Part shown: in pieces, positions 1-64,000 of the stretch
How positions within the stretch are numbered: position 1 is the first letter of the stretch
Layout of the letters: every line of letters begins with the position of its first letter
IMG/VR virus record: IMGVR_UViG_3300022221_000006
Location: 1-64,000 of that record
Source of the DNA: a virus
Length of the DNA stretch: 64,000 nucleotides
Reading direction: 5' to 3' (one strand)
Notes under the pieces: model-generated
Databases searched by the model: none
What the model was told of the DNA's origin: nothing
The model's input: the letters and a program-made list of their open reading frames with translations, nothing else
Position numbers and translations under genes: made by a program

Positions 1-18
1 TTAGTGAGGAAGCTTTAA

Positions 19-396
19 ATGTTCATACAAAGGTGTCTAAAGGCACAGGAGAAAAGACGTATGGAAAAGTTAGATCATCTTATACGCTGGGTTGCCAGTG
101 GAGGGAAGATGGCTGGACATGATTCTCAAGGACACTGTGTCCCTGATTACTCATGTTGTTTAGAAATGATAGAAACGCCTCCGGAGGAAAGGCGTCTATT
201 TTTGGATGCAGTAATAAATGACAAGGAGGCTCTCGTAGTATCAATGACTCTGAAATATTGCTTACAAGCAATCAACCTAAGTACGTTGATATGTAATGAT
301 AAAAGAGTGTTCGGGGATGATCTCGTTGAGCTTTCCCAGGCTGCACGCAGTGTTGAAGACCAGATAGCTATATCGGTCCCTCCACTGTTTAGTTAA
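19..396 (+). CDS. Hypothetical protein, 125 aa
   Basis: I do not recognise this protein. It is a small soluble-looking polypeptide with a positively charged N-terminus, no signal peptide and no membrane segment. A purine-rich GAGGAA lies about 7 nt before the ATG at 19, which supports this start over the in-frame ATG at 61. The motif HCVPD near residue 40 also occurs in the next gene (472-978), and the underlying 17 nt are identical in both genes; it is unclear whether this reflects distant kinship or chance. It is probably the tail of an operon that begins outside the window, followed by a hairpin at 427-448. Confidence 0.7.
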   Translation: MFIQRCLKAQEKRRMEKLDHLIRWVASGGKMAGHDSQGHCVPDYSCCLEMIETPPEERRLFLDAVINDKEALVVSMTLKYCLQAINLSTLICNDKRVFGDDLVELSQAARSVEDQIAISVPPLFS

Positions 397-426
397 GCAA
401 TCGCACTCATCTATAAATAAAACGAA

Positions 427-448
427 GGGGTTGATATAACCCCTATTT
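427..448 (+). terminator. Possible terminator hairpin
   Basis: GGGGTT (427-432) and AACCCC (438-443) form a 6-bp stem with a 5-nt loop, followed by TATTT. The stem is short and the U-tract weak, so termination may be partial. It separates the first gene from the 472 operon. Confidence 0.45.
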
Positions 449-471
449 AATATAATAGGAGAACACCTGAA

Positions 472-978
472 ATGAAACTGAAGTTAACAATACTCGAAGC
501 TCTTAACATTTGCACAACCGCTTACAATCATTCAACGGTACATGATCTAAGTGTGCCGGATTACGATTCATGTCCGGTATTGACAAAGGATATCTTCGAT
601 ACAAAAGCTGCCCAGGAAACAATGGAGGAGGGTGAACGCTTTAAATTAGAAGTCACCGCAGGACGAACTGTAGGTATTGCTGTTCATCTTGAAAAGAAAA
701 CGGATGACGGTATGGCTATTTTTGAAATCTATCCGCTTAATCCAATCCATCGGCTTAGCTCATGGGATGTTAAATTTCCTACGGGTATGGATCTCGTCCG
801 ACACTGTGTCCCTGATATTGACAATCGGGTCATTGATTGGCAGGAGGAAGATAATGGACCGTTTATGGATATCGATACAGTCCTGGCGAAGCTGAAAGCA
901 CTAAGCACTGAGATGGAGGGTACATCGGATATGTCAGACATCGAGGTAATGGAAGAGGAGCAGAATAATGCAGCTTAG
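472..978 (+). CDS. Hypothetical protein, paralog of next gene
   Basis: Function unknown. The 168-aa product aligns along most of its length with the 159-aa product of the overlapping downstream gene: both begin with K/R-L-T-I-x-E-A and an N-H-x-T motif near residue 20, and both share SSWDVxF-TG and RVIDW near residues 105-135. No cysteine cluster, signal peptide or membrane segment is visible, and the C-terminus is acidic. The start has AGGAGA upstream. Its stop overlaps the start of the paralog, so the two are likely translationally coupled. Tandem duplication of small acidic proteins is common among phage early host-takeover genes; that role is only inferred from position. Confidence 0.8.
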   Translation: MKLKLTILEALNICTTAYNHSTVHDLSVPDYDSCPVLTKDIFDTKAAQETMEEGERFKLEVTAGRTVGIAVHLEKKTDDGMAIFEIYPLNPIHRLSSWDVKFPTGMDLVRHCVPDIDNRVIDWQEEDNGPFMDIDTVLAKLKALSTEMEGTSDMSDIEVMEEEQNNAA

Positions 979-1447
979 GTTGACAATTGAGGAAACTTTT
1001 GCAATCTGCGTTGCAGCCTTCAACCATGCAACCATTGTTGATACCTCGGCTGAGGGATACGATCCAAAGGAACACTCTCTTGATGATCTCTTCAATGTCA
1101 AAAAAGCGCATGCGCATATCAGGGAAGGCGAGAGACTTCATATGGGAGATGCAAATGGCCGTCGTGTAAATGTCTTTTGTCATCTTCAGAAGGAAGAGCC
1201 GAATGGGTACCATGTCTGGAATATCTACCCGTTTACTCCGGATCACTCAATGAGTTCCTGGGATGTCCGCTTTGCCACAGGACGAGAACTCGTTGAGTAT
1301 GCTGTCGAAGGTGTCGAAGATCGTGTCATTGATTGGGATGAAAAGAATGATGGTCCTCTTACACTTGCAGAACGGGTTCTGGAGACAATAGACACACTGA
1401 AGGCGGCGAGGGCGAAAGGGGAGGGAGTTGAAATTGCAACCGTTTAA
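968..1447 (+). CDS. Hypothetical protein, paralog of previous gene
   Basis: Second member of the tandem pair with 472-978, 159 aa, function unknown. Conserved blocks are the N-terminal LTI-x-E segment, the NH-A-T-I-V-D segment, NIYPF-TP, SSWDVRFATG and RVIDW followed by D/N-G-P. The start at 968 lies inside the end of the preceding gene with GAGGAG upstream. Divergence between the two copies is large enough for different roles. The C-terminal 30 residues are helical and charged. The next gene overlaps its end by 20 nt. Confidence 0.8.
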   Translation: MQLRLTIEETFAICVAAFNHATIVDTSAEGYDPKEHSLDDLFNVKKAHAHIREGERLHMGDANGRRVNVFCHLQKEEPNGYHVWNIYPFTPDHSMSSWDVRFATGRELVEYAVEGVEDRVIDWDEKNDGPLTLAERVLETIDTLKAARAKGEGVEIATV

Positions 1448-1772
1448 TAGTATCCTCATAACGACAGCCTCAAAAGATCCTCCCGAGATCATTATCGAAA
1501 TCGATCAGAAGGCGGCTACACTTATAAGAGATGTGAATAATCTCTTTGAGGTTGCTCCACCTAGTAGCAGGGATGCTATTCTATCACTATCGCGTTGGTT
1601 ATCGAGAACACTGCTAATACAACCTCCAAAGCTCCCTACTTTTGCAGAAGAGCGAGCTGAGGTACACTATAGCGGTGATCTGATGGATCAATATCAGGCA
1701 CTCCAGGAGGACTTTGAACATATGCGTAGTGAAATAGCTAAAATCATATCAGCACGTGTCTGTTCTAGATAA
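1428..1772 (+). CDS. Hypothetical protein, TTG start
   Basis: Unknown 114-aa protein. The first in-frame start with a convincing ribosome-binding site is TTG at 1428, preceded by AAAGGGGAGGGA; no early ATG exists. The C-terminal third (from about residue 85) is probably helical with a coiled-coil pattern (MDQYQALQEDFEHMRSEI). No signal peptide or membrane segment. It overlaps both neighbours and belongs to the same operon as the two paralogs upstream. Confidence 0.6.
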   Translation: MKLQPFNSILITTASKDPPEIIIEIDQKAATLIRDVNNLFEVAPPSSRDAILSLSRWLSRTLLIQPPKLPTFAEERAEVHYSGDLMDQYQALQEDFEHMRSEIAKIISARVCSR

Positions 1773-1986
1773 CGCTCTGTTTATGAGTCTAGGAGGCATC
1801 GTAGGGGGTTACCTCTACGGTGTCATTTCAGAAGTGGTCGTTTGCGATGTTGCATACCGTGAGGTAGTATGCATAAGAGTTGAAATATTCACGACCGATG
1901 TAAAGTTCTCACTAACAGCCCTTGCTATTATTATACTAATCCTTATAGCAGCGGAAGTTAGTGATAAAAGTAAAACTAATAAATAG
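1756..1986 (+). CDS. Small membrane protein
   Basis: 76-aa hydrophobic protein with two likely membrane-spanning stretches: an N-terminal glycine-rich one (about residues 8-24) and a strongly hydrophobic one rich in Ile and Leu near residues 50-68, followed by a basic tail. The start may be GTG 1756, overlapping the preceding stop, or ATG 1783; neither has a good ribosome-binding site, so the N-terminus is uncertain. No family recognised. Phage inner-membrane miniproteins of this type often act in exclusion or host takeover, but nothing in this sequence proves that. Confidence 0.55.
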   Translation: MSVLDNALFMSLGGIVGGYLYGVISEVVVCDVAYREVVCIRVEIFTTDVKFSLTALAIIILILIAAEVSDKSKTNK

Positions 1987-1999
1987 GAGAAACACCTTA

Positions 2000-2458
2000 A
2001 TGTCACAAAATGCACGTATATTAGAAGCCTACCAGACAGGTATGGCCGCCGTAACACCACGTAACCCAAAGGCTGAGTATAGAGCTCTTAAAGGTCTCAT
2101 CGAGACACTCTGGGCCTCACCGATACGTAGAAGTGAATATCTACAAGATGCTATCCATGGATCACCTCGTCGTGAGGAGCTCATGGTGCGTCTAGAGAAG
2201 GATAAAGATAATGCTTGTACAGATGCGAAACCTTCACATCCTATGACAATGGATCTTTGTCAGGACAGAATAATTGGGGCCATTGATATGGCAGTGACGG
2301 CACCTTTCAAATATGGAGCTTTAAAAGCGATTGTCATGAACCTATATAAATCACAAAGAGCCCGTCAAAAGGCGATGCGAAGAATGGTTCATATGTCAAT
2401 TTCATCAAAACTATTGGGGGCGAAATTCAGGTCGGACCCCGATCTTGCATTAAAATAG
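2000..2458 (+). CDS. Hypothetical protein, first of a tandem pair
   Basis: 152-aa basic helical protein, function unknown. The start at ATG 2000 is chosen because AATAGGAGAAACACC precedes it, nearly the same leader as before the 472 gene. It aligns with the adjacent 2471-2932 product: G-M-x2-V near residue 14, EYR near 26, a W-x2-P-x-RR block near 37, and a C-terminal block with A-I/V-D, P-x-K-Y and K/R-I/A-x-M-x-Y repeats. The C-terminus is rich in Arg and Lys, which fits nucleic-acid or ribosome contact, but this is speculative. Confidence 0.75.
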   Translation: MSQNARILEAYQTGMAAVTPRNPKAEYRALKGLIETLWASPIRRSEYLQDAIHGSPRREELMVRLEKDKDNACTDAKPSHPMTMDLCQDRIIGAIDMAVTAPFKYGALKAIVMNLYKSQRARQKAMRRMVHMSISSKLLGAKFRSDPDLALK

Positions 2459-2470
2459 GAGGACCTAACG

Positions 2471-2932
2471 ATGGCCTTACGAAAATATTTCCTAGGACTA
2501 CTTGCTGAAGGGATGTCGCAAGTTGAAGGGATTGATAGAAAAGAGGAGTATAGAGAAGTTGCCTTGATGATTAAATCTTTCTGGGTAAAACCTTCAAAGA
2601 GACGACGCGAAATGGATACATACATACGTCGTGCAAACCCTGCTCAGGCTGCTCAATTGATTCGAGCACAAAAGACTGGTGATGATCCTCTGTTTCTACT
2701 TCCCAGTGAGTCTCCCTGTAATAAAGATGACTTCCAAAGCATCTTACAGGTGTTTATAGAGGCGGTTGACAGATGTGTAGAACCCTGTAAGAAATACAAG
2801 GTACTGCGTCATATCATTTGCAAAGCCTATTCAACAAAATCATTGAGAAGAACCCGCCTAGCCTTTATGGCTTGTAGGTCATCGTCGTTTGAACTCCTCC
2901 GGTATTCGATAGAGACGGATACCAATTTGTAA
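2471..2932 (+). CDS. Hypothetical protein, second of a tandem pair
   Basis: 153-aa paralog of the 2000-2458 product, with the same helical, basic character and the same order of conserved blocks (EYR near residue 25, W-V-K-P near 38, EAVDRC near 97, K-K-Y-K-V near 107). It differs in having several cysteines (Cys82, Cys101, Cys105, Cys117, Cys134) not seen in its partner. The ribosome-binding site is AGGAGG. A strong terminator directly follows, so this gene closes the operon that starts at 472. Confidence 0.75.
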   Translation: MALRKYFLGLLAEGMSQVEGIDRKEEYREVALMIKSFWVKPSKRRREMDTYIRRANPAQAAQLIRAQKTGDDPLFLLPSESPCNKDDFQSILQVFIEAVDRCVEPCKKYKVLRHIICKAYSTKSLRRTRLAFMACRSSSFELLRYSIETDTNL

Positions 2933-2939
2933 GAACAGG

Positions 2940-2968
2940 CCCTGGCTACTTCGGTAGTCGGGGTTTTT
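2940..2968 (+). terminator. Rho-independent terminator
   Basis: A 10-bp stem (2940-2949 with 2954-2963, two G-U pairs) closes a TTCG tetraloop flanked by C and G, followed by TTTTT. The C(UUCG)G loop is an exceptionally stable hairpin cap. Confidence 0.85.
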
Positions 2969-2989
2969 ACTTTATTTTTTGGAGATATT

Positions 2990-3583
2990 ATGCCTGTAGT
3001 AAAAATTGAGTCATATCGCTCAGAGTTTATCGTTATAATTAGATTCGGAGACGGGAACACTTTCTATCTATCACAGAGGAGTTCTTTGGTCAGTACATCG
3101 AACATGCAACATATTACATTTAAGACACGAGAGAGTGCCGAAAGAGAATTGGTCCGTTTTAATACCACACTGAAAAAGCCTCTATCGCTGTCAGCAGAAG
3201 TGAATCCTTACGAGAATGCTGAGGAAAGAGTCCCAAGCCCGGCTACTCTAGAATTGTCCAGACTAGCAACCTCACAAGCTCTTGAGATCAGCTATTTGAA
3301 TAATCGGCTGATAGATGTTAATAAGGAGGCAATTAAAAGAGAGATGAAAGGAGCTCCTGTAGGGCTTATAGCAGTTTTTCCGATGATCTTTCGAGAAGCT
3401 ACCTATCCCAGGGTATGGTATATCTCTTCAGAAAAGTCATATAAAGGGTGCGAGATATTCCTAGGGCGTGACGGTGATGTCCATCTTAAAGTAGCAAATG
3501 ACTCTGAGTTTTTAGGTTGGCATACAAAAGAAAGTGCTCAAAATTTCCTGGAAGGGTGGAGGGATAGTCTATGCCGTCAATGA
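2990..3583 (+). CDS. Hypothetical protein with repeated WYIS domain
   Basis: 197-aa protein, function unknown. Its C-terminal half (about residues 120-195) contains a small domain, R-V-W-Y-I-S-S-E-K-x-Y-K-G-x-x-I-F-L-G-x-D-G, ending in an F-L-x2-W motif. The same domain forms the C-terminal half of the next gene. The N-terminal third also has a related G-x-x-F-Y-L-S segment, so the protein may contain two copies. The middle is helical. It follows the terminator at 2940 and starts a two-gene unit. Confidence 0.75.
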   Translation: MPVVKIESYRSEFIVIIRFGDGNTFYLSQRSSLVSTSNMQHITFKTRESAERELVRFNTTLKKPLSLSAEVNPYENAEERVPSPATLELSRLATSQALEISYLNNRLIDVNKEAIKREMKGAPVGLIAVFPMIFREATYPRVWYISSEKSYKGCEIFLGRDGDVHLKVANDSEFLGWHTKESAQNFLEGWRDSLCRQ

Positions 3584-3954
3584 TGGAAGCTCTTGAAGAG
3601 GAAGGTAAGAAGAAGAGTACGTTAGAAGCTGAGTGTCTGAGACTCTCCCGAGAATTATGTGCAAAGACGGAACAATTGATATGGTTATCGAAGAAATTTG
3701 ATGAAGAGAAGCTAAAAGGGTTAGACAGCCACATTCCTGCAGTCCTTATATATAATGATGAGCGTATCTTTAAAGAGATCGACGGTGGTATAACTCGTTG
3801 GTATATATCTTCGCATCAGTTGTATAAAGGAAAGGATATATTTCTAGGACCTGATGGTTGTATTCATTATAAATACTCAAAGAGTTACACCTTCTTGAGT
3901 TGGTCTTCATTTCGCGATGCTTTCGACTTCTTGAAAAGATGGCGAACACCTTAA
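3571..3954 (+). CDS. Hypothetical protein, WYIS-domain paralog
   Basis: 127 aa. The N-terminal 50 residues are a charged probable coiled coil; the C-terminal half repeats the WYIS...YKG...IFLGPDG domain of the upstream gene and ends with F-L-K-R-W. It overlaps the upstream stop by 13 nt and has GGAGGG before the start. Third tandem paralog pair in the first 4 kb. Twin terminators follow. Function unknown. Confidence 0.7.
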   Translation: MPSMMEALEEEGKKKSTLEAECLRLSRELCAKTEQLIWLSKKFDEEKLKGLDSHIPAVLIYNDERIFKEIDGGITRWYISSHQLYKGKDIFLGPDGCIHYKYSKSYTFLSWSSFRDAFDFLKRWRTP

Positions 3955-3963
3955 TCTAAACAT

Positions 3964-4003
3964 CCTCCTGATCACCTTTACGGTGGTTGGGAGGTAACCC
4001 TTT
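3964..4003 (+). terminator. First of twin tandem terminators
   Basis: CTCC and ATCACC pair with GGTGGT and GGAG across a small internal loop, followed by an AACCCTTTATTTTTT tail. An almost identical hairpin follows about 50 nt downstream. Confidence 0.75.
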
Positions 4004-4013
4004 ATTTTTTCTT

Positions 4014-4053
4014 CTCCTGATCACCTTCGTGGTGGTTGGGAGTCTAACCTTTA
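4014..4053 (+). terminator. Second of twin tandem terminators
   Basis: Near-duplicate of the hairpin at 3964, with TTCG in the loop and the same TTTATTTTTT tail. The two copies in series should block read-through from the left-hand operons into the terminase operon. Confidence 0.75.
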
Positions 4054-4067
4054 TTTTTTGATTTTAT

Positions 4068-4082
4068 CCCGTTAAATTAACC
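4068..4082 (+). promoter_or_regulatory. GTTAAATTAAC site, candidate phage promoter
   Basis: CCCGTTAAATTAACC directly follows the twin terminators and precedes the terminase operon. The core is an 11-bp odd palindrome (GTTAA-A-TTAAC). Matching sites occur at 20627 (before scaffold and capsid) and 41844 (before holin). Position and conservation fit a promoter for a phage RNA polymerase, or an operator. Confidence 0.6.
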
Positions 4083-4412
4083 TAGAATAGGTTCCTTGAA
4101 GGGTATATATGGAACATTCCCGTGAGGGATCCTAGGGAGGGTCTTTAGGGATCCTCTTAGAGATACCTTTAGATACCCTTTTAATACTCCCCTATATTCT
4201 ATTATTATTAATAGATAACAACAGTGATAGATGATCCCCTAAAGGATAGTATAGGGGGATATTTTTCTCCTTCAAAGGGGAGGGCACAGGGGATAATTCA
4301 ACGGGGTCTTTTTATTCGGAGACTAACACGAACTCTAAGATTTCCAAGCGCGTCTGGGAGTCAACTTCAAACATTATCCCTCAAAATTCAATTTTAAAGG
4401 TATTTACAAGAT
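4083..4412 (+). other. Non-coding leader upstream of terminase
   Basis: About 330 nt without a supportable gene. It contains AGGGATCCT twice (4125 and 4147), several short AGATACC/TTTAG repeats, an AT-rich segment around 4190-4220, and a stretch at about 4190-4236 that resembles the reverse complement of 41882-41940. A hairpin-prone CCCCTAAAGG and GGGGG cluster lies at 4235-4260. Its position next to the terminase genes makes it a reasonable place for a packaging site; nothing proves that. Confidence 0.5.
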
Positions 4413-4871
4413 ATGAACAACGATGGCACAAATATACAGCCAAGAGACGGAGGAACATCCGCCGGTAAGAAGTTAATAGCAAACTCTCGTAGGTCTAGAG
4501 CCAGACTGGAAGAGCTTGACTTTGATCCTTTAGAAAAACAAGTAATGCTCTACAGGAGATTAGTCAAAGAAGACGAATGGTGGGAGAATCTCAAGGCAGG
4601 TACCTCTGTCGTAGATGTCGATGCAGATGGTAAGAAGAAAAAGACTCTGAGATACTCTGGGATAGCTCACGCTGCTATATTAGCACAGATGCAAAAGATA
4701 GGAAATGATCTCATGAGGTATGGCTACGGTCGTGTGCCTGAGAATGTAGGTTCAGGACTTGAAGCTCCACCTCCTCTGCAGATAGGTCTTACAGGAAGTA
4801 AGGCTCAAGGAGCTCTCCAGAGCATCGTTATCGATGTGTCCCCTAAGGTAATCAATGATGACGAAGACTAA
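4413..4871 (+). CDS. Putative terminase small subunit
   Basis: 152-aa protein placed two genes before the large terminase, the usual site of the small subunit, which recognises the packaging site and regulates the ATPase. The N-terminus is basic and possibly disordered, followed by a helical region with LDFDPLEKQVMLYRRLVKEDEWW (about residues 34-56) and A-A-I-L-A-Q-M-Q-K-I near 90, and an acidic end. No textbook helix-turn-helix is obvious, so the assignment rests mainly on position and size. The start has AAAGGT upstream. Confidence 0.55.
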   Translation: MNNDGTNIQPRDGGTSAGKKLIANSRRSRARLEELDFDPLEKQVMLYRRLVKEDEWWENLKAGTSVVDVDADGKKKKTLRYSGIAHAAILAQMQKIGNDLMRYGYGRVPENVGSGLEAPPPLQIGLTGSKAQGALQSIVIDVSPKVINDDED

Positions 4872-5034
4872 AGCTAAGGGTATCATGTATTGTCCTATCT
4901 GTGAATCAAACCTTGTGGCTACTAACTTTCAAGAAGTTGAAGAAGGTGAGCACGATGGCTATATCTATGTACATGATGCAAACACGGTTCACACTGATGA
5001 AGATTTAGAAGCACTTGAGAATGGTGTCCAGTGA
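4855..5034 (+). CDS. Small CPIC-motif protein between terminase subunits
   Basis: 59-aa product missed by length cut-offs. It starts at ATG 4855 (or 4858) inside the end of the previous gene and ends in the GTGA overlap with the large terminase, so it is translationally coupled to both. It has a Cys-Pro-Ile-Cys pair at about residues 13-16 but no second cysteine pair, so a single protein could not form a full zinc site without a partner. The rest is acidic. Similar short CPxC proteins next to terminase are common in podovirus-like genomes; role unknown. Confidence 0.7.
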   Translation: MMTKTKAKGIMYCPICESNLVATNFQEVEEGEHDGYIYVHDANTVHTDEDLEALENGVQ

Positions 5035-6380
5035 TTGAGCTACACCCAGGTCAATCGGATGTCTACTCAGACCTCTTTATTGAGAAATCAATAAGGAATG
5101 CTGTTGTATGTGCTTCCCGTGGATGGGGTAAATCATACTTCGCGACTGCAACTGCAACAACAGCTGCGTATGAACTCATGGCATTAGACCCATCTGTGCC
5201 GAATAAGAATGTTTATATCGTAGCTCCTACATATGACCAAGTAACTGATATCTACTATCCAATACTAGCCTACGATTTCGGTCTTGAGTCTATAGCAATA
5301 AGTAGCTCAAGAGACAGAGGTAAATTTATATTCGCAAATAACGTCGAATTGCGAATGATCTCGTTCGAAGCTATTGAGAGGCTACGCGGTAAAGGTTCTT
5401 ATTTTGTAGTTAATGACGAGATGTCCTCTTGGGCTAAAGGCATTGGGCCTAAAGAGGCTTGGGAATCAGTAATAGAGCCTTGTATTACAACTCGATGGAG
5501 TCCTAAGCGAGCAGCATTTTTCAATGCCCCTTCTTGTGGAAGATCTCTAACAATTTCTACACCAAAGGGATATAACTTCTTTCATGAGATATATCACTAT
5601 AATGAGAGCGATGATCTTTGGGGTTCCTACCATTTTGACTATAAATCATCTCCCTATCTGGATCCTGATGAAATTGAAAGGGTTAAGTCGACAATAGACC
5701 CTATTAAGTTTGCCCGAGAGTATAAGGCATCATTTGTCGATTCTGGAAATAGTGTCTTTTATTGTTTTGATAGAGATAGACATGTTTCAAAGGAGATTGT
5801 AGACTTCGTCCCAAAAGACTCTGATCTACCAGGTGAAGATGTGCATGTATGTATCGACTTTAACGTGGGGATAATGGCCTCAGGTATCTTTGCTGTAAGA
5901 GGTAAACAAGTCCAGTTTATAGACGAGATTCAGGGACAACCTGATACCGAATCTCTGGCAGTTACCCTGAAGAAGAGATATATAGACAAGGGACACAATG
6001 TCTATGCCTACCCTGACCCTACAGGCAATAGTAGAAAGACTTCAGCGGCTGTAGGACGTACTGACTTTACTATTCTCGCTAGCTACGGCATTAATATACG
6101 AGCTAGACAGAAGTCACCACCGATTATTGATAGTGTAGCAGCTGTAAACAAACAATTATTGACAGCCTCTGGACATGTCTCTATGTATGTACACCCTCGG
6201 TGTCAGAACATAATAAAGTCTCTAGAGCGTACTTCGTGGCTGGATAACAACCCCGATAGCGCATCTATAGATAAGAAAGAAGGTGTCGAGCATCATTCAG
6301 ACGGTATTCGATACGCTGTTGAATATCTCTTCCCTGTACGGAAGGGTGGAAAGACTGTTTCACGTGGATTCAATTTCTAA
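5031..6380 (+). CDS. terL: Terminase large subunit
   Basis: 449-aa packaging motor: an ATPase that pumps DNA through the portal and a nuclease that cuts concatemers. The N-terminal ATPase has the Walker A-like SRGWGKS (residues 29-35) and a Walker B ending in VVNDE (Asp129, catalytic Glu130). The C-terminal RNase H-like nuclease shows Asp276 in CIDFN, a DEI segment after the second strand, a DPTGN segment near residue 325 and a terminal SDGIRYAVEYL helix. Length is typical of short T7- or P22-like terminases. The GTG start at 5031 overlaps the stop of the small upstream gene. Confidence 0.93.
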   Translation: MIELHPGQSDVYSDLFIEKSIRNAVVCASRGWGKSYFATATATTAAYELMALDPSVPNKNVYIVAPTYDQVTDIYYPILAYDFGLESIAISSSRDRGKFIFANNVELRMISFEAIERLRGKGSYFVVNDEMSSWAKGIGPKEAWESVIEPCITTRWSPKRAAFFNAPSCGRSLTISTPKGYNFFHEIYHYNESDDLWGSYHFDYKSSPYLDPDEIERVKSTIDPIKFAREYKASFVDSGNSVFYCFDRDRHVSKEIVDFVPKDSDLPGEDVHVCIDFNVGIMASGIFAVRGKQVQFIDEIQGQPDTESLAVTLKKRYIDKGHNVYAYPDPTGNSRKTSAAVGRTDFTILASYGINIRARQKSPPIIDSVAAVNKQLLTASGHVSMYVHPRCQNIIKSLERTSWLDNNPDSASIDKKEGVEHHSDGIRYAVEYLFPVRKGGKTVSRGFNF

Positions 6381-6393
6381 TAGGATTAATAAA

Positions 6394-6618
6394 ATGACCG
6401 ACAATATAATACCTTTCAAAAAATTCGAAGGTGTAACTGCAAAAGAGGCTTTAGAAAGTTCTCTTAATACTGGCCTTGACGATGTTATCGTTCTGGGCTG
6501 GAAAGACGATATTCTATATTACGCTGCGTCGAAAATGAGTTCTGCTGATGCTAACTGGATGTTAGATAGTACAAAAGCAATGCTCCTCAACCGATGTAGC
6601 TTTCCAAGCGAGGACTAA
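6394..6618 (+). CDS. Conserved small phage protein
   Basis: 74 aa, starting at ATG 6394 after TAGGATTAATAAA; longer readings overlap terminase and lack a start signal. The layout, a short linker, then an A-L-E-S-S helix, V-I-V-L-G-W strand, D-x-L-Y-Y-A-A-S strand and a final helix, matches a small alpha-beta protein family I have seen in T7-like phages, usually annotated only as conserved. No catalytic residues evident. It sits at the junction between terminase and the receptor-binding module. Confidence 0.7.
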   Translation: MTDNIIPFKKFEGVTAKEALESSLNTGLDDVIVLGWKDDILYYAASKMSSADANWMLDSTKAMLLNRCSFPSED

Positions 6619-6619
6619 A

Positions 6620-7210
6620 ATGGCACGTTCAAAAATAACGAATATATCGAATGACCTTACCAGTGATGGTGGCGGCGTTCTTATATCGCTTATCCAAGGG
6701 GAACAAGACGAGTTTCCCATCACACTTAACTTTGTGGATGTAGTATCTAACACGTATACTTTTGAAGCTGTCTTGATTGAAGGTGAGAATGATGGTTCAG
6801 GGCAGAGACCTGCAACAATACGAGCAACAAGCCCTAATAAAGCTGTCCTTACTGTGCGTGTACCCTTAGATAAGGGCGTCTGGAGTGCTGCTGTGACATA
6901 TCTCTTCAATGATTACGTAGAGTTCGGTGGCAGCATCTATATAGCCTCAGGGGCTCCTTCTATCAGTATTGATCCTGTAGCTGACCCTGACAATTGGACG
7001 CCTCATGTGGAGAACCGAGTGTTTATTCAATTCGGTAGTGCTCTCTCAGTAACACCTGCGTATGCAGTACAACCTGCTGTAGGTCTGCCTGTCTATGGTT
7101 TCCTTGAAATGCGTGTCACAGAACCTAACATAGGAGCTTACACTCGCACATGGAAGCCTCTGAGAGGTCTTGTAGAGTTTCTATTTAGTCCGACTGCGCA
7201 GGTGCCATAA
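6620..7210 (+). CDS. Putative virion protein with CBM-like segment
   Basis: 196-aa beta-rich protein. Residues 1-80 resemble the ligand-free immunoglobulin-like modules found in phage tail and fiber-anchor proteins. The stretch from about residue 84 (W-S-A-A-V-T-Y-L-F-N-D-Y-V-E) to about 120, ending in DNW-T-P-H-V, looks like a small carbohydrate-binding module of the CBM5/12 type, which has the same Y-x2-G-D/N-x-V pattern. Located directly before the fiber genes, so it is likely a fiber adaptor or capsid-surface protein. No signal peptide. Confidence 0.55.
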   Translation: MARSKITNISNDLTSDGGGVLISLIQGEQDEFPITLNFVDVVSNTYTFEAVLIEGENDGSGQRPATIRATSPNKAVLTVRVPLDKGVWSAAVTYLFNDYVEFGGSIYIASGAPSISIDPVADPDNWTPHVENRVFIQFGSALSVTPAYAVQPAVGLPVYGFLEMRVTEPNIGAYTRTWKPLRGLVEFLFSPTAQVP

Positions 7211-7212
7211 TT

Positions 7213-7749
7213 ATGACGGTTGTTCTGAAGATATCTCAAAGTGATATCGCTACATCTGTTGAGAAACAAGAATTGTCAGCAGGTTACACAGAACAAGCTG
7301 TCACAGTTGAGGCCCTAGGGAAAGACCTATCGGGAGTAGAGGAGAGATTCTCTCCCGATATAGCCATTGAGAAGGTCGAGAGAAAGAATGTAGATACGCC
7401 TTTGCAAGTCTCTCCTGCTCTAGAAGGTAGTAATATTCCTCAAGAGATGACAGCAGATGTAGCTACAAAGGAATCTGTTCAGACGATCCCAAAAGGGAAG
7501 CCTGTTATGGTTATCAGCACACCAACACGCGACAATACATTTGTCGAAAAAAGCCTTGCTGAAATAAGCCTCGATAAATCTATTATTTACGAGCACAATT
7601 TAGATCTTCCTGTTGCAGGAGAAATCACTGCTAACAGTGAGACAACAGATGTTATTATAAATGGTTCTGGTATCAGAAAACAAGGGAAGTATGATTCATA
7701 CGCAGTACAGGGATATGTGAAAGACGAATACTGGAGAATTAATAGATGA
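7213..7749 (+). CDS. Hypothetical protein upstream of fiber
   Basis: 178-aa protein of unknown function, rich in Val, Glu, Lys and Thr, without signal peptide or membrane segment. It has an extended, perhaps disordered first half and a beta-rich second half. Its last codons overlap the start of the big fiber gene (ATGA), implying coupled translation and a structural or assembly role in the receptor-binding module. Start follows GCGCAGGTGCC. Confidence 0.6.
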   Translation: MTVVLKISQSDIATSVEKQELSAGYTEQAVTVEALGKDLSGVEERFSPDIAIEKVERKNVDTPLQVSPALEGSNIPQEMTADVATKESVQTIPKGKPVMVISTPTRDNTFVEKSLAEISLDKSIIYEHNLDLPVAGEITANSETTDVIINGSGIRKQGKYDSYAVQGYVKDEYWRINR

Positions 7750-10700
7750 CCGATATCCTTACAAGAGCAGCCAAAGGTGACCTCTTAGAGCATTTTGAAA
7801 TTGATGCTAATTTCACTAATCTGAATAACGACAAAATAGAGACTTCTCTGCTAGGTCTCACTGAAGGTAAGATCCCTCTACTAGGCCCAGGAGGGCTCTT
7901 TCCAGAGTCTGTGTTTTCATCAGTAGGAGGTTTATTCACTGAAGACGCAAGTAACAATATAGTTGGTGGCACAGGTTCTGGTGCATCACTAACTACCGGT
8001 ACTTACAATTTCTTCGCCGGAAGTAATGCGGGAAATCTGTTACAGAGTGGCAGAGATAATATAGCTATAGGATATAGGTCTCTATCAGTCAACCTTGTTA
8101 ATAATAACAATGTAGCCATCGGAAGTGCTGCTTTACGATTTGCTACTGGTGCAGCATTAACCGCTCTAGGCCCTTATGCAGGTAATAAAATATCTTCTGG
8201 TAGCAACAGTATTGCTATTGGTTGGGCTGCTCTAGGACAAATAGATGCAACTTCAGCTTCTATAACAGGGTCAGGAAATGTAGGTATGGGCTTATACGCT
8301 GTCGGTGGATTATCCACAAACCCTACAACTCTACACACTAATTTAGGTGTGGGAAATTATGCGTTATCCGATCTACAAACAGGGGGATTTAACACGGGAT
8401 TAGGCACCCAAACCCTAGAAACTATTACAACTGGTCTTGGAAACACAGCTATAGGGGATAGAGCCGGTAGGAACTTAACTAGTTCAAGTTCTTATAATGT
8501 AATGATAGGGTTTCGAGCCGGGCCAGGTACCGGTGCTAATGTACATAATAAATTATATATTCATAACAATGTGTCAAGCACGCCTCTGATTTACGGTGAT
8601 TTTGCAATTTCAAAGATCACAATCAATGGGGATTTTGATGTTACTGGTGCATTTACCTCTTTAGGTATAGATGATAATGCAACAGGAGAACGGTTGCAGA
8701 TAGCTGATACCTTGTCTAGTTTTGGCGCTTCAGGTGTTTTCTACGGACTAATACATCCAGCGAATGATCAGGGCATTACTATAGCAGGAGGTAATGCACC
8801 CGCGAAAGGAGGTAACATAGAGCTAGGAGGTGGTACTCATGTTTCTATTGCAGGGGATATCCGTATTCGCTCAGGCGCTAATTCTGTCTTCACTTGGGAC
8901 GAATCTTTAGGCTCTCTCACACTTTCTACAGGGGCAGGAGTTAAAACTACAGCTCTTACTATCAACGCTTCTCAGCGTGCTACATTTAGTGGTGATGTGA
9001 GGTTATCAGGTGATACTCCGACCTTGTCTATAAATGACGTGGTATCGGTATCTGATACCGCGATGCAAACATACATCTCACTACAACGGGCTGGGGCAGA
9101 GAAAGGATGGTTAGGCTTTGGTTCTGGAGCTAACACACACCTAAGCATTGTTAATAATCTTGGCGAGATAAGGTTATCTTCTAATGGAGTTACTGCACTA
9201 ACCTTAGATGCTTCTCAGGATGCTACTTTCGCAGGAGCTGTAACTGTACAAGGAGTTTTCACTTCTCTGGGCATAGATGACAATGCCTCTAGCGAGCGTC
9301 TTCAAATAGCTGATGGGGATATAGTTCTCGGAGGTTGGCATGATGCAAACTATACAGTAAAAAGAGGAATAGATAATAGAATTTTAATTTTTGAGGGAGG
9401 CGTTACGTCTGCAGGTAGTGCAAGGTTACTACTATATGGTGCGACAGAAACAACTGGTGCTGGTGATTTTGCTTTAAAGTCAGGCTTTAATACTGTCTGC
9501 TTATGGGATGAGTCAGCAGGAGCACTAACTCTGAGTACGGGAGCAGGAGCTAAAACTGCTGCGCTTACCCTAGACGCATCACAAAATGCTACATTTGCAG
9601 GTACTGTTGACGGCCGCGACGTAGCAGCAGACGGTGCGGTATTAGACTCTTTAGTGGTGACATCTGCACCAAATATTCCTGCTCGCAATGCTGTACTAAA
9701 TAAAGAACCTGTCAGTCAAGGTGAGTCTACCCGTACTGGTATGAGTTCTACAATCTATACAGGTACTTCTAGTGCTAATCCGGTAGCCTCTGGTATTGAT
9801 ATGGCTACTGGTGAATTCGGAGGACTAGTCTGGATAAAGAGTAGAAATACCGTAAGTAATCATGCTCTATTTGATACAGTTAGAGGAACTACCCTTGAAC
9901 TTAAAAGTAACAGTAGTGGAGTAGAAGTTATTAATTCAGATGCTCTAACTGCTTTCACCTCTACAGGATTTAGTCTAGGAGCTGATGCTAATGTAAACTC
10001 TATCGGTAATACCTATATAGCATGGTCATGGCAGACTAATAAGAAAATAACTGGTGTTACTAATAGAAATAAATCTTATACTTGCCACTATAATCCTGAC
10101 ATGGGGTTTTCAATTGTCAGTTATGTGGGTGATGGTGTTGCTGGTCATGAGATACCACATCATCTAGGTGTATCTCCTGAACTATCAATCTTCAAAAATA
10201 TAACAAGTTCGAATAACTGGATTTTGCAGGGGAAAGATATCGGGAATTCTGAAAGCGGGGACTATATTCTTTTAAACGCTACTAATACTCTCACGAACAC
10301 TACATCGGTCAAGTCTATTTTTACGGAAGAAACCGTGAGTCTTGGAATAGCGAGCTATAATACTTCGGGTGTAAGTAATATTGCTTACCATTTCTCTTCA
10401 GTAGAGGGTGTTTCTAAAGTTGGTAAGTATATTGGTACAGGCGCTATTGGCAATTACGTGGAATGTGGTTTTACACCAGCATTTGTGATGATTAAAAATA
10501 TAACAACTGCTGAAGATTGGCAAGTGTTAGATGTCATACGTGGAGGTGGAAACTTATTACAAGCCAATACTACTTCAGCGGAACAATCTGTTGTGCTACT
10601 AACTATTAATGCTCAAGGTTTTATTCTACTTGGTAGTGGAGGGACTAATAAACTCAATGATGAATATATATTTTTAGCCTTCTCCTTAGCCACTTCAGAT

Positions 10701-11987
10701 GCTACAAAATCATGGACAAATTATAGTTATCCAACTACTGCTGATACACTCAGTATTGCACAAGATACGTTAATTTCATTTGCTGAAGGATTTAGCGCAG
10801 TTGGTCAAACAGATACTCAGGAGAATGTCGGTGCAGGTGTAACTCATACGCTTGGTGTCGGGCATGAAAATAAACACTACTATATCTACAAAGATAAAGC
10901 TGGCGCATTCGGTGTTACCGAGAATCGACCACTGGAAGACTCTGATAAGTGGGGTGATAGATCACCATCTGATGCTACCTTACGTACTACCTCAAGGCAT
11001 TTTGATTACGAGAGTGATACAGGAGTTGTGTTAGCAAGTGGCGAAAACTCTACTAACTATGCGTATAATGCATTTAATAAAGATATAAATGACATTATTA
11101 CAGTAGGTAGTTACTGGCAAATTGCGTCCTCTACAATATCTTGGTTACAGTACAAGCAAACCGAGAAACGAATTCTCAAATCATGGAGAATAAAAGCACA
11201 TGGAGACTCTACCGAATTACCTTCACGACTAATCATCCAAGGCTCAAATGATGGTCTTAATTGGATTAATATTGATACTACGTATTCAGCTTCTAATTAC
11301 GTTGGGAGTCTGCTTAATTTGTGGGGAGATCTGCAATCTACTGCAGACAATACTGTAGCCTATTTATACCATAGAATTTATATCACAGCTAATAACGGTG
11401 ATCCTACATATACAGGTTTTAGTGAGTTAGAATTTAACACTATTCTCCCATCAGATCGTTTTGATGTAGCTGAAGGTGTACTTTATAACTCTGCTGGTTC
11501 TCCTATTGCTAGAACTTATCTCGCTGAGTTCCGTACTGATGACAATGGCGGCGTAATTAATAATACAATCCGTAACTTTACTCCAGCTAAGCAAAAATTC
11601 ACTGAAGCTGAGATTCAAGGGAAGTTAAAAGTTCATGATGAAATTGAGAATAGGGGTATCTGTACGGCATGGGTGAACTTCGATGGTACTCAGAATCCTC
11701 CTTTGATACTGGATAGTTACAATGTAAGCGATGTAGTTGATTTAGGTGTTGGAGCTTACAAAATTATATTTGAAACTCCGATGGATTTACCTGCTTATAC
11801 AGTCGCTGGTTACGCACAACATGCGGAGAGTGTTACAGATTCTAGTTTCAATATACGTGGTTACGGGAATTCTATCACTAAACAGTCTGTGACTGTTCAA
11901 TCAACTGTGGTAAACGAGACATCATCTGCGAGAACTGATTTAGGCGCAGTATGTGTATCTATATTTGGAGGTAAGAAAATACTATGA
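7746..11987 (+). CDS. Large tail fiber / receptor-binding protein
   Basis: 1413-aa modular adhesin. Residues about 75-275 carry YadA-like trimeric head repeats (N-x-A-I-G, G-N-T-A-I-G-D-x-A-G). Residues about 300-640 contain two copies of a module starting S-L-G-I-D-D-N-A and ending near L-T-L-S-T-G-A-G then ASQ-x-ATFAG. A segment around 655-760 resembles modules often found in phage tail adhesins (GLVWIKSRN followed by I-A-W-S-W-Q). Residues about 1085-1235 look like an F5/8 type C (discoidin) sugar-binding domain. Trimeric repeats and the sugar-binding fold suggest a trimeric fiber binding surface polysaccharide. Unusually, it sits between terminase and portal rather than with the tail genes. 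Confidence 0.85.
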   Translation: MTDILTRAAKGDLLEHFEIDANFTNLNNDKIETSLLGLTEGKIPLLGPGGLFPESVFSSVGGLFTEDASNNIVGGTGSGASLTTGTYNFFAGSNAGNLLQSGRDNIAIGYRSLSVNLVNNNNVAIGSAALRFATGAALTALGPYAGNKISSGSNSIAIGWAALGQIDATSASITGSGNVGMGLYAVGGLSTNPTTLHTNLGVGNYALSDLQTGGFNTGLGTQTLETITTGLGNTAIGDRAGRNLTSSSSYNVMIGFRAGPGTGANVHNKLYIHNNVSSTPLIYGDFAISKITINGDFDVTGAFTSLGIDDNATGERLQIADTLSSFGASGVFYGLIHPANDQGITIAGGNAPAKGGNIELGGGTHVSIAGDIRIRSGANSVFTWDESLGSLTLSTGAGVKTTALTINASQRATFSGDVRLSGDTPTLSINDVVSVSDTAMQTYISLQRAGAEKGWLGFGSGANTHLSIVNNLGEIRLSSNGVTALTLDASQDATFAGAVTVQGVFTSLGIDDNASSERLQIADGDIVLGGWHDANYTVKRGIDNRILIFEGGVTSAGSARLLLYGATETTGAGDFALKSGFNTVCLWDESAGALTLSTGAGAKTAALTLDASQNATFAGTVDGRDVAADGAVLDSLVVTSAPNIPARNAVLNKEPVSQGESTRTGMSSTIYTGTSSANPVASGIDMATGEFGGLVWIKSRNTVSNHALFDTVRGTTLELKSNSSGVEVINSDALTAFTSTGFSLGADANVNSIGNTYIAWSWQTNKKITGVTNRNKSYTCHYNPDMGFSIVSYVGDGVAGHEIPHHLGVSPELSIFKNITSSNNWILQGKDIGNSESGDYILLNATNTLTNTTSVKSIFTEETVSLGIASYNTSGVSNIAYHFSSVEGVSKVGKYIGTGAIGNYVECGFTPAFVMIKNITTAEDWQVLDVIRGGGNLLQANTTSAEQSVVLLTINAQGFILLGSGGTNKLNDEYIFLAFSLATSDATKSWTNYSYPTTADTLSIAQDTLISFAEGFSAVGQTDTQENVGAGVTHTLGVGHENKHYYIYKDKAGAFGVTENRPLEDSDKWGDRSPSDATLRTTSRHFDYESDTGVVLASGENSTNYAYNAFNKDINDIITVGSYWQIASSTISWLQYKQTEKRILKSWRIKAHGDSTELPSRLIIQGSNDGLNWINIDTTYSASNYVGSLLNLWGDLQSTADNTVAYLYHRIYITANNGDPTYTGFSELEFNTILPSDRFDVAEGVLYNSAGSPIARTYLAEFRTDDNGGVINNTIRNFTPAKQKFTEAEIQGKLKVHDEIENRGICTAWVNFDGTQNPPLILDSYNVSDVVDLGVGAYKIIFETPMDLPAYTVAGYAQHAESVTDSSFNIRGYGNSITKQSVTVQSTVVNETSSARTDLGAVCVSIFGGKKIL

Positions 11988-12370
11988 TAGCTTATAATCA
12001 AGGAAATGGGCAAATTGCTATTTGCTCTCAAGTATCCAGTGTGCCTGAGGGTGCTCAATATATTGAAACTCATGTAGCTCCCATGGATAAACTATTTCGA
12101 TCAGCATGGAGACTAGGTGTTGATTCAATTGAGACTGATCTGTCCGGAGCTAAAATAATTGCTCATAATATGCGTCGAGCAAAACGAGAGATTGACTTTG
12201 CGCCTTATGACGAAATTATTGCTAAGCAGATTCCAGGACATGATGCAATAGCTGCTGAAGCTGCTAGAGCTGATATACGAACAGCAGATGCGTTACTGCA
12301 AAGTAACATAGATGCTTGTTTGGACGAGAACACCCTACGGGGTGTAATAGAACCACTAATAACTGTATAG
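11984..12370 (+). CDS. Fiber-associated protein, possible chaperone
   Basis: 128 aa, starting in an ATGA overlap with the fiber stop. The layout, a central F-R-x-A-W-R-L segment followed by an R-R-A-K-R-E-I-D-F-A-P-Y-D helix and a long amphipathic C-terminal helix, resembles the C-terminal parts of phage fiber proteins or small fiber-assembly factors. Direct linkage to the fiber supports a role in folding or capping it. No exact family could be assigned. Confidence 0.55.
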   Translation: MIAYNQGNGQIAICSQVSSVPEGAQYIETHVAPMDKLFRSAWRLGVDSIETDLSGAKIIAHNMRRAKREIDFAPYDEIIAKQIPGHDAIAAEAARADIRTADALLQSNIDACLDENTLRGVIEPLITV

Positions 12371-12379
12371 GAAAATAAA

Positions 12380-12634
12380 ATGGCTTTAACAGAAACAAGA
12401 ATACCAGATCGAGTAATAACTCTTGAAGATGGGCAAATCGAAATACGTTACGCTAATCGAATCTTTCGGAACGGTAACTACGTCACCACAGACTACGACG
12501 TCGAGCGTATCGATGTTGGCGAAGATGTGTCAGGGAAAGAAGCATTGGTTCGTGATGTAGTGAACGGAAACGTTTTCACCGCCGAGCGTATAGCAGCTAG
12601 ACAGGCAGTCAAAGATGCTGAAGATCGGCAGTAG
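12380..12634 (+). CDS. Hypothetical protein downstream of fiber
   Basis: 84-aa protein with a beta-rich core (E-I-R-Y-A-N-R-I-F-R-N-G-N-Y) and a charged helical end. The pattern of short strands with I-E-I-R and D-V-E-R is common in small proteins accompanying phage fibers. TAGGAAAATAAA precedes the start, and the gene overlaps the next by 20 nt. Function unknown. Confidence 0.6.
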   Translation: MALTETRIPDRVITLEDGQIEIRYANRIFRNGNYVTTDYDVERIDVGEDVSGKEALVRDVVNGNVFTAERIAARQAVKDAEDRQ

Positions 12635-12998
12635 TGTACTACTATGCTCTCTGATGGGGACAGTCCTAGCGGATGACCTAGGGATAGGCTTCATAGATCG
12701 GACGGTCCATCTTCAAAGTTCAGACTCTGTCTTGAATGAAAACCATCATGGTCTCTACCTACGCTACAAGAGACTACGAATAGGAGAATACCGAAATAGC
12801 TATAATATGCAAAGTAACCTGTTAAATTATGAACTCAGTGAGCATTCAAATTATAGTACATTTGCAGGCATTGCTGATGGGTATCCTCAGAATAGACATC
12901 TCGGAGAGTACCGAATGATGTTCGGAGTAAGGGTTCGCCTAGGATTCTTGCGACTATTGATAACACCTGCTTTTATTGCGAGCAGTTACGAATTTTAG
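12615..12998 (+). CDS. Exported protein, possible outer-membrane type
   Basis: 127 aa with a clear Sec signal peptide: MLKIG, a hydrophobic core to about residue 16, and a likely signal peptidase I site after V-L-A (residue about 19). The mature part alternates polar and aromatic residues (G-L-Y-L-R-Y-K-R-L-R-I-G-E-Y-R-N-S-Y) and ends with a terminal Phe, as in short outer-membrane or periplasmic beta proteins. Similar exported proteins occur near lysis genes in other phages. It may alter the host surface late in infection; inferred only from targeting. Confidence 0.65.
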   Translation: MLKIGSSVLLCSLMGTVLADDLGIGFIDRTVHLQSSDSVLNENHHGLYLRYKRLRIGEYRNSYNMQSNLLNYELSEHSNYSTFAGIADGYPQNRHLGEYRMMFGVRVRLGFLRLLITPAFIASSYEF

Positions 12999-13006
12999 GA
13001 GAACCT

Positions 13007-13384
13007 ATGGTTATTGTATGTGACGATGACATTTCATGGTTAACCTTCTTCAGCACTTGTGCAGAGAATACATTTGAAGATCTTATAATGACACAGTCAG
13101 GGAACTCACTCCTTGAGGTGTTAGAAGCACGGGAAGAGCAACCTTGTCTTGTTTTTCTAGATTTGAATATGATTCGAAAGACAGGAATTGAAACGGCTAT
13201 TGAAATTAAGAAAATAAATCCCACTATTCCTATAATAGTGATGAGTGCAGACATAACAAGAGATAGACTCAATGACGTCTACAAAACAGGTCTACAGATG
13301 TTCCTTCGAAAGGAGTATAATGTAGAGTATTTCTCACGGAGGTTGGCTAGTATCAAGGAGACCTACCTCCACCACTGTCAATAA
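13007..13384 (+). CDS. Stand-alone response-regulator receiver (REC) protein
   Basis: 125-aa protein consisting almost only of a CheY-like receiver domain. The full active-site set is present: acidic pair Asp6-Asp7, phosphoacceptor Asp52 in VFLDLNM, Ser80 in the V-M-S-A-D strand (Thr/Ser position), and Lys102 in F-L-R-K. Spacing matches CheY (Asp12/13, Asp57, Thr87, Lys109). There is no output domain. A phosphorylatable receiver in a phage virion operon is unusual; it could intercept host histidine-kinase phosphate or mimic CheY. The ribosome-binding site is TTAGGAGA. Its neighbour is a membrane coiled-coil protein, a possible partner. Confidence 0.85.
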   Translation: MVIVCDDDISWLTFFSTCAENTFEDLIMTQSGNSLLEVLEAREEQPCLVFLDLNMIRKTGIETAIEIKKINPTIPIIVMSADITRDRLNDVYKTGLQMFLRKEYNVEYFSRRLASIKETYLHHCQ

Positions 13385-13397
13385 GCAGGACGGCGAT

Positions 13398-13826
13398 ATG
13401 TTTGAGACCCTATTTTCTGAGGTTAATAATGAAATCATAAAAACTATCGGAGTTGTACTGGTGGGTGTTGTTATTGTGTTCACCAAGAGCCTATATCGTC
13501 AAATTTTGAGGTTACAACTATATGTTTCTAGAAAATGTGAAGAACGTCGACACGCTCGACTCAAGAAACTTGCAAAACTTCTATGGGATTTGTCTATGGA
13601 GGATCAAGTGATGAATGCTCTTGAAGCAGTACAGCATAACAACGATAGAGAACATGAAAGAGTACGTAAGGACGGTGCTCGGACACTTATGATTTTAGAA
13701 GGATTCTTGACGGATAACAAAGCGGAGAACGTCGAAATACGACAAGCTCTCCTTGAAATAAACCAAACGCAACGTGAAATAATGCGCCAACTTATGGCGG
13801 GTGTTGCAAACAAAGAGGCATATTAA
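13398..13826 (+). CDS. Membrane-anchored coiled-coil protein
   Basis: 142 aa. One N-terminal membrane helix (about residues 17-32, I-G-V-V-L-V-G-V-V-I-V-F) is followed by a basic stretch (about 37-60) and then a long charged helix predicted to form a coiled coil to the end. The basic flank suggests the C-terminal part faces the cytoplasm. It lies directly after the REC protein with GGACGG before its start. Function unknown; a membrane partner for the receiver is one possibility. Confidence 0.65.
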   Translation: MFETLFSEVNNEIIKTIGVVLVGVVIVFTKSLYRQILRLQLYVSRKCEERRHARLKKLAKLLWDLSMEDQVMNALEAVQHNNDREHERVRKDGARTLMILEGFLTDNKAENVEIRQALLEINQTQREIMRQLMAGVANKEAY

Positions 13827-13830
13827 AAAG

Positions 13831-14004
13831 ATGAGTGCAGAACCATTAACTGTAAATGACTGTGAATTAATTGTACAGTTATTAGATCGAGTATCTATTA
13901 CAGGACATCAAGAACGAGCGGCTATGAATCAAACAGTCGACAAGATCTTACGTCTTCGAGAGAGTCTAGCAAATCCTCCCGAAATCCCTGATCCCGACGC
14001 CTAA
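13831..14004 (+). CDS. Small hypothetical protein
   Basis: 57-aa acidic helical protein starting at ATG 13831, just after the previous stop. The upstream GTG at 13801 lies inside the preceding gene and gives a less likely start. It contains no signal peptide or membrane segment. The sequence L-T-V-N-D-C-E-L-I-V-Q-L-L-D-R resembles small helical proteins in podovirus head operons. Function unknown. Confidence 0.55.
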   Translation: MSAEPLTVNDCELIVQLLDRVSITGHQERAAMNQTVDKILRLRESLANPPEIPDPDA

Positions 14005-14028
14005 AAGGGGGTGATCAAAATCTACTGT

Positions 14029-14042
14029 GGAGAGGCCTCTCC
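14029..14042 (+). repeat. Perfect 14-nt palindrome before head operon
   Basis: GGAGAGGCCTCTCC is followed by ATCTCTTT. As RNA it can form only a short hairpin with little loop; it may be a weak terminator or processing signal. Confidence 0.35.
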
Positions 14043-14070
14043 ATCTCTTTAACAAACCAGGATTATTTAA

Positions 14071-14394
14071 ATGTCTGAACAAAAAGTAGCAATGCCGCAA
14101 GGTAAAATAAATCTAGAGGTGTCTACCTCTGATGAAAGTGACGTATCGCAGAAAGAGTCTAGCGATGCAATGAAGGCAATGGAAGCGCTGGAAGAAGCGA
14201 AAGCAGCAGAAGCAAAGGCAATTGAAGAAGCAGCTGCCAATGCGGAACCCTTCACAAGCTCTTTAGATCGAATCCCTTCGAATTGGCATATTGTCGCAGG
14301 TAAGTACAAGAAGACTGTCGATGCCACCAACGAAGTCACAGGTAATACCTTCAGTGGTCCTATCCGTGAATTTAATGCCAAGCTAAGAGGTTAA
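14071..14394 (+). CDS. Hypothetical head-operon protein
   Basis: 107 aa. The first 60 residues are low-complexity, rich in Ala, Glu and Lys, and predicted to be a helix or coiled coil. The rest is a compact domain containing S-N-W-H-I-V-A-G-K-Y and a terminal basic segment ending N-A-K-L-R-G. It ends 4 nt before the portal gene. Possibly a small virion or assembly protein; no family recognised. Confidence 0.65.
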   Translation: MSEQKVAMPQGKINLEVSTSDESDVSQKESSDAMKAMEALEEAKAAEAKAIEEAAANAEPFTSSLDRIPSNWHIVAGKYKKTVDATNEVTGNTFSGPIREFNAKLRG

Positions 14395-14398
14395 TCAA

Positions 14399-16009
14399 AT
14401 GACTGTAGCAAACGCCGCTGATGTCACCAGAACAGTAGCAGATCCTAACGCTGAATACCTATCAATGCGTGATATATGGGATCGAAACAGGGCTGTATGC
14501 GGCGGCGAGCGCTACGTAAAGGCCTTAGATCAACGCTTAAGTCCTAGCATGCAAAACATGCTTATTCCTTTTTCCCCATCTATGACGCAGCCTCAATATG
14601 ACTTCTATCGTTTAGAGGCTGAGTTACCTGGGATTGTGTCTCAATTTTCAAAGATGTTGGTAGGAGGTCTTCTGCGCAAGACCCCTGTACTAACTCTACC
14701 TGACGACATGCCTGAAGGTGTCCGTGAGGAGGCTCACGACTGGATCATGAATAGCTTCACCCAGGACAATTCATCAATCACATCCTTTCTAGACACCGCC
14801 TTGTGGGAAGAGATTCAAACAGGACGTGCCTGGGTATATGTAGATTATCCTTTTGTTGAAGATGCAGATTCACTTACAAATGCAGACTTCAGAGAACTTG
14901 CTCCATTTCCTATCCTATGGAAGCCTGAAGAGATTGTGAACTGGAAACTTGGAAAGGATGAGAAAGGAAATGCAGTCCTAAAACAGATCATTGTACGGAC
15001 ACTAGTCGAACAGTATGGTGATACTGAAGACACTGAATTTCATCCTACATTTAAAGATACAGTTTATGTTCATGAACTCGACAGCGTCGGATATTATCAG
15101 ATTCGCGTATTCGAAAGAGCTGATGATGTACAAGACGCACCGGTCGTTAATGGAAATCCCTACAAGAAACAATCCGATAGTAAGGTGGCTTTTCCTCTTG
15201 TAGACACGATCACTGGGATCAAAGCAAATGGCGAACGTTTGACACGAATCCCTGCATGGCCTCTTAATGGTAGCATGAAGATTACTGATCCAATCATTTC
15301 CGCTATCGTAGACAAAGAAATCAGTCTATATAATAAAATCAGTCGCCGTAATCACTTACTATATGGTGCTGCTACATACACTCCTGTGATATTCTCCGAC
15401 ATGGGTGAAAAAGAGTTCGACGAAATTGTAGCGAGTGGACTGGGAAGTTGGCTGCGGTTACCTATGGAGGCTAAAGTAGAGGTTCTAAAGACTCCTACAG
15501 ATGCTCTGAAAGATATGGAGAAAGCGATTGCAAGTGCTATTGAAGAGATGGCACGCTTAGGGATTCGTATGTTAAGTCCTGAGACTGCTCAATCAGGGAT
15601 TGCTCTTGAGATTCGGAATGCTGCCCAGACTGCTCAGCTAGGCTCCTTAAATAACAAGGTGTCTGCGATCATGTCTAAGATTATTGCTTTTATGCTGAAT
15701 TGGCGGTATGATTTAGAATTGACAGATTCTGATGTTGAATTTGACCTTTCATCTGACTTTAATCCCATCCCACTAGGTGCTGACTGGATTAGACTAGCAA
15801 CAGAATGGTATGAGAACGGTCTACTTCCACGTAGCGTTTGGCTTCAGATTCTGAAACAGAATGACATTGTCTCTCCTGACTATGATGATGAAGACGGTCA
15901 GACAGAGATTATTGAAGACGACCTGATACAAGGTCAGGCGAAGGCCGAAAATGAAGATATCCAAGATCAACTTGACAAAGAACTGGAAGATGAAGATTTA
16001 GATGCCTAA
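14399..16009 (+). CDS. Portal protein (DUF4055-like)
   Basis: 536-aa portal, the dodecameric ring through which DNA enters and leaves the capsid. The N-terminal D-P-N-A-E-Y-L-S-M-R-D-I-W-D-R, the G-G-E-R-Y-V-K segment, the region near 70-100 with F-Y-R-L-E-A-E-L-P, and the following G-R-A-W-V-Y-V-D-Y-P match the DUF4055 portal-like family. A long helical stem around residues 300-420 and an acidic, probably flexible C-terminus (from about 500) follow. Its stop overlaps the start of the MuF-RNA polymerase fusion, as expected for portal-MuF pairs. Confidence 0.85.
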   Translation: MTVANAADVTRTVADPNAEYLSMRDIWDRNRAVCGGERYVKALDQRLSPSMQNMLIPFSPSMTQPQYDFYRLEAELPGIVSQFSKMLVGGLLRKTPVLTLPDDMPEGVREEAHDWIMNSFTQDNSSITSFLDTALWEEIQTGRAWVYVDYPFVEDADSLTNADFRELAPFPILWKPEEIVNWKLGKDEKGNAVLKQIIVRTLVEQYGDTEDTEFHPTFKDTVYVHELDSVGYYQIRVFERADDVQDAPVVNGNPYKKQSDSKVAFPLVDTITGIKANGERLTRIPAWPLNGSMKITDPIISAIVDKEISLYNKISRRNHLLYGAATYTPVIFSDMGEKEFDEIVASGLGSWLRLPMEAKVEVLKTPTDALKDMEKAIASAIEEMARLGIRMLSPETAQSGIALEIRNAAQTAQLGSLNNKVSAIMSKIIAFMLNWRYDLELTDSDVEFDLSSDFNPIPLGADWIRLATEWYENGLLPRSVWLQILKQNDIVSPDYDDEDGQTEIIEDDLIQGQAKAENEDIQDQLDKELEDEDLDA

Positions 16010-19000
16010 TGTAAATACAGCGATCTATGATGGTAAAGTAGATCGCGCTGCTATGCTACGCCTGTACGAACAGAATACCCATGGAAAGATAGAAGCTGTC
16101 TTTGATGGTCATGTAGTTCGTCTAGATAAGCTAGTGAAGAAGTCTAAAATTAATTCAAAGACTTTCAAAGACTTTCAAAAGAATCTTGATATCGAATTGA
16201 AGAAGACCTACAAGGAAGCCTTTAGTGTTTCTAAAAGGTCACTGCTTGACATGGCAGCAGATCAAATGTCGTTTACATACCAGAATTTAGATGCTGCATT
16301 AAGTAAGGTGTGGCGCACAAAGAGACCCCAAAGACGTATCTCTGAAGATATTGTCTTAAAACAACCACTCTACGAGAATAGAACTCTTGAGATGGGTTGG
16401 AAAGGGGTCTCTAAAAACGAACGAAAAAGACTTGCGCAAGTGATTCGTAAAGGTATTGCAGACGGTGATACCGAAGAGATCATCGCCAGGAATATCAGAA
16501 GAGGCAATGTTCATAAAATAACCCGTAATCAATCGCGATCGTTAGTGACCACTGCAATGACGAGTGTTAATGCTCAGGTCGATCATAGTGTCTATGTCGA
16601 GAATGAAAAAGCACTTCAGGGTTGGCAGTATGTAGCTGTTCTTGACTCAAGTACTACACAGATATGTGCCTCCCGTGATGGTAAGATATATGGCGTCGAT
16701 GACACAGCGTACCTCCCTCCTGCTCATTGGCAGTGTCGTTCGACAATAATCCCTGTGGTTAAGAAGTGGGAAGATCTTGCAAGTCTAGAGAGCGTTGCTC
16801 AGCTGCGTAGAAGAAATATGGCAAAACTAAGCCCTGCTCAGATAGCTAGATACGATGGCCAGACGCCTCTGAAAGAAACATATAATGCCTGGCTCCTGAG
16901 ACAGCCTTCAAAGATCCAATATACGCATCTAGGTGATTGGCAGAAAGTAGACCTTTTTAACAAAGGGAAGATACATCTTTCTAAATTTACTTCTCCGGAC
17001 GGTAAAACATTAGGGATTCGTCAATTGCGTCGGATGACAGATTCTGAGTATGCACCTCCAACAGGTTCTCAACGTTTTGCATTAGCAAAGGAAAAACTAG
17101 ATGCGATGAATCTTGGTGCTATCTCTCCTGATGATTTTATAAACGACCGTAAGATGACAAACACCCTAAAGAATTTCTACATTCTTCAATCAAAAGAATT
17201 GGACGGTACTTTATCACTTACTAACTATAGAGGAAATCTCATAGGAACAAAGAGAGCACAGAAACGAAGAGTGCTTACAAGACCTCCCAGAGAAGAACAG
17301 GTGATTTTCAATCCGGTCACAGGTCGTTATGAAGATTCAAGAATGTTTCAGCCAACACCTTCTGTTCTCGTGAACAATATGAGGCTTGTGAATGAGAGTA
17401 GTATTCTTAAGGTCGCAGATAAAGAATACATCGATCGTTTTATTGGAAGTCTCTCTGAGTATATGAGTGTAAATGAAAGAGCTGTCGTGGCTGATAATCT
17501 GAGAATTCTCTTCACAAGATATCGAAAGAACCCCGAGAATTGGGTTAACTTTAAAGCCATTTCACAAGCACAGATTAAGTTTGACGTAATGAATGTCTCT
17601 GACACAATCGAGACACAGCTCAGAAGCGATGCGAATCTACTGAAGAAGCTTAAGCAGGATAATTACATTGACCCTGTCCTAGGTCCTGTTACCTTTGAAG
17701 ATCTTGACAAACACTTCATAAGTAATATATTAGAACGTAATAAATGGGAAGATCGTATTGCTCCTAAAATCTCAGAGGAACTCCGTGACGTTTTCGATCA
17801 CAACATACCATTTAAAATACGAAGACGTTTGAGTGATTCAAATTTACAGCAGTTCTATCTAAAATTTGCACATAGACTTTCTCTGGCAGACAGTCCTGAT
17901 GTAGACCAGCTAGCGGCTGCTTTAGGTCGTGATCTGTACAATCTTGCGAACTATAATGGCAATCGTCGACAATGGTATGACCTAGGTAAGAAACTTTTAG
18001 AGTCGAATAATAAATTCTTCGAACTAGAAACCTTTGGAGTTCAGAAAAGACGTATGAAAAGTAGAATGAGTGGTCAGCTATTTGGACCTTATTACGACAC
18101 GTTCTCTTACAACATTCGCATCACAGACCCTCGTATCCAGAGGTATTCTCAGCTAAATAGAAAGATTGAGGTAGGTCTCAGGATCGGTGTCACAGATGTC
18201 GGTAATCGACTGGTCTTTCGAGAAGGTTATAAAACGTACTTCATCAAAAACCGTCTTGGCCTCTACACAGACACTCGGATACCAATTACGTCAACAAGCA
18301 GTTTTATGGACTTTCCAGAAGGTCTTATAGACAAAGAAATGGCCGCATCTTTGAACTGGGCAGCTAAGACTGAGTATCGAATCGATGAGGACTTCTACGA
18401 CTCGATCATGCATATAATGAACTTCACAGACGATAAAGGTAAGGCAAAATACTTCGATGATATAAACGAGTACCGTAAATATATAGCAGCTAGAGGTGAT
18501 GCGTATGAAAGATTTAAAGCGATGGAGTGGTTTCGTAAGAGAGGAGTTGCTTTTAGTAATCATCCTTTTGTTGACCACCGTGTGCGTATCTATGACCGTG
18601 GCTTTATCGGTCCTCAGTCTGGTGAAACTTTTAGACCTTTCCTGAATACTGCCAAGGAGAAAGTCTTAGGCATCGATAACTTTAGAAATCTGCAAGATCA
18701 AATTGGAGCTTTCTTAGGAGGTCTCGATGACTATTTTGAAGGTCGTTATAACTCTCTAAGTGTGACAGGGCGACAGAAGATTGCAATAAAATGGCGTAAA
18801 GAGCTGGTTACTATTGGAAATCATATGATACGAAATAAGCCAAATGATGTCCGTAAGATTCTTCAGTCAGACATGGTGGCTAGAATCGAAGGTGAAGAAT
18901 TAGGTAAGTTTCTCAGATTCGCAATTGAAGTTGCTAAGATAGATAATTATCTAGACGGTGTCTATAACAAAACCTCTCTTCAAAAGCTTTCTAAATACAA

Positions 19001-20621
19001 GACAGCTCTCGCTCTTGAACAAGACGCATCGTCTTCAGGTGCCCAGATCATTGCGCTAACCACACGAAATAAGCAATTAGCAGAGCTTAGTAATGTTGTC
19101 CCTACAAACCAGAAACGACGACTCTACGACGAAATAGCAGCTGCCACGTTCAACGATCCAGCGTTTAGAAAACTAAATGAGAAGTTTGGACTTACTGAGA
19201 AAGATTTACGCAAGGCTGCGAAGGCTCAGAACATGGTAACCTTTTATGGAGCAGGAGAGAAGACAGGGATTCTGAACGTTGAAGGTAAATTGGCAAAAGT
19301 TCTTGAGAGACAACCTGGTACTCTCGTTGTGAAGGCCTCTGATCGCGACGTTGTCCTCAGTGAGATATCAGCACGCATTGCTCGTTATGAACGCTTTGAT
19401 CCTGCTATTGCTGAAGAATTGAAAGTCCTTAGAAGCAATGTACGTGACATATTCAACAAAGGTCTTCATGTAGGGGATGACATCATGGAAGACTTATATT
19501 TCTTGGACCCCGCGACCAAAGATCTGGTGTTACAAATGACGCAAAACTACACAAAGGTCGTAACCCCTGATGATTTTCGGCAGATTGCTAAGATTATGAG
19601 TATGCATCTTGGCGAACAGGTTCCTATCTTGAAAGACTTTACAAAATATTTAGGGCGACTGGGTGAAGACTTTCTCATCAACGCTAAACCTTCTAAGAGT
19701 AGTTTTTCCTGGAAAGGTATTTTAAAGGAGCGGTTATTTGGTTCATCCCGTGATGGTTATAAGCTGTCGAAAGAAACCAGTAAGCTTCTGGGACTCCCTG
19801 CAAACACAGCTATCTCAAAGCAGATTCTGAGTAAGTTTGGCTTCTGGCGTCCTAATGGAACTCTCAGCCAGCTACTCTATGGAGTAAAGGATCCAGGAGA
19901 TCGCAGAATAGGAGCTAAGTATTTCAAGATTCAAATAACAAAATTTAAGAAAATCTTTTCAATCGAAGTTTTCAAAGCCAACAGATTGCCTAAAAGGTGG
20001 ACAAACATCCCCTGGAAGAACTTCGATGGGAAGACAATTGAGCAGAACTTTACGCAGACCTTCGAAGAGCGTCTGTTGTATAGAGATAAGGACGGTAACT
20101 GGGTTACGAATATTCTTCAAGTACCTCAAAAGACGCAGGCGACTTGGTGGGAACAAATTCTCAATGATGCAGGAAATATTGACGATATTGCTGATGCTAC
20201 AAAGGCTAGAACTGCCTATGCTGTAAATGGGAATCACTCCAATGATGCTGTGATTGTCAAGCGATTCCATTTGTGGGGTAAGTCTGAAGATGTTCCTACT
20301 TCTACAATTCATGACGCTTTCTTTACTAATATCGCGGATATGTTAAAAGCACGGTCGGCTCTGCGTAAAATATATGCTGATGCTATGAAAACAAATGTTA
20401 TAAAAGCAACTCTAGATGAGATGTTAGCGAGAGGTCTCCCTCGTGCACTTTATGACAAGTATTTGAATGAAGCCATTGAAATAGGCCTTATCCCTGTACC
20501 AGGAAGGTCTCGAGTAGGCGGCAAGCTACTAAAAGATACCGACATATTAAACTCTGAAGACATCTTAAAGAAGGTTAATGAAGTCTTTCAGGAAGATGCT
20601 TATTGGTACGGCGTGGGGTAA
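16002..20621 (+). CDS. MuF minor head protein fused to T7-type RNA polymerase
   Basis: 1539 aa. Residues about 150-255 are a Mu F-like domain with LDSSTTQICASRDG (near 213-226) and PPAHWQCRST, the hallmark of portal-bound minor head proteins. About residues 600-1480 carry single-subunit RNA polymerase motifs: DHRVR (858-862, T7 DWRGR421-425, Gly replaced by Val) followed by IY-x6-PQ at T7 spacing; Asp1008 in QDASSSGAQ (T7 Asp537), with the following P and Y at identical distances; Arg1070-x3-Lys1074-x7-Tyr1082-Gly (T7 Arg627-Lys631-Tyr639); and IHDAF with Asp1438 (T7 Asp812). All catalytic residues are present. Residues 260-600 are unassigned. Likely a packaged virion RNA polymerase delivered with the DNA; the fusion and role are inferred. 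Confidence 0.85.
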   Translation: MPNVNTAIYDGKVDRAAMLRLYEQNTHGKIEAVFDGHVVRLDKLVKKSKINSKTFKDFQKNLDIELKKTYKEAFSVSKRSLLDMAADQMSFTYQNLDAALSKVWRTKRPQRRISEDIVLKQPLYENRTLEMGWKGVSKNERKRLAQVIRKGIADGDTEEIIARNIRRGNVHKITRNQSRSLVTTAMTSVNAQVDHSVYVENEKALQGWQYVAVLDSSTTQICASRDGKIYGVDDTAYLPPAHWQCRSTIIPVVKKWEDLASLESVAQLRRRNMAKLSPAQIARYDGQTPLKETYNAWLLRQPSKIQYTHLGDWQKVDLFNKGKIHLSKFTSPDGKTLGIRQLRRMTDSEYAPPTGSQRFALAKEKLDAMNLGAISPDDFINDRKMTNTLKNFYILQSKELDGTLSLTNYRGNLIGTKRAQKRRVLTRPPREEQVIFNPVTGRYEDSRMFQPTPSVLVNNMRLVNESSILKVADKEYIDRFIGSLSEYMSVNERAVVADNLRILFTRYRKNPENWVNFKAISQAQIKFDVMNVSDTIETQLRSDANLLKKLKQDNYIDPVLGPVTFEDLDKHFISNILERNKWEDRIAPKISEELRDVFDHNIPFKIRRRLSDSNLQQFYLKFAHRLSLADSPDVDQLAAALGRDLYNLANYNGNRRQWYDLGKKLLESNNKFFELETFGVQKRRMKSRMSGQLFGPYYDTFSYNIRITDPRIQRYSQLNRKIEVGLRIGVTDVGNRLVFREGYKTYFIKNRLGLYTDTRIPITSTSSFMDFPEGLIDKEMAASLNWAAKTEYRIDEDFYDSIMHIMNFTDDKGKAKYFDDINEYRKYIAARGDAYERFKAMEWFRKRGVAFSNHPFVDHRVRIYDRGFIGPQSGETFRPFLNTAKEKVLGIDNFRNLQDQIGAFLGGLDDYFEGRYNSLSVTGRQKIAIKWRKELVTIGNHMIRNKPNDVRKILQSDMVARIEGEELGKFLRFAIEVAKIDNYLDGVYNKTSLQKLSKYKTALALEQDASSSGAQIIALTTRNKQLAELSNVVPTNQKRRLYDEIAAATFNDPAFRKLNEKFGLTEKDLRKAAKAQNMVTFYGAGEKTGILNVEGKLAKVLERQPGTLVVKASDRDVVLSEISARIARYERFDPAIAEELKVLRSNVRDIFNKGLHVGDDIMEDLYFLDPATKDLVLQMTQNYTKVVTPDDFRQIAKIMSMHLGEQVPILKDFTKYLGRLGEDFLINAKPSKSSFSWKGILKERLFGSSRDGYKLSKETSKLLGLPANTAISKQILSKFGFWRPNGTLSQLLYGVKDPGDRRIGAKYFKIQITKFKKIFSIEVFKANRLPKRWTNIPWKNFDGKTIEQNFTQTFEERLLYRDKDGNWVTNILQVPQKTQATWWEQILNDAGNIDDIADATKARTAYAVNGNHSNDAVIVKRFHLWGKSEDVPTSTIHDAFFTNIADMLKARSALRKIYADAMKTNVIKATLDEMLARGLPRALYDKYLNEAIEIGLIPVPGRSRVGGKLLKDTDILNSEDILKKVNEVFQEDAYWYGVG

Positions 20622-20626
20622 TAGAA

Positions 20627-20645
20627 CCCCGTTAAATTAACCCTG
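20627..20645 (+). promoter_or_regulatory. GTTAAATTAAC site before scaffold-capsid operon
   Basis: CCCCGTTAAATTAACCCTG starts 6 nt after the MuF-polymerase stop and 81 nt before the scaffold start. It shares 18 of 19 positions with the site at 41844. Placement between two large virion genes suggests a promoter that boosts capsid-protein transcription. Confidence 0.6.
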
Positions 20646-20725
20646 TTATTTAGTGTAACAAGAGTCTTAACAATTAAACGTGTTGCTGTGCGACACATAA
20701 ATGAGCTGTGCTCAGGAAAAGAAAG

Positions 20726-21412
20726 ATGCCAGATGAAGATGACGATACCAAAATCAAGGATCCCAAGAAAATTGTGGTCGGTGATACTGATGAAGCGACA
20801 AAGCTTCTCATCGCCCAACAGATTCAAGATGGGATTGCTGAGTCTTTAAAACCTATCAAGGAAAATCTTGATAAGGCGTATAAGGCTAAAGAAGAAGCTG
20901 AGGCCCGTGCTCTAGAGCTGGAAAATAAGCAGAAAGAACGCGAGCTTAAAGATTTGGAAGAAGCAGGAAAGCACAAAGAAGTTTACGAACAACGTCTTGC
21001 TGATAAGGAAAAAGAACTGGAAGACACCGCCCAGACTATGAAGTCTTTGGCTCAAAAGAACATCGAACTGACGAGAGATATTGAAGTTCGAAATGCTCTG
21101 CGAGAGTTTGACTTTAGAAACGCCAATGCTAGTGATATGGCATTTCGAGAAGTCATAGGAAGTCTTACACAGAACTCCTCTGGAACATGGGTAGACGGTC
21201 AAGGTAGATCTGTCCTGGAAGTTGTTAAAGGTTTCGTTGATAACGAGACAAATGCTTTTCTTCTTAAACCGAAATCATCATCAGGCTCCGGCACACAACA
21301 CGGGGACGAAACTCCACCTGCCATTACGAAGACAGATTCTCTCTTCGGGATGAAGCAGGCGGATGTACTAAAACTAGCCTCTGAGGGTAAACTACCCAGA
21401 ACGAGGCGCTAA
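20726..21412 (+). CDS. Putative scaffolding protein
   Basis: 228 aa, between portal/MuF genes and the major capsid protein, where scaffold genes normally lie. The N-terminus is acidic (MPDEDDDTKI), residues about 40-115 form a long charged coiled coil (E-A-E-A-R-A-L-E-L-E-N-K-Q-K-E-R), and the C-terminus carries a basic G-K-L-P-R-T-R-R tail, the usual capsid-binding end of scaffolds. The ATG at 20726 is preferred because AGGAAA lies 8 nt upstream; GTG 20708 would add six residues. Confidence 0.8.
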   Translation: MPDEDDDTKIKDPKKIVVGDTDEATKLLIAQQIQDGIAESLKPIKENLDKAYKAKEEAEARALELENKQKERELKDLEEAGKHKEVYEQRLADKEKELEDTAQTMKSLAQKNIELTRDIEVRNALREFDFRNANASDMAFREVIGSLTQNSSGTWVDGQGRSVLEVVKGFVDNETNAFLLKPKSSSGSGTQHGDETPPAITKTDSLFGMKQADVLKLASEGKLPRTRR

Positions 21413-21427
21413 TAGAGGCAATTTTAA

Positions 21428-22645
21428 ATGCGTACTGACATACGAGTTAATGATACTGGTGGTTACACACCTTACGTTCTACAAGAAACTATCGGAGCCT
21501 ACTCTGACGAGGCATACACCAATGCCCGTAAGTTATCAGGAACCGATATCGTCCAGGGCGATCCTGATATCGATACTGATGGTGAGACCTATATTGGTCA
21601 AATGCGATGGTTCACCCCATTAAATCCTGTTGTTAATGTTGCATCTCTGACTGATGCGACCAATGGTACTCCTACCACTTACGGTTCACAGTTCTTGCAA
21701 TATGTGAAATCGGCTCGTACACACGGTGCTGAGAAAGTTAACCTTTCAAAGATTGTCACTCAAGACGACGGTCTGGCAAAAGTAGGTCGTGATCTGGGTG
21801 AAACTCGTGCACAAGATGAGCATGATGCAATCCTGGCTATTCTGAAAGGCGTAGCCATCTCTGAGCTTATGTACGGTGCTGCTCAGGCTACCGGCGCTTC
21901 AGGTCTTGGTGGTCAGTCATTCTCAAATGACCCTTCCGATAATGCTTATGGCTTCTATGTCGATTTAGGTGCAAGCAAGGTTGTTACTGATGCAGCTGCT
22001 GCTAATATTGGTGCACAACGAGCTGCTGGCTTTCTGAATGCCTTTGGTCAAGCATATAAGGACCATGAGCCTGAGTACGCATACCTCGTTGCCAGTCCTG
22101 CTGTTATGGCTTCACTGCGCTCTGCTAATCTGGTAGATTCTGATCGTGTCACTGACGGTAATGTTGAGTTCAACACTATCTTCCAGGGCAAGTTCCGATT
22201 GATCCAGACTCGTGCTACCCAGTCATTGACTGCAGCTGAACGAGCAATGTTTGCAGCCACTTCTGTAGCGTCTGAAGGTGTCGATATTGTCGGCACGTTA
22301 ACTTCGTATATCGTACTGCCTGGTGCTCTTGCAATGGAGCCTTTGACTATCGATGAAGACGTTGAGATCGAACGAGCAGCTGCTGCCTACCAAGGTGGTG
22401 GTACTACTCAAATATGGTATCGTTGGGGTTACATCCTACATCCTGCTGGTTACAACTGGGCAGGTTCTCAGGATGCATTTCCTACCAATGCAAATTACCA
22501 GCAAATCACTGACGGAACTACTCCTGTAGCTGTTGACTCTATCGGTGCTGCTACCGTGAATGGCCTTGACGGCTTCACTGGTGTATGGCAGCGTAAGACA
22601 AGCTCAGCTCTGTCTCTGGGTATCCTCCCAGTCTTCCACTCTTAA
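21428..22645 (+). CDS. Major capsid protein
   Basis: 405 aa. It has the features of an HK97-fold capsid protein in the N4-like/DUF4043 style: an N-terminal arm, then F-T-P-L-N-P-V-V-N-V-A-S-L, an extended loop, a long spine helix around residues 115-145 (D-L-G-E-T-R-A-Q-D-E-H-D-A), and the A-domain with V-A-S-P-A-V-M-A-S-L. Late codons are strongly biased to Ala and Gly, unlike the replication genes, which fits high expression. No protease gene was found nearby, and the next gene begins the neck block. Confidence 0.85.
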   Translation: MRTDIRVNDTGGYTPYVLQETIGAYSDEAYTNARKLSGTDIVQGDPDIDTDGETYIGQMRWFTPLNPVVNVASLTDATNGTPTTYGSQFLQYVKSARTHGAEKVNLSKIVTQDDGLAKVGRDLGETRAQDEHDAILAILKGVAISELMYGAAQATGASGLGGQSFSNDPSDNAYGFYVDLGASKVVTDAAAANIGAQRAAGFLNAFGQAYKDHEPEYAYLVASPAVMASLRSANLVDSDRVTDGNVEFNTIFQGKFRLIQTRATQSLTAAERAMFAATSVASEGVDIVGTLTSYIVLPGALAMEPLTIDEDVEIERAAAAYQGGGTTQIWYRWGYILHPAGYNWAGSQDAFPTNANYQQITDGTTPVAVDSIGAATVNGLDGFTGVWQRKTSSALSLGILPVFHS

Positions 22646-22666
22646 TCAACCTGGAGAGCATTACTA

Positions 22667-23149
22667 ATGGCTTTAATTAAGAATACAAATGCTTATGTAG
22701 ACTTAGCTGAAGCCACAGCCTACTTTGCTGATCGTTTAGACGCCGCTGCATGGGACGACACTGTCGATGCTGAGAGAGAAAAGGCTCTGGTGACTGCCAC
22801 GATGATGCTTGATAACCTGCGTTGGACAGGACAGGCTGCTAGTGATGCTCAACTACTTGCTTTCCCTAGGATAGGTGAGTACTTCGATCCTCGTAAAGGG
22901 ACTTCTGTGACTTTAACGGAAGCGGAGGTCCCCTTACGAATTATTAAAGGAACCTATGAATTGGCATACCACTTGCTTAATAACGATGGATTGTTAGATG
23001 ATACAGGAAGTGTCGCCGAGATAGAAGTGGATGGTGCTGTTAAACTAAAAGGTGTACGAAGTGCTCCTGATATTCCTTCTGTTGTCTACACCACTATAAA
23101 ACCTTTGTTGGAGAATAGAGGGATTTCTACATGGTGGAGGGCTAACTAA
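22667..23149 (+). CDS. Head-tail adaptor (DnaT-like family)
   Basis: 160 aa. The Y-V-D-L-A-E-A-T-A-Y-F-A-D-R segment, the A-L-V-T-A-T-M-M-L-D helix, the Q-x-L-A-F-P-R pattern near residue 65 and the later P-x-x-I-K-G-T-Y-E-L-A-Y match the phage head-completion family that databases label DnaT-like. In siphoviruses this position normally encodes the adaptor ring docking on the portal. TAATG overlap links it to the next gene. Confidence 0.75.
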   Translation: MALIKNTNAYVDLAEATAYFADRLDAAAWDDTVDAEREKALVTATMMLDNLRWTGQAASDAQLLAFPRIGEYFDPRKGTSVTLTEAEVPLRIIKGTYELAYHLLNNDGLLDDTGSVAEIEVDGAVKLKGVRSAPDIPSVVYTTIKPLLENRGISTWWRAN

Positions 23150-23505
23150 TGAGCTACGCTGGATTAATCCGTAAGAGTGTAGACATGGCCTTTCAGTTAT
23201 CAAGTGATATTCCTTCTACTGTCACCTTCACAAAAACTGCTGTGAGTGGTTTTGACTTTAATACAAAGGAAAAAATAGAGGGAGTTCCTGTAGTCAGCCC
23301 AATTGAGGCGTTTATTGTAGCCTCGAAAAAGAAGTCAAAGAAACGAAATACTATGCAGAAGCGGCTGATTATGAAAGCTGCTGATCTTGAGAGTGGAGTT
23401 TCCTTTTATGACTATGTAATGATTGATGGTCTCAAATGGTCCATCGGTCCTCCGATTGCAATCAATGAGGCTGTGATCTCAATAGAAGTATTTAGAGAGG
23501 TGTAA
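23149..23505 (+). CDS. Putative head closure protein
   Basis: 118-aa beta-rich protein between the adaptor and the tail terminator, where the head-closure (stopper) protein is expected. The K-K-K-S-K-K-R-N-T-M-Q-K-R basic loop near residues 58-72 and the D-G-L-K-W-S-I-G-P-P end resemble stopper proteins of the gp16/gpFII type. Assignment is by gene order and size; no single diagnostic motif. Confidence 0.65.
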   Translation: MSYAGLIRKSVDMAFQLSSDIPSTVTFTKTAVSGFDFNTKEKIEGVPVVSPIEAFIVASKKKSKKRNTMQKRLIMKAADLESGVSFYDYVMIDGLKWSIGPPIAINEAVISIEVFREV

Positions 23506-23506
23506 G

Positions 23507-23902
23507 ATGTATACGGACATCGAAAGTGATATTTTCTCAGTATTTGGAGATGCTGCTTGGAGTGCTGAATCAGTCTCGACTTATCCCTCAAATTTTATCC
23601 CTGAAAACCCTGGAAGCGAGTTTCTCCGAGTTACGATTCTATCGGCTGCTAGAGATATGCGTTCAGCATCCGGTCAATTGATTATCGACATATTTACCCC
23701 CGCAGGTGAAGGCCAATCACGAGCTATCGCTATTGCGGATATTCTGGATCGATTTTTTAGAAACAAGTCTTTAAAGACTGGCTTGGGTACTACTCAGTTC
23801 TTTCTCAGTAGTATTGTCCCCGCTGGTCCTGATATGGACAACCCTTCTTTATATCGCTCCAACTATTCAATTTCGTTTAATTACTTTGGAGTTCAACAAT
23901 GA
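23507..23902 (+). CDS. Putative tail terminator
   Basis: 131 aa, the gene directly before the major tail protein, overlapping it by 4 nt. Start MYTDIESDIF, a central L-R-V-T-I-L-S strand, G-Q-L-I-I-D-I-F-T-P-A-G-E-G, and a helix with A-I-A-D-I-L-D match the alpha-beta fold of tail-terminator proteins (gpU-like), which form the ring ending tail-tube growth. Confidence comes mainly from order plus the I-D-I-F-x-P-x-G pattern. Confidence 0.7.
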   Translation: MYTDIESDIFSVFGDAAWSAESVSTYPSNFIPENPGSEFLRVTILSAARDMRSASGQLIIDIFTPAGEGQSRAIAIADILDRFFRNKSLKTGLGTTQFFLSSIVPAGPDMDNPSLYRSNYSISFNYFGVQQ

Positions 23903-24480
23903 GTCACATTTCCTCAATTGGCGCAGGTATGTTTTCAGACCTCGCTATTTGCCGCGACACTACTGAAGTCGCTGCTGCCATCGCCAACCCTTCAGAAGCA
24001 AACTTTAAAGCCTGTTTTGCAACTGAGCTAGCTAACGGTTCTCCTGTCACGGTAGCTGCTGGTGAATTTACGCGTATCAAAAATATTCGTGAATTTCCTG
24101 CAATGGGTACTCCTCCGAATGTTGTCAATGTACCGGTTTACGGTCAGAAGACTTCTTCGCAGATTCAGGGTCAGTCTGATGCTCCTTCAATGGAAATTCA
24201 GATGAACTATGTAGGTACTGAATGGCAGGATGCTGCTGATTACCTAGGTAGCCTGGTCGGTGACGGTCTGCAATATGTATTCCGATTTGCCTTGTTAAAT
24301 GCCGAGCCTGAGTCTGGCTTTGCATCTGCTGTTGGTGAATTGGGTGCTGTTGAGAACAGCCAGTATTTCTGGATTGGTAAAATGGAAGCTATCCAAGTCA
24401 ATCCTCAGCTGACTGATTCAAATACCGCCACTGTCACAATTACAGTTCAATCTGATTTCTATGGTGCTTTCACCAGCTAA
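23899..24480 (+). CDS. Major tail protein
   Basis: 193 aa, first gene before the post-tail terminator hairpin and the tail-chaperone genes, the canonical place for the tube protein of siphoviruses. It is beta-rich with many Gly, Asn and Ser residues (F-P-A-M-G-T-P-P-N-V-V-N-V-P-V-Y-G, M-E-I-Q-M-N-Y-V-G). GGAG precedes the start. Base composition and codon use resemble the capsid gene, and a strong terminator directly follows, suggesting high, discrete expression. Confidence 0.8.
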   Translation: MSHISSIGAGMFSDLAICRDTTEVAAAIANPSEANFKACFATELANGSPVTVAAGEFTRIKNIREFPAMGTPPNVVNVPVYGQKTSSQIQGQSDAPSMEIQMNYVGTEWQDAADYLGSLVGDGLQYVFRFALLNAEPESGFASAVGELGAVENSQYFWIGKMEAIQVNPQLTDSNTATVTITVQSDFYGAFTS

Positions 24481-24489
24481 TCAGCCATA

Positions 24490-24515
24490 GGGGATATCTT
24501 CGGGTATCCCCTTTT
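24490..24515 (+). terminator. Rho-independent terminator after major tail protein
   Basis: GGGGATA (24490-24496) pairs with TATCCCC (24505-24511) around a TCTTCGGG loop, followed by TTTT. It likely insulates the highly expressed tail-tube gene from the chaperone genes. Confidence 0.85.
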
Positions 24516-24533
24516 ATTAACCATACCAGAGCC

Positions 24534-24764
24534 ATGACCGACGATTATAAAAAGCCATTCGACAAATCATATGTGTTGAGAGTAACAGCAATGCATATGC
24601 TGGAAAGTATTGACATCAGTATCGGAAAGACCTTCGAAAGGGTCAAAGATTTTGATGGAGATATCGAAAAATCACGGGAAGTGTTTGAAACATTATCTGA
24701 CTTACATGAAGTCCGTAGACAAGTTTTAACCTTCCAAAATTCAAATCTAAAAGCAGGAAATTAA
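24534..24764 (+). CDS. Small hypothetical protein before tail chaperone
   Basis: 76-aa charged, helical protein with no recognised domain. It follows the terminator at 24490 and ends 1 nt before the frameshifting tail-chaperone gene. The K-P-F-D-K-S-Y-V-L-R-V-T-A-M-H start and heavy Glu, Lys content fit a small soluble assembly factor. Weak ribosome-binding site. Confidence 0.6.
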   Translation: MTDDYKKPFDKSYVLRVTAMHMLESIDISIGKTFERVKDFDGDIEKSREVFETLSDLHEVRRQVLTFQNSNLKAGN

Positions 24765-24765
24765 T

Positions 24766-25164
24766 ATGTCAGACACACCAGTAGCCGCTGTGCCGGTACA
24801 ATCAAATGTTTTCAAGAAATTGCTTGGAAAACGAATTACATCATCTCATAAATTCATGGGCGAGAATGTCACCATTCAGAAACTTTCTGTTGCAGAAGTG
24901 ATGTCTATCCAGGAATCAGCTACAAAAGCTCAAGCGCTTGCGGATGATGCAAAGAACAAACAAACGATGGGCCAGGAAGTTACAGTAGATGATAAAGAGG
25001 GTTTTAACTCACTCAAGAATGTCATCCGTATGGGTGCCCCTGAATCAACAGGTCTCGATGATGAGGATTTCAACCAGTTTCCTTTGGAAGAGTTGATTTC
25101 ATTATCACAGGCAATCATGAAGTTCTCCGGTATCGATCCTTCTAAAGAGGGAAACGAGAGCTAA
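24766..25164 (+). CDS. Tail assembly chaperone, short form (gpG-like)
   Basis: 132 aa, the unshifted product of a lambda G/G-T-type gene. The position between the tail tube and tape measure genes, small size, and acidic C-terminus fit the gpG chaperone that binds the tape measure during tail assembly. The slippery sequence G-GGA-AAC at 25149-25155 lies four codons before the TAA stop, so some ribosomes continue in the -1 frame into the segment ending at 25505. GCAGGA precedes the start. Confidence 0.85.
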   Translation: MSDTPVAAVPVQSNVFKKLLGKRITSSHKFMGENVTIQKLSVAEVMSIQESATKAQALADDAKNKQTMGQEVTVDDKEGFNSLKNVIRMGAPESTGLDDEDFNQFPLEELISLSQAIMKFSGIDPSKEGNES

Positions 25165-25505
25165 CACCTGAAGAGTTCGTTCTTTATGAACTTGCTTACA
25201 ATCTCGGGATGACAGCACACCAGGTGGTGTATGAAATGTCAAACGAGGAATTTACAAAATGGATGGCTTACTTTGAGAAGCGTCCTATTGGTTGGCGTGA
25301 AGATCAGCGAACCTACCAAATAATGGCGTCTTTCGGTACAAAAGAAAAGCCTGAAAATTTATTCGAATCTCTCAGGAAAATGAGAACAGCTGCCACCCCT
25401 GCTGTTGAAGATGGGAAACTTAATGTGGCATCTTTTAAAGGAAGCTTGATGTTTTCTAAGATGATGTCAGCAAAAGGTGGAGACAAAATAGCTTATGATA
25501 ATTAA
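24766..25505 (+). CDS. Tail assembly chaperone, -1 frameshift form (gpGT-like)
   Basis: Predicted extended product: codons 24766-25155 are read in frame, then reading shifts to the -1 frame at 25155 and continues to the stop at 25503-25505. The joined region reads R-E-L-T-P-E-E-F-V-L-Y-E-L-A-Y-N-L-G, directly before the Met at 25209. The extension carries the typical gpT features: Y-N-L-G-M-T-A, a Met-x-x-E-E-F segment and a W-M-A-Y-F aromatic core. The heptamer GGGAAAC is one base from lambda's GGGAAAG. Frameshift frequency cannot be judged. The ATG at 25209 lacks a good ribosome-binding site, so the fused form is more likely than an independent gene. Confidence 0.85.
25149..25155 (+). promoter_or_regulatory. 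-1 ribosomal frameshift site G-GGA-AAC
   Basis: Heptamer in the correct register (zero-frame codons GAG GGA AAC). Both decoding tRNAs can re-pair after a -1 slip (GGG, AAA). It matches the X-XXY-YYZ rule and sits just before the zero-frame stop. Confidence 0.85.
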
Positions 25506-25806
25506 AGTGTCAGGCGTATCGGAAACAATCCGAGATATACGTCAACAAATGAAAAGAGAAGCGGAAAGAGAGAAGAGGAAAGTCCTCAAAGCTCTTCTCC
25601 AAGACATTAAAGAAGAGAACCCTGTAGATACTGGTAAGTCACGAAACGGCTGGTATATACTAGGGAACTCTATACGAAACGATGTTGACTATGTCGAAGT
25701 CTTAAATAATGGTACAAGTACTCGCGAAGGTAGTCGTTTTGTGGAAAAAGCAGTTTTGAAAAACAGAAAAGTACGCCCTAGCGGTATTATTGTTAGAACT
25801 AAATAA
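25495..25806 (+). CDS. HK97 gp10-like neck or tail-completion protein
   Basis: 103 aa. The N-P-V-D-T-G-K-S-R-N-G-W pattern near residues 41-52, followed by Y-V-E-V-L-N-N-G-T-S and R-F-V-E-K-A-V, is diagnostic of the HK97 gp10-like family, small proteins of the tail terminator or neck region. In most siphoviruses this gene lies before the tail tube; here it lies after the chaperones and just before the tape measure. It overlaps the chaperone end by 11 nt. Confidence 0.75.
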   Translation: MIIKVSGVSETIRDIRQQMKREAEREKRKVLKALLQDIKEENPVDTGKSRNGWYILGNSIRNDVDYVEVLNNGTSTREGSRFVEKAVLKNRKVRPSGIIVRTK

Positions 25807-25812
25807 AGACAC

Positions 25813-25840
25813 AGCCCCACACAGCGTGGGGCTTTATTTT
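25813..25840 (+). terminator. Rho-independent terminator before tape measure
   Basis: AGCCCCAC (25813-25820) pairs with GTGGGGCT (25826-25833) around ACAGC, followed by TTATTTT. It lies 18 nt before the tape-measure start, so readthrough or a promoter within the hairpin region must supply the tape-measure message. Confidence 0.85.
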
Positions 25841-25857
25841 AAACAGGAGACTTAGGT

Positions 25858-28800
25858 ATGTCAGGTGTTATAGTTGATGTAGATGCCAGAACAGAGAAGG
25901 CTGAACGCGACTTACAACAGATAAATAAATCTCTTAGAGGTATAGAGACTTCAGCAAGTAATGCTGGTAAGACCATTTCACGTGCGTTCGTTGGAATAGG
26001 TGCAGCCCTTACAGCTCATTTCTCAGTTTCACAAGTCAGTGGTATCTCAACCGAATTTACAAATCTGTCCAATCAAATAGCAGTTGTGACAGGTAGAACG
26101 CGAGAACTAAACAAGGTCCAGTCCGAGTTGTTCAACATTGCTGAGAACACTCGTGCCTCGATCTCTAACACAGTATCTACCTTTGGTAGCCTAGGACGCT
26201 CACTGCGAGGTGTTGAATCGTCTAATACTAAAATACTGACGGTTACAAAGGCTATTCAACAAGCAACTGCCCTATCAGGTGCCTCTTCTGAATCCGCGAA
26301 AGCTGCCATTGTCCAGTTAGGACAGGGTCTCGCTGCAGGTGCTCTGAGAGGTCAAGAACTCATGTCTGTCATGGAACAGTTGCCACGTGCTGCTATAGCG
26401 ATAGCCGACGGATTGGAGGTGCCTCTGGGTGCTCTGCGCAAGCTGGGCGAGTCCGGTAAATTGACGAGTGAACAAGTTTTTAATGCACTACTTCAACAGT
26501 CTGAGAAGATAGGCCAGGAATTCAAAAGCTTAGCACCTACTGTTCAGCAGTCAAAGAACCTTCTCACAGACAGCTTAAAAATCTATATAAGTGAGCTTGA
26601 CAGGGGTATGGGTCTTTCCGATCGAATGGGCAGTTCCTTGCAAGGGTGGAGTAAAAAGATCAGAGAGGCATCTAAGGGCGCGTATGATCTCGGGAATAGA
26701 ATTGCGTATAACTTGACTATCTTCAAGCGAGAAATCAAACAGTTTGTAGGCCCTTTCGCTAATATAGGTATTGCTATCGCAAAGCAATTTAAGAAGGCCC
26801 TCCCGAAGGCGTTTCTGACACTTACATTTGAAGCGATGTATAGAGATGTCATTCGAGACCTCGATAAGTTTACAGGGGGCTATATAAGTGCTTGGAAACG
26901 TTTCAAATTCATCGATATAATAAAGATTGAGAGTGATGTTGAAATAGCGATAAGAACCCTGAAAAGACTCCATCCTAAATATTGGGCTGCAGGAGGTTTT
27001 GATGTACTGTCTCTGAAACATTTCTTTAGCGCCGAGAATTTAAATCTGTATCTACGTGCCTTACAATCACTTGCTGACGCTATTGAGAGTAACATACGTT
27101 CAGCTGCATCAGTTTTTAAGTCTCTTGCCATCAACATCAGGTTCGGAACAGAAGCAATGTTGAGGTTTGTAGGCATCATACCCGAATCTCTTGTCATGTT
27201 TCGAGTAGGACATTTAAAGCCTTTTCTGAAGACTGTTATTGAAATTGCACGTGCCATCACAGGTACATCTCTCGAATTCTATAGAGTAGGGCGCTTAATA
27301 TCGGAAGGTCTGTTTCCAGACATCATCAGTGTCTTTAGAGCTATGGGCGATATTATGCAGCAACTGTTTGGACGTATTACAAGCAGTTCTCGTCTAGCGA
27401 AGGCGATAGGTTACATCAAGACTTTCGCTGACTCTGTGATGAGGCTCTTTGAGAAAGTCTATATGAGCGTTGTCGGGGGCTCCACATGGACAGATACGAT
27501 GAAAGGAATTTATGAGAAAGCTCGCTCATTTCTAGGTAAGACGCGAAAGGCCCTAGCATCTTTCGGAGAGTTTGTAATGACGCAGTTTAAGAAACTTGCT
27601 GATAAAAACCTCTGGTCAAAAGTAGGCATAGCAATTCATACAGCTATCTTTTCAATAATCCCAGTAGCTGCATGGATTATTAGGAGTGTTATTGATATTG
27701 TGACAACATCGATTGTTGCCTCATTAGGAATGATAGGATATCTATGGGCTAAAACTTTTAACAGCCTTGCAGAAGTTGCTCCTAAGTCTATCGCTAAAAT
27801 GATACGTCGTGTAAGAGATTTTGGTCTTGAGCTAACTGTGTTATTCGCAGGTGTTGTTATTGCAGTAGGACGTCTTCTTAAGGCTCTTCTCTGGGTTGTA
27901 GCTGCTCTAGGTAAACTCTTCGTAATGGGTGCTGTTTTCTCATTTCATGCTCTTATCTATGAAATCTCACGACTGACAGAGTACCTCCGAGGGGATGCTG
28001 TACATGATATCATTGATTTTGGTAAAAAGGTTATTGACGTCTTCGCTGAAATCTATGACAAAGTTATAGGTAACTCGTATTGGACTGATCTGATTGAGAA
28101 TATTGTCAATACTTCAAACAGTCTCTGGGACTCTGTAAAAGGAGGCTTTTTCAAGTTCTACAATAACATTGTCAGTCTTTTTAAGTCCCTCAATAAAAGA
28201 GCTTCACTTCCAACATTCGAATTTAAAAGTTCCGTCAGTATTCCATTCATCGAGGATAAAAGTCTTCTTACACGAATGAAAGATAGAATACTTGAAATGT
28301 ACGCTGATGTTGCAGAAAGGTTTCCTACGATGATAACAGGTGCCGTTCTCGCCGTCGCCGGTATCGCTGTCTCACTTTTATTTCCAGCAGGTGAGATAAA
28401 GAAAGCATTACTGAGCGGTATCTTTCTTGCCCTTATAAAGGCCGGTACCTTGATCGCTAGCGCGTTAGGCAAGGGTGTACTAGATGTTAACTTTGTAACG
28501 TCGCTGGCCAGGTCTGCAGGTAACGCTGTGGGTAACTTCATTGGAGGCATTCTTAGAGACCTCCCTGCTACATTTGACCTCTTGTTAGGCGCTGCCATTA
28601 ACTTCATCCGTGGTGTCTTTGAAGCAGTCCTTACACAAATTCCAATTTTAGGAACCGCTATTAAGGGTATCTTTGGTATCTTAGATGCAACAGGGACTTC
28701 AGGAGTAGCTGGTGTCATAGGGACATTGTTTCTAGGAAAATATATTGCAAACGTTCTTGGATTCTTTGGCCTCTTTACAACACCTATGGCAAAGATGAAA

Positions 28801-31800
28801 GGGATCATGGGTAAACTATATACCGTTGTCTCGGGTAAAGGGGGAGTTCTTTCCCAGTTGGTCTTCGGTAGACTAGGACCAACAGCTGGTATCGCAATGG
28901 TCTTAGGTGTCTTGGATATATTAGGAGCCTTTGATACATTATTTGAAGACTCCCCTTTGTTCCACTTAGCAGCACAGGGCGGTATCGTGGCTCTCATGTT
29001 AGGAGGTAATGGAGCAATCCAGTATGCGAAAAACTTTGCGATTGATAAAATCTTATCACCTATAGGTGACGCACTTCGTAGAGGGGCGATCAATATGGGG
29101 TTTGGTCAAATCCTTGCGAATGCGATGGTTACAGGCCAGGAAGGGTTTGTTGCCTCTACTCTTGCCTTTGTGACATCAGCGATTCAATCAGTAGGTTCCC
29201 GAATTGTAAGTTTTGTAGCACCTCTCGCTAGTAAAACATACGACTATTTACAGATACTGCTGTTAGGTCCTGATCCTGCTGCGACTATCGCAAAAATGAA
29301 ATTATACCTTATCGCAGCAATGGATTCAGGGAAAGCACTCTTGAGTGGGATTGGTGCCTTCTTATCGCCTCTATTAGCTAGTATGGGTTCTTTCTTTAAA
29401 GGATTAGGAGCACAAGTCTCTGGTTTGTTTTCCCAAGTGCAGACCGCCAGTGTGAGAGCAGCTTCCACAGCAACAAGTGTCGGTGGTCGTAACGGAATCT
29501 TTGGGAGAGTGATCTTCGGAGCTGCCGGTAGAACAGGTCTTGTCCTGGCCATCATTGCACTCTTGACACTTTTCAGCTCTTCAGCAAGTGCTGCTGATAA
29601 AGAAATTACAAACTTAGCAGGCAATAACCGTATTGGTCAGGCAGCTTCCTCCTTGAAGCAAGATTGGGAAGATATCCGCGACAACAATCCTCTGGCAGCT
29701 GCAGGTATTACAGCTCTAGGTGTGTTTACCACACTAGGTGTCTTCCTCGCGTATAAATTTAGACGTGATGTACTGACCTCTATGTTGAGTGCTTTTAACC
29801 CTAAAATTGCTTACAACTTCGGCTTTTCAAGTCTTAAAACAATCGCTAAAATCAAGTCGGCGATGCTGTCCTTGGGCCGTGTTATTGCAACATCTTTTGT
29901 TGCTTTTGAAGCAGGTTCTGCTATAGGTGAAGCTTTTGGAGGAGAAGAAGGAAGTATGATTGGGGGTACCATAGGTGTCCTCATCGCTGAAGGCCTGATA
30001 CGAGCCTTTGGAGGCACTTTCAAGAAGATCTTTTCATGGCGGTTAATATGGCCGATTATCACAGGAGCTTTTGCATTTATAGGTAAAGCACTGATAGGTC
30101 TTATCTTCTCTAAAATCGCAGCTGTTGTTTCTATTGTAGGTATTTTGGGTCTGCTCCTATTCGGAAAGAAAGGAGAGTTCTGGAATGATATTGGAAAGGC
30201 AATTCAATGGGTCAAAGAATTAATAGGGCTCAGTACAGAGGCTTCTAGAATAGATTCAAAGTCAGGGATTTCAAATGAAGCTCTTGGATTTGCAAACCTC
30301 AATCAGATAGATGTCGCTCATTCTTTAGAAGGTATCGACTTTGATAAGATAAGTGACCGTCAGACTGAACGACTGGAAGCAAAGCTTAATGAGGTGAATG
30401 ATGCAATTCTAGAAGCACAAGAGGAAGCTTCATTTACAAAGGATGGTAAGATTGTTGAAGATACAAAGAAATCTCTTGAGATACTCCTAAAGGGTACAAA
30501 GAACTATGTCGACAAACTAACAAGCCAGAGCCTTCCTAGCTATGATGAAATAGGTGCTGCCTTAGACTCTTTTAAGTTTACAAAGGAAGCAACCCTCTTC
30601 GATTCCATCCTCTTAAATTATCGCCAGGGAGCCTTAGATGTTCTCTATGGCTTAAAAGATGTCGCTATTTCTCTGAAGGGATTACCTGATGATATAGAGA
30701 AGCGTGAACGAGCAATTCTTGCAGACTCAAAGCTCACCAAGTTCAACGCTCGATTCGTTGATGATGATCCAATTCTGAATAGCATTATCAAGGCTCAGAA
30801 AGATTTCGGTGAACCAGGTAAAGATGCAAACATCACATCTGAAGAAGAACAGAAGTTAGTCGATCTCACAGCAGCATATATACGTAATTTGAAGATTGCT
30901 TCAGAAGAACGCATAGGACTGTTTGGGAACCGACAGGCATTCAATGTCGAGGCAGATAGTTATAAACAGATGGCCGAAAGCGCTGCTGTTTTAAACTCAG
31001 AATTCGCGAAGTTAAAGCGTCTCTCAGATCGCCGCAATGAAGTAGAAGCCTTCAATAAAGATATCAAGCAGATCAGCAATAATCTCTCACTTATTGGGAT
31101 TAATATAAAGACCTCTGAACTATTTGCCGAGGACTCTGATGCTCTAGACCGTGTACGTATATTAGGGCAGACCGCTCGAGATGTGACAGAGAATCTAAAG
31201 AATCTTGCAAGTGTTGAAGAGATGAGAGAATACCTTATCACACTTTCTAGTGTAAAGAAAGAGCTAGGGGAAATCAAAGAGCGAGCTGAGAATGCAGGTA
31301 AGTCAATGCAGACCATTGCTTTACAAAGTCTTGAGGGTCTAGGCGATAGTCTTTTCTCAGAGGAAACTGTTAGACGTCTTCCTGAAACACTTTCAAAGGC
31401 TATTACCGAGCTATCGCGTGAGTATAAGGATAACAGTGGATTTCTAGATCTTGAGTTCAGACCGGATGCCGTGAGTACTGCTAAGTTCAGACGAGACACT
31501 GAGCTGAAGATGCTCAATCTGAAGAAGTCTATACATGAAATAATGTTAGACCCTTCAAATATAGGTGGTGCCAAAGAGCTTGCCGAAGGTTTGGGTCTTG
31601 ACTTTGATTCGTTACTCAAGCACAAAGGTATTCCAGGCATTGTAGACGCTTTGTCAGACGTCCTTGCTCTGCAACACGATATCGATCTTTCAAAACTATT
31701 AGGTGATGGTGAAAAATATCGAGACGCCTCTCTAGCTCTGAAGAAATATATGGAGCTACTGACTAAGGCTCCTCAGACATTAGATACACTCTTGAGCGAT

Positions 31801-33579
31801 TTTAGCACATTGGGTGGTGATCTTAGTGTGGGTGACTTTGTGACTCTAGACTCTAGTACATTGTCTAGGATGCGTGAACTCTCTACAGGTCTCCATGAAC
31901 TCAATTATGAACTGGCTGAAATGGGTGAGAATTTTACTTCTGAAGAACTCAAACAGAAAATGGAAGATCGTCTAAACTTAATGGCAGAAGCTTCGAAGTT
32001 AAATCTTGAAAACCTGTATACAACACCTCAGCGTATTTTAGATGGTCTAGGTCGCGCAGGTATCTCAGATGAGAAGCTTGTAGCGCTTCTTCCAGAAGGT
32101 ACATTCCGGGAGTTTCTTGCATTAGATACAACTATTGAGGACCTACGAGCTAAACTCCAAGACCCTCGCAATGCTGACAGTTTTGAAACTATTGCAAAGC
32201 AACTACGAGATGCACTTCTGACTGTTGACTCTCTTGAAAATAGACTTAAGCATGCGAATTTAAGTATCGCTGATGAGAGAGATACTGTCAATAGTCTCAC
32301 AAGGTCTGAAACAATTGGAAAGATTACAGAAGTCTTTCCTCAAATGCAAGGCTTTACAGACTCTCTAAATCAATTACCTCTTACAGATCTTCGAAATCTA
32401 TTAACATCCTCGCTAGACTTTAAACAAAAGTTCAGTGATGCTGACTTCGGTGTTGATGAGTTGTCAGCAGAGCAAGAGAAACAAATACGAGATGCCTTTG
32501 TCAAGGCGTTTGCGGTGTCACAAGAGGCTTCGAATTTTGGTCTTACTGCAAAGAGCCTACTGCTAGATTCAGGAGTGGATTTCAAGGAATCAGCTTACAA
32601 TCTTGTCACCGAGACTGCTGATAAGCAAATTCAACAATTAGCCACCGAACTACGTGATGCAAAAGCTCAACTGAGTGCAGGTGGTAACGCAGCTACTAGA
32701 ATTGCTGCGCAACAGTTGGTAAATCAAAAGAGTCGTGAACTTAGTGACGCTCTTGAAGCAGCTACCTACGATGTCAAAGAAGAAGCTTATAAGGCAGGTG
32801 GAACGTATTTCGGAAATATAAAGAGTGGATTTCAGTCAGCCTTTACAGATGGACTTAAAGGAACAAAATCGGAAGAAGCCTCAACGTGGGTAACATTCCG
32901 TGACTCTATTCTTGACATGTTTACCTCTAATGTAATAGAGACATTCTCTGGCGGCTTTTCTGACTCCATGTTCGCCCCTATAAAAGATTCAATCATGTCA
33001 GCAGGTGCTGAACTGTTCTCAGCTGGAAGTGCAGAAGGTGAAGGTCTTACAGATACATTTGCTGATGGAATGGGTGCTGTATTTTCAAGTATGAAGACAA
33101 CATTGGCGGATGGGGCATCCAGTATCTATGACTATCTGTCTGAGATCGATTGGAGTCAAGTATGGTCAACAGTGACAAGCTTCTTTGGCTTCTCAGGTGG
33201 TGGTAGTATTCTCACCGCTGCTACAGGTGGTCGATTGGTAGGCCCTGGTACTGGCACTTCTGATTCAATGCTGGCAAGAGTGTCAAATGGTGAATATATC
33301 ATTAACGCTGCAGCAACACGTCGCAATCTTGACTTGTTAGAGGCAATTAACAGTGGATCTGTTAGCAGTTATGCTACAGGAGGTCTTGTAGGACCAAATC
33401 CAACGATGACTGATAATGCTAGAAAGTCGTCAGTCAATATTAATAGTAAATCGAAGACATCACAAGTCTTTAATCTTAATGTAACAGGGGATATCTCAAG
33501 ACAGACCCGTAGTGAGATTGTACAAATGATTCCCCAAATCGCGCAGGGTGTTGGCGCATATAACAATGAATTCGGATAA
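25858..33579 (+). CDS. Tape measure protein
   Basis: 2573 aa. The N-terminal ~250 residues match the tape-measure N-terminal family (F-T-N-L-S-N-Q-I, L-A-A-G-A-L-R-G-Q-E-L, L-R-K-L-G-E-S-G-K-L-T). Long amphipathic helices and many hydrophobic segments (for example near residues 600-640, 1250-1280 and 1390-1440) could cross the host membrane during DNA entry. The C-terminus has the G-F-S-G-G-G and N-G-E-Y-I-I-N-A-A-A-T motifs typical of tape-measure ends. At roughly 0.15 nm per residue it implies a tail close to 0.4 micrometres, very long for a siphovirus. A tail lysozyme domain was not recognised. The ribosome-binding site is CAGGAGA. Confidence 0.92.
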   Translation: MSGVIVDVDARTEKAERDLQQINKSLRGIETSASNAGKTISRAFVGIGAALTAHFSVSQVSGISTEFTNLSNQIAVVTGRTRELNKVQSELFNIAENTRASISNTVSTFGSLGRSLRGVESSNTKILTVTKAIQQATALSGASSESAKAAIVQLGQGLAAGALRGQELMSVMEQLPRAAIAIADGLEVPLGALRKLGESGKLTSEQVFNALLQQSEKIGQEFKSLAPTVQQSKNLLTDSLKIYISELDRGMGLSDRMGSSLQGWSKKIREASKGAYDLGNRIAYNLTIFKREIKQFVGPFANIGIAIAKQFKKALPKAFLTLTFEAMYRDVIRDLDKFTGGYISAWKRFKFIDIIKIESDVEIAIRTLKRLHPKYWAAGGFDVLSLKHFFSAENLNLYLRALQSLADAIESNIRSAASVFKSLAINIRFGTEAMLRFVGIIPESLVMFRVGHLKPFLKTVIEIARAITGTSLEFYRVGRLISEGLFPDIISVFRAMGDIMQQLFGRITSSSRLAKAIGYIKTFADSVMRLFEKVYMSVVGGSTWTDTMKGIYEKARSFLGKTRKALASFGEFVMTQFKKLADKNLWSKVGIAIHTAIFSIIPVAAWIIRSVIDIVTTSIVASLGMIGYLWAKTFNSLAEVAPKSIAKMIRRVRDFGLELTVLFAGVVIAVGRLLKALLWVVAALGKLFVMGAVFSFHALIYEISRLTEYLRGDAVHDIIDFGKKVIDVFAEIYDKVIGNSYWTDLIENIVNTSNSLWDSVKGGFFKFYNNIVSLFKSLNKRASLPTFEFKSSVSIPFIEDKSLLTRMKDRILEMYADVAERFPTMITGAVLAVAGIAVSLLFPAGEIKKALLSGIFLALIKAGTLIASALGKGVLDVNFVTSLARSAGNAVGNFIGGILRDLPATFDLLLGAAINFIRGVFEAVLTQIPILGTAIKGIFGILDATGTSGVAGVIGTLFLGKYIANVLGFFGLFTTPMAKMKGIMGKLYTVVSGKGGVLSQLVFGRLGPTAGIAMVLGVLDILGAFDTLFEDSPLFHLAAQGGIVALMLGGNGAIQYAKNFAIDKILSPIGDALRRGAINMGFGQILANAMVTGQEGFVASTLAFVTSAIQSVGSRIVSFVAPLASKTYDYLQILLLGPDPAATIAKMKLYLIAAMDSGKALLSGIGAFLSPLLASMGSFFKGLGAQVSGLFSQVQTASVRAASTATSVGGRNGIFGRVIFGAAGRTGLVLAIIALLTLFSSSASAADKEITNLAGNNRIGQAASSLKQDWEDIRDNNPLAAAGITALGVFTTLGVFLAYKFRRDVLTSMLSAFNPKIAYNFGFSSLKTIAKIKSAMLSLGRVIATSFVAFEAGSAIGEAFGGEEGSMIGGTIGVLIAEGLIRAFGGTFKKIFSWRLIWPIITGAFAFIGKALIGLIFSKIAAVVSIVGILGLLLFGKKGEFWNDIGKAIQWVKELIGLSTEASRIDSKSGISNEALGFANLNQIDVAHSLEGIDFDKISDRQTERLEAKLNEVNDAILEAQEEASFTKDGKIVEDTKKSLEILLKGTKNYVDKLTSQSLPSYDEIGAALDSFKFTKEATLFDSILLNYRQGALDVLYGLKDVAISLKGLPDDIEKRERAILADSKLTKFNARFVDDDPILNSIIKAQKDFGEPGKDANITSEEEQKLVDLTAAYIRNLKIASEERIGLFGNRQAFNVEADSYKQMAESAAVLNSEFAKLKRLSDRRNEVEAFNKDIKQISNNLSLIGINIKTSELFAEDSDALDRVRILGQTARDVTENLKNLASVEEMREYLITLSSVKKELGEIKERAENAGKSMQTIALQSLEGLGDSLFSEETVRRLPETLSKAITELSREYKDNSGFLDLEFRPDAVSTAKFRRDTELKMLNLKKSIHEIMLDPSNIGGAKELAEGLGLDFDSLLKHKGIPGIVDALSDVLALQHDIDLSKLLGDGEKYRDASLALKKYMELLTKAPQTLDTLLSDFSTLGGDLSVGDFVTLDSSTLSRMRELSTGLHELNYELAEMGENFTSEELKQKMEDRLNLMAEASKLNLENLYTTPQRILDGLGRAGISDEKLVALLPEGTFREFLALDTTIEDLRAKLQDPRNADSFETIAKQLRDALLTVDSLENRLKHANLSIADERDTVNSLTRSETIGKITEVFPQMQGFTDSLNQLPLTDLRNLLTSSLDFKQKFSDADFGVDELSAEQEKQIRDAFVKAFAVSQEASNFGLTAKSLLLDSGVDFKESAYNLVTETADKQIQQLATELRDAKAQLSAGGNAATRIAAQQLVNQKSRELSDALEAATYDVKEEAYKAGGTYFGNIKSGFQSAFTDGLKGTKSEEASTWVTFRDSILDMFTSNVIETFSGGFSDSMFAPIKDSIMSAGAELFSAGSAEGEGLTDTFADGMGAVFSSMKTTLADGASSIYDYLSEIDWSQVWSTVTSFFGFSGGGSILTAATGGRLVGPGTGTSDSMLARVSNGEYIINAAATRRNLDLLEAINSGSVSSYATGGLVGPNPTMTDNARKSSVNINSKSKTSQVFNLNVTGDISRQTRSEIVQMIPQIAQGVGAYNNEFG

Positions 33580-33591
33580 TAGAGGATTATT

Positions 33592-34308
33592 ATGTTTGGT
33601 ATTTTAAATGTAACTGATAACACGAGTGACACAGGAGACGACAGTCTTTTGAATGCTGTTTTTACAGCGCCTGTGTCAATTAGATCACATCGTATAAGGT
33701 CTTCATCTGACACGCTAAGCCTAAAGGTACGGCGCGCAGAGGGAACAGCTCAGAGATGGGAGTTCCAGACAGGTGCTCACATTATAAATAGCACAGGTCA
33801 CCATCTCTTCACACAGCGACTCATCCAGGGGATTTCTAATTCTGTTTACATCAGACCTCCTTTGCCCTTGAAAAAAGAGAGTCACACAGTAGGCCTCCTT
33901 CGAAAAAGCTCAGAAGTAGTTCCTTCAGAAGTCTCTCCTACAGATTCATCAGAGTATGCCTTTTCTGAGGGAACTGCGAAGACAAACGCTGCCTACTCTG
34001 CTGCGGCTTCTACTTTTGCGGTGACCTTGGATATTTCCTCAAAGATCTTTGAATCTGATTTTATTCGGTTCGCAGGGCATGATAAGCTGTATCTGATCCA
34101 TAATTTAGCTGTTAATAAAGACACGCATGTGGTTACCTTTGCAACAATCCCAGGGCTTGTAGCTCCAGTGGCAAATGCGGAGACAGTCTATCTAGGTAAG
34201 AATGCTACAGCAAAGTGTATACTAGATATGGATGCAGCTTCAGGAATGACTTATGGAGATGGTATTCTTGAAGACCTTGGTAACATAATCCTGGTGGAAG
34301 ATCTATGA
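33592..34308 (+). CDS. Minor tail / distal tail protein
   Basis: 238-aa beta-rich protein directly after the tape measure, where the distal tail ring protein is usually encoded. No signal peptide or membrane segment. The stretch S-F-D-F (absent) typical of some distal proteins is not seen; instead it has I-L-N-V-T-D-N at the N-terminus and repeated hydrophilic strands. It overlaps the next gene by 4 nt. Name is based on order. Confidence 0.65.
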   Translation: MFGILNVTDNTSDTGDDSLLNAVFTAPVSIRSHRIRSSSDTLSLKVRRAEGTAQRWEFQTGAHIINSTGHHLFTQRLIQGISNSVYIRPPLPLKKESHTVGLLRKSSEVVPSEVSPTDSSEYAFSEGTAKTNAAYSAAASTFAVTLDISSKIFESDFIRFAGHDKLYLIHNLAVNKDTHVVTFATIPGLVAPVANAETVYLGKNATAKCILDMDAASGMTYGDGILEDLGNIILVEDL

Positions 34309-35153
34309 AAACTATATCAGATGCAATGCGTGATCTCTTACAACGAGAAGCTACTGAGTCATTTCTTCTTGTTGAGATTGGTCCAAATCTAGCCTCTCAG
34401 TATTTCAGGTACGTAACACTTCCCTACGACTTTACTCATGAAACTAATGTATATTCAGCAAACCATAATATTGTTTCAATGGATGCACCTCGGCTTTCTA
34501 ACTCTGTCGATAAATCTACCTTCAAAATAACGCTAAGCGACTCCAACTTTGCAATGCGTCCTTATTTTGACGCCGGTGCTCAGGGTCAACTTTCTGGAAT
34601 CCCTATCACAGTAAAGGGAGGTTTTGTCAATAATACAGGTCAAATCGAGTATGGAACACCTCCAGGCTTTCCCTATGATGAGTTTTTCATAATATATAGC
34701 GGTGATCTTAATGGTGCGAACTACGCAATTACTCTTGAAGAAGAAGTTATGCTTGTCATTGAAGGTGCATCTCCGATGGCTGCTCTCGATATGTCACGCT
34801 CAATGATGATCTCGAAAAGCTATATGTCAAAGAAATTCAACGGTGACACCTCTTATGATGAGATATATGAAGGTTCTGACTCTATTAGTCTTGCTTGGGG
34901 GATGACTCCAAACAATTCTGTAAAGAAGGCAAGACAAGCATCCATGAACGGTGGCACTCTTAAGAAGCTTGTCAAGGTACGTGATGGCCGTGATGGCCGT
35001 GGAGATGGTCGTAGTAGTTATTATAGTCCTAACACAGGTGGCCATAGTAGTGGTAGTCCAGGCCACGGAAGTGGAGGAGGCGGCAGCGACCGAGGCGGTT
35101 CCACTGCAGGTGGTGGTGGTGGTGAAACAGGTGATATGGGGAGTTCTTTCTAA
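34305..35153 (+). CDS. Minor tail protein with Gly-Ser-rich C-terminus
   Basis: 282 aa. The first 220 residues form a compact domain (R-Y-V-T-L-P-Y-D-F-T near 38-47; V-D-K-S-T-F-K-I-T-L-S-D near 69-80) resembling the tail-hub adaptor proteins that link the distal tail to the tip (gpL or DUF1833/DUF2163-like). From about residue 225 it becomes low-complexity, rich in Gly, Ser, His and Asp (G-H-G-S-G-G-G-G repeats), a flexible linker probably inserted at the tip. It overlaps the J-like protein gene by TAATG. Precise family not certain. Confidence 0.7.
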   Translation: MKTISDAMRDLLQREATESFLLVEIGPNLASQYFRYVTLPYDFTHETNVYSANHNIVSMDAPRLSNSVDKSTFKITLSDSNFAMRPYFDAGAQGQLSGIPITVKGGFVNNTGQIEYGTPPGFPYDEFFIIYSGDLNGANYAITLEEEVMLVIEGASPMAALDMSRSMMISKSYMSKKFNGDTSYDEIYEGSDSISLAWGMTPNNSVKKARQASMNGGTLKKLVKVRDGRDGRGDGRSSYYSPNTGGHSSGSPGHGSGGGGSDRGGSTAGGGGGETGDMGSSF

Positions 35154-38100
35154 TGAGTGTAATAGCAGCAGTAGTTGGGTTAAGCGCTTATATCGGAGGT
35201 GCCACAATTCTCACCGCCGTAATGTTAGGCGCTTCTATAAAGTACCAACAGTACAAACAACAAAAAGCCTTGGACGCTATGGAGGCAGCAGCTGATGAAG
35301 CAAAAGGTTTTGAGGTTGTAACTGAGGGGGAAATTGATAGCGTCAAACTTGTATACGGTCGTGCAAAGATAGGTGGAACGAGAGTCTTGCATAGATTAAA
35401 GAGTAATTATGTCTATGCCGCCCCTGCTTTAGGTGGCGAAGTATTTGTCACGGAAGGTGATACTAGACTGGCAAGCTCTGTAGATAGTGTCCCTGTTCTA
35501 GGTACCATTAAGGTTATTTCAAACACAACTAGCTTCAACGGTGCTGTCGATGGTACTTGGGATAGCGACAACGAGACAATCACACAGCTAACTGTCTCAA
35601 GTGAAATCAGCAGATCATCTCCAACCGGTCCTTTTACAGTGACCACTGAGGTTGGTAAAGCAGCTATCTTCGGTAGTGCATACGTCGCGGTCAAGATAGG
35701 GCATACACCTTTCGATACCTACGGTGATTGGTCTGTTGAAGAAGGCAATGCTGAAGAGCCTATTGCGACTGTATTTAATTACAGAGTGGACTCGTATAAT
35801 AACACGACAGGTCTCTTAACACTAAAATTTCATTCCGCTACAAATCCTGAGTATCTATCAGGTACTAGAACCGCATCTCTTTCTGCAAACAAGAATGGTA
35901 GTAAGAATGAATTTCTCTTTATAAATCAGGTAATCTGTCATAAAGGTATCTCAGCCGTCCATTCTATTGATATAGACGGTCGTGACTTTAGACATCCTGA
36001 TTTCGGAGCTTCAGGGCGTATCCATGTGTATCGTGATGGTGGTATAGGTGATCCTATGCTGAATGCAAACATTACGGGACAAGCTGCCTCGTTGTTTCCT
36101 GAGACAGCGTATGCTTCGATGGTATTTAAACTAAATCGAGACGAACCACAGTACAGAGGAATCCCCGAGGTTGTCTTCTACGTTGATGGTTTCGAGTTAA
36201 GTCGCATTGATGAATCATTAGGAGTTTACACAAAGAGCTCTACAAAATATAGTTCAAATAACCCTGTATATGTGCTACTTGACTATCTAACAGCTGAGTA
36301 CGGTCGCAACTTAGATATTTCAAAAATTGACCTGGCTTCTTTTCATGCAGCAGCTCAGTTGTGTGAGAAGCAAGTCGATGCAGGATCTCTCGAAGATATC
36401 GATATCAATGGTGCATTATGGAATGAGAAAGTAAAGACTACAGGCACTCGTAATATTAAGCTATATGAATGTAATTTAGTACTTGATACAGCTGACGACT
36501 TTCGAAGCAATGTCAACAAGATTCTAGGAAGCATTCCTGAAGCTCACTTCATGTGGTCTGATGGTACCTATAAAATCAGCTTGAAATATCCAGAGGTTTG
36601 GAGCGCTGGGACTTGGCCTGCCGGTTCCATAGTTCAGTATGAGACTGGTGGTGTTATTGACTTATACCGCTCTACTGTATCAACAATCGAAGTTCCCGGA
36701 GCTGGAGTAGAGTGGGAGACAGGGCCTGACCCTCAACTTGTATCAGCCTATCTCACAGATGATGATATAATTCTTGAGAATGAGATAACAATGTCTTGGC
36801 CTGATCTTTCAAGTCGTCTCAACTACTGTACAATTACCTTTGTGAATGAATCTAAGGACTTTGAAAAGGATACCGTAAGTTGGCCTAATCGCTATGGACC
36901 TGGTCTTACTACAGTCTACGACACGTATCTCGCAGAAGACAACGGTATTGAATTAGAGACTTCTAAGAGTCCACATGGGATAACTACTGAGTACCACGCG
37001 ACAGCTTATGCTGAGATGATTGTCCGTAAATCCAGACATGCGCATGTTCTAGGGATGACTGTTACGAATGAATTCATGTACTTAGAACCAGGAGATGTAA
37101 TCCATCTCAACAGTACAGAGCTTAAGGTTCCTTCAGAGATATACCTTATCGATTCTCTAAAAGTCTCTGCACAAGGAAATATCGATATTCAATTGACAAA
37201 GTTCGATGCTCGCATTCTTGCCTGGAATGCTAAAGATATGGAAGTTGTCTCTAAGCGTTCTATCTATTCAGGTGATCTACCACAGGTGACGGGTCTTGCA
37301 TACACTCCTCCTGCTCCTGGAAAGGCTACGTTGACAGGCGGAAACCTTACATGGGATCCTTCTACATATAAAACAGCTCTTAAATATAATGCGTATATTG
37401 CAGGTGGTCCGGCTGATATCCAAGACTTTAATACGGTTTGGGAATTTCTAGGTTCTTCTACTTCGAACAGTCTCACAATGCCTCCCTTTACGCCAGGTCG
37501 TTATACATTGACTGTTGTCGCTGAGGCTCTTAGCGGTAAGGTTCCTCCGGTGTACAATCTCACAACCGGTTCTCGATGGCCTTTACTTACCGTGGATATT
37601 GCTGATAGCTTACTAGGCGGTAATCAGTTTGCACTGACACTTTATAAATACTCCACAACAGATCTTACAGGAACTTCTGTAGAAGGTGGATCCTTTGATT
37701 TCACAAATCATGTGACAACACCACCAGTAGGGTATTATGTATCCGAGGGTGTTGCACGTGAAAACGCAACTGATCCTTTACAGCCGGGCGATCTATATGT
37801 ATCTACGGCTGTAGCTTCTGTAAACCACCCTGCTACAATCGATATAAGTCTAGCCTGGACAGCCTTGGAACTCTTCGATCCAAAGACCACTCAGAAGACC
37901 ATTAAGTTCTATGCACGAGTTCCTGCTGCTGAACCAAATCCTTCAGCTCCTTCAGGCGGCTCCTATTTATTTCCAGAAGGCCCTGTCACACCTCCCTCCT
38001 CTGCACTTGCATCAGGTAGTTACACAGGTAAGAGTTTTTCAGTGGCGACTCAGATCAATGGTTCACCTACCGATCTTGCATCAGCAATAATAAGTGTAGA

Positions 38101-40816
38101 TGGATTACACATGTATGTGTCAAATAATGATGGTAGCATTTTTGAGTATGATCTGTCGGAACCTTTTGATGTTTCGTCTGCAACTTATACATCGAGAACT
38201 ATTAGATTCGCAACGACACTAGGAACGTCTCAATACACATCATTAGCCTTATCTCCTGATGGTAGTAAAATATTTGGAAACAATGCCAGTACTAAGAAAA
38301 TACACTCCTTTAGTTTTGGTACTAACTTTGATATCTCAACTCTTACAGAAGATGCAGGCTCTCTTAGTGTGCTTACCCAATTCGGAGCGAATGGCTTTAT
38401 TAACTATGTAATAAATAGTACAGGAACACGTGTATTTGCCCTCCATACATTGTCACCTTTCCGAATACATCAATACAATCTGAGTACTCCTTGGGATCTT
38501 TCAACAGGCGTTTACGCAGCTACTTATATAAGTGCTGTTACAAATACTACACAAGGTCTTGCGATTTCTAGTGACGACACTAAGTTATATGTCGGTGACA
38601 ATACGACCAAGACTATTTTAGAGCTTTCAATATCAGCTTCGGGAGATGTCACTACATGTTCTCTCACAGGTGCCGCTACTGATTTCTCGGATACAAATGT
38701 ATATGTTGTTGATTTTACATTTGCAAATGAAACACTGATTGTATGTGGTGCTGCTATCCCCTATTTTATATATCAGTATGCAAGTAGCATTGAGTGGGCG
38801 ACAGAAGACCCTGGTACTGAAGGTTCTTCGTGGATCACTGAAGCATCTTTCTCAAGGATGGGTAGCTATGGAATAAATACTAATACGCCTGCTTATTTAG
38901 CGCCTGTCTTAGCGCATAGTCCTGGTACGCAGGTAACGAAGCAGAGAGTCTATCAGTGGTCAACAGTAGCGCCTACTTTCCTTCCAAATGCCCAGACTAC
39001 TTATAACTGGCTGAATGGTACACAGGGAAATGCGACGAACATGGGCTCATGGACGTTGGGTGTCACAGCCAGTCCAGGAGGCGTCGGTATTAGATTATGG
39101 GTTGCTGAGATTTCTACATCAGCCCCGAATGGCACAGTCTCTACCACTCTCGCGTGGGATACAGGAAATCCAAATATATACGCAGGTGACATTACAAACT
39201 TACCCGATGGTAAGACACAGGTAGTATCTATTTACCGATGGGATACAGCTATTCCTACTATTGTAGGTTCCAGTACCTATACCTGGGAAACGGATATCCT
39301 TTCTGTAATTCCAACAGGCTGGTCAGATACGATACCTGCCACTGTTTCAGGCTATACACTATATGAAGCTCGTATTACACTTGTTGACATAAAAGAGGCT
39401 GTCACAACGTCTGTTGATTGGTCTGCTGCTAAACGTCTTGCAATCAACTATGCTGGTGGTGAAGGTATTAATGCTCGCCGCGCCTACGTGTCCACCGTTC
39501 AAATAAATTCAGATGAGTCATTAGTTCTGAGTTCCGGTACAGGCTCCCTACCAGATTCTGAGGCCTGGGATTTCACCGGTGTTACTTGGAGCGATACGTT
39601 ACCTACAGCAGGCGCTGGTGAAGTTGTTTACCAATCCGATGGAATGTACGATGAGAATACCACTAATGTGACATGGTCTCCCCCTTATGTTGCTGCTTTT
39701 AAAGTAGGTGATCTTAGTGCAATATCTGCTTCGATGGGTACCCTGAATGTAACTTCATCACTCACGATGCAAAATTCGGGTGTCATTAAGTCGGAAGATG
39801 CTACTTCTCTAGTTGCAGGCGCAGGTCTTTGGATGAGCGGTGGAACAAGTGCACAGTCTGAGTTTAGAGTAGGGGACCCAGCTGCTAGCAACTACTTAGC
39901 TTGGTCTCCTGCTCTAGGTGTGCAGGCAAGAGGTGCTGGACTCTCCATAAATGGAGCAGCCGGAGCGATATCTCTCAATGATGAAACCTTTGGAAATAAG
40001 GGGGTACAGCTTGAGTATAATGTAGGATCTCCTCGGATATATATCGGAAATGGCGAGGGTAGTTCTATCAGTTATGAAAATAATGCATTGACACTCGGCG
40101 CTGGCGTGCATATAGATGGCGCAGATTCCATATCAGCTGTTTCCAACTTCTATCGCTCACACGATTGCACTGACACTGTTGGTTGGGGTACTTTCTTAGG
40201 TGGACCGACTCTGACCCAGTTTGACTATGGTTGGAGAGTCACTATACCAAATACTGACACCGCAGAGTTCTGGGTCTACAACACGAGGCTTTTTCTAAAT
40301 AATACTGCACAATGGGGTAGTGACAGAAAAGTCTACTTTGATATAAGCCTCGCGCCTACTCCTACAGAACCTAATCTTCGAATGGAGATTGGCATGGGAT
40401 ATATGCGGACGAATGTCGTATATAGAAACGGAGTGTGGTTTTCCATAATCTATGATGATACCTCACCGATAGCGGTGCGAGGTGTGTGCTATAGATGGGG
40501 TGTTCCTACTTACACAGCAGCTATGCCTTTTGATATCATGGATCCATCGCGCAGTGATCGCATTCAATTTTTCATAGACTACAAGCCCTCGATCAACGTC
40601 TGCGACTTCTACATAAATGGTATCTATCAAGATTCTCTCCCAATGGGTAGCGGAGATAGACCTACTACTGAAAATAGCAGCGAGACATACATGGCCGGTC
40701 TTCGGACTTACAATGCAGGAACACTTACAGGACTTCTGAATCGAAATTTCTTCATTACCCAAATTAAATGGTGGGTTGCACTTACTGGAGGAGCTTTTGC
40801 TGGGTACCCTCGTTAA
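35153..40816 (+). CDS. Central tail tip protein (J-like, host specificity)
   Basis: 1887 aa. It starts with a hydrophobic segment (residues about 3-28) and then V-K-L-V-Y-G-R-A-K-I-G-G, the N-terminal signature of lambda J-like tip proteins. Residues about 290-700 form the tail-hub domains. A fibronectin type III-like domain follows (about 706-800). Residues about 960-1220 carry repeats with S-P-D-G-S-K-I-F and similar, suggesting a beta-propeller; further long repeats (about 1240-1500) contain W-D-T-x-N/A patterns, and the end looks lectin-like (F-Y-I-N-G-I-Y-Q). The tip likely binds the receptor and opens the tail. The gene ends the tail operon. Confidence 0.85.
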   Translation: MSVIAAVVGLSAYIGGATILTAVMLGASIKYQQYKQQKALDAMEAAADEAKGFEVVTEGEIDSVKLVYGRAKIGGTRVLHRLKSNYVYAAPALGGEVFVTEGDTRLASSVDSVPVLGTIKVISNTTSFNGAVDGTWDSDNETITQLTVSSEISRSSPTGPFTVTTEVGKAAIFGSAYVAVKIGHTPFDTYGDWSVEEGNAEEPIATVFNYRVDSYNNTTGLLTLKFHSATNPEYLSGTRTASLSANKNGSKNEFLFINQVICHKGISAVHSIDIDGRDFRHPDFGASGRIHVYRDGGIGDPMLNANITGQAASLFPETAYASMVFKLNRDEPQYRGIPEVVFYVDGFELSRIDESLGVYTKSSTKYSSNNPVYVLLDYLTAEYGRNLDISKIDLASFHAAAQLCEKQVDAGSLEDIDINGALWNEKVKTTGTRNIKLYECNLVLDTADDFRSNVNKILGSIPEAHFMWSDGTYKISLKYPEVWSAGTWPAGSIVQYETGGVIDLYRSTVSTIEVPGAGVEWETGPDPQLVSAYLTDDDIILENEITMSWPDLSSRLNYCTITFVNESKDFEKDTVSWPNRYGPGLTTVYDTYLAEDNGIELETSKSPHGITTEYHATAYAEMIVRKSRHAHVLGMTVTNEFMYLEPGDVIHLNSTELKVPSEIYLIDSLKVSAQGNIDIQLTKFDARILAWNAKDMEVVSKRSIYSGDLPQVTGLAYTPPAPGKATLTGGNLTWDPSTYKTALKYNAYIAGGPADIQDFNTVWEFLGSSTSNSLTMPPFTPGRYTLTVVAEALSGKVPPVYNLTTGSRWPLLTVDIADSLLGGNQFALTLYKYSTTDLTGTSVEGGSFDFTNHVTTPPVGYYVSEGVARENATDPLQPGDLYVSTAVASVNHPATIDISLAWTALELFDPKTTQKTIKFYARVPAAEPNPSAPSGGSYLFPEGPVTPPSSALASGSYTGKSFSVATQINGSPTDLASAIISVDGLHMYVSNNDGSIFEYDLSEPFDVSSATYTSRTIRFATTLGTSQYTSLALSPDGSKIFGNNASTKKIHSFSFGTNFDISTLTEDAGSLSVLTQFGANGFINYVINSTGTRVFALHTLSPFRIHQYNLSTPWDLSTGVYAATYISAVTNTTQGLAISSDDTKLYVGDNTTKTILELSISASGDVTTCSLTGAATDFSDTNVYVVDFTFANETLIVCGAAIPYFIYQYASSIEWATEDPGTEGSSWITEASFSRMGSYGINTNTPAYLAPVLAHSPGTQVTKQRVYQWSTVAPTFLPNAQTTYNWLNGTQGNATNMGSWTLGVTASPGGVGIRLWVAEISTSAPNGTVSTTLAWDTGNPNIYAGDITNLPDGKTQVVSIYRWDTAIPTIVGSSTYTWETDILSVIPTGWSDTIPATVSGYTLYEARITLVDIKEAVTTSVDWSAAKRLAINYAGGEGINARRAYVSTVQINSDESLVLSSGTGSLPDSEAWDFTGVTWSDTLPTAGAGEVVYQSDGMYDENTTNVTWSPPYVAAFKVGDLSAISASMGTLNVTSSLTMQNSGVIKSEDATSLVAGAGLWMSGGTSAQSEFRVGDPAASNYLAWSPALGVQARGAGLSINGAAGAISLNDETFGNKGVQLEYNVGSPRIYIGNGEGSSISYENNALTLGAGVHIDGADSISAVSNFYRSHDCTDTVGWGTFLGGPTLTQFDYGWRVTIPNTDTAEFWVYNTRLFLNNTAQWGSDRKVYFDISLAPTPTEPNLRMEIGMGYMRTNVVYRNGVWFSIIYDDTSPIAVRGVCYRWGVPTYTAAMPFDIMDPSRSDRIQFFIDYKPSINVCDFYINGIYQDSLPMGSGDRPTTENSSETYMAGLRTYNAGTLTGLLNRNFFITQIKWWVALTGGAFAGYPR

Positions 40817-40820
40817 CAAT

Positions 40821-40870
40821 TGCGCCATATGTGGTATCTTATATGAATAGGAATAATCCTATTATAATAA
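40821..40870 (+). promoter_or_regulatory. TATCTTATATG cassette, copy A
   Basis: TGCGCC then GGTATCTTATATGAATAGG, and an ATAGGA-ATAA-TCCTAT hairpin, ending 21 nt before the ATG at 40885. Copies B and C (42937, 43353) are nearly identical with the same 21-nt spacing. Possible host-type promoter (weak -35 TTGCGC, -10 TATGAA) or a phage-polymerase promoter with a 5' mRNA hairpin. Confidence 0.7.
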
Positions 40871-40884
40871 TCAGGAGATACTCG

Positions 40885-41169
40885 ATGAAATATTTAATTA
40901 TAATAATAGCTCTACTAACAACCCCCGCGTTTGCCTGTAATTCTCATGATACTAATGGGTATATATGGATTGGGGCTGGACTTCATGACAGTCCACACGA
41001 TGTAGCATTTGGAAAAGAGATAGCAGAGTGGGGTGTGAGCTTCAATTTACACCAGATCAGTCCTATCAACAGCCTCCGTTTCATCCTTAAGCACGATTCA
41101 GGGATATGGACGAGGGAGAGAGACTATGGCTACAACACTGCAACCTTCAGGCTACAAGCTAACTTCTAA
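40885..41169 (+). CDS. Small exported protein
   Basis: 94 aa, starting at ATG 40885 (CAGGAGA upstream). A typical signal peptide, MKYLIIIIALLTTPAFA, precedes a Cys at residue 18; the site could be signal peptidase I (AFA-C) or a poor lipobox. The mature part alternates polar and hydrophobic residues and ends with Phe, as small beta-barrel or periplasmic proteins do. It resembles the 12615 product in plan but not clearly in sequence. It sits under cassette A and right before the cupin gene. Confidence 0.7.
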   Translation: MKYLIIIIALLTTPAFACNSHDTNGYIWIGAGLHDSPHDVAFGKEIAEWGVSFNLHQISPINSLRFILKHDSGIWTRERDYGYNTATFRLQANF

Positions 41170-41717
41170 TGAAACTTTCAGAAATATCACGTAAAAAGTC
41201 ACTGGCACGGATCGTCAGTGGCTTCATGAACATGGATGTTCCCGTAAAGGAGCGTATAGAGTCTCTTGAGAGATACCTATGCACTCTCCCTCAACAAGAA
41301 GCACCAGTTGAAGAACTCTGGGGCAAAGATGTATATGTTCGGGAACTTATAATCCCTGCAGGTTCTTTTGTAATAGGGCGTATTCACAAATATGATCATG
41401 TAAGTATTATGATCGAAGGCGAACTTTTAATGTGGACAGAATTCGACGAGACAATACACTTAAGTGGCTACAATAAAGTCATTGCAAAAGCAGGTATTAA
41501 ACGAGTCGGTTATGTTCTACAAGAAACGAAATGGATTACCGCTCACGGTGTCACCGAGACAGACAACTTTAAAAACCCCGTCGAGGCTTTAACCGTTGCA
41601 ACATATGGAGAGTATAGCACATTCAAGGATGCTGAGATGGTATGCATCGAGGGCAACTCCATAGAACAAAACCTGAGTCTGCCGGTGTCAAAATCGGTCT
41701 CCAGAACGCCAGACTAG
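41169..41717 (+). CDS. Cupin-like protein
   Basis: 182 aa. The central V-R-E-L-I-I-P-A-G-S-F-V-I-G, K-Y-D-H-V-S-I-M-I-E-G-E and I-A-K-A-G-I-K-R-V-G-Y with a later I-T-A-H-G-V match the cupin (RmlC-like) jelly-roll pattern, including a possible metal-binding His in K-Y-D-H and a second in T-A-H. Phages of many kinds carry this small cupin near tail or lysis genes; the reaction is unknown. TAATG overlap with the upstream exported protein indicates coupling. Confidence 0.7.
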   Translation: MKLSEISRKKSLARIVSGFMNMDVPVKERIESLERYLCTLPQQEAPVEELWGKDVYVRELIIPAGSFVIGRIHKYDHVSIMIEGELLMWTEFDETIHLSGYNKVIAKAGIKRVGYVLQETKWITAHGVTETDNFKNPVEALTVATYGEYSTFKDAEMVCIEGNSIEQNLSLPVSKSVSRTPD

Positions 41718-42028
41718 CACCACGATCTCAGGGTCACCCTTATGGGAGTGTGCCTGAAAAAACGACAGCAGAGACGGCCAGTCTGGAAGCCGTCCTCAAA
41801 AAATCCTTTAGAATCAAGGGGTTAGGGCGGTCGTCACCTCAGACCCCGTTAAATTATCCCTGTAGGCTCCCCCGTAATGTAGTATTTATAACTCCCTATC
41901 ACCACTGTTGTAAATCTATAACAATAAAGGATTAAAGAATAGAATAAGGATATCCCCTCAAGACCTTCTCTAAAGAGGTCACTCAATAGTCCCTAGGGCT
42001 AACTAAAATATAAATAAAGAGGTATATC
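41718..42028 (+). other. Non-coding region upstream of holin
   Basis: 311 nt with no gene I can support. It holds the GTTAAATTAAC-type site at 41844, a GACCT/AGGTC hairpin near 41961-41980, and 41882-41940, which resembles the reverse complement of part of the terminase leader. A conceptual reading frame across 41642-41935 lacks a ribosome-binding site and is not credible. Confidence 0.55.
41844..41862 (+). promoter_or_regulatory. GTTAAATTAAC-type site before holin operon
   Basis: CCCCGTTAAATTATCCCTG, one difference from the 20627 site over 19 positions. It precedes the holin-endolysin pair by about 170 nt, compatible with late control of lysis. Confidence 0.6.
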
Positions 42029-42565
42029 ATGGTTCCAATTGTAGCAGGTCTTCTAAAAGGAGGACTCTCGCTTGTCGCAAATGCATTTCTTGCAAAAGGT
42101 AAGGAATGGGTCGAAGAGAAAGCGGGTATCACTCTCGATCCTAAAGAACCACTCTCAGAAGAGCAGTTGGTTGCTCTACGAAAGTTTGAGATGGATAATG
42201 AAGTGGAATTGCGTAAGCTACAAATTGAAGATAATCGTCTCGCAAAAGAAATCGACGAGATGTATCTAAAAGACACTCAGAGCGCACGTCAAATGCAGAT
42301 GACGGCGTTAGAACAAGACGACGTATTCGCTAAGCGTTTCGTTTATTACTTTGCATCTTTTTGGTCACTAGGCGCTGCTATATACATTGCAGCTATAACT
42401 TTTATGGCAATCCCAGAGGCAAATACTCGCTTTGCTGACACAATATTGGGCTTTCTCTTGGGTACAATTGTCGCCCAGATCATCTCATACTTCTATGGTT
42501 CTAGCAAATCATCACAGAATAAGGATAAACTGAAAGATGAGATGCTGAAGAAGGTATTGAAATGA
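42029..42565 (+). CDS. Holin (3TM gene-transfer-agent-like family)
   Basis: 178 aa. It has an N-terminal hydrophobic helix (about residues 3-20), a charged coiled-coil middle (about 45-95), and two C-terminal membrane helices (about 108-130 and 136-158), ending in basic G-S-S-K-S-S-Q-N-K. The D-T-x-S-A-R-Q-M-Q linker and Y-F-Y-G-S-S end are typical of the GTA-type 3TM holin family. It would form membrane holes that release or trigger the endolysin. It overlaps the endolysin by ATGA. The GAGGTATATC leader gives a moderate ribosome-binding site. Confidence 0.8.
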   Translation: MVPIVAGLLKGGLSLVANAFLAKGKEWVEEKAGITLDPKEPLSEEQLVALRKFEMDNEVELRKLQIEDNRLAKEIDEMYLKDTQSARQMQMTALEQDDVFAKRFVYYFASFWSLGAAIYIAAITFMAIPEANTRFADTILGFLLGTIVAQIISYFYGSSKSSQNKDKLKDEMLKKVLK

Positions 42566-42891
42566 GGCTTGGTCAACACCAGGAAGCATTTTTCAGAGAC
42601 CTCCTCAAACTGGGTATCCACGCATTATCCCTGGGATATGAGATACGTGGCGGCGAATTACAACGCCCAATAGAGATGCAAGAGCTCTATATTAAGATGG
42701 GACGCTCTAAGACGATGCGGAGTGAGCATCTCAACAAGTGTGCGATAGATCTTTATTTCACGAAGAAAGGTAAGCTTGTGTATCCCGAGGAACTCGGACG
42801 ATACTGGGAGAGCCTTGACACTCGAAATTCAGCAGGGATGTTCTGGAAGTCTTTCAAAGACGGACCTCATTATCAACGTTCAACCCGATAG
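42562..42891 (+). CDS. Endolysin (M15-type peptidase)
   Basis: 109-aa predicted murein endopeptidase. The zinc-binding pattern of M15 peptidases is visible: S-E-H-x6-D (His56 and Asp63) and a C-terminal P-H-Y-Q with His103. G-Y-E-I-R-G-G near residue 25 and R-S-K-T-M-R-S-E-H-L-N-K-C-A-I-D-L are typical of L-alanyl-D-glutamate or D-Ala-D-Ala-type enzymes, which cut the peptide stems of peptidoglycan. It is short but complete for the family. No signal peptide, so it depends on the upstream holin. A spanin pair was not recognised. Confidence 0.85.
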   Translation: MRLGQHQEAFFRDLLKLGIHALSLGYEIRGGELQRPIEMQELYIKMGRSKTMRSEHLNKCAIDLYFTKKGKLVYPEELGRYWESLDTRNSAGMFWKSFKDGPHYQRSTR

Positions 42892-42899
42892 TACCGATG

Positions 42900-42930
42900 A
42901 CCCCTTATGTTCTTAGGAATATAGGGGGTT
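42900..42930 (+). terminator. Possible terminator after lysis genes
   Basis: ACCCCTTAT (42900-42908) pairs with ATAGGGGGT (42921-42929), one G-U, followed by TTAAAA. Weak U-tract; directly followed by cassette B, so it may separate the lysis operon from the next unit. Confidence 0.55.
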
Positions 42931-42936
42931 TAAAAC

Positions 42937-42985
42937 TGCGCAAAAATGGGTATCTTATATGAATAGGAATAATCCTATCACAACA
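42937..42985 (+). promoter_or_regulatory. TATCTTATATG cassette, copy B
   Basis: Same cassette as at 40821, with TGCGC, TATCTTATATG and the ATAGGA-ATAA-TCCTAT hairpin, ending 21 nt before the ATG at 43000. Identical to copy C over most positions. Confidence 0.7.
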
Positions 42986-42999
42986 ACTGAGGTAATATT

Positions 43000-43311
43000 A
43001 TGAACAAGCAATTTGCAGAAATGATCGAAAAAAGTCTTTCAGGTTTTAGTAAGTACGGTTTGGAGGCGTTGGCAAAACGTAAGCTGACGGCTTCGGATAT
43101 CCTTGCGAGAGCTACAAAACGGGTTGTCTCACGGGAAGATGAAGAGTATTACGTTCTTGTACGTAGTCCTACGAACGACCAGATAAAAGCCCGTATTACT
43201 GACCGCACACGGGTAGGTGATTTGGAAGGTATAATCGATGGTCTGCTGGACCGACTTAATGACAGTATGGAAACTGACATCCACGGCAAGAAGCCAAAAG
43301 CTAAAGCCTAG
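43000..43311 (+). CDS. Hypothetical protein under cassette B
   Basis: 103 aa, basic, without signal peptide or membrane segment. Helical N-terminal half (about residues 5-45) then a beta segment (Y-Y-V-L-V-R-S-P) and a helical, lysine-rich end. Unrecognised. Transcribed from its own conserved cassette like the next gene, so possibly part of a coordinated set made at a specific stage. Confidence 0.65.
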   Translation: MNKQFAEMIEKSLSGFSKYGLEALAKRKLTASDILARATKRVVSREDEEYYVLVRSPTNDQIKARITDRTRVGDLEGIIDGLLDRLNDSMETDIHGKKPKAKA

Positions 43312-43325
43312 TAATTGCTCTACTG

Positions 43326-43347
43326 TACGGGGTGTAAAAACCCCGTA
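43326..43347 (+). repeat. Hairpin before cassette C
   Basis: TACGGGG and CCCCGTA form a 7-bp stem around TGTAAAAA, with no U-tract. Weak terminator or spacer hairpin. Confidence 0.5.
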
Positions 43348-43352
43348 TGAAC

Positions 43353-43402
43353 TGCGCAAAAACAGGTATCTTATATGAATAGGAATAATCCTATCACAAC
43401 AA
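43353..43402 (+). promoter_or_regulatory. TATCTTATATG cassette, copy C
   Basis: Third copy, TGCGC then GGTATCTTATATGAATAGG and the hairpin, 21 nt before the ATG at 43416. Constant spacing and sequence in three independent units argue for function. Confidence 0.75.
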
Positions 43403-43415
43403 ACGAGGTAACACT

Positions 43416-43706
43416 ATGAAAAATCAAGAAGTATTAAAGAAAATCCCAGAAGCCATCCTTTGGTATTTAAAGACAATGCTCGTAAATATGCTGATGCTTT
43501 TATGCGGAATCTTTCTTGTGTATGAAATTCAGCTTTTGATCCTCTATCCGATCTTAATTGCACAAGCTTTTATGTATGCTGCTTTCTTCGCAGCTATAAT
43601 GACTGCTGGTCAATATATAGCTGCTAGTGTATATGAGTGGGTCAGCCGCTGTAAATATGATCGTGAGCATGGTATCATCAACGGCAAATGCCAGGCGGCT
43701 GTCTAA
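43416..43706 (+). CDS. Membrane protein, two membrane helices
   Basis: 96 aa. Two hydrophobic helices (about residues 20-44 and 50-73), a basic N-terminus, and a charged C-terminus with several Tyr and Cys. Unknown function. It is read from cassette C and overlaps the next small membrane-protein gene. Together with genes through 44515 it forms a cluster of tiny membrane proteins before the RNA polymerase, as seen in phages that remodel the host membrane. Confidence 0.65.
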   Translation: MKNQEVLKKIPEAILWYLKTMLVNMLMLLCGIFLVYEIQLLILYPILIAQAFMYAAFFAAIMTAGQYIAASVYEWVSRCKYDREHGIINGKCQAAV

Positions 43707-43873
43707 TGTTTAGTCTAGCAACGATCGCATTGATAGTGAGCGGTATAAGTCTTATCACATCAGTCTTTGTAGTCCCTTATGTGATTGTTTCTTTCTTTAT
43801 TAAGCTTGTACTTATTGCCATGGTCTTCGGGCTGGTGATGTATGCTATTAAGAGAGCTTTCGCAAACAGGTAA
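43706..43873 (+). CDS. Small membrane protein
   Basis: 55 aa starting at ATG 43706, which overlaps the previous stop (TAATG). It is almost entirely hydrophobic, with two tight membrane helices and a basic C-terminal K-R-A-F-A-N-R. The Met further upstream at 43688 would merely extend it into the neighbour and is less likely. Function unknown. Confidence 0.6.
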   Translation: MFSLATIALIVSGISLITSVFVVPYVIVSFFIKLVLIAMVFGLVMYAIKRAFANR

Positions 43874-43904
43874 TCAACAAATCTTTTTTCGAAGGAGGAA
43901 AGGT

Positions 43905-44309
43905 ATGTCATCAACAATTGTAGCAATCCCAGGGTACTTCTGTATAAGTGATAAATATCCAACATCTCTGGGAAATATCAACTTGAGCTTCGAACACTAT
44001 GCAGAAGGTGTTCAGCGGCTCGATTTAGCAGGGCTTGAACCTGTAGAAGTGACGTCGATTTGGAATCATGAAAAGAAACCAATGAGACGCCGGTGGGGTG
44101 GATTTGTATTCAACCTTCAAGTCTTTGGTGTGATTGATACAAAGGCGAAATCAAAAGAGAAACCTGCGTCAAAACAGGGGAATCAAAAGACGGAACAAAC
44201 GAAAACAACAAAAGGGTCTCTTATCCCATTCTTTGTGGAAAAAAGAATATATGATTATATCGTACAACAAACCAACTATGCGAGACCTGCGGATGTAATA
44301 AGATTATAG
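43905..44309 (+). CDS. Hypothetical protein
   Basis: 134 aa, starting at ATG 43905 after an excellent AAGGAGGAAAGG. Residues 1-75 are a folded, aromatic-rich domain (P-G-Y-F-C-I-S-D-K-Y, W-N-H-E-K-K-P-M-R-R-R-W-G-G), then a linker rich in Lys, Gln and Thr (about 83-105) and a final short domain. No family recognised. A strong terminator follows. Confidence 0.6.
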   Translation: MSSTIVAIPGYFCISDKYPTSLGNINLSFEHYAEGVQRLDLAGLEPVEVTSIWNHEKKPMRRRWGGFVFNLQVFGVIDTKAKSKEKPASKQGNQKTEQTKTTKGSLIPFFVEKRIYDYIVQQTNYARPADVIRL

Positions 44310-44311
44310 CT

Positions 44312-44367
44312 GCTACCCCATATGACACCTTCGGGTGTTGTATGGGGGCGTGTAGCTTTATTTTTTC
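44312..44367 (+). terminator. Strong terminator before RNA polymerase
   Basis: A long, imperfect stem from GCTACCCCATATGACACC to its partner, closed by a TTCG loop, then TTTATTTTTT. It is among the strongest terminators in the window and separates the polymerase operon from the membrane-protein cluster. Confidence 0.85.
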
Positions 44368-44380
44368 TTCCGGAGGAACA

Positions 44381-44515
44381 ATGGCTTCAACAAAGCTCAA
44401 AATCGTTCACTATGTTTTAATATTTAGTGTATTAGCCTTATTTTCAAAGCTGCGCCCTGAGACAATGCTTGTCGGTGCAATCGCGATCTACCTCTATCAG
44501 AAGGTAACTTCATGA
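44381..44515 (+). CDS. 44-aa membrane peptide
   Basis: Starts at ATG 44381 with GGAGGA directly upstream and ends overlapping the next gene. It has two short hydrophobic stretches (about residues 10-20 and 29-40) separated by K-L-R-P-E. Too short to assign. It likely belongs to the polymerase operon. Confidence 0.6.
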   Translation: MASTKLKIVHYVLIFSVLALFSKLRPETMLVGAIAIYLYQKVTS

Positions 44516-44673
44516 TAAAATTTATAGTGGGTCTATATTTGATATCGTTAATCCCAAAGGTTATTGAGAAAATTGAAAGCTATGATAAAACAAAAGATAA
44601 TTCTGACAACAACAAAAAGGATAGCAAAGGAAATTGCACCACAAAACCCCCTAATATATCTAAAAGAACATGA
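44512..44673 (+). CDS. Small protein overlapping RNA polymerase start
   Basis: 53 aa. ATGA overlap with the previous gene. A short hydrophobic N-terminus (about residues 3-17) is followed by a charged, asparagine- and lysine-rich tail. The second half overlaps the start of the RNA polymerase in another frame, so translation of the two may be linked. Its coding status is supported mainly by the coupled overlap. Confidence 0.5.
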   Translation: MIKFIVGLYLISLIPKVIEKIESYDKTKDNSDNNKKDSKGNCTTKPPNISKRT

Positions 44674-46837
44674 TGTCGAAAAGTATATTAATGAATTAAT
44701 CTCGACAGTCTATCTGTTCACACGCCCTAAGAAGGGTTCATCGGACCCTCTCTATATGGTTGAAATTATATCGGCTATCGGACATCGGGTCAGAGGAAAG
44801 TTAGGACTTAGAAAAGACTCAGCGTTAGCAGCTAAAACAGGAGCGTTTCTTTTATATACATTCGAAGTACTTAATATCATCCATGTTATCCTTGGAGCTG
44901 GTAGACGTGGACATAATGCGTACATTGTAGATGTTTTGGACGATGCTACGATAAATGAACTATGGAAGGAGCTAGGTGACCGCGAGATCGAGAAGTTACC
45001 TGCGCTACAGCCGCATCAGGATTGGAAGCATTCAAGGCATCCTACAGGAATGCTTATGGTAAAAACAGGATGTAAAGAGACACTTGAATCACTAACACCT
45101 CAAACACATCCTATCGTCTTCAACGTCCTGAACAGAGCTCAACAAGTAGGTTGGCGAATAAATACGGAGATTCATCACTTACAACAATGGGCACTAAAGT
45201 ACAAAACAGTCGCCTTTGCAGATATATGGGAACAACAAAACCCTGAAGCGCGTGCTACAAAATTAAGAGAGGCTCGATCTATTGACTCGATTGCGAGTAA
45301 ATACCTAGGGACAACCTTCTATCATCTCTATTACTATGACTTCAGAGGTCGTAAGTATGCAGCCACTGCTTATCTACACGAACAAGGAAGTGATGTAGCG
45401 AAAGGTCTCTTGCTCAGAGATGATAAGAAGCGAATAGGAAAAGAAGGATTTTTCTGGCTACTTGTGAGTATCGCCTCTAACTGGGGCGGTGAGAGTGGTC
45501 GTGAAGATGGATTGAAAACAGATAAAATACCTCTTGAAGAAAGGTATCAATGGGCGCTCGCAAATGAGGATATTTTATTGTCCTACGCGAAATCACCTAA
45601 AGTGAATCAGGGATGGATGAAAGCTGATAAGCCCTGGCAATTTATAGCAGCGTGTTTTGAGCTAAGGTCTTGTTACCGATGGGCTAAGTATGACCATACT
45701 AAGCATGATCACCTAAAGGAGGAAATCTATGAATATGAGTCTCATCTTGAGTGCTTTATTGATGGTAGTAACAATGGCTCTCAGCATCTATGTGCGCTTA
45801 CACGCGACGAAGTTACGGCTCCTCACGTTAATCTTGTGCCACTTGATTATCCTGGGGACCTCTATAAATATGTTGCAGATCATGTTTGGGACAGCTTAGA
45901 GGCTCAAGTTAATCTCCTGACAGAAGCTGAAGTTGAAATTTGTGAAAAGTTCATAGATGATCTGGTCGTGCACAAAAAGCGAATAAACAGTGCGCCCCGT
46001 GGTAGCGAAATCAAAAGGCTCCTTGTGGATAAGATACGAAAGTTTAAGGAGGAACATGGACTTTTAATGGTGCTTGTAGCTCCTGTATTTTGGTTTAGAA
46101 TCCAGGATGCTAAGGAGAAACGTAAGATTGTGAAGAGAAACACAATGACGCTTCCCTATGGCGGAACACCCTATGGACTTGGACAACAGATCATTGATGA
46201 TGCTAAGAAACATGGGATTGAACAACTCCTATATATGGAACATAGCTGGGGCGCTTTCTTAGGAAGAGAAGTATTTAAAAACTGCCAGGAAGCTCTTAAA
46301 CGACCTATGCAACTCCTTGATATCTTTGAGAAGGCAGGGAAGCTAGCAGAAGCCGAAGAGAGATTCTTAAAATGGACTGTACCAATAACAAACTTCCCGG
46401 TAGTGCAGCACTACACGGAAGGTCGTGTGAAGAAGATATGGGTTCAGTACGGACCGCCTAAAGGAACCAGAAATTCAACAGGTTACTTTACAAACACCTT
46501 ACAATTGCATATTTGCTTTGTAGAAGATCCACAACCATCGAAGCGCAAACAAGCACAGGGAGCTTCTCCTAATGCCATTCACAGCCTAGATGCAGCACAC
46601 TTAATGCTTACAGTAGATGAGGCACCTTTTCCAATAACAACTGTTCATGATTCTTTTGGATGTTTGTTAGCTGATATGCCTGAACTGTACAAACTAATAC
46701 GTGAAACATTCGTAGAACTCCATGAGGTCAATCCACTCTATTCATTGTTTGAACAGATAGGAGGCGACATCTCAGACGTTGATCTGGGGAATCTTGATAT
46801 CAATTTGATACTTGATTCAGAATATTGTTTTTCATAG
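44582..46837 (+). CDS. T7-type single-subunit RNA polymerase
   Basis: 751 aa with start ATG 44582; TTG 44564 would add six residues and lacks support. All family motifs are clear: D253-F-R-G-R257 (T7 DxxGR), Asp394 in DGSNNGSQH (motif A), Arg514-x3-Lys518-x7-Tyr526-Gly (motif B), and VHDSFG with His689-Asp690 (motif C). It is somewhat shorter than T7 polymerase (883), mainly at the N-terminus, where the specificity-determining regions differ. It is the second RNA polymerase of this phage besides the MuF fusion and probably reads middle or late promoters. Neighbours are SSB and replication genes. Confidence 0.93.
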   Translation: MIKQKIILTTTKRIAKEIAPQNPLIYLKEHDVEKYINELISTVYLFTRPKKGSSDPLYMVEIISAIGHRVRGKLGLRKDSALAAKTGAFLLYTFEVLNIIHVILGAGRRGHNAYIVDVLDDATINELWKELGDREIEKLPALQPHQDWKHSRHPTGMLMVKTGCKETLESLTPQTHPIVFNVLNRAQQVGWRINTEIHHLQQWALKYKTVAFADIWEQQNPEARATKLREARSIDSIASKYLGTTFYHLYYYDFRGRKYAATAYLHEQGSDVAKGLLLRDDKKRIGKEGFFWLLVSIASNWGGESGREDGLKTDKIPLEERYQWALANEDILLSYAKSPKVNQGWMKADKPWQFIAACFELRSCYRWAKYDHTKHDHLKEEIYEYESHLECFIDGSNNGSQHLCALTRDEVTAPHVNLVPLDYPGDLYKYVADHVWDSLEAQVNLLTEAEVEICEKFIDDLVVHKKRINSAPRGSEIKRLLVDKIRKFKEEHGLLMVLVAPVFWFRIQDAKEKRKIVKRNTMTLPYGGTPYGLGQQIIDDAKKHGIEQLLYMEHSWGAFLGREVFKNCQEALKRPMQLLDIFEKAGKLAEAEERFLKWTVPITNFPVVQHYTEGRVKKIWVQYGPPKGTRNSTGYFTNTLQLHICFVEDPQPSKRKQAQGASPNAIHSLDAAHLMLTVDEAPFPITTVHDSFGCLLADMPELYKLIRETFVELHEVNPLYSLFEQIGGDISDVDLGNLDINLILDSEYCFS

Positions 46838-46849
46838 GAAACGTAACGA

Positions 46850-47494
46850 ATGAAGCAAATCAAACACACGCGTGAATTAAACAAAGAGGAGCTAGGACCT
46901 CTATATGACTATATCCTAGGGCTGAATGAACAGCTGCCTCTGGATATTGAGCTTGGACTTTATATCGAAATGGATCAATACCTGGGAGGCGACCTGTTTA
47001 TTGTCGACAACGTTCGAGACTTTCGTCTGATAGGTGCCGCAGGTCTGGTAGATAGTCTGGATTTCTTAACCGAACCAAATCTTGCAACTGTGCCCCAGGC
47101 GTATGATCACGCAGAATATATCCTGGAAGGAGCCTACGCGGTCTTATGGGTTTTGTGCAATAATGCAGGAGGACCGAACTTTATTATCCCTCGTTACTTT
47201 GCGCAGATGGAACCTAATGTACATCGTTCAATACGTCTCACTGAGAATTCATTGGCAGCTGACGTAGTCCCTGATAAAGAGACTGAAAGAGAAGTGATAG
47301 TTGAAAGTCACGAGGAGCCTTCTGACGAAGTTATAGACTCTCGAAAAGAAAGAGCGATGGATGATGGACCTGATTATGAAGATGGACCTGAGTTTGAAGG
47401 ATATGAAGAGCGTTGTGACAATGACGCATCTGACCCTTTCGAAGGAATGAGCGATAGAAACGAAGAGGATCAAAAGACTGATCCCGAACTATAA
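46850..47494 (+). CDS. Acidic hypothetical protein
   Basis: 214 aa. A folded N-terminal part (residues about 1-120) contains N-K-E-E-L-G-P-L-Y-D-Y-I, D-L-F-I-V-D-N-V and W-V-L-C-N-N-A-G-G; the rest is strongly acidic and probably disordered, ending with N-E-E-D-Q-K. Acidic C-tails often mimic DNA. It is encoded 12 nt after the RNA polymerase, with AGGAAA before the start. Function unknown. Confidence 0.6.
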   Translation: MKQIKHTRELNKEELGPLYDYILGLNEQLPLDIELGLYIEMDQYLGGDLFIVDNVRDFRLIGAAGLVDSLDFLTEPNLATVPQAYDHAEYILEGAYAVLWVLCNNAGGPNFIIPRYFAQMEPNVHRSIRLTENSLAADVVPDKETEREVIVESHEEPSDEVIDSRKERAMDDGPDYEDGPEFEGYEERCDNDASDPFEGMSDRNEEDQKTDPEL

Positions 47495-47497
47495 GCA

Positions 47498-47707
47498 ATG
47501 ATGCTGATAACACGAAAAGATCCATTCACCGGCGTAGTGAATGAGATGACACTTGATATTACTCGCAAACAATTGGACAGATGGGAGAAAGGAGGAGAAC
47601 TGATACAGAATGTATTTCCAACTTTGTCCCCTGATGAACGCGAATTTCTCATGACTGGAATAACACCAGATTCGTGGGATGAACACTTAGGTAATGATCA
47701 AGAATGA
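47498..47707 (+). CDS. Conserved small phage protein
   Basis: 69 aa. The pattern D-P-F-T-G-V-x2-E-M-T-L-D-I-T-x-K-Q-L-D-R-W, then Q-N-V-F-P-T-L-S-P-D-E-R-E-F-L-M-T-G-I-T-P-D-S-W is a small protein found in many phages, always annotated only as conserved. It overlaps the SSB start by 4 nt and the hydrophobic core suggests a compact helical fold. Possibly a replication accessory. Confidence 0.7.
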   Translation: MMLITRKDPFTGVVNEMTLDITRKQLDRWEKGGELIQNVFPTLSPDEREFLMTGITPDSWDEHLGNDQE

Positions 47708-48318
47708 GTAGAACAATAATAGTAGAGAACTGTGAACTTTGGTACTGTAAACTGGACCCAAAGTTCCCCAATAAAAAGTTCAGCAAAAAGAATCCGGCTT
47801 GGGAAATACAAATCCGGACAAAAGTAAAAGAGGTCGCTGATTTATGGCGGGAATCAGACCTCCGCGTCAAAAGGATTATTCCTGAAGATGCTGATGAGAA
47901 TCCAATCATTGAGGATGCTTATTGGCGTGTGAATCTCAGGAAACGATCCATCAAGGCCGATGGAGACCCAGCAAATCCAGTGGATGTTGTCGATGGTAAT
48001 CTAGACGAGATCGATGCAAGATCGTTAGGAAACGGTTCAGTCGGAAACCTTCGTATCTTTCAATATGAATACGAGAATGACGACGATGATAAAGGTATTG
48101 CAAACATGCTCATGGGTATCCAGGTAACAAAGCATGTTGTGTACAAACCTAAAGAACAGGCGGCTTTTGGTCAAACTACGACTGAAGTCATAACGCCAGT
48201 TGAAGACCCAGATGAGAAAGAAAATCCCTGGGATAGTTCTGACGATGAGTCAGAAGATGCTAAAGAAAAGAAACCTATTAAAGTGGGATCGAAAGACGAT
48301 GAGACTAAAGACTTCTAA
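47704..48318 (+). CDS. Single-stranded DNA-binding protein (DUF2815 type)
   Basis: 204 aa. The beta-barrel pattern N-C-E-L-W-Y-C-K-L-D-P, F-S-K-K-N-P-A-W-E-I-Q-I, and Y-W-R-V-N-L-R-K-R-S matches phage SSBs of the T7 gp2.5/DUF2815 type. It ends with an acidic tail (D-S-S-D-D-E-S-E-D-A-K) and a final Phe, the feature with which these proteins recruit the polymerase and helicase. Positioned just before the DNA polymerase genes. Expected to coat single strands during replication. Confidence 0.88.
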   Translation: MSRTIIVENCELWYCKLDPKFPNKKFSKKNPAWEIQIRTKVKEVADLWRESDLRVKRIIPEDADENPIIEDAYWRVNLRKRSIKADGDPANPVDVVDGNLDEIDARSLGNGSVGNLRIFQYEYENDDDDKGIANMLMGIQVTKHVVYKPKEQAAFGQTTTEVITPVEDPDEKENPWDSSDDESEDAKEKKPIKVGSKDDETKDF

Positions 48319-48337
48319 AGTCTAGCTCGTTATCTCG

Positions 48338-48397
48338 ATGCCTGCTAAAATACATACTGTAAAATGCACCTAAAAGGCATGCCGGAATCGTAACCGG
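48338..48397 (+). ncRNA. CCGG element, copy 1, before 48435
   Basis: Stem ATGCC (48338-48342) with GGCAT (48376-48380), one G, then hairpin CCGGAATCGTAACCGG (48382-48397). The ATG of the next gene lies 37 nt downstream and begins Met-Ser-Glu. A further short hairpin (48309-48323) lies in front. One of four copies in the window. Confidence 0.7.
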
Positions 48398-48434
48398 TAA
48401 ATTTAATTAAATCAATTAAAGCAGGAAAATACGA

Positions 48435-48935
48435 ATGAGTGAATATAAAATATGCTTTATCAAGGGTGATGAAGTATTAAGAACTGTAAAGGCAACCTGT
48501 CTCGAAGGTATCAAAGCTTCAGATGTCCAGGGAAAGAAACGTGTCGAAGTCTACGAGACGGTATCAAGAAAAGAATATCATGTCGCAACCATCGTAGGAT
48601 CGATTTCGTTGAATTTCTGGAAGTCAAAGTTGGCTACGCCAGACCTGCCGAGCGACGAAAAAGACAATCTAGCAATAAATCCTGGACATTACCAGGGATA
48701 CATTGCCGATATGCAATGGTGGGAGACGGAGCAGTATCTTGCAAAGGATTTTCAAAGTGTCTCTCTCAATCAGGTACGTAAGTACATTGCGCGAGTCGGT
48801 AAGAAGGATGATGAGCTGCAGGAGCTTTTAAAGGCAAAATGGTATCTTGACTTCCAAATTGCGAAGATGATCAATAACAATGAACCTATTCGAGTTGCAG
48901 ATGTCCAATCGCTGATTGCCAGCTATAAGGTATAA
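48435..48935 (+). CDS. DUF3310-like nucleotide-metabolism-associated protein
   Basis: 166 aa. The C-terminal half has the typical DUF3310 signature: I-N-P-G-H-Y-Q, M-Q-W-W-E-T-E, L-N-Q-V-R-K-Y-I-A-R-V-G-K-K-D-D-E and K-A-K-W-Y-L-D, as in many phage proteins next to replication genes. The N-terminal part is unassigned. The reaction is unknown. The start follows CCGG element copy 1 by 37 nt and AAAGCAGGAAAA, so the element may control this gene's translation or transcription. Confidence 0.8.
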   Translation: MSEYKICFIKGDEVLRTVKATCLEGIKASDVQGKKRVEVYETVSRKEYHVATIVGSISLNFWKSKLATPDLPSDEKDNLAINPGHYQGYIADMQWWETEQYLAKDFQSVSLNQVRKYIARVGKKDDELQELLKAKWYLDFQIAKMINNNEPIRVADVQSLIASYKV

Positions 48936-48951
48936 CACCTAGGAGGCTGTG

Positions 48952-49131
48952 ATGATCAGTGACGACAGAAAAGCTTTTGAAGAATGGATACAGAAACCGC
49001 CTTATGAGGAAAATACTCCGAGATACACAGAAAAGGATAGCTGGCCTGGTCAATACCAGAGTATCAATGTGCAACTCGCATGGGAGGCTTGGCAAGCGGG
49101 TCAAAACTTAGGACATGCAGGAGAAAACTAA
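48952..49131 (+). CDS. Small WEAW-type protein before DNA polymerase
   Basis: 59 aa, starting at ATG 48952 (GGAGG upstream). The motif A-F-E-E-W-I near the start and W-E-A-W-Q-A-G near the end are common in very short phage replication-module proteins. It ends overlapping the DNA polymerase start (position 49131). Function unknown; no catalytic residues apparent. Confidence 0.7.
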   Translation: MISDDRKAFEEWIQKPPYEENTPRYTEKDSWPGQYQSINVQLAWEAWQAGQNLGHAGEN

Positions 49132-51137
49132 TGTTCAGACTGGTTTTTGATATTGAAGGCGATGGGTTCCTAAGAGATGTAACACGGATGTGGACGATCA
49201 TTATCCATAACTTAACCACAGGCGAGCGCGTGGAATTCCTTGAGAATGACCTAGGCTGGCAGGATTATTTTAATAATAATGTGGGGATTGTAGTTGGGCA
49301 TAACATTTTAGGATATGATGTTCCTGTCCTAGAAAAACTCTTTGGGTATAAATTCCCAAAAGAAACTCAATTTCATGACACGCTTTTGATGTCACAGATT
49401 CTTGACTACCGGCGATTCGGCTACCAAGGGCACTCACTAGCGGTGTGGGGTAAATCACTAAATTATCCAAAAATTGACTTCCACGACTTCTCAAAATGGA
49501 CTCCTGAGATGTCTAAGTATTGTCACCAAGACGTAAATCTTAACGTTGAGGTGTATAAAATTCTAATACAAGAATATTATGATTTGTTTGACAAACTTGA
49601 GAAAGATGAGGGAACAGGTCATAGAATAAAAACATTTCTTCAGGCTGAACATGCTGCCACTACTTGGCAAGCTCAGGCTGAATTGCACGGCTGGCCCTTC
49701 GACAAAGAAGGAGCTATTGAACTCTTCGGTAAGTTAGAGGAGGAACTGACTGAAATTCGGGATAAATTAGAAGGAGTCTTAGGCTCAAAGTCAATTGCAA
49801 TCGACAAGGTAAAAGGAATTGTGCCTCACAAAGAACCTAAGTGGGTTGCTACAGGGTACTATCATGCACATACTGCGCAGTGGTTTGGTATCGATCCTCG
49901 CTGCGGTTCTGATCTTTCTACAAAAGAGGCTCGTATGATCATAGCCTCCGGCGAATATGAGGAGGAAGATGAAATAATGAAGATGGCTCAGGCTATCCTG
50001 ACGCATGGTGAGCGACCGATTACAGGCCCGTATTGTAGAGTAGACTTCCAGAAACTAAAGTTAAGCTCTGTCGCAGATGTTAAAATTTATCTATATCGAC
50101 ATGGATGGGAACCCTCCGAATGGAACACTAAATGGAATCCTGCTACTAAAAAGAATGAAAACACTTCACCTAAAATCATTGATGACGATCTCGATCTTTT
50201 AGGCGAAAACGGAAGGTTGTATCGAGCCTTTACAACAGCAGAATCTCGATACAGTATAGTAAAAACATGGATTGAAAACGTTGATGACAATGGAATGCTT
50301 CATGGAAACTCAAGGATGATAGGAACGCCGAGTATGCGCGCTACACACCAGATCATTGTAAATGTACCCTCTGGAGAGCTTAAGGATGATGGAACTCCTG
50401 TTAGTAAATGGGGTCCTGAGATGAGAGCCTTGTTTAGGTCAAAGCCAGGCTGGAAATGCATAGGATGTGATTCAAAAGGCAACCAGGCGCGAGGTCTCGC
50501 ACACTATCTAGGAGATCAGGAGTTTATAGACGTAATCCTGCACGGTGATATTCATGCATACAACGCCGTTAAATTAACCGAAGCATTGTCGAAGATGGGT
50601 GTACAGCACACGGTACCAAGAAGTGCCGCAAAGAGAATCCTGTATGCCTTCCTATTTGGAGCTTCAGGTAAGAAGCTGTGGAGCTATATATTTGGCACCT
50701 TCAATGCAACTAAAGGAAATAAGTTAAAAAAGGAGTTTATTAAAGCAGTACCTGGGTTTGAAGACCTTAACAAAAAGCTGGAGAATATCTATGGAAGCAC
50801 CTCAAAGTTTGGATACGGCTACATTCCTTCAATGGTTGGTAATAGAATTTATGTTGATTCTTTTCATAAACTTCTTGTATATTTACTACAATCCCTTGAA
50901 AAGATTACATGTAGCACTGCGGTTATGCTCACTATGCAGCGTCTGGAGGAAGAAAGTATTCCATACATCCCTCTCATCTACTATCATGATGAGGAGGATT
51001 TCATGGTACCAGAAGAATTTGCAGAACGTGCAGCTGAAATAGGTTCAGGCGCCTTCAAGGATGCGGCGCTCCTATATGATATCAAAATAATGGATGGTGA
51101 TGCAAAGATCGGCGACAGCTGGCTAGATATTCATTAA
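49131..51137 (+). CDS. T7-type DNA polymerase with 3'-5' exonuclease
   Basis: 668 aa. The exonuclease domain has Asp7-Ile-Glu9 (Exo I), G-H-N-x4-D (Exo II, near residue 64) and C-H-Q-D-V-N (Exo III, near 138-142). The polymerase domain has motif A Asp447-Ser-Lys-Gly-Asn-Gln452-Ala-Arg454, motif B Arg497-x3-Lys501-x3-Tyr505-x4-Gly and motif C His619-Asp620-Glu621. Gln452 takes the place of the Glu conserved in the family (T7 Glu480, Klenow Glu710). Start ATG 49131 follows CAGGAGAAAA. No thioredoxin-binding loop was positively identified. It should replicate the genome. Confidence 0.92.
   Translation: MFRLVFDIEGDGFLRDVTRMWTIIIHNLTTGERVEFLENDLGWQDYFNNNVGIVVGHNILGYDVPVLEKLFGYKFPKETQFHDTLLMSQILDYRRFGYQGHSLAVWGKSLNYPKIDFHDFSKWTPEMSKYCHQDVNLNVEVYKILIQEYYDLFDKLEKDEGTGHRIKTFLQAEHAATTWQAQAELHGWPFDKEGAIELFGKLEEELTEIRDKLEGVLGSKSIAIDKVKGIVPHKEPKWVATGYYHAHTAQWFGIDPRCGSDLSTKEARMIIASGEYEEEDEIMKMAQAILTHGERPITGPYCRVDFQKLKLSSVADVKIYLYRHGWEPSEWNTKWNPATKKNENTSPKIIDDDLDLLGENGRLYRAFTTAESRYSIVKTWIENVDDNGMLHGNSRMIGTPSMRATHQIIVNVPSGELKDDGTPVSKWGPEMRALFRSKPGWKCIGCDSKGNQARGLAHYLGDQEFIDVILHGDIHAYNAVKLTEALSKMGVQHTVPRSAAKRILYAFLFGASGKKLWSYIFGTFNATKGNKLKKEFIKAVPGFEDLNKKLENIYGSTSKFGYGYIPSMVGNRIYVDSFHKLLVYLLQSLEKITCSTAVMLTMQRLEEESIPYIPLIYYHDEEDFMVPEEFAERAAEIGSGAFKDAALLYDIKIMDGDAKIGDSWLDIH
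50565..50580 (+). promoter_or_regulatory. GTTAAATTAACC match inside DNA polymerase
   Basis: GCCGTTAAATTAACCG within codons for A-V-K-L-T-E. It matches the core of the intergenic sites but lies in an ordinary helix of the polymerase, so it could be chance or an internal promoter for the downstream small gene. Confidence 0.3.
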
Positions 51138-51178
51138 TCTAGGGAAACTAAATTTGAACCTTTTTAACAGGACATTTT

Positions 51179-51427
51179 GTGGCTAAATTTAAAAAAGTAC
51201 GCAAGGCTCGACTTTTCAGGGCACTTGCAATAAAACTTACGATGATGCGATCGTACAAGCACATGTACCCAGCACCTATGCGTCTCAAGCTCATTGAAGC
51301 GATAAATGAGTTAGGGAACTCGGGACATCGTATTCGTATGGACCTCTATCGAAAGCTCACTGAGCCAGTTCTCAAAGATGAGTTTTACAGGCCTCTCCGC
51401 GTGGCGTACCACAAGCGCGGGCGTTAA
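51179..51427 (+). CDS. Small basic protein, GTG start
   Basis: 82 aa, start GTG at 51179 with AGGACATTTT upstream. Very basic, helical, no cysteine or membrane segment; N-terminus M-A-K-F-K-K-V-R-K-A-R-L-F-R-A-L. Probably nucleic-acid binding, but the target is unknown. It is followed by a non-coding segment with two CCGG elements. Confidence 0.6.
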   Translation: MAKFKKVRKARLFRALAIKLTMMRSYKHMYPAPMRLKLIEAINELGNSGHRIRMDLYRKLTEPVLKDEFYRPLRVAYHKRGR

Positions 51428-51490
51428 ATCCAACAGTTCGTATAAAAGTTGGTCACACTCCAGGTATGCTCTGGAATTGTGTAAGAAGCT

Positions 51491-51521
51491 ATCGCTAGCA
51501 ACGATGCCGGAAAAGTAACCG
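51491..51521 (+). ncRNA. CCGG element, copy 2
   Basis: Stem ATCG (51491-51494) with CGAT (51502-51505), then G and CCGGAAAAGTAACCG (51507-51521; final base pair lost). ATG 51557 lies 35 nt downstream. Copies 2 and 4 share about 30 nt with few differences. Confidence 0.7.
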
Positions 51522-51556
51522 TGCTTTTAACCAGGAAACTATTTGGAGGAAATAAT

Positions 51557-51568
51557 ATGCCTGAATAA
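51557..51568 (+). CDS. Three-codon minigene Met-Pro-Glu
   Basis: ATG-CCT-GAA-TAA with GGAGGA 7 nt upstream, followed by a second in-frame TAA. Very short translated units like this are known to sequester tRNA or to serve as translation regulators; here it occupies the place where copies 1 and 3 carry a real gene start, so it may be a remnant or a functional leader. Confidence 0.45.
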   Translation: MPE

Positions 51569-51676
51569 TAAGTAACTGCAACGAAGTGCAGCTCTCTAAA
51601 ACAAATACTACTAGCTAGCATAGGGCGCAATCCACAGGGGATATCTATGCAGAAACACCTACCAAAAATCTCATGC

Positions 51677-51721
51677 GATGTCTAGAAAATCCCGCGCTGA
51701 CATCCCGGATAACGTAACCGG
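51677..51721 (+). ncRNA. CCGG element, copy 3
   Basis: Stem GATGTC (51677-51682) with GACATC (51699-51704), immediately followed by CCGG (51705-51708), a 9-nt loop ending GTAA and CCGG (51718-51721). The membrane-protein start (ATG 51757) is 35 nt downstream and reads Met-Ala-Glu. The stem sequence differs from copies 1, 2 and 4 but still pairs. Confidence 0.7.
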
Positions 51722-51756
51722 GGCTAATCAATTATACAATCCGTATGGAGAGCATT

Positions 51757-52512
51757 ATGGCTGAAAATGTAGATGATGGCGGCTTTTCGTCAATTCTATC
51801 AAATAACAGAGAGAGGATGGATGAAATATCAACTCTCAAAAATAGCAAGGTAACAGGAAAGGCTCGCAATGTTGGGTTCGGCATTATTCTTATTGGGATT
51901 CTCCTAATGTTTATTGTCTTTGCAGCCCAAATTATCACAGGAATGTTTGCTCTGGTTCTTACACTAGTTGTAAGTGTCGGCGGGTTTCTGGGACTCCGGT
52001 GGTTGAAAACAATGGATCCTCTCATTCGACAGAAGACATTGAATATGCGCCTGGAGAAGATGATAGGAGAAGCCAGGGAGAGGGCGATGGAGCAGTTGCA
52101 GAATCAGGTGATGAAGAATGCTGATCGTCTGGCAAATGCGAAGGAAGCGATTATTAAAGTAGGAGCACTTATTAATAAGATGGAAAGTAAAATAAATCCT
52201 GCCGACGCTGGCTCTGCAAAGCACACTAAAAAGCTTAAAATGAAAGCAAAGATAGAAGAAGCTCACGATGCTATGAAACAAAACTATGTAGCAGCGCAGG
52301 ACGCCGATCTTGCCTTTAAAGCAAAAGTACATGAGTACCGTGAAATGGATGAATTTGCAGATATCGTTTCAGACGCACAGTCTATAATGAATTCAGCAGC
52401 AGACGGTGAGCTGGAAGAACTTCTATCACTGGAAGCTTTCGGACAGATCGAAACTAACTTTCATACTGCGGTAAGCTCTTTAGAAGCTTCTGCACTAGAA
52501 TTTAAAGGGTAA
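51757..52512 (+). CDS. Membrane protein with long coiled coil
   Basis: 251 aa, start ATG 51757 with GGAGAG upstream. Two hydrophobic helices (about residues 38-60 and 62-80) form a hairpin, then a long helical, highly charged domain (about 90-240) with a coiled-coil pattern. It is not a recognised family; stress-type membrane scaffolds such as PspA show similar coiled coils but lack this membrane hairpin. Followed by a small membrane protein and a periplasmic binding protein, apparently one operon controlled by CCGG copy 3. Confidence 0.65.
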   Translation: MAENVDDGGFSSILSNNRERMDEISTLKNSKVTGKARNVGFGIILIGILLMFIVFAAQIITGMFALVLTLVVSVGGFLGLRWLKTMDPLIRQKTLNMRLEKMIGEARERAMEQLQNQVMKNADRLANAKEAIIKVGALINKMESKINPADAGSAKHTKKLKMKAKIEEAHDAMKQNYVAAQDADLAFKAKVHEYREMDEFADIVSDAQSIMNSAADGELEELLSLEAFGQIETNFHTAVSSLEASALEFKG

Positions 52513-52515
52513 CAC

Positions 52516-52668
52516 ATGGGTAAGTCAACAGATATTCAATCATCTACACGTTGGATGTTGATCATCATTGGAATAGGTCTGGCGGCAATTGTGCTGGTAG
52601 GGCTCTCTAATGCATTTATCGGCGGATCATCTTCGCCATCCTCTTCAACTGAAGAACCATTGTTCTAA
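52516..52668 (+). CDS. 50-aa membrane peptide
   Basis: Starts at ATG 52516 right after the previous stop, with AAAGGG upstream. A single membrane helix (about residues 14-33) and a Ser-Pro-rich, acidic C-terminal tail. It may form part of a complex with the 51757 and TAXI proteins. Confidence 0.6.
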   Translation: MGKSTDIQSSTRWMLIIIGIGLAAIVLVGLSNAFIGGSSSPSSSTEEPLF

Positions 52669-52677
52669 GGTATTACT

Positions 52678-53625
52678 ATGAAAAAATCAAGAAAAATGTT
52701 AACAGCATTCTGTGTAGCAGCGATGCTTATTGCGAATGTTCATGCAGGACAAACACTCCGTATCGGTACAGGTTCTGAAGCCGGTACATATTTCCCTCTA
52801 GGAAACGATATCAAGGATTTCTGTGGAGGTGCTACAAGCAAGGAACTCGATGTACAGGTCAGTGGCGGCGCCATTGATAACTTGTTGGGACTCATCGAAA
52901 AGAGATACGATGCAGGTATTGTTCAGATCGATGTGTTGAAGTTTTATGAAACAAAAATAATGCCAACAAAAGTGAATGAAAACAGACTCAAGGTTGTAAT
53001 GGGACTGCACGCTGAGTCGGGACACCTTCTGATTCCAAAAGGCTATAAACCATCAGGAGGCGGCTTTGGGAGTCTTCTTTCTAGCATAGGCGAAAATATT
53101 GGCGTCAATGATAAGAAAGGTATTAGTATCGATCTTATCAAAGGTCAAGAAGTAGCCGCCTGGGGAGGGAGCACGCTTAGTTTAAAGGCTTTAAGTTCTT
53201 TCCTGAAACTAGGAGTCAAGCCTGTTGATATAAAGAAAGGTCAGGCTGTGAATATGCCGATTCTTGTTATTGAAGGACAGCCTAGTTCTGTTGTACAGGG
53301 ATACCTTGACAGTGGTAAATATACGTTGGTCCCGATAGATCCTACAAGCGTGTCATCTGTTGCGCCTTTTTACTCTGCAACAACATTGACGTATATGTCA
53401 AAGGGCAAACAGTTCTCTGTGAAATCTTTTGCAGTGCGGGCTGTCTTAATAGGGAAGGCTTCAAGGAAAGCCGAAAGGAATGTAGCGTTCTCTGAACTAG
53501 CGACATGCCTCTCTAGTAGTTTAGAGGACCTTGCAGACGATTCAGCTACAAACCCGAATTGGGAAACGATCTTCGAACTTGTAGATGAAGGTCAAATCAA
53601 TTGGGGCTATTTCCCACTCCTTTAG
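52678..53625 (+). CDS. TAXI-family periplasmic solute-binding protein
   Basis: 315 aa with a clear signal peptide (M-K-K-S-R-K, hydrophobic core, cleavage after A-N-V-H-A near residue 23). The mature protein opens with L-R-I-G-T-G-S-E-A-G-T-Y-F-P-L-G, the hallmark of TAXI (TRAP-associated) binding proteins, and keeps the G-G-A-I-D-N and periplasmic-binding alternation to the end. Normally these feed TRAP transporters, but no transporter subunit is encoded here, so it may dock on a host transporter or sequester a ligand. The ligand is unknown. A terminator follows. Confidence 0.82.
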   Translation: MKKSRKMLTAFCVAAMLIANVHAGQTLRIGTGSEAGTYFPLGNDIKDFCGGATSKELDVQVSGGAIDNLLGLIEKRYDAGIVQIDVLKFYETKIMPTKVNENRLKVVMGLHAESGHLLIPKGYKPSGGGFGSLLSSIGENIGVNDKKGISIDLIKGQEVAAWGGSTLSLKALSSFLKLGVKPVDIKKGQAVNMPILVIEGQPSSVVQGYLDSGKYTLVPIDPTSVSSVAPFYSATTLTYMSKGKQFSVKSFAVRAVLIGKASRKAERNVAFSELATCLSSSLEDLADDSATNPNWETIFELVDEGQINWGYFPLL

Positions 53626-53640
53626 AAAACATAACTACGG

Positions 53641-53670
53641 AGAGCCGCTGATAAGGGCGGCTCTTTCTTT
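53641..53670 (+). terminator. Rho-independent terminator after TAXI gene
   Basis: AGAGCCGC (53641-53648) with GCGGCTCT (53657-53664) around TGATAAGG, followed by TTCTTT. Confidence 0.85.
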
Positions 53671-53691
53671 AATAAATCATTGAGAAATAAA

Positions 53692-54012
53692 ATGGCTGAA
53701 TATTTAGATGAACACGTGGATTTACTAATGATAACTTTCGGAACACAAGAAGGTATCTTTAAGGATGGTATCCCGAAATTGATCAAGGCAATTGTAGCAA
53801 ACAATCCTGCGTGGTTTGTTGGTCCTGCTCTTCTTATACACTACTCATGGGTGCCGGTAATCAAGGATAGAATTAGTACAGAAGGAGGGCGTATCTTCTT
53901 CGACGGTATGCAAATGATACCTACTGAGCAGGTTGAGGAATTTACAATAGCGCTTGTTGATGCAGGGACGGTATCGGAAGAGCCATCAGAAAACCCTAAG
54001 GAGCACCATTGA
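53692..54012 (+). CDS. Hypothetical protein
   Basis: 106 aa, starting at ATG 53692 after the terminator hairpin. It has a moderately hydrophobic stretch around residues 40-58 but no signal peptide. The acidic end (E-E-P-S-E-N-P-K-E-H-H) is probably disordered. Unknown role; first in a run of small genes leading to the nucleotide-metabolism block. Confidence 0.6.
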   Translation: MAEYLDEHVDLLMITFGTQEGIFKDGIPKLIKAIVANNPAWFVGPALLIHYSWVPVIKDRISTEGGRIFFDGMQMIPTEQVEEFTIALVDAGTVSEEPSENPKEHH

Positions 54013-54013
54013 G

Positions 54014-54616
54014 ATGGATACTACTGATACTAGTTGGCGCTTCGAAGGTGCCGGTGAAGATTTCAAAAATCTCTGTTTAGCTTATCTAGGAGCAGCTTCT
54101 GAAGCAGAGCTAGCCGAGAAGGAAATGTATTGGATCCTTCCACACGGTAAACATTGTGAAGAGCTCTGGGAAATCCCTCCTGCTATCAATATTGAACTTG
54201 AATTCAAAGATGTTGGAAGACCGGCTGCGTATGATGAGAATGGTCTGCTAGAAGACGCAGGCTTTAGTATCGGATACGTAGCGTTTTGCACCTACAAAGG
54301 ACGTAAGGTTATTCTTGAATGCAACGCGAGTCCTTATTGTATTCACTGGAAGAAGTCCGACTTTCCCGAAGTCTTTGAAAGCGATACTTCGACTGATCCA
54401 CTAAAGGAAGCAGACCAATTATCCTATGAGGAGCGTTGTAAGCAATACCATATATATGAAGAAAGGGCGCATACACTACAGCATCTCGTAAATATCGTAG
54501 GGAAAGCCGTCAATAATCTGCCAATCTCCAAAGTGACCTCTGATGGAATACTGTGCATGAGTGTTAGCTCGTATAATGCCTTGCTTGATACCTTGGACGA
54601 ATTTGTTACGGAGTGA
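54014..54616 (+). CDS. Hypothetical protein, 200 aa
   Basis: Starts at ATG 54014, one base after the previous stop, with AAGGAG about 10 nt upstream. It contains H-G-K-H-C-E near residue 45 and several cysteines, a central Y-K-G-R-K-V-I-L-E-C-N and a helical C-terminal half. The Cys and His content may reflect metal binding. No family recognised. Confidence 0.6.
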   Translation: MDTTDTSWRFEGAGEDFKNLCLAYLGAASEAELAEKEMYWILPHGKHCEELWEIPPAINIELEFKDVGRPAAYDENGLLEDAGFSIGYVAFCTYKGRKVILECNASPYCIHWKKSDFPEVFESDTSTDPLKEADQLSYEERCKQYHIYEERAHTLQHLVNIVGKAVNNLPISKVTSDGILCMSVSSYNALLDTLDEFVTE

Positions 54617-54621
54617 TTACT

Positions 54622-54810
54622 ATGGAGGACCCGGAAGAGATATATCTGCAACCAGAATGTTGCATTGAATCTAACACAGGGAGGTTGTGGTGTGAAGACG
54701 ATATTGATGATTGTCGCGAAGGAAATCCGTGGGTTCGATATATCCGTGCCGATCTCGTTGAGAGACGCGCTACAGAGATATCGGAGCTGCAAGAAGTCGT
54801 AAAAGAATGA
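54622..54810 (+). CDS. Small conserved phage protein with CC motif
   Basis: 62 aa, start ATG 54622 with GGAG upstream. The pattern E-I-Y-L-Q-P-E-C-C, then R-L-W-C-E-D-D-I, P-W-V-R-Y-I-R-A-D-L-V is a well-distributed small phage protein of unknown function, often found in replication regions. It overlaps the next start (ATGA). Confidence 0.65.
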   Translation: MEDPEEIYLQPECCIESNTGRLWCEDDIDDCREGNPWVRYIRADLVERRATEISELQEVVKE

Positions 54811-55070
54811 GTGAAAGAGTAAAAAGATATGACCATCTGCTCACTAGGGTAGAGTATCCGAGAGAAAGAGGTTACCGCATGGAGGCTATCCGCCTGCCGA
54901 AATGGATTCATATACGTATCACTGACACGGAACACCATAAATACTTAACAGTACATTCTCGTATACATGTCAACAAAGAAGTCAGAGTTGGACCTAGCTA
55001 TAGCTTAGCCTTTACTGACCATGAAATTATCAAGGAGCTGAGCAGCGACATAAGCTATCGGTTCCTTTAA
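54807..55070 (+). CDS. Hypothetical protein
   Basis: 87 aa, basic, starts in the ATGA overlap with the previous gene. It has alternating polar residues in the middle (I-H-I-R-I-T-D-T-E-H) suggesting short beta strands. No family. Part of the same translationally coupled run. Confidence 0.55.
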   Translation: MSERVKRYDHLLTRVEYPRERGYRMEAIRLPKWIHIRITDTEHHKYLTVHSRIHVNKEVRVGPSYSLAFTDHEIIKELSSDISYRFL

Positions 55071-55087
55071 CTATTAGGAGACACTGA

Positions 55088-55558
55088 ATGCCAAGTGTAA
55101 AAGAAGAATGTCCTCTTTGCGAGGCTCGCAAAACTATGAAACGACTCCACGCTGAAAATAAGGATCTGATTAGCCGCAATGCGTTTCTAAGACAGCGTCC
55201 AGATCTACCTGTCGACAGGATTCCTGCGTATGAAGAAATGAACAAGAAGATATCAGAGCTGGAGTGGAGGCTTATGATTGATACTCTGAATCCAAATAGA
55301 CGACTACATCTTGAGGCGTTAGTGGCAAAGAATAAAAAGCTTGAAGAGGAACTGGAAAAGCTGAAAACACTGGTGGATAATTCAGCAGATGCCTTTGAGT
55401 ACTTTGAAACCATTGAAGCGATGGGTGACGATGGAACTATCGTCGGAGGTGAACATATAGAACTTCTCGTTAAGGCAGCTAGAATTTCCAAGGAGTATGT
55501 TTTAGAGGAGCAAGATAACGTTTTGTATGTAGTAGATTCAACACAGGAGAAACAGTAG
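55088..55558 (+). CDS. Coiled-coil protein with CPLC zinc-like motif
   Basis: 156 aa. An N-terminal C-P-L-C-E-A-R is followed by a long, charged helix (about residues 15-110) that probably forms a coiled coil, then a short acidic domain. There is no second cysteine pair, so any metal site must be shared. A possible dimeric adaptor; function unknown. Confidence 0.6.
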   Translation: MPSVKEECPLCEARKTMKRLHAENKDLISRNAFLRQRPDLPVDRIPAYEEMNKKISELEWRLMIDTLNPNRRLHLEALVAKNKKLEEELEKLKTLVDNSADAFEYFETIEAMGDDGTIVGGEHIELLVKAARISKEYVLEEQDNVLYVVDSTQEKQ

Positions 55559-55560
55559 TA

Positions 55561-55899
55561 ATGGATATCACGACGTTAAAGATAATTCCTCTCCTGGATG
55601 TCCTTTATGATCTGCAAGAGCTAGAATGTAAGACGTTTGGAATGGAAACTCCTCCAAAAGGACACTCCTTTAAATTACCAAACGGAGAGACTGGTATTAA
55701 GCAGAGACTATGGGAGATACTTCGAGAGCGTCACTGGGGAAATCAAGACTTTGGAAACGACAGACTCTATATAATTCCTGTAGAAGAGCTGGCGGAACTT
55801 CCCGGAGACATGTTAGTACTCATTACACGTTGCGTCGATGCTATCAATGAGCCTACGGACTCTCTACCCGCATGTCTCGTCTTTTATATTAGCTGGTAG
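55561..55899 (+). CDS. Hypothetical protein
   Basis: 112 aa. Contains N-G-E-T-G-I-K-Q-R-L-W near residue 41 and R-H-W-G-N-Q-D-F-G-N-D near 57. No signal peptide. CAGGAG precedes the start. Unknown. Confidence 0.55.
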   Translation: MDITTLKIIPLLDVLYDLQELECKTFGMETPPKGHSFKLPNGETGIKQRLWEILRERHWGNQDFGNDRLYIIPVEELAELPGDMLVLITRCVDAINEPTDSLPACLVFYISW

Positions 55900-55905
55900 G
55901 TATTT

Positions 55906-56322
55906 ATGAATACTATACACATCGCAACGTTGGTTGACTTCGCAGAAGCGATAGAGTCTGGAAAGAAACTTTTCTATACAAACGGACTTCCTGTAGGTGA
56001 GAAAACACCATTAGGTGATATTAGAAACGCCATTGAGATGAAAAGGATCATACAATCGCCGTGGACCATTAACTTCGAGGACTATCGAGGATTTCTACCC
56101 ACACCTATCCTTAAGGAACCTATTAAAGGAAGCCTCTACTATACTATTGTTGACGGTCGAGCCTCTGTAAAAGAATGGACAGACTCAAATGCTGATTGGA
56201 GACTTCTCACTACAGGTTTTGTCTGGTATACAGATGAAGATGCAAACGGATTTCTGAAAGGAATGAAATTGCTTGTAGCTCATGTAGCAGGGGTTCCCTT
56301 ACGAAAATCCAACGCGCAGTAA
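55906..56322 (+). CDS. Hypothetical protein
   Basis: 138 aa. Begins with T-I-H-I-A-T-L-V-D-F-A-E-A-I-E-S-G-K-K-L-F-Y (residues 3-24), reminiscent of small DNA- or protein-interacting alpha-beta domains, and ends with L-R-K-S-N-A-Q. No diagnostic motif. Weak start signal (GTAGGTATTT). The following 366 nt are non-coding. Confidence 0.55.
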   Translation: MNTIHIATLVDFAEAIESGKKLFYTNGLPVGEKTPLGDIRNAIEMKRIIQSPWTINFEDYRGFLPTPILKEPIKGSLYYTIVDGRASVKEWTDSNADWRLLTTGFVWYTDEDANGFLKGMKLLVAHVAGVPLRKSNAQ

Positions 56323-56371
56323 GTCGGGGTTGGTTGCACTTGTGTCTGCGGACAAGTAATATTATAAAACT

Positions 56372-56403
56372 ATCGCTCGCATCGATCCCGGAAAAGTAAC
56401 CGG
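56372..56403 (+). ncRNA. CCGG element, copy 4
   Basis: Stem ATCG (56372-56375) with CGAT (56383-56386), C, then CCGG (56388-56391), loop AAAAGTAA, CCGG (56400-56403). ATG 56440 lies 36 nt downstream and reads Met-Gly-Glu-stop. Confidence 0.7.
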
Positions 56404-56439
56404 AGTCTCTGACTTAGAGACAGACCACGTCCTAATAAA

Positions 56440-56451
56440 ATGGGAGAATAA
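56440..56451 (+). CDS. Three-codon minigene Met-Gly-Glu
   Basis: ATG-GGA-GAA-TAA at the same distance from the CCGG hairpin as the starts of the real genes in copies 1 and 3. A second ATG directly followed by TGA lies at 56453. The Shine-Dalgarno signal is weak for 56440 and better (GGGAGAATAAA) for 56453. Confidence 0.35.
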   Translation: MGE

Positions 56452-56614
56452 AATGTGAATCAGGGGAGGACTGCGGCCTAGATGTCCGTAGATAGCCGTT
56501 TTTAAGATAGTAGGCGAACAATAAAAACAAGAGACCTGTTGAGGTTTCGATAATATGACTTCGAGTCTGCAGCAACTAGGCAGATCAAGTACGTATTTTC
56601 AACTGTGAAAGAAG

Positions 56615-56656
56615 CCTCCTTCTGGTCGATGTCTGCTAGCGGCATTCAGAAGGAGG
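56615..56656 (+). promoter_or_regulatory. 10-bp hairpin sequestering AAGGAGG
   Basis: CCTCCTTCTG pairs perfectly with CAGAAGGAGG around a 22-nt loop. No U-tract follows, so it is not a terminator. It would hide a strong Shine-Dalgarno-like sequence, suggesting translational control or RNA processing. Confidence 0.5.
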
Positions 56657-56688
56657 TTGTATTAACTTAAAATAAATAGGAGCGTACG

Positions 56689-56853
56689 ATGATACGTGCA
56701 GTACTTGTAGGTGGTAGATGGTTAGCATTACAGATAAGAGACGTTGAAGATGACATTCAGAACATCAATACTTTTCTTGAATCTAGTGAATGCGTTTTAT
56801 TAGTAGAAGATCTAGAGGATATACCTCCTGGCTTTGAAGTGGAGATGGTGTAG
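56689..56853 (+). CDS. Small hypothetical protein
   Basis: 54 aa, missed by length cut-offs. Start ATG 56689 with TAGGAG upstream. A short beta strand (A-V-L-V-G-G-R-W-L-A-L) and a charged helical C-terminus. The stop TAG overlaps the GTG start of the HD gene, so it probably couples its translation. Function unknown. Confidence 0.6.
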   Translation: MIRAVLVGGRWLALQIRDVEDDIQNINTFLESSECVLLVEDLEDIPPGFEVEMV

Positions 56854-57488
56854 TGATAGATTCATTTTCATTACCCACGAGGGCAGCAGAAGTAAATAGA
56901 TGGGCAGGAAAGCATCTCATAGGGCGTCGAATGAATATTAGCGAACATAGTTTCGAGGTCGCCTTTTACTCACTTCTTCTCTATCAATTAGTGGAACAGC
57001 ATCTGGAGGACGCTGTTTCCTGTAAGAGAGAAGCTGATAAGGCTCACTATATAGGAAATAGAGCTATGTTGAAAATTGTCCAGGCGATGCAGGGAGAGGT
57101 ACTAGAATATGCGCTGGTGCATGACATCGCTGAGATCGTCACAGGAGATATTCCTCATGATGTGAAAAAGTCATATCCTGAGTTTAAATCTCTCCTGAAA
57201 CAAATTGAGGCAGATTTTATGCGCAAGCACTTGCCTGCGTTTATGAAAACGTATGATCCTCTGGTAGTATTCATTGTTAAGGCCGCTGATACATATGCGG
57301 CCTTTCGGGAGTACTTGCAAGAAGAAAAGTATGGAAATACACTACCGGATGTCTATGAAAATATTATAGAGGCCTTTGAGACTCTATTCGACACGGAACC
57401 GGATGTACCTCAGATATGCAAAAAATCTATCTGGGGAATTCTTCTTGAACTGGGTGCTCCTGTACCCTCTCAATTACAACTCGGATGA
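56853..57488 (+). CDS. HD-domain nucleotidase (YfbR-like)
   Basis: 211 aa. The HD-phosphohydrolase metal site is complete: His32 in I-S-E-H, His90-Asp91 in L-V-H-D-I-A-E, and Asp146 in K-A-A-D, as in YfbR-type 5'-deoxynucleotidases. It likely dephosphorylates deoxynucleoside monophosphates, adjusting pools for phage DNA synthesis. Start is GTG 56853 in a TAGTG overlap. Surrounded by exonuclease, primase and reductase genes, which fits a nucleotide-metabolism block. Confidence 0.8.
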   Translation: MIDSFSLPTRAAEVNRWAGKHLIGRRMNISEHSFEVAFYSLLLYQLVEQHLEDAVSCKREADKAHYIGNRAMLKIVQAMQGEVLEYALVHDIAEIVTGDIPHDVKKSYPEFKSLLKQIEADFMRKHLPAFMKTYDPLVVFIVKAADTYAAFREYLQEEKYGNTLPDVYENIIEAFETLFDTEPDVPQICKKSIWGILLELGAPVPSQLQLG

Positions 57489-57495
57489 GAAAACT

Positions 57496-58350
57496 ATGGC
57501 AGTTCGGTTAATAATAGATGGCGATGTTCAATGTCATTCTGCATGTCGATACTCAGACTGGATAAGTCTTGTAAAAAAGATTGAAGGCGAATTCAAAGAA
57601 GTTCGACAGTATGACAGTGAGGGTGCATTCATTCCTCCTAAGCACACACGCCCTGAAGAAAGAAAGTATATGGAGGATTCTTGGAAAAATTTCAAGAAGG
57701 ATCTTGATGGTATCTTGAAGAAGTTTTTCACAAACGACTTTAAAATGGCCGTAAAGGGTGAGGGTAATTTCAGAGATGATATGTATCCTGACTACAAACA
57801 AAACCGAAAGAATCAAGAAGCGGTATTAAAGGCTAAGGGTGAAACACGACGTAAGTATGTAAACGGTGTTCGCGACTTAGCAATAATGGAAGGACTTGCA
57901 GTACCTGCTGATGGGATGGAGGCAGATGACTACGTCAGAATATGGGCTGAAGAGGCTCGACAAGAAGGACAAGACTTCATTATCGTCACAATCGATAAGG
58001 ATCTTAAATGCATCCCAGGACGACATTACAATCCTTCAAAGAAAGAACTCATTACAATGTCAGAAGCAGATTCACTCCGGTTCTTCTATCAACAATTACT
58101 CAGTGGAGACCCTACTGATAATATCCCAGGAATCCCAGGAATAGCTGAGAAGACTGCAACTAAGGAATTAATGCATTGTATGTCTGAAGAGGAGTTTCAG
58201 GAAAATGTTGTAGGAAATTATATCGCGGCGTATCAGGAAGAGTGGTATGCAGCATTGACGTTTAATGGTGCTCTTCTGTATATTTTAAAATCAGCCGATG
58301 ACAAATTTACCATCGATCATTGGCCTATCGTCAAGGAGTTAACGAGTTAA
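57496..58350 (+). CDS. 5'-3' exonuclease (FEN family)
   Basis: 284 aa, start ATG 57496; earlier in-frame Met codons lie in the HD gene. The FEN signatures are present: D8-G-D10 near the N-terminus, D-D-M-Y-P-D-Y-K-Q-N-R, M-E-A-D-D-Y, I-V-T-I-D-K-D-L, and the helix-hairpin-helix L-S-G-D-P-T-D-N-I-P-G-I-P-G-I. It probably removes RNA primers, recycles host DNA or assists recombination, as T7 gp6 does. Spaced 8 nt after the HD gene. Confidence 0.85.
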   Translation: MAVRLIIDGDVQCHSACRYSDWISLVKKIEGEFKEVRQYDSEGAFIPPKHTRPEERKYMEDSWKNFKKDLDGILKKFFTNDFKMAVKGEGNFRDDMYPDYKQNRKNQEAVLKAKGETRRKYVNGVRDLAIMEGLAVPADGMEADDYVRIWAEEARQEGQDFIIVTIDKDLKCIPGRHYNPSKKELITMSEADSLRFFYQQLLSGDPTDNIPGIPGIAEKTATKELMHCMSEEEFQENVVGNYIAAYQEEWYAALTFNGALLYILKSADDKFTIDHWPIVKELTS

Positions 58351-58815
58351 ATGTCTGATATATCTGTTCCCGGTGTAAAGAAGAAAAGAGCTCTATACCA
58401 TAACGGTCATTGGAAGTTTCCTAAGAAGATGGGAAACGGTGTTGGTTTTATCTATGTCATCCGAGACAACGCTTTGAAGCGATTCTATCTCGGTAAGAAA
58501 CTATATATCTCAAATTCAGGCAAGAAACTGAATTGGAAGTACTACAAGTCGTCTTCAACGCTGCTTCACGATATGTTCGAGGCACGAGGCGAGAATGAGT
58601 TCGATTTCATCGTGCTCGACGAGTACAAAACAAGAAGCGGTCTTTCGTATGCAGAAACATGGTCTCTTTGTTTCGTAGATTCACCCCTCTCGAATACCTG
58701 GTTTAATACCCGCATCGAGAGAATTACATGGAATGTCACGGAACCTGTGACGGATACACATAAGCGTAGACTACATAGGTCTATCGCACTTGAAAATAGT
58801 TTAGAGGAATACTGA
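58351..58815 (+). CDS. GIY-YIG-like putative nuclease
   Basis: 154 aa. The core reads G-F-I-Y-V-I-R then F-Y-L-G-K-K about 12 residues later, matching the GIY...YIG arrangement with F-Y-L-G replacing YIG, plus W-K-Y-Y-K-S-S-S, as in Seg-like or T7-region phage nucleases. It may be a free-standing homing or host-DNA-degrading endonuclease. A zinc or DNA-binding domain was not obvious. Directly follows the exonuclease. Confidence 0.7.
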   Translation: MSDISVPGVKKKRALYHNGHWKFPKKMGNGVGFIYVIRDNALKRFYLGKKLYISNSGKKLNWKYYKSSSTLLHDMFEARGENEFDFIVLDEYKTRSGLSYAETWSLCFVDSPLSNTWFNTRIERITWNVTEPVTDTHKRRLHRSIALENSLEEY

Positions 58816-59057
58816 TGTTTCAATTTATTGTACACAAGCTGCTAGCTCTCACAGCAGTTGTAATAATGTTCAGCCAAGGGTTTTCGGCTTTTCAGGCCGG
58901 TCTTGAAATAGGGTTCAGCGAAATAGATCGACTGGATTGGTTGTTTCTGGCTATCTCAGCGGTAATGATATCCGCTATGTCTGAGCCACCTAAAAAGGGA
59001 GGTGTTGAGGGTGAGCCACCTAAAAAGGGAGGTGTTGAGGGTAAGCCAAATGAGTAA
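58815..59057 (+). CDS. Membrane protein with EPPKKGGVEG repeat
   Basis: 80 aa starting in an ATGA overlap with the nuclease. Two hydrophobic helices (about residues 5-28 and 38-52). The C-terminal part is two tandem copies of E-P-P-K-K-G-G-V-E-G encoded by a perfect 30-nt DNA repeat, which also contains the Shine-Dalgarno-like sequence before the primase. Function unknown. Confidence 0.6.
   Translation: MFQFIVHKLLALTAVVIMFSQGFSAFQAGLEIGFSEIDRLDWLFLAISAVMISAMSEPPKKGGVEGEPPKKGGVEGKPNE
58983..59042 (+). repeat. Perfect 30-nt tandem repeat
   Basis: Two identical units, 58983-59012 and 59013-59042, each containing AAAAAGGGAGGTG. They sit at the end of the 58815 gene and just before the primase start at 59050, so they add both protein residues and extra ribosome-binding sites. 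Confidence 0.85.
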
Positions 59058-60741
59058 TATCGTCCTGAAGAACCAGCCGTGTGTAGATACCGAGGGCTGT
59101 GGATCGAGTGACGCCTTGCAAATCTATGAAGCAGGGGACGGCTTTTGTTTCTCCTGTAGTAAGAAGTTTAAGAAAGAAGAAATAGCGGGAGCCTCTACAG
59201 GGGTGGTGTTCAAAAAGAAACCTTCAAATCAAATGATTAAATGGGACCCTGACGAGGAACTCGAAAAAGTAAAGGATTATCCCATCAGAGGTTTCGTGGA
59301 GCGAAATATCAATAAACCTATTACAACCTTCTATGGAGTAAAGGTGTCGTATAACGGTGACGGTGATATAAATAAACATTACTATCCGTATGACGGAGGT
59401 CTTGCATACCACGTCAGAAAGGTATTACCTGACAAAGACTTCTTCTGGATAAAAGAGTCGAAAAGTCTCTTCGGTAAGGAGTTATTCAATCCCGGAGGAA
59501 AACGACTCGTAATCTGTGAAGGTGAAATTGACACAATGGCTGTGGCAAAAGCATCTTATGAGAAATATGGAAAATTCTACCCTGTCATTGGTATTGCAGG
59601 ATCTTCTATGACAGAAGCTCTTCTAGAAGCGCGCGATTGGATACGCTCGTTTCAGGAAGTTATTATATGTTTTGACGAGGATGAGCCTGGTCAAAAAGCT
59701 GTCTCAAAAGCCCTTAAAATCATAGGGCTTGATAAGGCAAAAATTACACGCCTTCCTGAGAATGATGCAGGCGCTGTATTGTTAGAACACGGTCACAAGG
59801 CCTTAATGCAATGTATTTTTGATGCAGCCTCTTTTGTACCGTCAGGATTTATTACCAAAGAAGCTCTTTGGGACTCTTTGGTTGAGTATAACTCAAAAGT
59901 TTCCACACCTTATCCCTTCTGTATTAATTCACTTAATGAGAAACTTAAAGGGCGTAGAGGAGGTGATATTGCATTATTTATTTCTGGAACAGGTTCAGGA
60001 AAGAGTACCCTGATCCGAGAGATAGGATTAGATATAATTCAAAACTCAGATGAGAAGATAGGAATTGTAAATCTTGAAGAGTCTCCTCATGAGACTGCCC
60101 GAAAATTTGCAGGAATGGCTCTTATGAGAAATCCTGCTGATGAAGAGATTCCTATCGATGAGTTGAAGCCAGGCTTTGATGAAGTGTTTGGAGATGATAG
60201 ATGCCTTGTATTAGATCATCAAGGCTCCATGAATGATAGTTCAATCATTGATAAACTTGAATATATGGCACTGTCAGGGTACACCAGTATCTTTATTGAC
60301 CATATCACAATTCTAGTCTCAGAAGGAGTTGAGAATCTAACAGGCAACGAGGCTCAGGACAAAGTAATGAATGACCTATTGAGGCTTGTCAAGCGATATC
60401 CAGATGTTTGGATAGGTCTTGTAAGTCATCTAAGGAAAGTACCTGGTGGTACTGTGTCATTTGAAGAAGGCAAGATGCCTACAATGGATGATATTCGAGG
60501 CTCTGGCTCAATAAAGCAGGTATCAATGGATATTATTGCTTTCGCCAGAAATATGGTAGCTGAGACCGTTGAGGAAAGAAATAGAATTGATATGAGAGTG
60601 CTCAAATGTCGCTTTACAGGGCTTACTGGTGATGTAGACCCTGCATTCTATGACTTCCCAACTGGAAGGCTTACAGCTGATGTTCCAGATATCCCCGAGA
60701 AAGAGGAAACATCAGAACAAACTGAGTTTACAAAGGTTTAA
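59050..60741 (+). CDS. T7 gp4-like primase-helicase
   Basis: 563 aa, start ATG 59050. The N-terminal zinc ribbon has Cys11, Cys17, Cys33 and Cys36. A TOPRIM domain follows, with Glu157-Gly-Glu159-x-Asp161 and Asp209-Glu-Asp211. The C-terminal RecA-like hexameric helicase has Walker A G-T-G-S-G-K318-S and Walker B F-I-D417-H, then the H-motif G-L-V-S-H and R-G-S-G-S-I. It should synthesise primers and unwind DNA ahead of the polymerase. Length matches T7 gp4 (566). A second zinc-ribbon protein related to its N-terminus is encoded at 63034. Confidence 0.92.
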   Translation: MSNIVLKNQPCVDTEGCGSSDALQIYEAGDGFCFSCSKKFKKEEIAGASTGVVFKKKPSNQMIKWDPDEELEKVKDYPIRGFVERNINKPITTFYGVKVSYNGDGDINKHYYPYDGGLAYHVRKVLPDKDFFWIKESKSLFGKELFNPGGKRLVICEGEIDTMAVAKASYEKYGKFYPVIGIAGSSMTEALLEARDWIRSFQEVIICFDEDEPGQKAVSKALKIIGLDKAKITRLPENDAGAVLLEHGHKALMQCIFDAASFVPSGFITKEALWDSLVEYNSKVSTPYPFCINSLNEKLKGRRGGDIALFISGTGSGKSTLIREIGLDIIQNSDEKIGIVNLEESPHETARKFAGMALMRNPADEEIPIDELKPGFDEVFGDDRCLVLDHQGSMNDSSIIDKLEYMALSGYTSIFIDHITILVSEGVENLTGNEAQDKVMNDLLRLVKRYPDVWIGLVSHLRKVPGGTVSFEEGKMPTMDDIRGSGSIKQVSMDIIAFARNMVAETVEERNRIDMRVLKCRFTGLTGDVDPAFYDFPTGRLTADVPDIPEKEETSEQTEFTKV

Positions 60742-60746
60742 AATAA

Positions 60747-62720
60747 ATGATAACAGTTGAAGATCTACCCGAAATTGATACCCCTTGGAGCACTGTGGGG
60801 TACCTAACATTTAAGAGAACTTACGCTCGTAAGTTTGAAGACATATCAGAAGAAGAGGCCGATGAGTCCCTTCTTGACATGAACGCCCCTACAGAAGAAT
60901 TCGAAGACACGGTCGTTCGCGTAATTAACGGATGCGATAAGCAATTCGGTTGCGGATTTACGCAAGAAGAAGAGATACGTCTTGCTACATATTTCTTGGA
61001 GTTAAAGGCAAGTGTAGCGGGTAGAATGTGGTGGCAGGCTGGTACAAAGACAGTCGATAAATATGGATTAGCATCGATGCAGAATTGTGCATTCACAGTA
61101 GTGGATCACCCTATAAGACCCTTTACATGGTGTATGGATATGCTGGCAGTAGGGGCAGGTGTTGGGTATAATATTCAACAGAAACATGTAGATAAAATAC
61201 CTGCAGTAAAGGAGTGGTTTGAAGCTCCTACACGATTTGATGATGGCGGCGCTGACTTCATTGTCCCCGACTCACGTGAAGGCTGGGTAAGACTATTAGG
61301 GAAAACCCTGAAGGCGGCATTTCTGTCACACTCAGAAGAAAAAGGAACATTCACTTATTCAACGCAAGTAATACGTGGGAAGGGGACACCTATTAAAGGG
61401 TTCGGTGGTACAGCCAGTGGTCCTGAAGACCTTGTATGGGGAATTGGAGAAATTAGCAAAATCCTCAGTAAAAGAAAAGGAGCGCGTATACGGCCTATAG
61501 ACGCTCTTGATATCATGAACATCATCGGCTACATCATTGTGGCTGGGAATGTACGGAGATCAGCTCAAATTGCGATAGGTGACCCTGATGATGTTGAATT
61601 CCTCCTTGCAAAGAGGTGGGACCTAGATGACGTAATGATTCCGAAATGGAGAAGTATGTCAAATAATAGTGTAGCTTGTAGCGATATTGACGATCTACAC
61701 CCTTTCTTTTGGGAAGGCTATTCTGGCAATGGAGAGCCATATGGTCTGATCAATCTCCCATTGTCACGAGGTTGCGGTCGATTGGGTGAGACTCAGTATC
61801 CTGACCCCAAGGTTGAGGGCTACAACCCGTGTGCGGAGCAGTCGCTTGAGCCTTACGAGACATGTTGTCTTGCAGAGGTATTTCTTCCGAATGTAGAATC
61901 AAAGGAAGAATTGATGGATATTACAAAGTTGTTATATCGTATCAATAAGCATTCACTGATGTTACCTTCGCACCATCCAGAAACCACGGAAGTTGTACAT
62001 AGAAATCTACGGATGGGAATAGGGTTGACAGGTATTATGCAAGCCCTACCTGAGCAGCTCGAATGGCTTGATGACGTCTATAGTGAGCTTCGACGATTCG
62101 ATGAGTATTATTCAAAGAAAAACAATCTGTCAAAGTCTATAAAGTTGACAACAATAAAACCTAGCGGCACACTCTCGCTACTACCTGGAGTTACTCCCGG
62201 AGCACATCCAGGGTATGCTCGTTTTATGTACAGACGTATCAGCATTGGTGCTGATAATTCACTCGTAAAGGTCTGTAAGGATCACGGATATCCTATTGAG
62301 TTTAAAAGGAACATGGATGGCACAGAAGACTACGGAACTGTCATCGTTACATTTCCTTTTAAGTTTCCTTCGCATGCAATACTTGCGGACGATGTTGACG
62401 TAATTCAGCAGTTAAAGACAGTTAAGCTGTTACAGACTGTATGGTCTGATAACAGTGTCTCCTGCTCAATATATTACAACAAGGATGACGTACCACGAAT
62501 AAAGGAATATTTAAAAGAAAACTATAGAAACTGCCACAAAAGTCTCTCCTTTCTATTACAGAGAGGGCATGGTTTTGACCAGGCTCCTTACGAGGAAATC
62601 TCTGAGGAGACCTATAATAAACTTGCAGCAGAGACCCAACCGATCTCTAATATTAGCTCCGTCGGGAGTTTGGATATCGGTGACGAAGAATGCGAAGGGG
62701 GTGCTTGTCCCATTCGTTGA
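60747..62720 (+). CDS. nrdJ: Class II ribonucleotide reductase (B12-dependent)
   Basis: 657 aa, monomeric adenosylcobalamin-dependent type. Catalytic residues map onto the Lactobacillus leichmannii enzyme at matching spacings: Cys114 (Cys119), Cys362-Ala-Glu364 in N-P-C-A-E (Cys408/Glu410), and Cys373 (Cys419). The C-terminal C-E-G-G-A-C pair (Cys649 and Cys654) matches the redox-active end. It makes dNTPs for replication without oxygen but needs adenosylcobalamin, so the host must supply or import B12. About 80 residues shorter than the 739-aa reference. Start ATG 60747; ends at a terminator. Confidence 0.9.
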   Translation: MITVEDLPEIDTPWSTVGYLTFKRTYARKFEDISEEEADESLLDMNAPTEEFEDTVVRVINGCDKQFGCGFTQEEEIRLATYFLELKASVAGRMWWQAGTKTVDKYGLASMQNCAFTVVDHPIRPFTWCMDMLAVGAGVGYNIQQKHVDKIPAVKEWFEAPTRFDDGGADFIVPDSREGWVRLLGKTLKAAFLSHSEEKGTFTYSTQVIRGKGTPIKGFGGTASGPEDLVWGIGEISKILSKRKGARIRPIDALDIMNIIGYIIVAGNVRRSAQIAIGDPDDVEFLLAKRWDLDDVMIPKWRSMSNNSVACSDIDDLHPFFWEGYSGNGEPYGLINLPLSRGCGRLGETQYPDPKVEGYNPCAEQSLEPYETCCLAEVFLPNVESKEELMDITKLLYRINKHSLMLPSHHPETTEVVHRNLRMGIGLTGIMQALPEQLEWLDDVYSELRRFDEYYSKKNNLSKSIKLTTIKPSGTLSLLPGVTPGAHPGYARFMYRRISIGADNSLVKVCKDHGYPIEFKRNMDGTEDYGTVIVTFPFKFPSHAILADDVDVIQQLKTVKLLQTVWSDNSVSCSIYYNKDDVPRIKEYLKENYRNCHKSLSFLLQRGHGFDQAPYEEISEETYNKLAAETQPISNISSVGSLDIGDEECEGGACPIR

Positions 62721-62731
62721 TCCATAACAAG

Positions 62732-62762
62732 AGCCCCTCTCCATGGAGGGGCTTAAAATTTT
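62732..62762 (+). terminator. Rho-independent terminator after reductase
   Basis: AGCCCCTC (62732-62739) with GAGGGGCT (62746-62753) around TCCATG, followed by TAAAATTTT. Confidence 0.85.
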
Positions 62763-62777
62763 AAAGGGTAAGAATAG

Positions 62778-63020
62778 ATGGAAGACATCTTTATAGAAGA
62801 AGCATGGGAACTGTATTGTTACGAAATGGAAGGTATTGAAGAGACTGTGAGTAAGTTTAGTGACCTAGCACCGAGAGTTCAAGGTTACTATTTATGGCGA
62901 TCTATTATGGGAGGTGATATGAGCTATAATCAATATTCGCACACAGGCACTTTACCAAAATCACATCGTGACTTACCGAGTCCCAAAGTTGTTCTTCGAA
63001 AGAAAAAATCAAAAATCTAA
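62778..63020 (+). CDS. Hypothetical protein
   Basis: 80 aa, with an acidic first half (E-D-I-F-I-E-E-A-W-E-L) and a basic end (R-K-K-K-S-K-I). AAAGGG lies before the start. Unknown. It starts the unit after the reductase terminator. Confidence 0.55.
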   Translation: MEDIFIEEAWELYCYEMEGIEETVSKFSDLAPRVQGYYLWRSIMGGDMSYNQYSHTGTLPKSHRDLPSPKVVLRKKKSKI

Positions 63021-63033
63021 GGGTATAAATTAA

Positions 63034-63843
63034 ATGACAAACAATGTATTAATTGAAGGGCTAACCTGCTATAGATGTGAAAGTAAGAGCGTAAGTCTCT
63101 ACTCAGACCGTTCTGGGTTCTGCTTCTCTTGCACAAGCAAATTATATGGAGTACGTACGTCCATAACGACGGTTGTATGTTTACACTTCATAGAAACTGT
63201 GGCCGCCTTATCAACGAAAAAACTGCTCTCCGCTCGTTCTGTGAGGCATATGCCAGGAGGACGTCGCCTGTGGACTGTTTGCAATCGACTTGGTTTTATA
63301 AACTTCGGGAGGTGGACACAGGGAGAACCTACGATGGAAATGGCTAAACATCTGCACTCTGAGTATCATGAGTATAAATCTACTGCCCCTATTATATCAA
63401 AGGTAGGCTCTCCTGAGCACGTACAGAAATGGACAGAGAATGCTCTGAAATGGTTGGAGGAAGTATATATTCGTGCGCTTATGGATAAGGACGGGCAATA
63501 CAAATGTAGTGACGTCTCAGGACTGTCAGGAGGTCCTTCCTTCAATGTCTGCGCAGCTCGTATAGGTCTTATCAATAAGGTGGGTGGAGAATTTTTCTGG
63601 CCAGACCTCCAGACTGAACCTACCGAAGAGGACGCTGAGCGGCTGGCAAGAGCGTATATCGCCTATCAACATAAACGTCCCGTTGCCGCTGAGAGGGTCA
63701 CAGAAGAAGTGGCTCCCGTTGAGGTAGCAGAGCTTGAACGTTCTGTGTTTGAACCTAAGGATTATTCAGGTATAGGTGCTCTTGAAAAAGTTGACTTAAT
63801 GCTCGAAAAATTAGACCGTATACTGTTTCACATATACGAGTAA
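63034..63843 (+). CDS. Zinc-ribbon protein related to primase N-terminus
   Basis: 269 aa. Residues about 12-33 read C-Y-R-C...F-C-F-S-C, closely resembling the primase zinc ribbon (F-C-F-S-C in both), but no TOPRIM or helicase motif follows. The middle is helical and basic, and the end is a coiled coil. It may bind DNA or act as a decoy/regulator of priming. The relationship is inferred from a short motif. Confidence 0.6.
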   Translation: MTNNVLIEGLTCYRCESKSVSLYSDRSGFCFSCTSKLYGVRTSITTVVCLHFIETVAALSTKKLLSARSVRHMPGGRRLWTVCNRLGFINFGRWTQGEPTMEMAKHLHSEYHEYKSTAPIISKVGSPEHVQKWTENALKWLEEVYIRALMDKDGQYKCSDVSGLSGGPSFNVCAARIGLINKVGGEFFWPDLQTEPTEEDAERLARAYIAYQHKRPVAAERVTEEVAPVEVAELERSVFEPKDYSGIGALEKVDLMLEKLDRILFHIYE

Positions 63844-63886
63844 TTCTCGGTCAATAATTAATAAAAACAGTTAGGATTAAGGGTAT

Positions 63887-63909
63887 GGGGCACCCCTTTT
63901 AAGTGCCCC
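63887..63909 (+). repeat. Inverted repeat GGGGCAC/GTGCCCC
   Basis: A 7-bp stem around CCCTTTTAA without a downstream U-tract. It lies before the last, truncated gene; it may be a weak terminator or leader hairpin. Confidence 0.55.
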
Positions 63910-63928
63910 TAACATTAGGAGAAAAACT

Positions 63929-64000
63929 ATGGAGATTGAAATATCCCCAAAGCAAGCCACCCTGTTCATGAAACTTGGGTATTCTATAAAATGTTTCGTT
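63929..64000 (+). CDS. Partial hypothetical gene, cut by window end
   Basis: Starts at ATG 63929 with TTAGGAGAAAA upstream and reads 24 codons (M-E-I-E-I-S-P-K-Q-A) before the window ends. No stop within view. Product unknown. Confidence 0.5.
   Translation, partial: MEIEISPKQATLFMKLGYSIKCFV

Follow-up and report, generated by a model that had tools for sequence, protein, structure and literature searches.

A MuF head protein fused to a T7-type RNA polymerase, probably packaged and injected with the DNA, and its candidate early promoters in a lineage of long-tailed phages

The window analysed here is a stretch of 64,000 nucleotides from a virus (positions 1 to 64,000 of IMG/VR record IMGVR_UViG_3300022221_000006), and all features described below lie on its plus strand. 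Its head genes include those for a portal protein (14399..16009; phrog_145, 4.3e-59), a head scaffolding protein (20708..21412; phrog_206, 2.8e-7) and a major head protein (21428..22645; phrog_247, 7.7e-18). Between portal and scaffold, ahead of the major head protein gene, lies a single uninterrupted frame of 1539 codons (16002..20621) that overlaps the portal stop, as had been predicted from the sequence, and the same gene order is found in the isolate DSS3_VP1. Further downstream, a separate gene encodes a tape measure protein (25858..33579; PF20155, 3.3e-49), whose length of 2573 aa indicates a long tail; a profile search of this product revealed no RNA polymerase (RNAP) domain.

The 1539-aa product is a fusion of a MuF/head-morphogenesis region with a complete T7-superfamily RNA polymerase. 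Residues 2-408 (16005..17225) are covered by phrog_241 (1.9e-55), and within them the Pfam family Phage_Mu_F (PF04233) matches residues 144-250 (16431-16751) at 4.9e-13, with 50.3 bits against a cut-off of 29.6, which confirms the MuF signature originally read at residues 213-248. A probable flexible linker follows at residues about 404-447 (17211..17342), where pLDDT is low in both structural models, and the polymerase region occupies residues about 450-1539 (17349..20618), as delimited by AlphaFold2, Foldseek and the Pfam family RNA_pol (PF00940). The latter is matched at 1.4e-8 (34.5 bits, cut-off 22), so that both domains exceed their Pfam cut-offs in the same frame. The roughly 340 residues between the two parts, which the original prediction had left unassigned, are accounted for by what remains of the head-morphogenesis family, by the probable linker and by an N-terminal part of the polymerase that is similar in length to its T7 counterpart.

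The polymerase assignment was further examined by profile searches and structure prediction, both of which had been proposed as checks. The fusion matches phrog_414 (RNA polymerase) at 3.3e-21, and a profile of the family retrieved T7 RNAP from the PDB at 9.9e-5; a phmmer search of the PDB with the single sequence gave nothing useful. The predicted fold of residues 396-1539 corresponds to mitochondrial RNAP (Foldseek, 6.7e-18) and T7 RNAP (5.0e-17) with probability 1.00, and likewise matches a homologue of DSS3_VP1 length and N4-type virion RNAPs (vRNAPs). The catalytic motifs align with those of T7, SP6, N4 RNAPII and others: the DxxGR-type motif DHRVR (residues 858-862, 18573..18587), motif A with Asp1008 in the context DxSxSGxQ (19023..19025), motif B (residues 1070-1083, 19209..19250) and motif C with His1437-Asp1438 in IHD (20310..20315), all at the positions claimed for them. 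A profile alignment to T7 RNAP adds an invariant HSND motif (residues 1412-1415, 20235..20246), which reads HSQD in T7. In 32 relatives, with identities as low as about 33%, five residues never vary: Asp1008, Lys1074, Tyr1082, His1437 and Asp1438. Conservation along the relatives' alignment is also higher in the polymerase part than in the MuF part. Two details of the prediction need amendment. In motif B the T7-like spacing and the conservation of Lys1074 and Tyr1082 stand, while R1070 varies (Q in relative L062, A in DSS3_VP1); and the replacement of Gly by Val in DxxGR is present, while V861 is a local state, most relatives having A and DSS3_VP1 having G. The C-terminus reads YGVG, without the T7-type FAFA end. 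In sum, the polymerase fold, the catalytic residues, the family membership and the position in the head module bear out the identity of the protein as MuF plus T7-superfamily polymerase.

The fusion is not a rarity: the polymerase part is encoded in no fewer than 578 IMG/VR stretches, and in the isolates DSS3_VP1 and DSS3_PM1 too. The large lineage that carries the fusion comprises the Naomviridae and their relatives, among which one frame is kept at about 33 to 74% identity. In some relatives group I introns interrupt the motif B codons of the fusion gene. A 232-aa insert in relatives L068-L075 was considered as an intein, a reading rejected for lack of visible splice motifs, and it was classed as an inserted segment. 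When phage records were searched with the window by Megablast, nothing matched, and no relative could be confirmed among GTDB genome contigs. In the roseophage DSS3_VP1 (Naomviridae) and in EBPR siphovirus 1 the homologues are annotated as 'minor head protein-like' or 'head protein', the polymerase part being unrecognised; the DSS3_VP1 protein, QGH74596.1, has 1463 aa and is only about 33% identical to that of the window, and the phage itself uses diverged motifs. Among unfused MuF proteins the nearest comes from Pelagibacter phage Kolga EXVC016S, with 28% identity over 346 aa; this head protein has 633 aa and is devoid of an RNAP. Neither a description of the MuF-RNAP arrangement nor experiments on this family were found in the literature searched.

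A second, unfused RNA polymerase of 757 aa (RNAP2) is encoded at 44564..46837 (PF00940, 1.5e-67; phrog_414, 2.8e-113). RNAP2 is present in 15 of 16 long records of relatives, and Kolga EXVC016S possesses a homologue (27.7%). That the fusion polymerase arose when RNAP2 was duplicated in the recent past, in the manner of phage P23-45, was considered and rejected, for the phylogenetic tree keeps the two in separate clades (support 100/99 for MuF-RNAP, 97/99 for RNAP2). The tree joins MuF-RNAP to N4 vRNAP by a long branch, an unsafe join to which we give no weight.

The early region ahead of RNAP2 contains all three copies of a 25-bp element, GCGN9GTATCTTATATGA, that were found in the 74-kb contig. 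Copy 1 (40822..40846, core 40834-40846) consists of the GCG and the core without the AA of the consensus, and copies 2 (42938..42962, core from 42950) and 3 (43354..43378, core from 43366) lie downstream of it. The element occurs in 14 of 15 regions of relatives that were picked without reference to it, always on one strand, and a reversed control gave no hit; its fixed spacing is retained in regions of 34-62% GC. Conversely, when records of at least 60 kb were picked by the element alone, all 17 proved to carry the fusion gene. DSS3_VP1 has a diverged version, GAGAAAACTAAGGCATCTATAATGA, at the equivalent place, near 35.8 and 36.2 kb of its genome. Elsewhere in the 3-Mb bin, which may not represent the host, the element is absent. 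We regard it as a candidate promoter class for the fusion polymerase. Copy 1 overlaps a sigma70-like hexamer pair; such sites occur in the early region at background level.

All three copies in the window are followed by the same 6-bp hairpin, ATAGGA-ATAA-TCCTAT (40847-40862, 42963-42978 and 43379-43394), which made a hairpin promoter attractive. An obligatory hairpin of the N4 type was nevertheless rejected: a stem of at least 5 bp accompanies only 25% of 138 dereplicated copies, as against 6% in shuffles, and the hairpin is thus at most an optional feature of the leader. Hairpins with TGT loops are not enriched over the whole window, their signal being local to one intergenic region.

A distinct, late-type motif, CCGTTAAATTAACC, precedes structural and other genes. 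It is found ahead of the terminase region (4065..4082), just 3' of the fusion stop, before the genes for scaffold and major head protein (20625..20642), a position conserved in relatives, and, with one mismatch, at 41842..41859. Neither this motif nor the early element was found in Kolga EXVC016S.

The fusion of a polymerase to a capsid protein, together with early genes that lie behind a conserved signal of their own, suggests that the virus probably packs its own gene-reading enzyme and injects it with the DNA; this is the packaged-polymerase interpretation of the original prediction, which the present analysis supports. RNAP2 strengthens it, since its gene itself needs an earlier polymerase, as does the confinement, in this genome, of the conserved promoter-like element to the early region. 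An N4-like cascade is the best reading, and we consider it likely. The MuF part would hold one or a few polymerase copies inside the head, adjoining the portal; at infection the chain would accompany the DNA out through portal and tail, then refold; the T7-type polymerase would initiate at the 25-bp elements and produce early RNAs, including that for RNAP2, which would then transcribe later genes from CCGTTAAATTAACC-type promoters. Against it count the need for a fusion of about 175 kDa to get through a tail that is long and narrow, and the fact that the model of the MuF part is of low confidence (pLDDT 68, pTM 0.54) and without a fold match. To our knowledge, tail passage of a T7-type RNAP has been demonstrated in no siphovirus.

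Packaging and activity could also be granted while initiation at the early element falls to a different enzyme, either RNAP2 or the host RNAP together with a sigma factor, the virion polymerase serving another step, e.g. by helping DNA entry. The hexamer pair overlapped by copy 1 would fit a host reader, and because both polymerases and both motif classes occur in the same related phages, co-occurrence cannot assign a reader to a motif. Yet a 25-bp element of fixed spacing over so wide a range of GC content is unlike host promoters, its absence elsewhere in the bin and the background level of sigma70-like sites speak likewise, and RNAP2 cannot be the first to transcribe its own gene; we hold this reading to be unlikely.

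Very improbable, in our view, is a polymerase part that has lost its activity and is retained as a bulky domain serving inside the head or as a pilot. The Val or Ala in place of the DxxGR Gly in most members, the variable R1070 and the missing FAFA end would be in line with decay, but every catalytic residue is invariant, the polymerase part is the better conserved one, introns are located in motif B codons and a matching early promoter class exists. About as improbable is a fusion that is a unit of translation only and is cleaved, MuF going to the head while the polymerase remains behind in the cell, with a late or accessory role. The linker could be cut, but one frame is kept throughout the group, the subset of genes scanned included no recognisable head protease, and a polymerase made late leaves the first expression of RNAP2 unexplained.

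Known systems offer two partial parallels to the proposed cascade. In N4 (Schitoviridae), gp50 contains a T7-superfamily polymerase within a larger virion protein, a second T7-type RNAP is encoded in the early region and a few early promoter copies lie ahead of it (PMC4496689), an arrangement resembled here, with the early element as the candidate promoter. By contrast, N4 is short-tailed, its gp50 measures about 3,500 aa, lacks MuF and has different domains at its flanks, and its promoters require a hairpin; the fusion phage shares none of these features, and MuF-RNAP forms its own clade. The Thermus phage P23-45 is long-tailed, like the present phage; in its gp96 an RNAP is joined to a structural protein, it encodes another RNAP, nvRNAP gp64, and it has two promoter classes, as proposed here, and its full-length fusion has been shown in virions (PMC10770324). 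Its RNAPs, however, are of the two-barrel (cellular) type and stem from duplication, and the fusion is to the tape measure, whereas here the polymerase is T7-type, sits on MuF and falls in a clade separate from that of RNAP2. Finally, in MuF proteins that belong to the polyvalent proteins, C-terminal effector or toxin domains, such as PBECR or RelA/SpoT, are predicted to be delivered (Iyer et al. 2017, PMC5512222); the part of that account drawn on here states that N4-like virion RNAPs are confined to N4-like phages and describes no MuF-RNAP fusion. More tentatively, then, the lineage may represent an independent delivery route, in which a T7-type RNAP on a portal-proximal MuF protein travels via a long siphovirus tail, recognises a linear promoter without an obligatory hairpin and allows transcription independent of host RNAP during DNA entry.

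The deposited labels 'minor head protein' or 'head protein' hide the polymerase part, and a cultured member, DSS3_VP1, as well as a candidate promoter that in vitro assays could use, are now at hand for testing packaging, rifampicin resistance and promoter use. If the proposed reading is true, virion-encapsidated T7-type polymerases would extend beyond the N4-like short-tailed phages, and a whole transcription enzyme could ride on a MuF head protein.

The fusion gene forms one frame of 1539 codons (16002-20621) whose ATG overlaps the portal stop, as originally predicted. In Pfam, Phage_Mu_F (residues 144-250, 4.9e-13) and RNA_pol (residues 991-1100, 1.4e-8) each score above their cut-off, and PHROGs assigns residues 2-408 to head morphogenesis (1.9e-55) and residues 856-1089 to RNA polymerase (3.3e-21). 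Every sequence motif of the original prediction was recovered at its position, but R1070, which had been listed together with K1074 and Y1082, varies among homologues in the alignment, and the valine at 861 in DxxGR, though present, is a local substitution where the residue differs among homologues. The roughly 340 residues regarded earlier as unassigned include a low-confidence linker in the predicted models (residues about 404-447); since the spacing from the polymerase start (about 450) to DxxGR (858) resembles that of T7, much of this stretch, beyond the linker, belongs to the N-terminal part of the polymerase.

The polymerase part was aligned over residues 396-1539 in 32 sequences, the relatives being 32-74% identical to the window protein. 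Invariant are Asp1008 of motif A, Lys1074, Tyr1082 and Gly1083 of motif B, His1437-Asp1438 of motif C, and HSND (1412-1415). By sequence alone, the alignment profile matched T7 RNA polymerase in the PDB (9.9e-5), with the DxxGR, motif A and HSxD/HD regions in register. An AlphaFold2 model built on the alignment (pLDDT 77, pTM 0.75) retrieved mitochondrial and T7 RNA polymerases with Foldseek (7e-18 to 1e-16, probability 1.00). In a viral structure library the best match (2.8e-61) has 1463 aa, the length of the homologue in roseophage DSS3_VP1, and lower matches are ordinary phage RNA polymerases, then N4-type virion RNA polymerases. The fusion, its polymerase fold and its intact active site are established by computation.

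One scan retrieved 80 loci encoding relatives of the fusion, and the polymerase patterns matched in at least 578 confirmed IMG/VR stretches. Named carriers are the roseophages DSS3_VP1 and DSS3_PM1 and the metagenomic EBPR siphovirus 1. DSS3_VP1 (Naomviridae) shares the gene order of the window: the portal gene is followed by the fusion, which is annotated "minor head protein-like", and then by genes for coat protein, tape measure and a separate "RNA polymerase". Among relatives, leaving out the DSS3 type, identity is 61-74% in the polymerase part versus 48-72% in the MuF part, which argues that the polymerase part is not decaying. The window itself is a viral contig (G000:C53) within a 3.0-Mb bin of 391 contigs, and a second contig of this bin (G000:C164) carries another relative.

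Group I introns typically occupy the best conserved codons of phage enzymes. In the fusion gene such introns, with HNH endonucleases, are frequent at codons of catalytic motifs. In several relatives (L077, L078, L080, L081) motif B is interrupted between V1079 and T1080 (KAQNMV|TFYG) by group I introns that bring HNH endonuclease genes, and L049 has one intron by the HSND motif (about residue 1410). In records G020, G031 and G033 the gene is split into several pieces. Six further loci (L068-L071, L073, L075) share an in-frame insert of ~230 aa after residue 1106, just downstream of motif B, in which no intein motifs were recognisable.

A second, unfused polymerase of the ordinary T7/N4 type, RNAP2 (44564-46837; PF00940, 1.5e-67), did not feature in the original prediction. 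Of 16 long records carrying the fusion, 15 encode it, and the exception (67.9 kb) may be a fragment. In a tree of 25 single-subunit RNA polymerases the fusion polymerases (support 100/99) and RNAP2 (97/99, including a homologue from Pelagibacter phage Kolga) form separate clades, which rules out a recent duplication as the origin of the pair. RNAP2 opens a T7-like replication module in a siphovirus (44564-62720), with a gp2.5-like SSB, family A DNA polymerase, exonuclease, primase/helicase and a B12-type ribonucleotide reductase. One ORF (52678-53625) matches an NMT1-like, periplasmic-binding type family (2.9e-7), odd for a phage replication region, and also the functionally unannotated phrog_6856 (1e-16).

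Between the tail genes and RNAP2, an exact 30-bp repeat occurs at 40833, 42949 and 43365, and a ribosome-binding site with its ATG follows immediately after each copy; the full contig measures 74,179 bp and its ends share sequence. In 15 relative regions, picked by the position of RNAP2 and not by motif, the core of this early element was found on the coding strand with 0-2 mismatches in 14 (34-62% GC), preceded at a distance of exactly 12 nt by GCG (rarely ACG). The strict pattern GCGNNAANNNNNGTATCTTATATG, which fits two of the three window copies, is confined to one strand in the 18 of 21 records that contain it; its reversed control had no match, nor did the pattern match elsewhere in the 3-Mb bin. 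Scanning IMG/VR with the element DNA pattern alone gave at least 119 stretches; among the matches listed, all 17 source records of at least 60 kb encode the fusion, as do 25 of 40 tested records, the rest all being shorter than 54 kb. In DSS3_VP1, a 32-bp repeat is found twice in the interval from the tail genes to RNAP2, and its last 25 bases (GAGAAAACTAAGGCATCTATAATGA) keep the length, spacing and most conserved bases of the element. The number of sigma70-like sites in the early region does not stand out from background (20 vs 16.8 +/- 4.1). The hairpin following the element is optional, and the N4 rule of hairpin promoters was therefore not assumed.

A separate late-type motif, CCGTTAAATTAACC, precedes the terminase region, recurs immediately behind the fusion gene and before the scaffold gene, and is also found elsewhere. 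In 18 of 21 records it is found on a single strand, against one match in total for the reversed control; DSS3_VP1 has nine plus-strand copies of its own version, (A/G)CGTTAAAGAGG. One window copy, inside the DNA polymerase gene (50562-50579), may reflect chance or an internal promoter. Between the fusion stop and the scaffold start, one or two perfect hairpins whose loop is TGT are also present in most relatives and in DSS3_VP1 (TGAGC-TGT-GCTCA at 20702-20714 in the window). There are 54 in 40 regions, with 28 different stems, versus 1.4% of shuffled regions. The stems differ in sequence but retain their pairing and the loop. They resemble an RNA control element at the ribosome-binding site of the scaffold gene. 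The listed GTG start of the scaffold ORF (20708) falls inside the hairpin, and translation probably begins with the ATG at 20726.

Two RNA polymerases, two motif classes and their co-occurrence are established computationally, and the pair of polymerases together with the two polar motif classes is consistent with a two-step cascade. As RNAP2 is unable to transcribe its own gene first, the few elements before it would most simply be read by a polymerase arriving with the DNA. MuF proteins sit next to the portal, where one or a few copies of the fusion are probably packaged. Kolga, whose 633-aa head protein is the nearest MuF protein that is not fused, encodes an RNAP2 homologue but lacks the fusion, and searches of its genome found neither motif class; as Kolga is distant, this control lends weak support.

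Virion RNA polymerases are known from N4-like phages, phiKZ-like jumbo phages and P23-45. That of N4 is present in 4 +/- 1 copies per virion and on ejection passes a channel that is narrower than the protein itself (PMC12633501), and that of P23-45, fused to the tape measure, is present in virions (PMC10770324). Full-text searches of open-licence literature found no report of a MuF-RNA polymerase fusion. By analogy with N4 and P23-45, the fusion would be ejected and early transcription would follow, and we rate it as a variant, apparently undescribed, of the known virion RNA polymerases.
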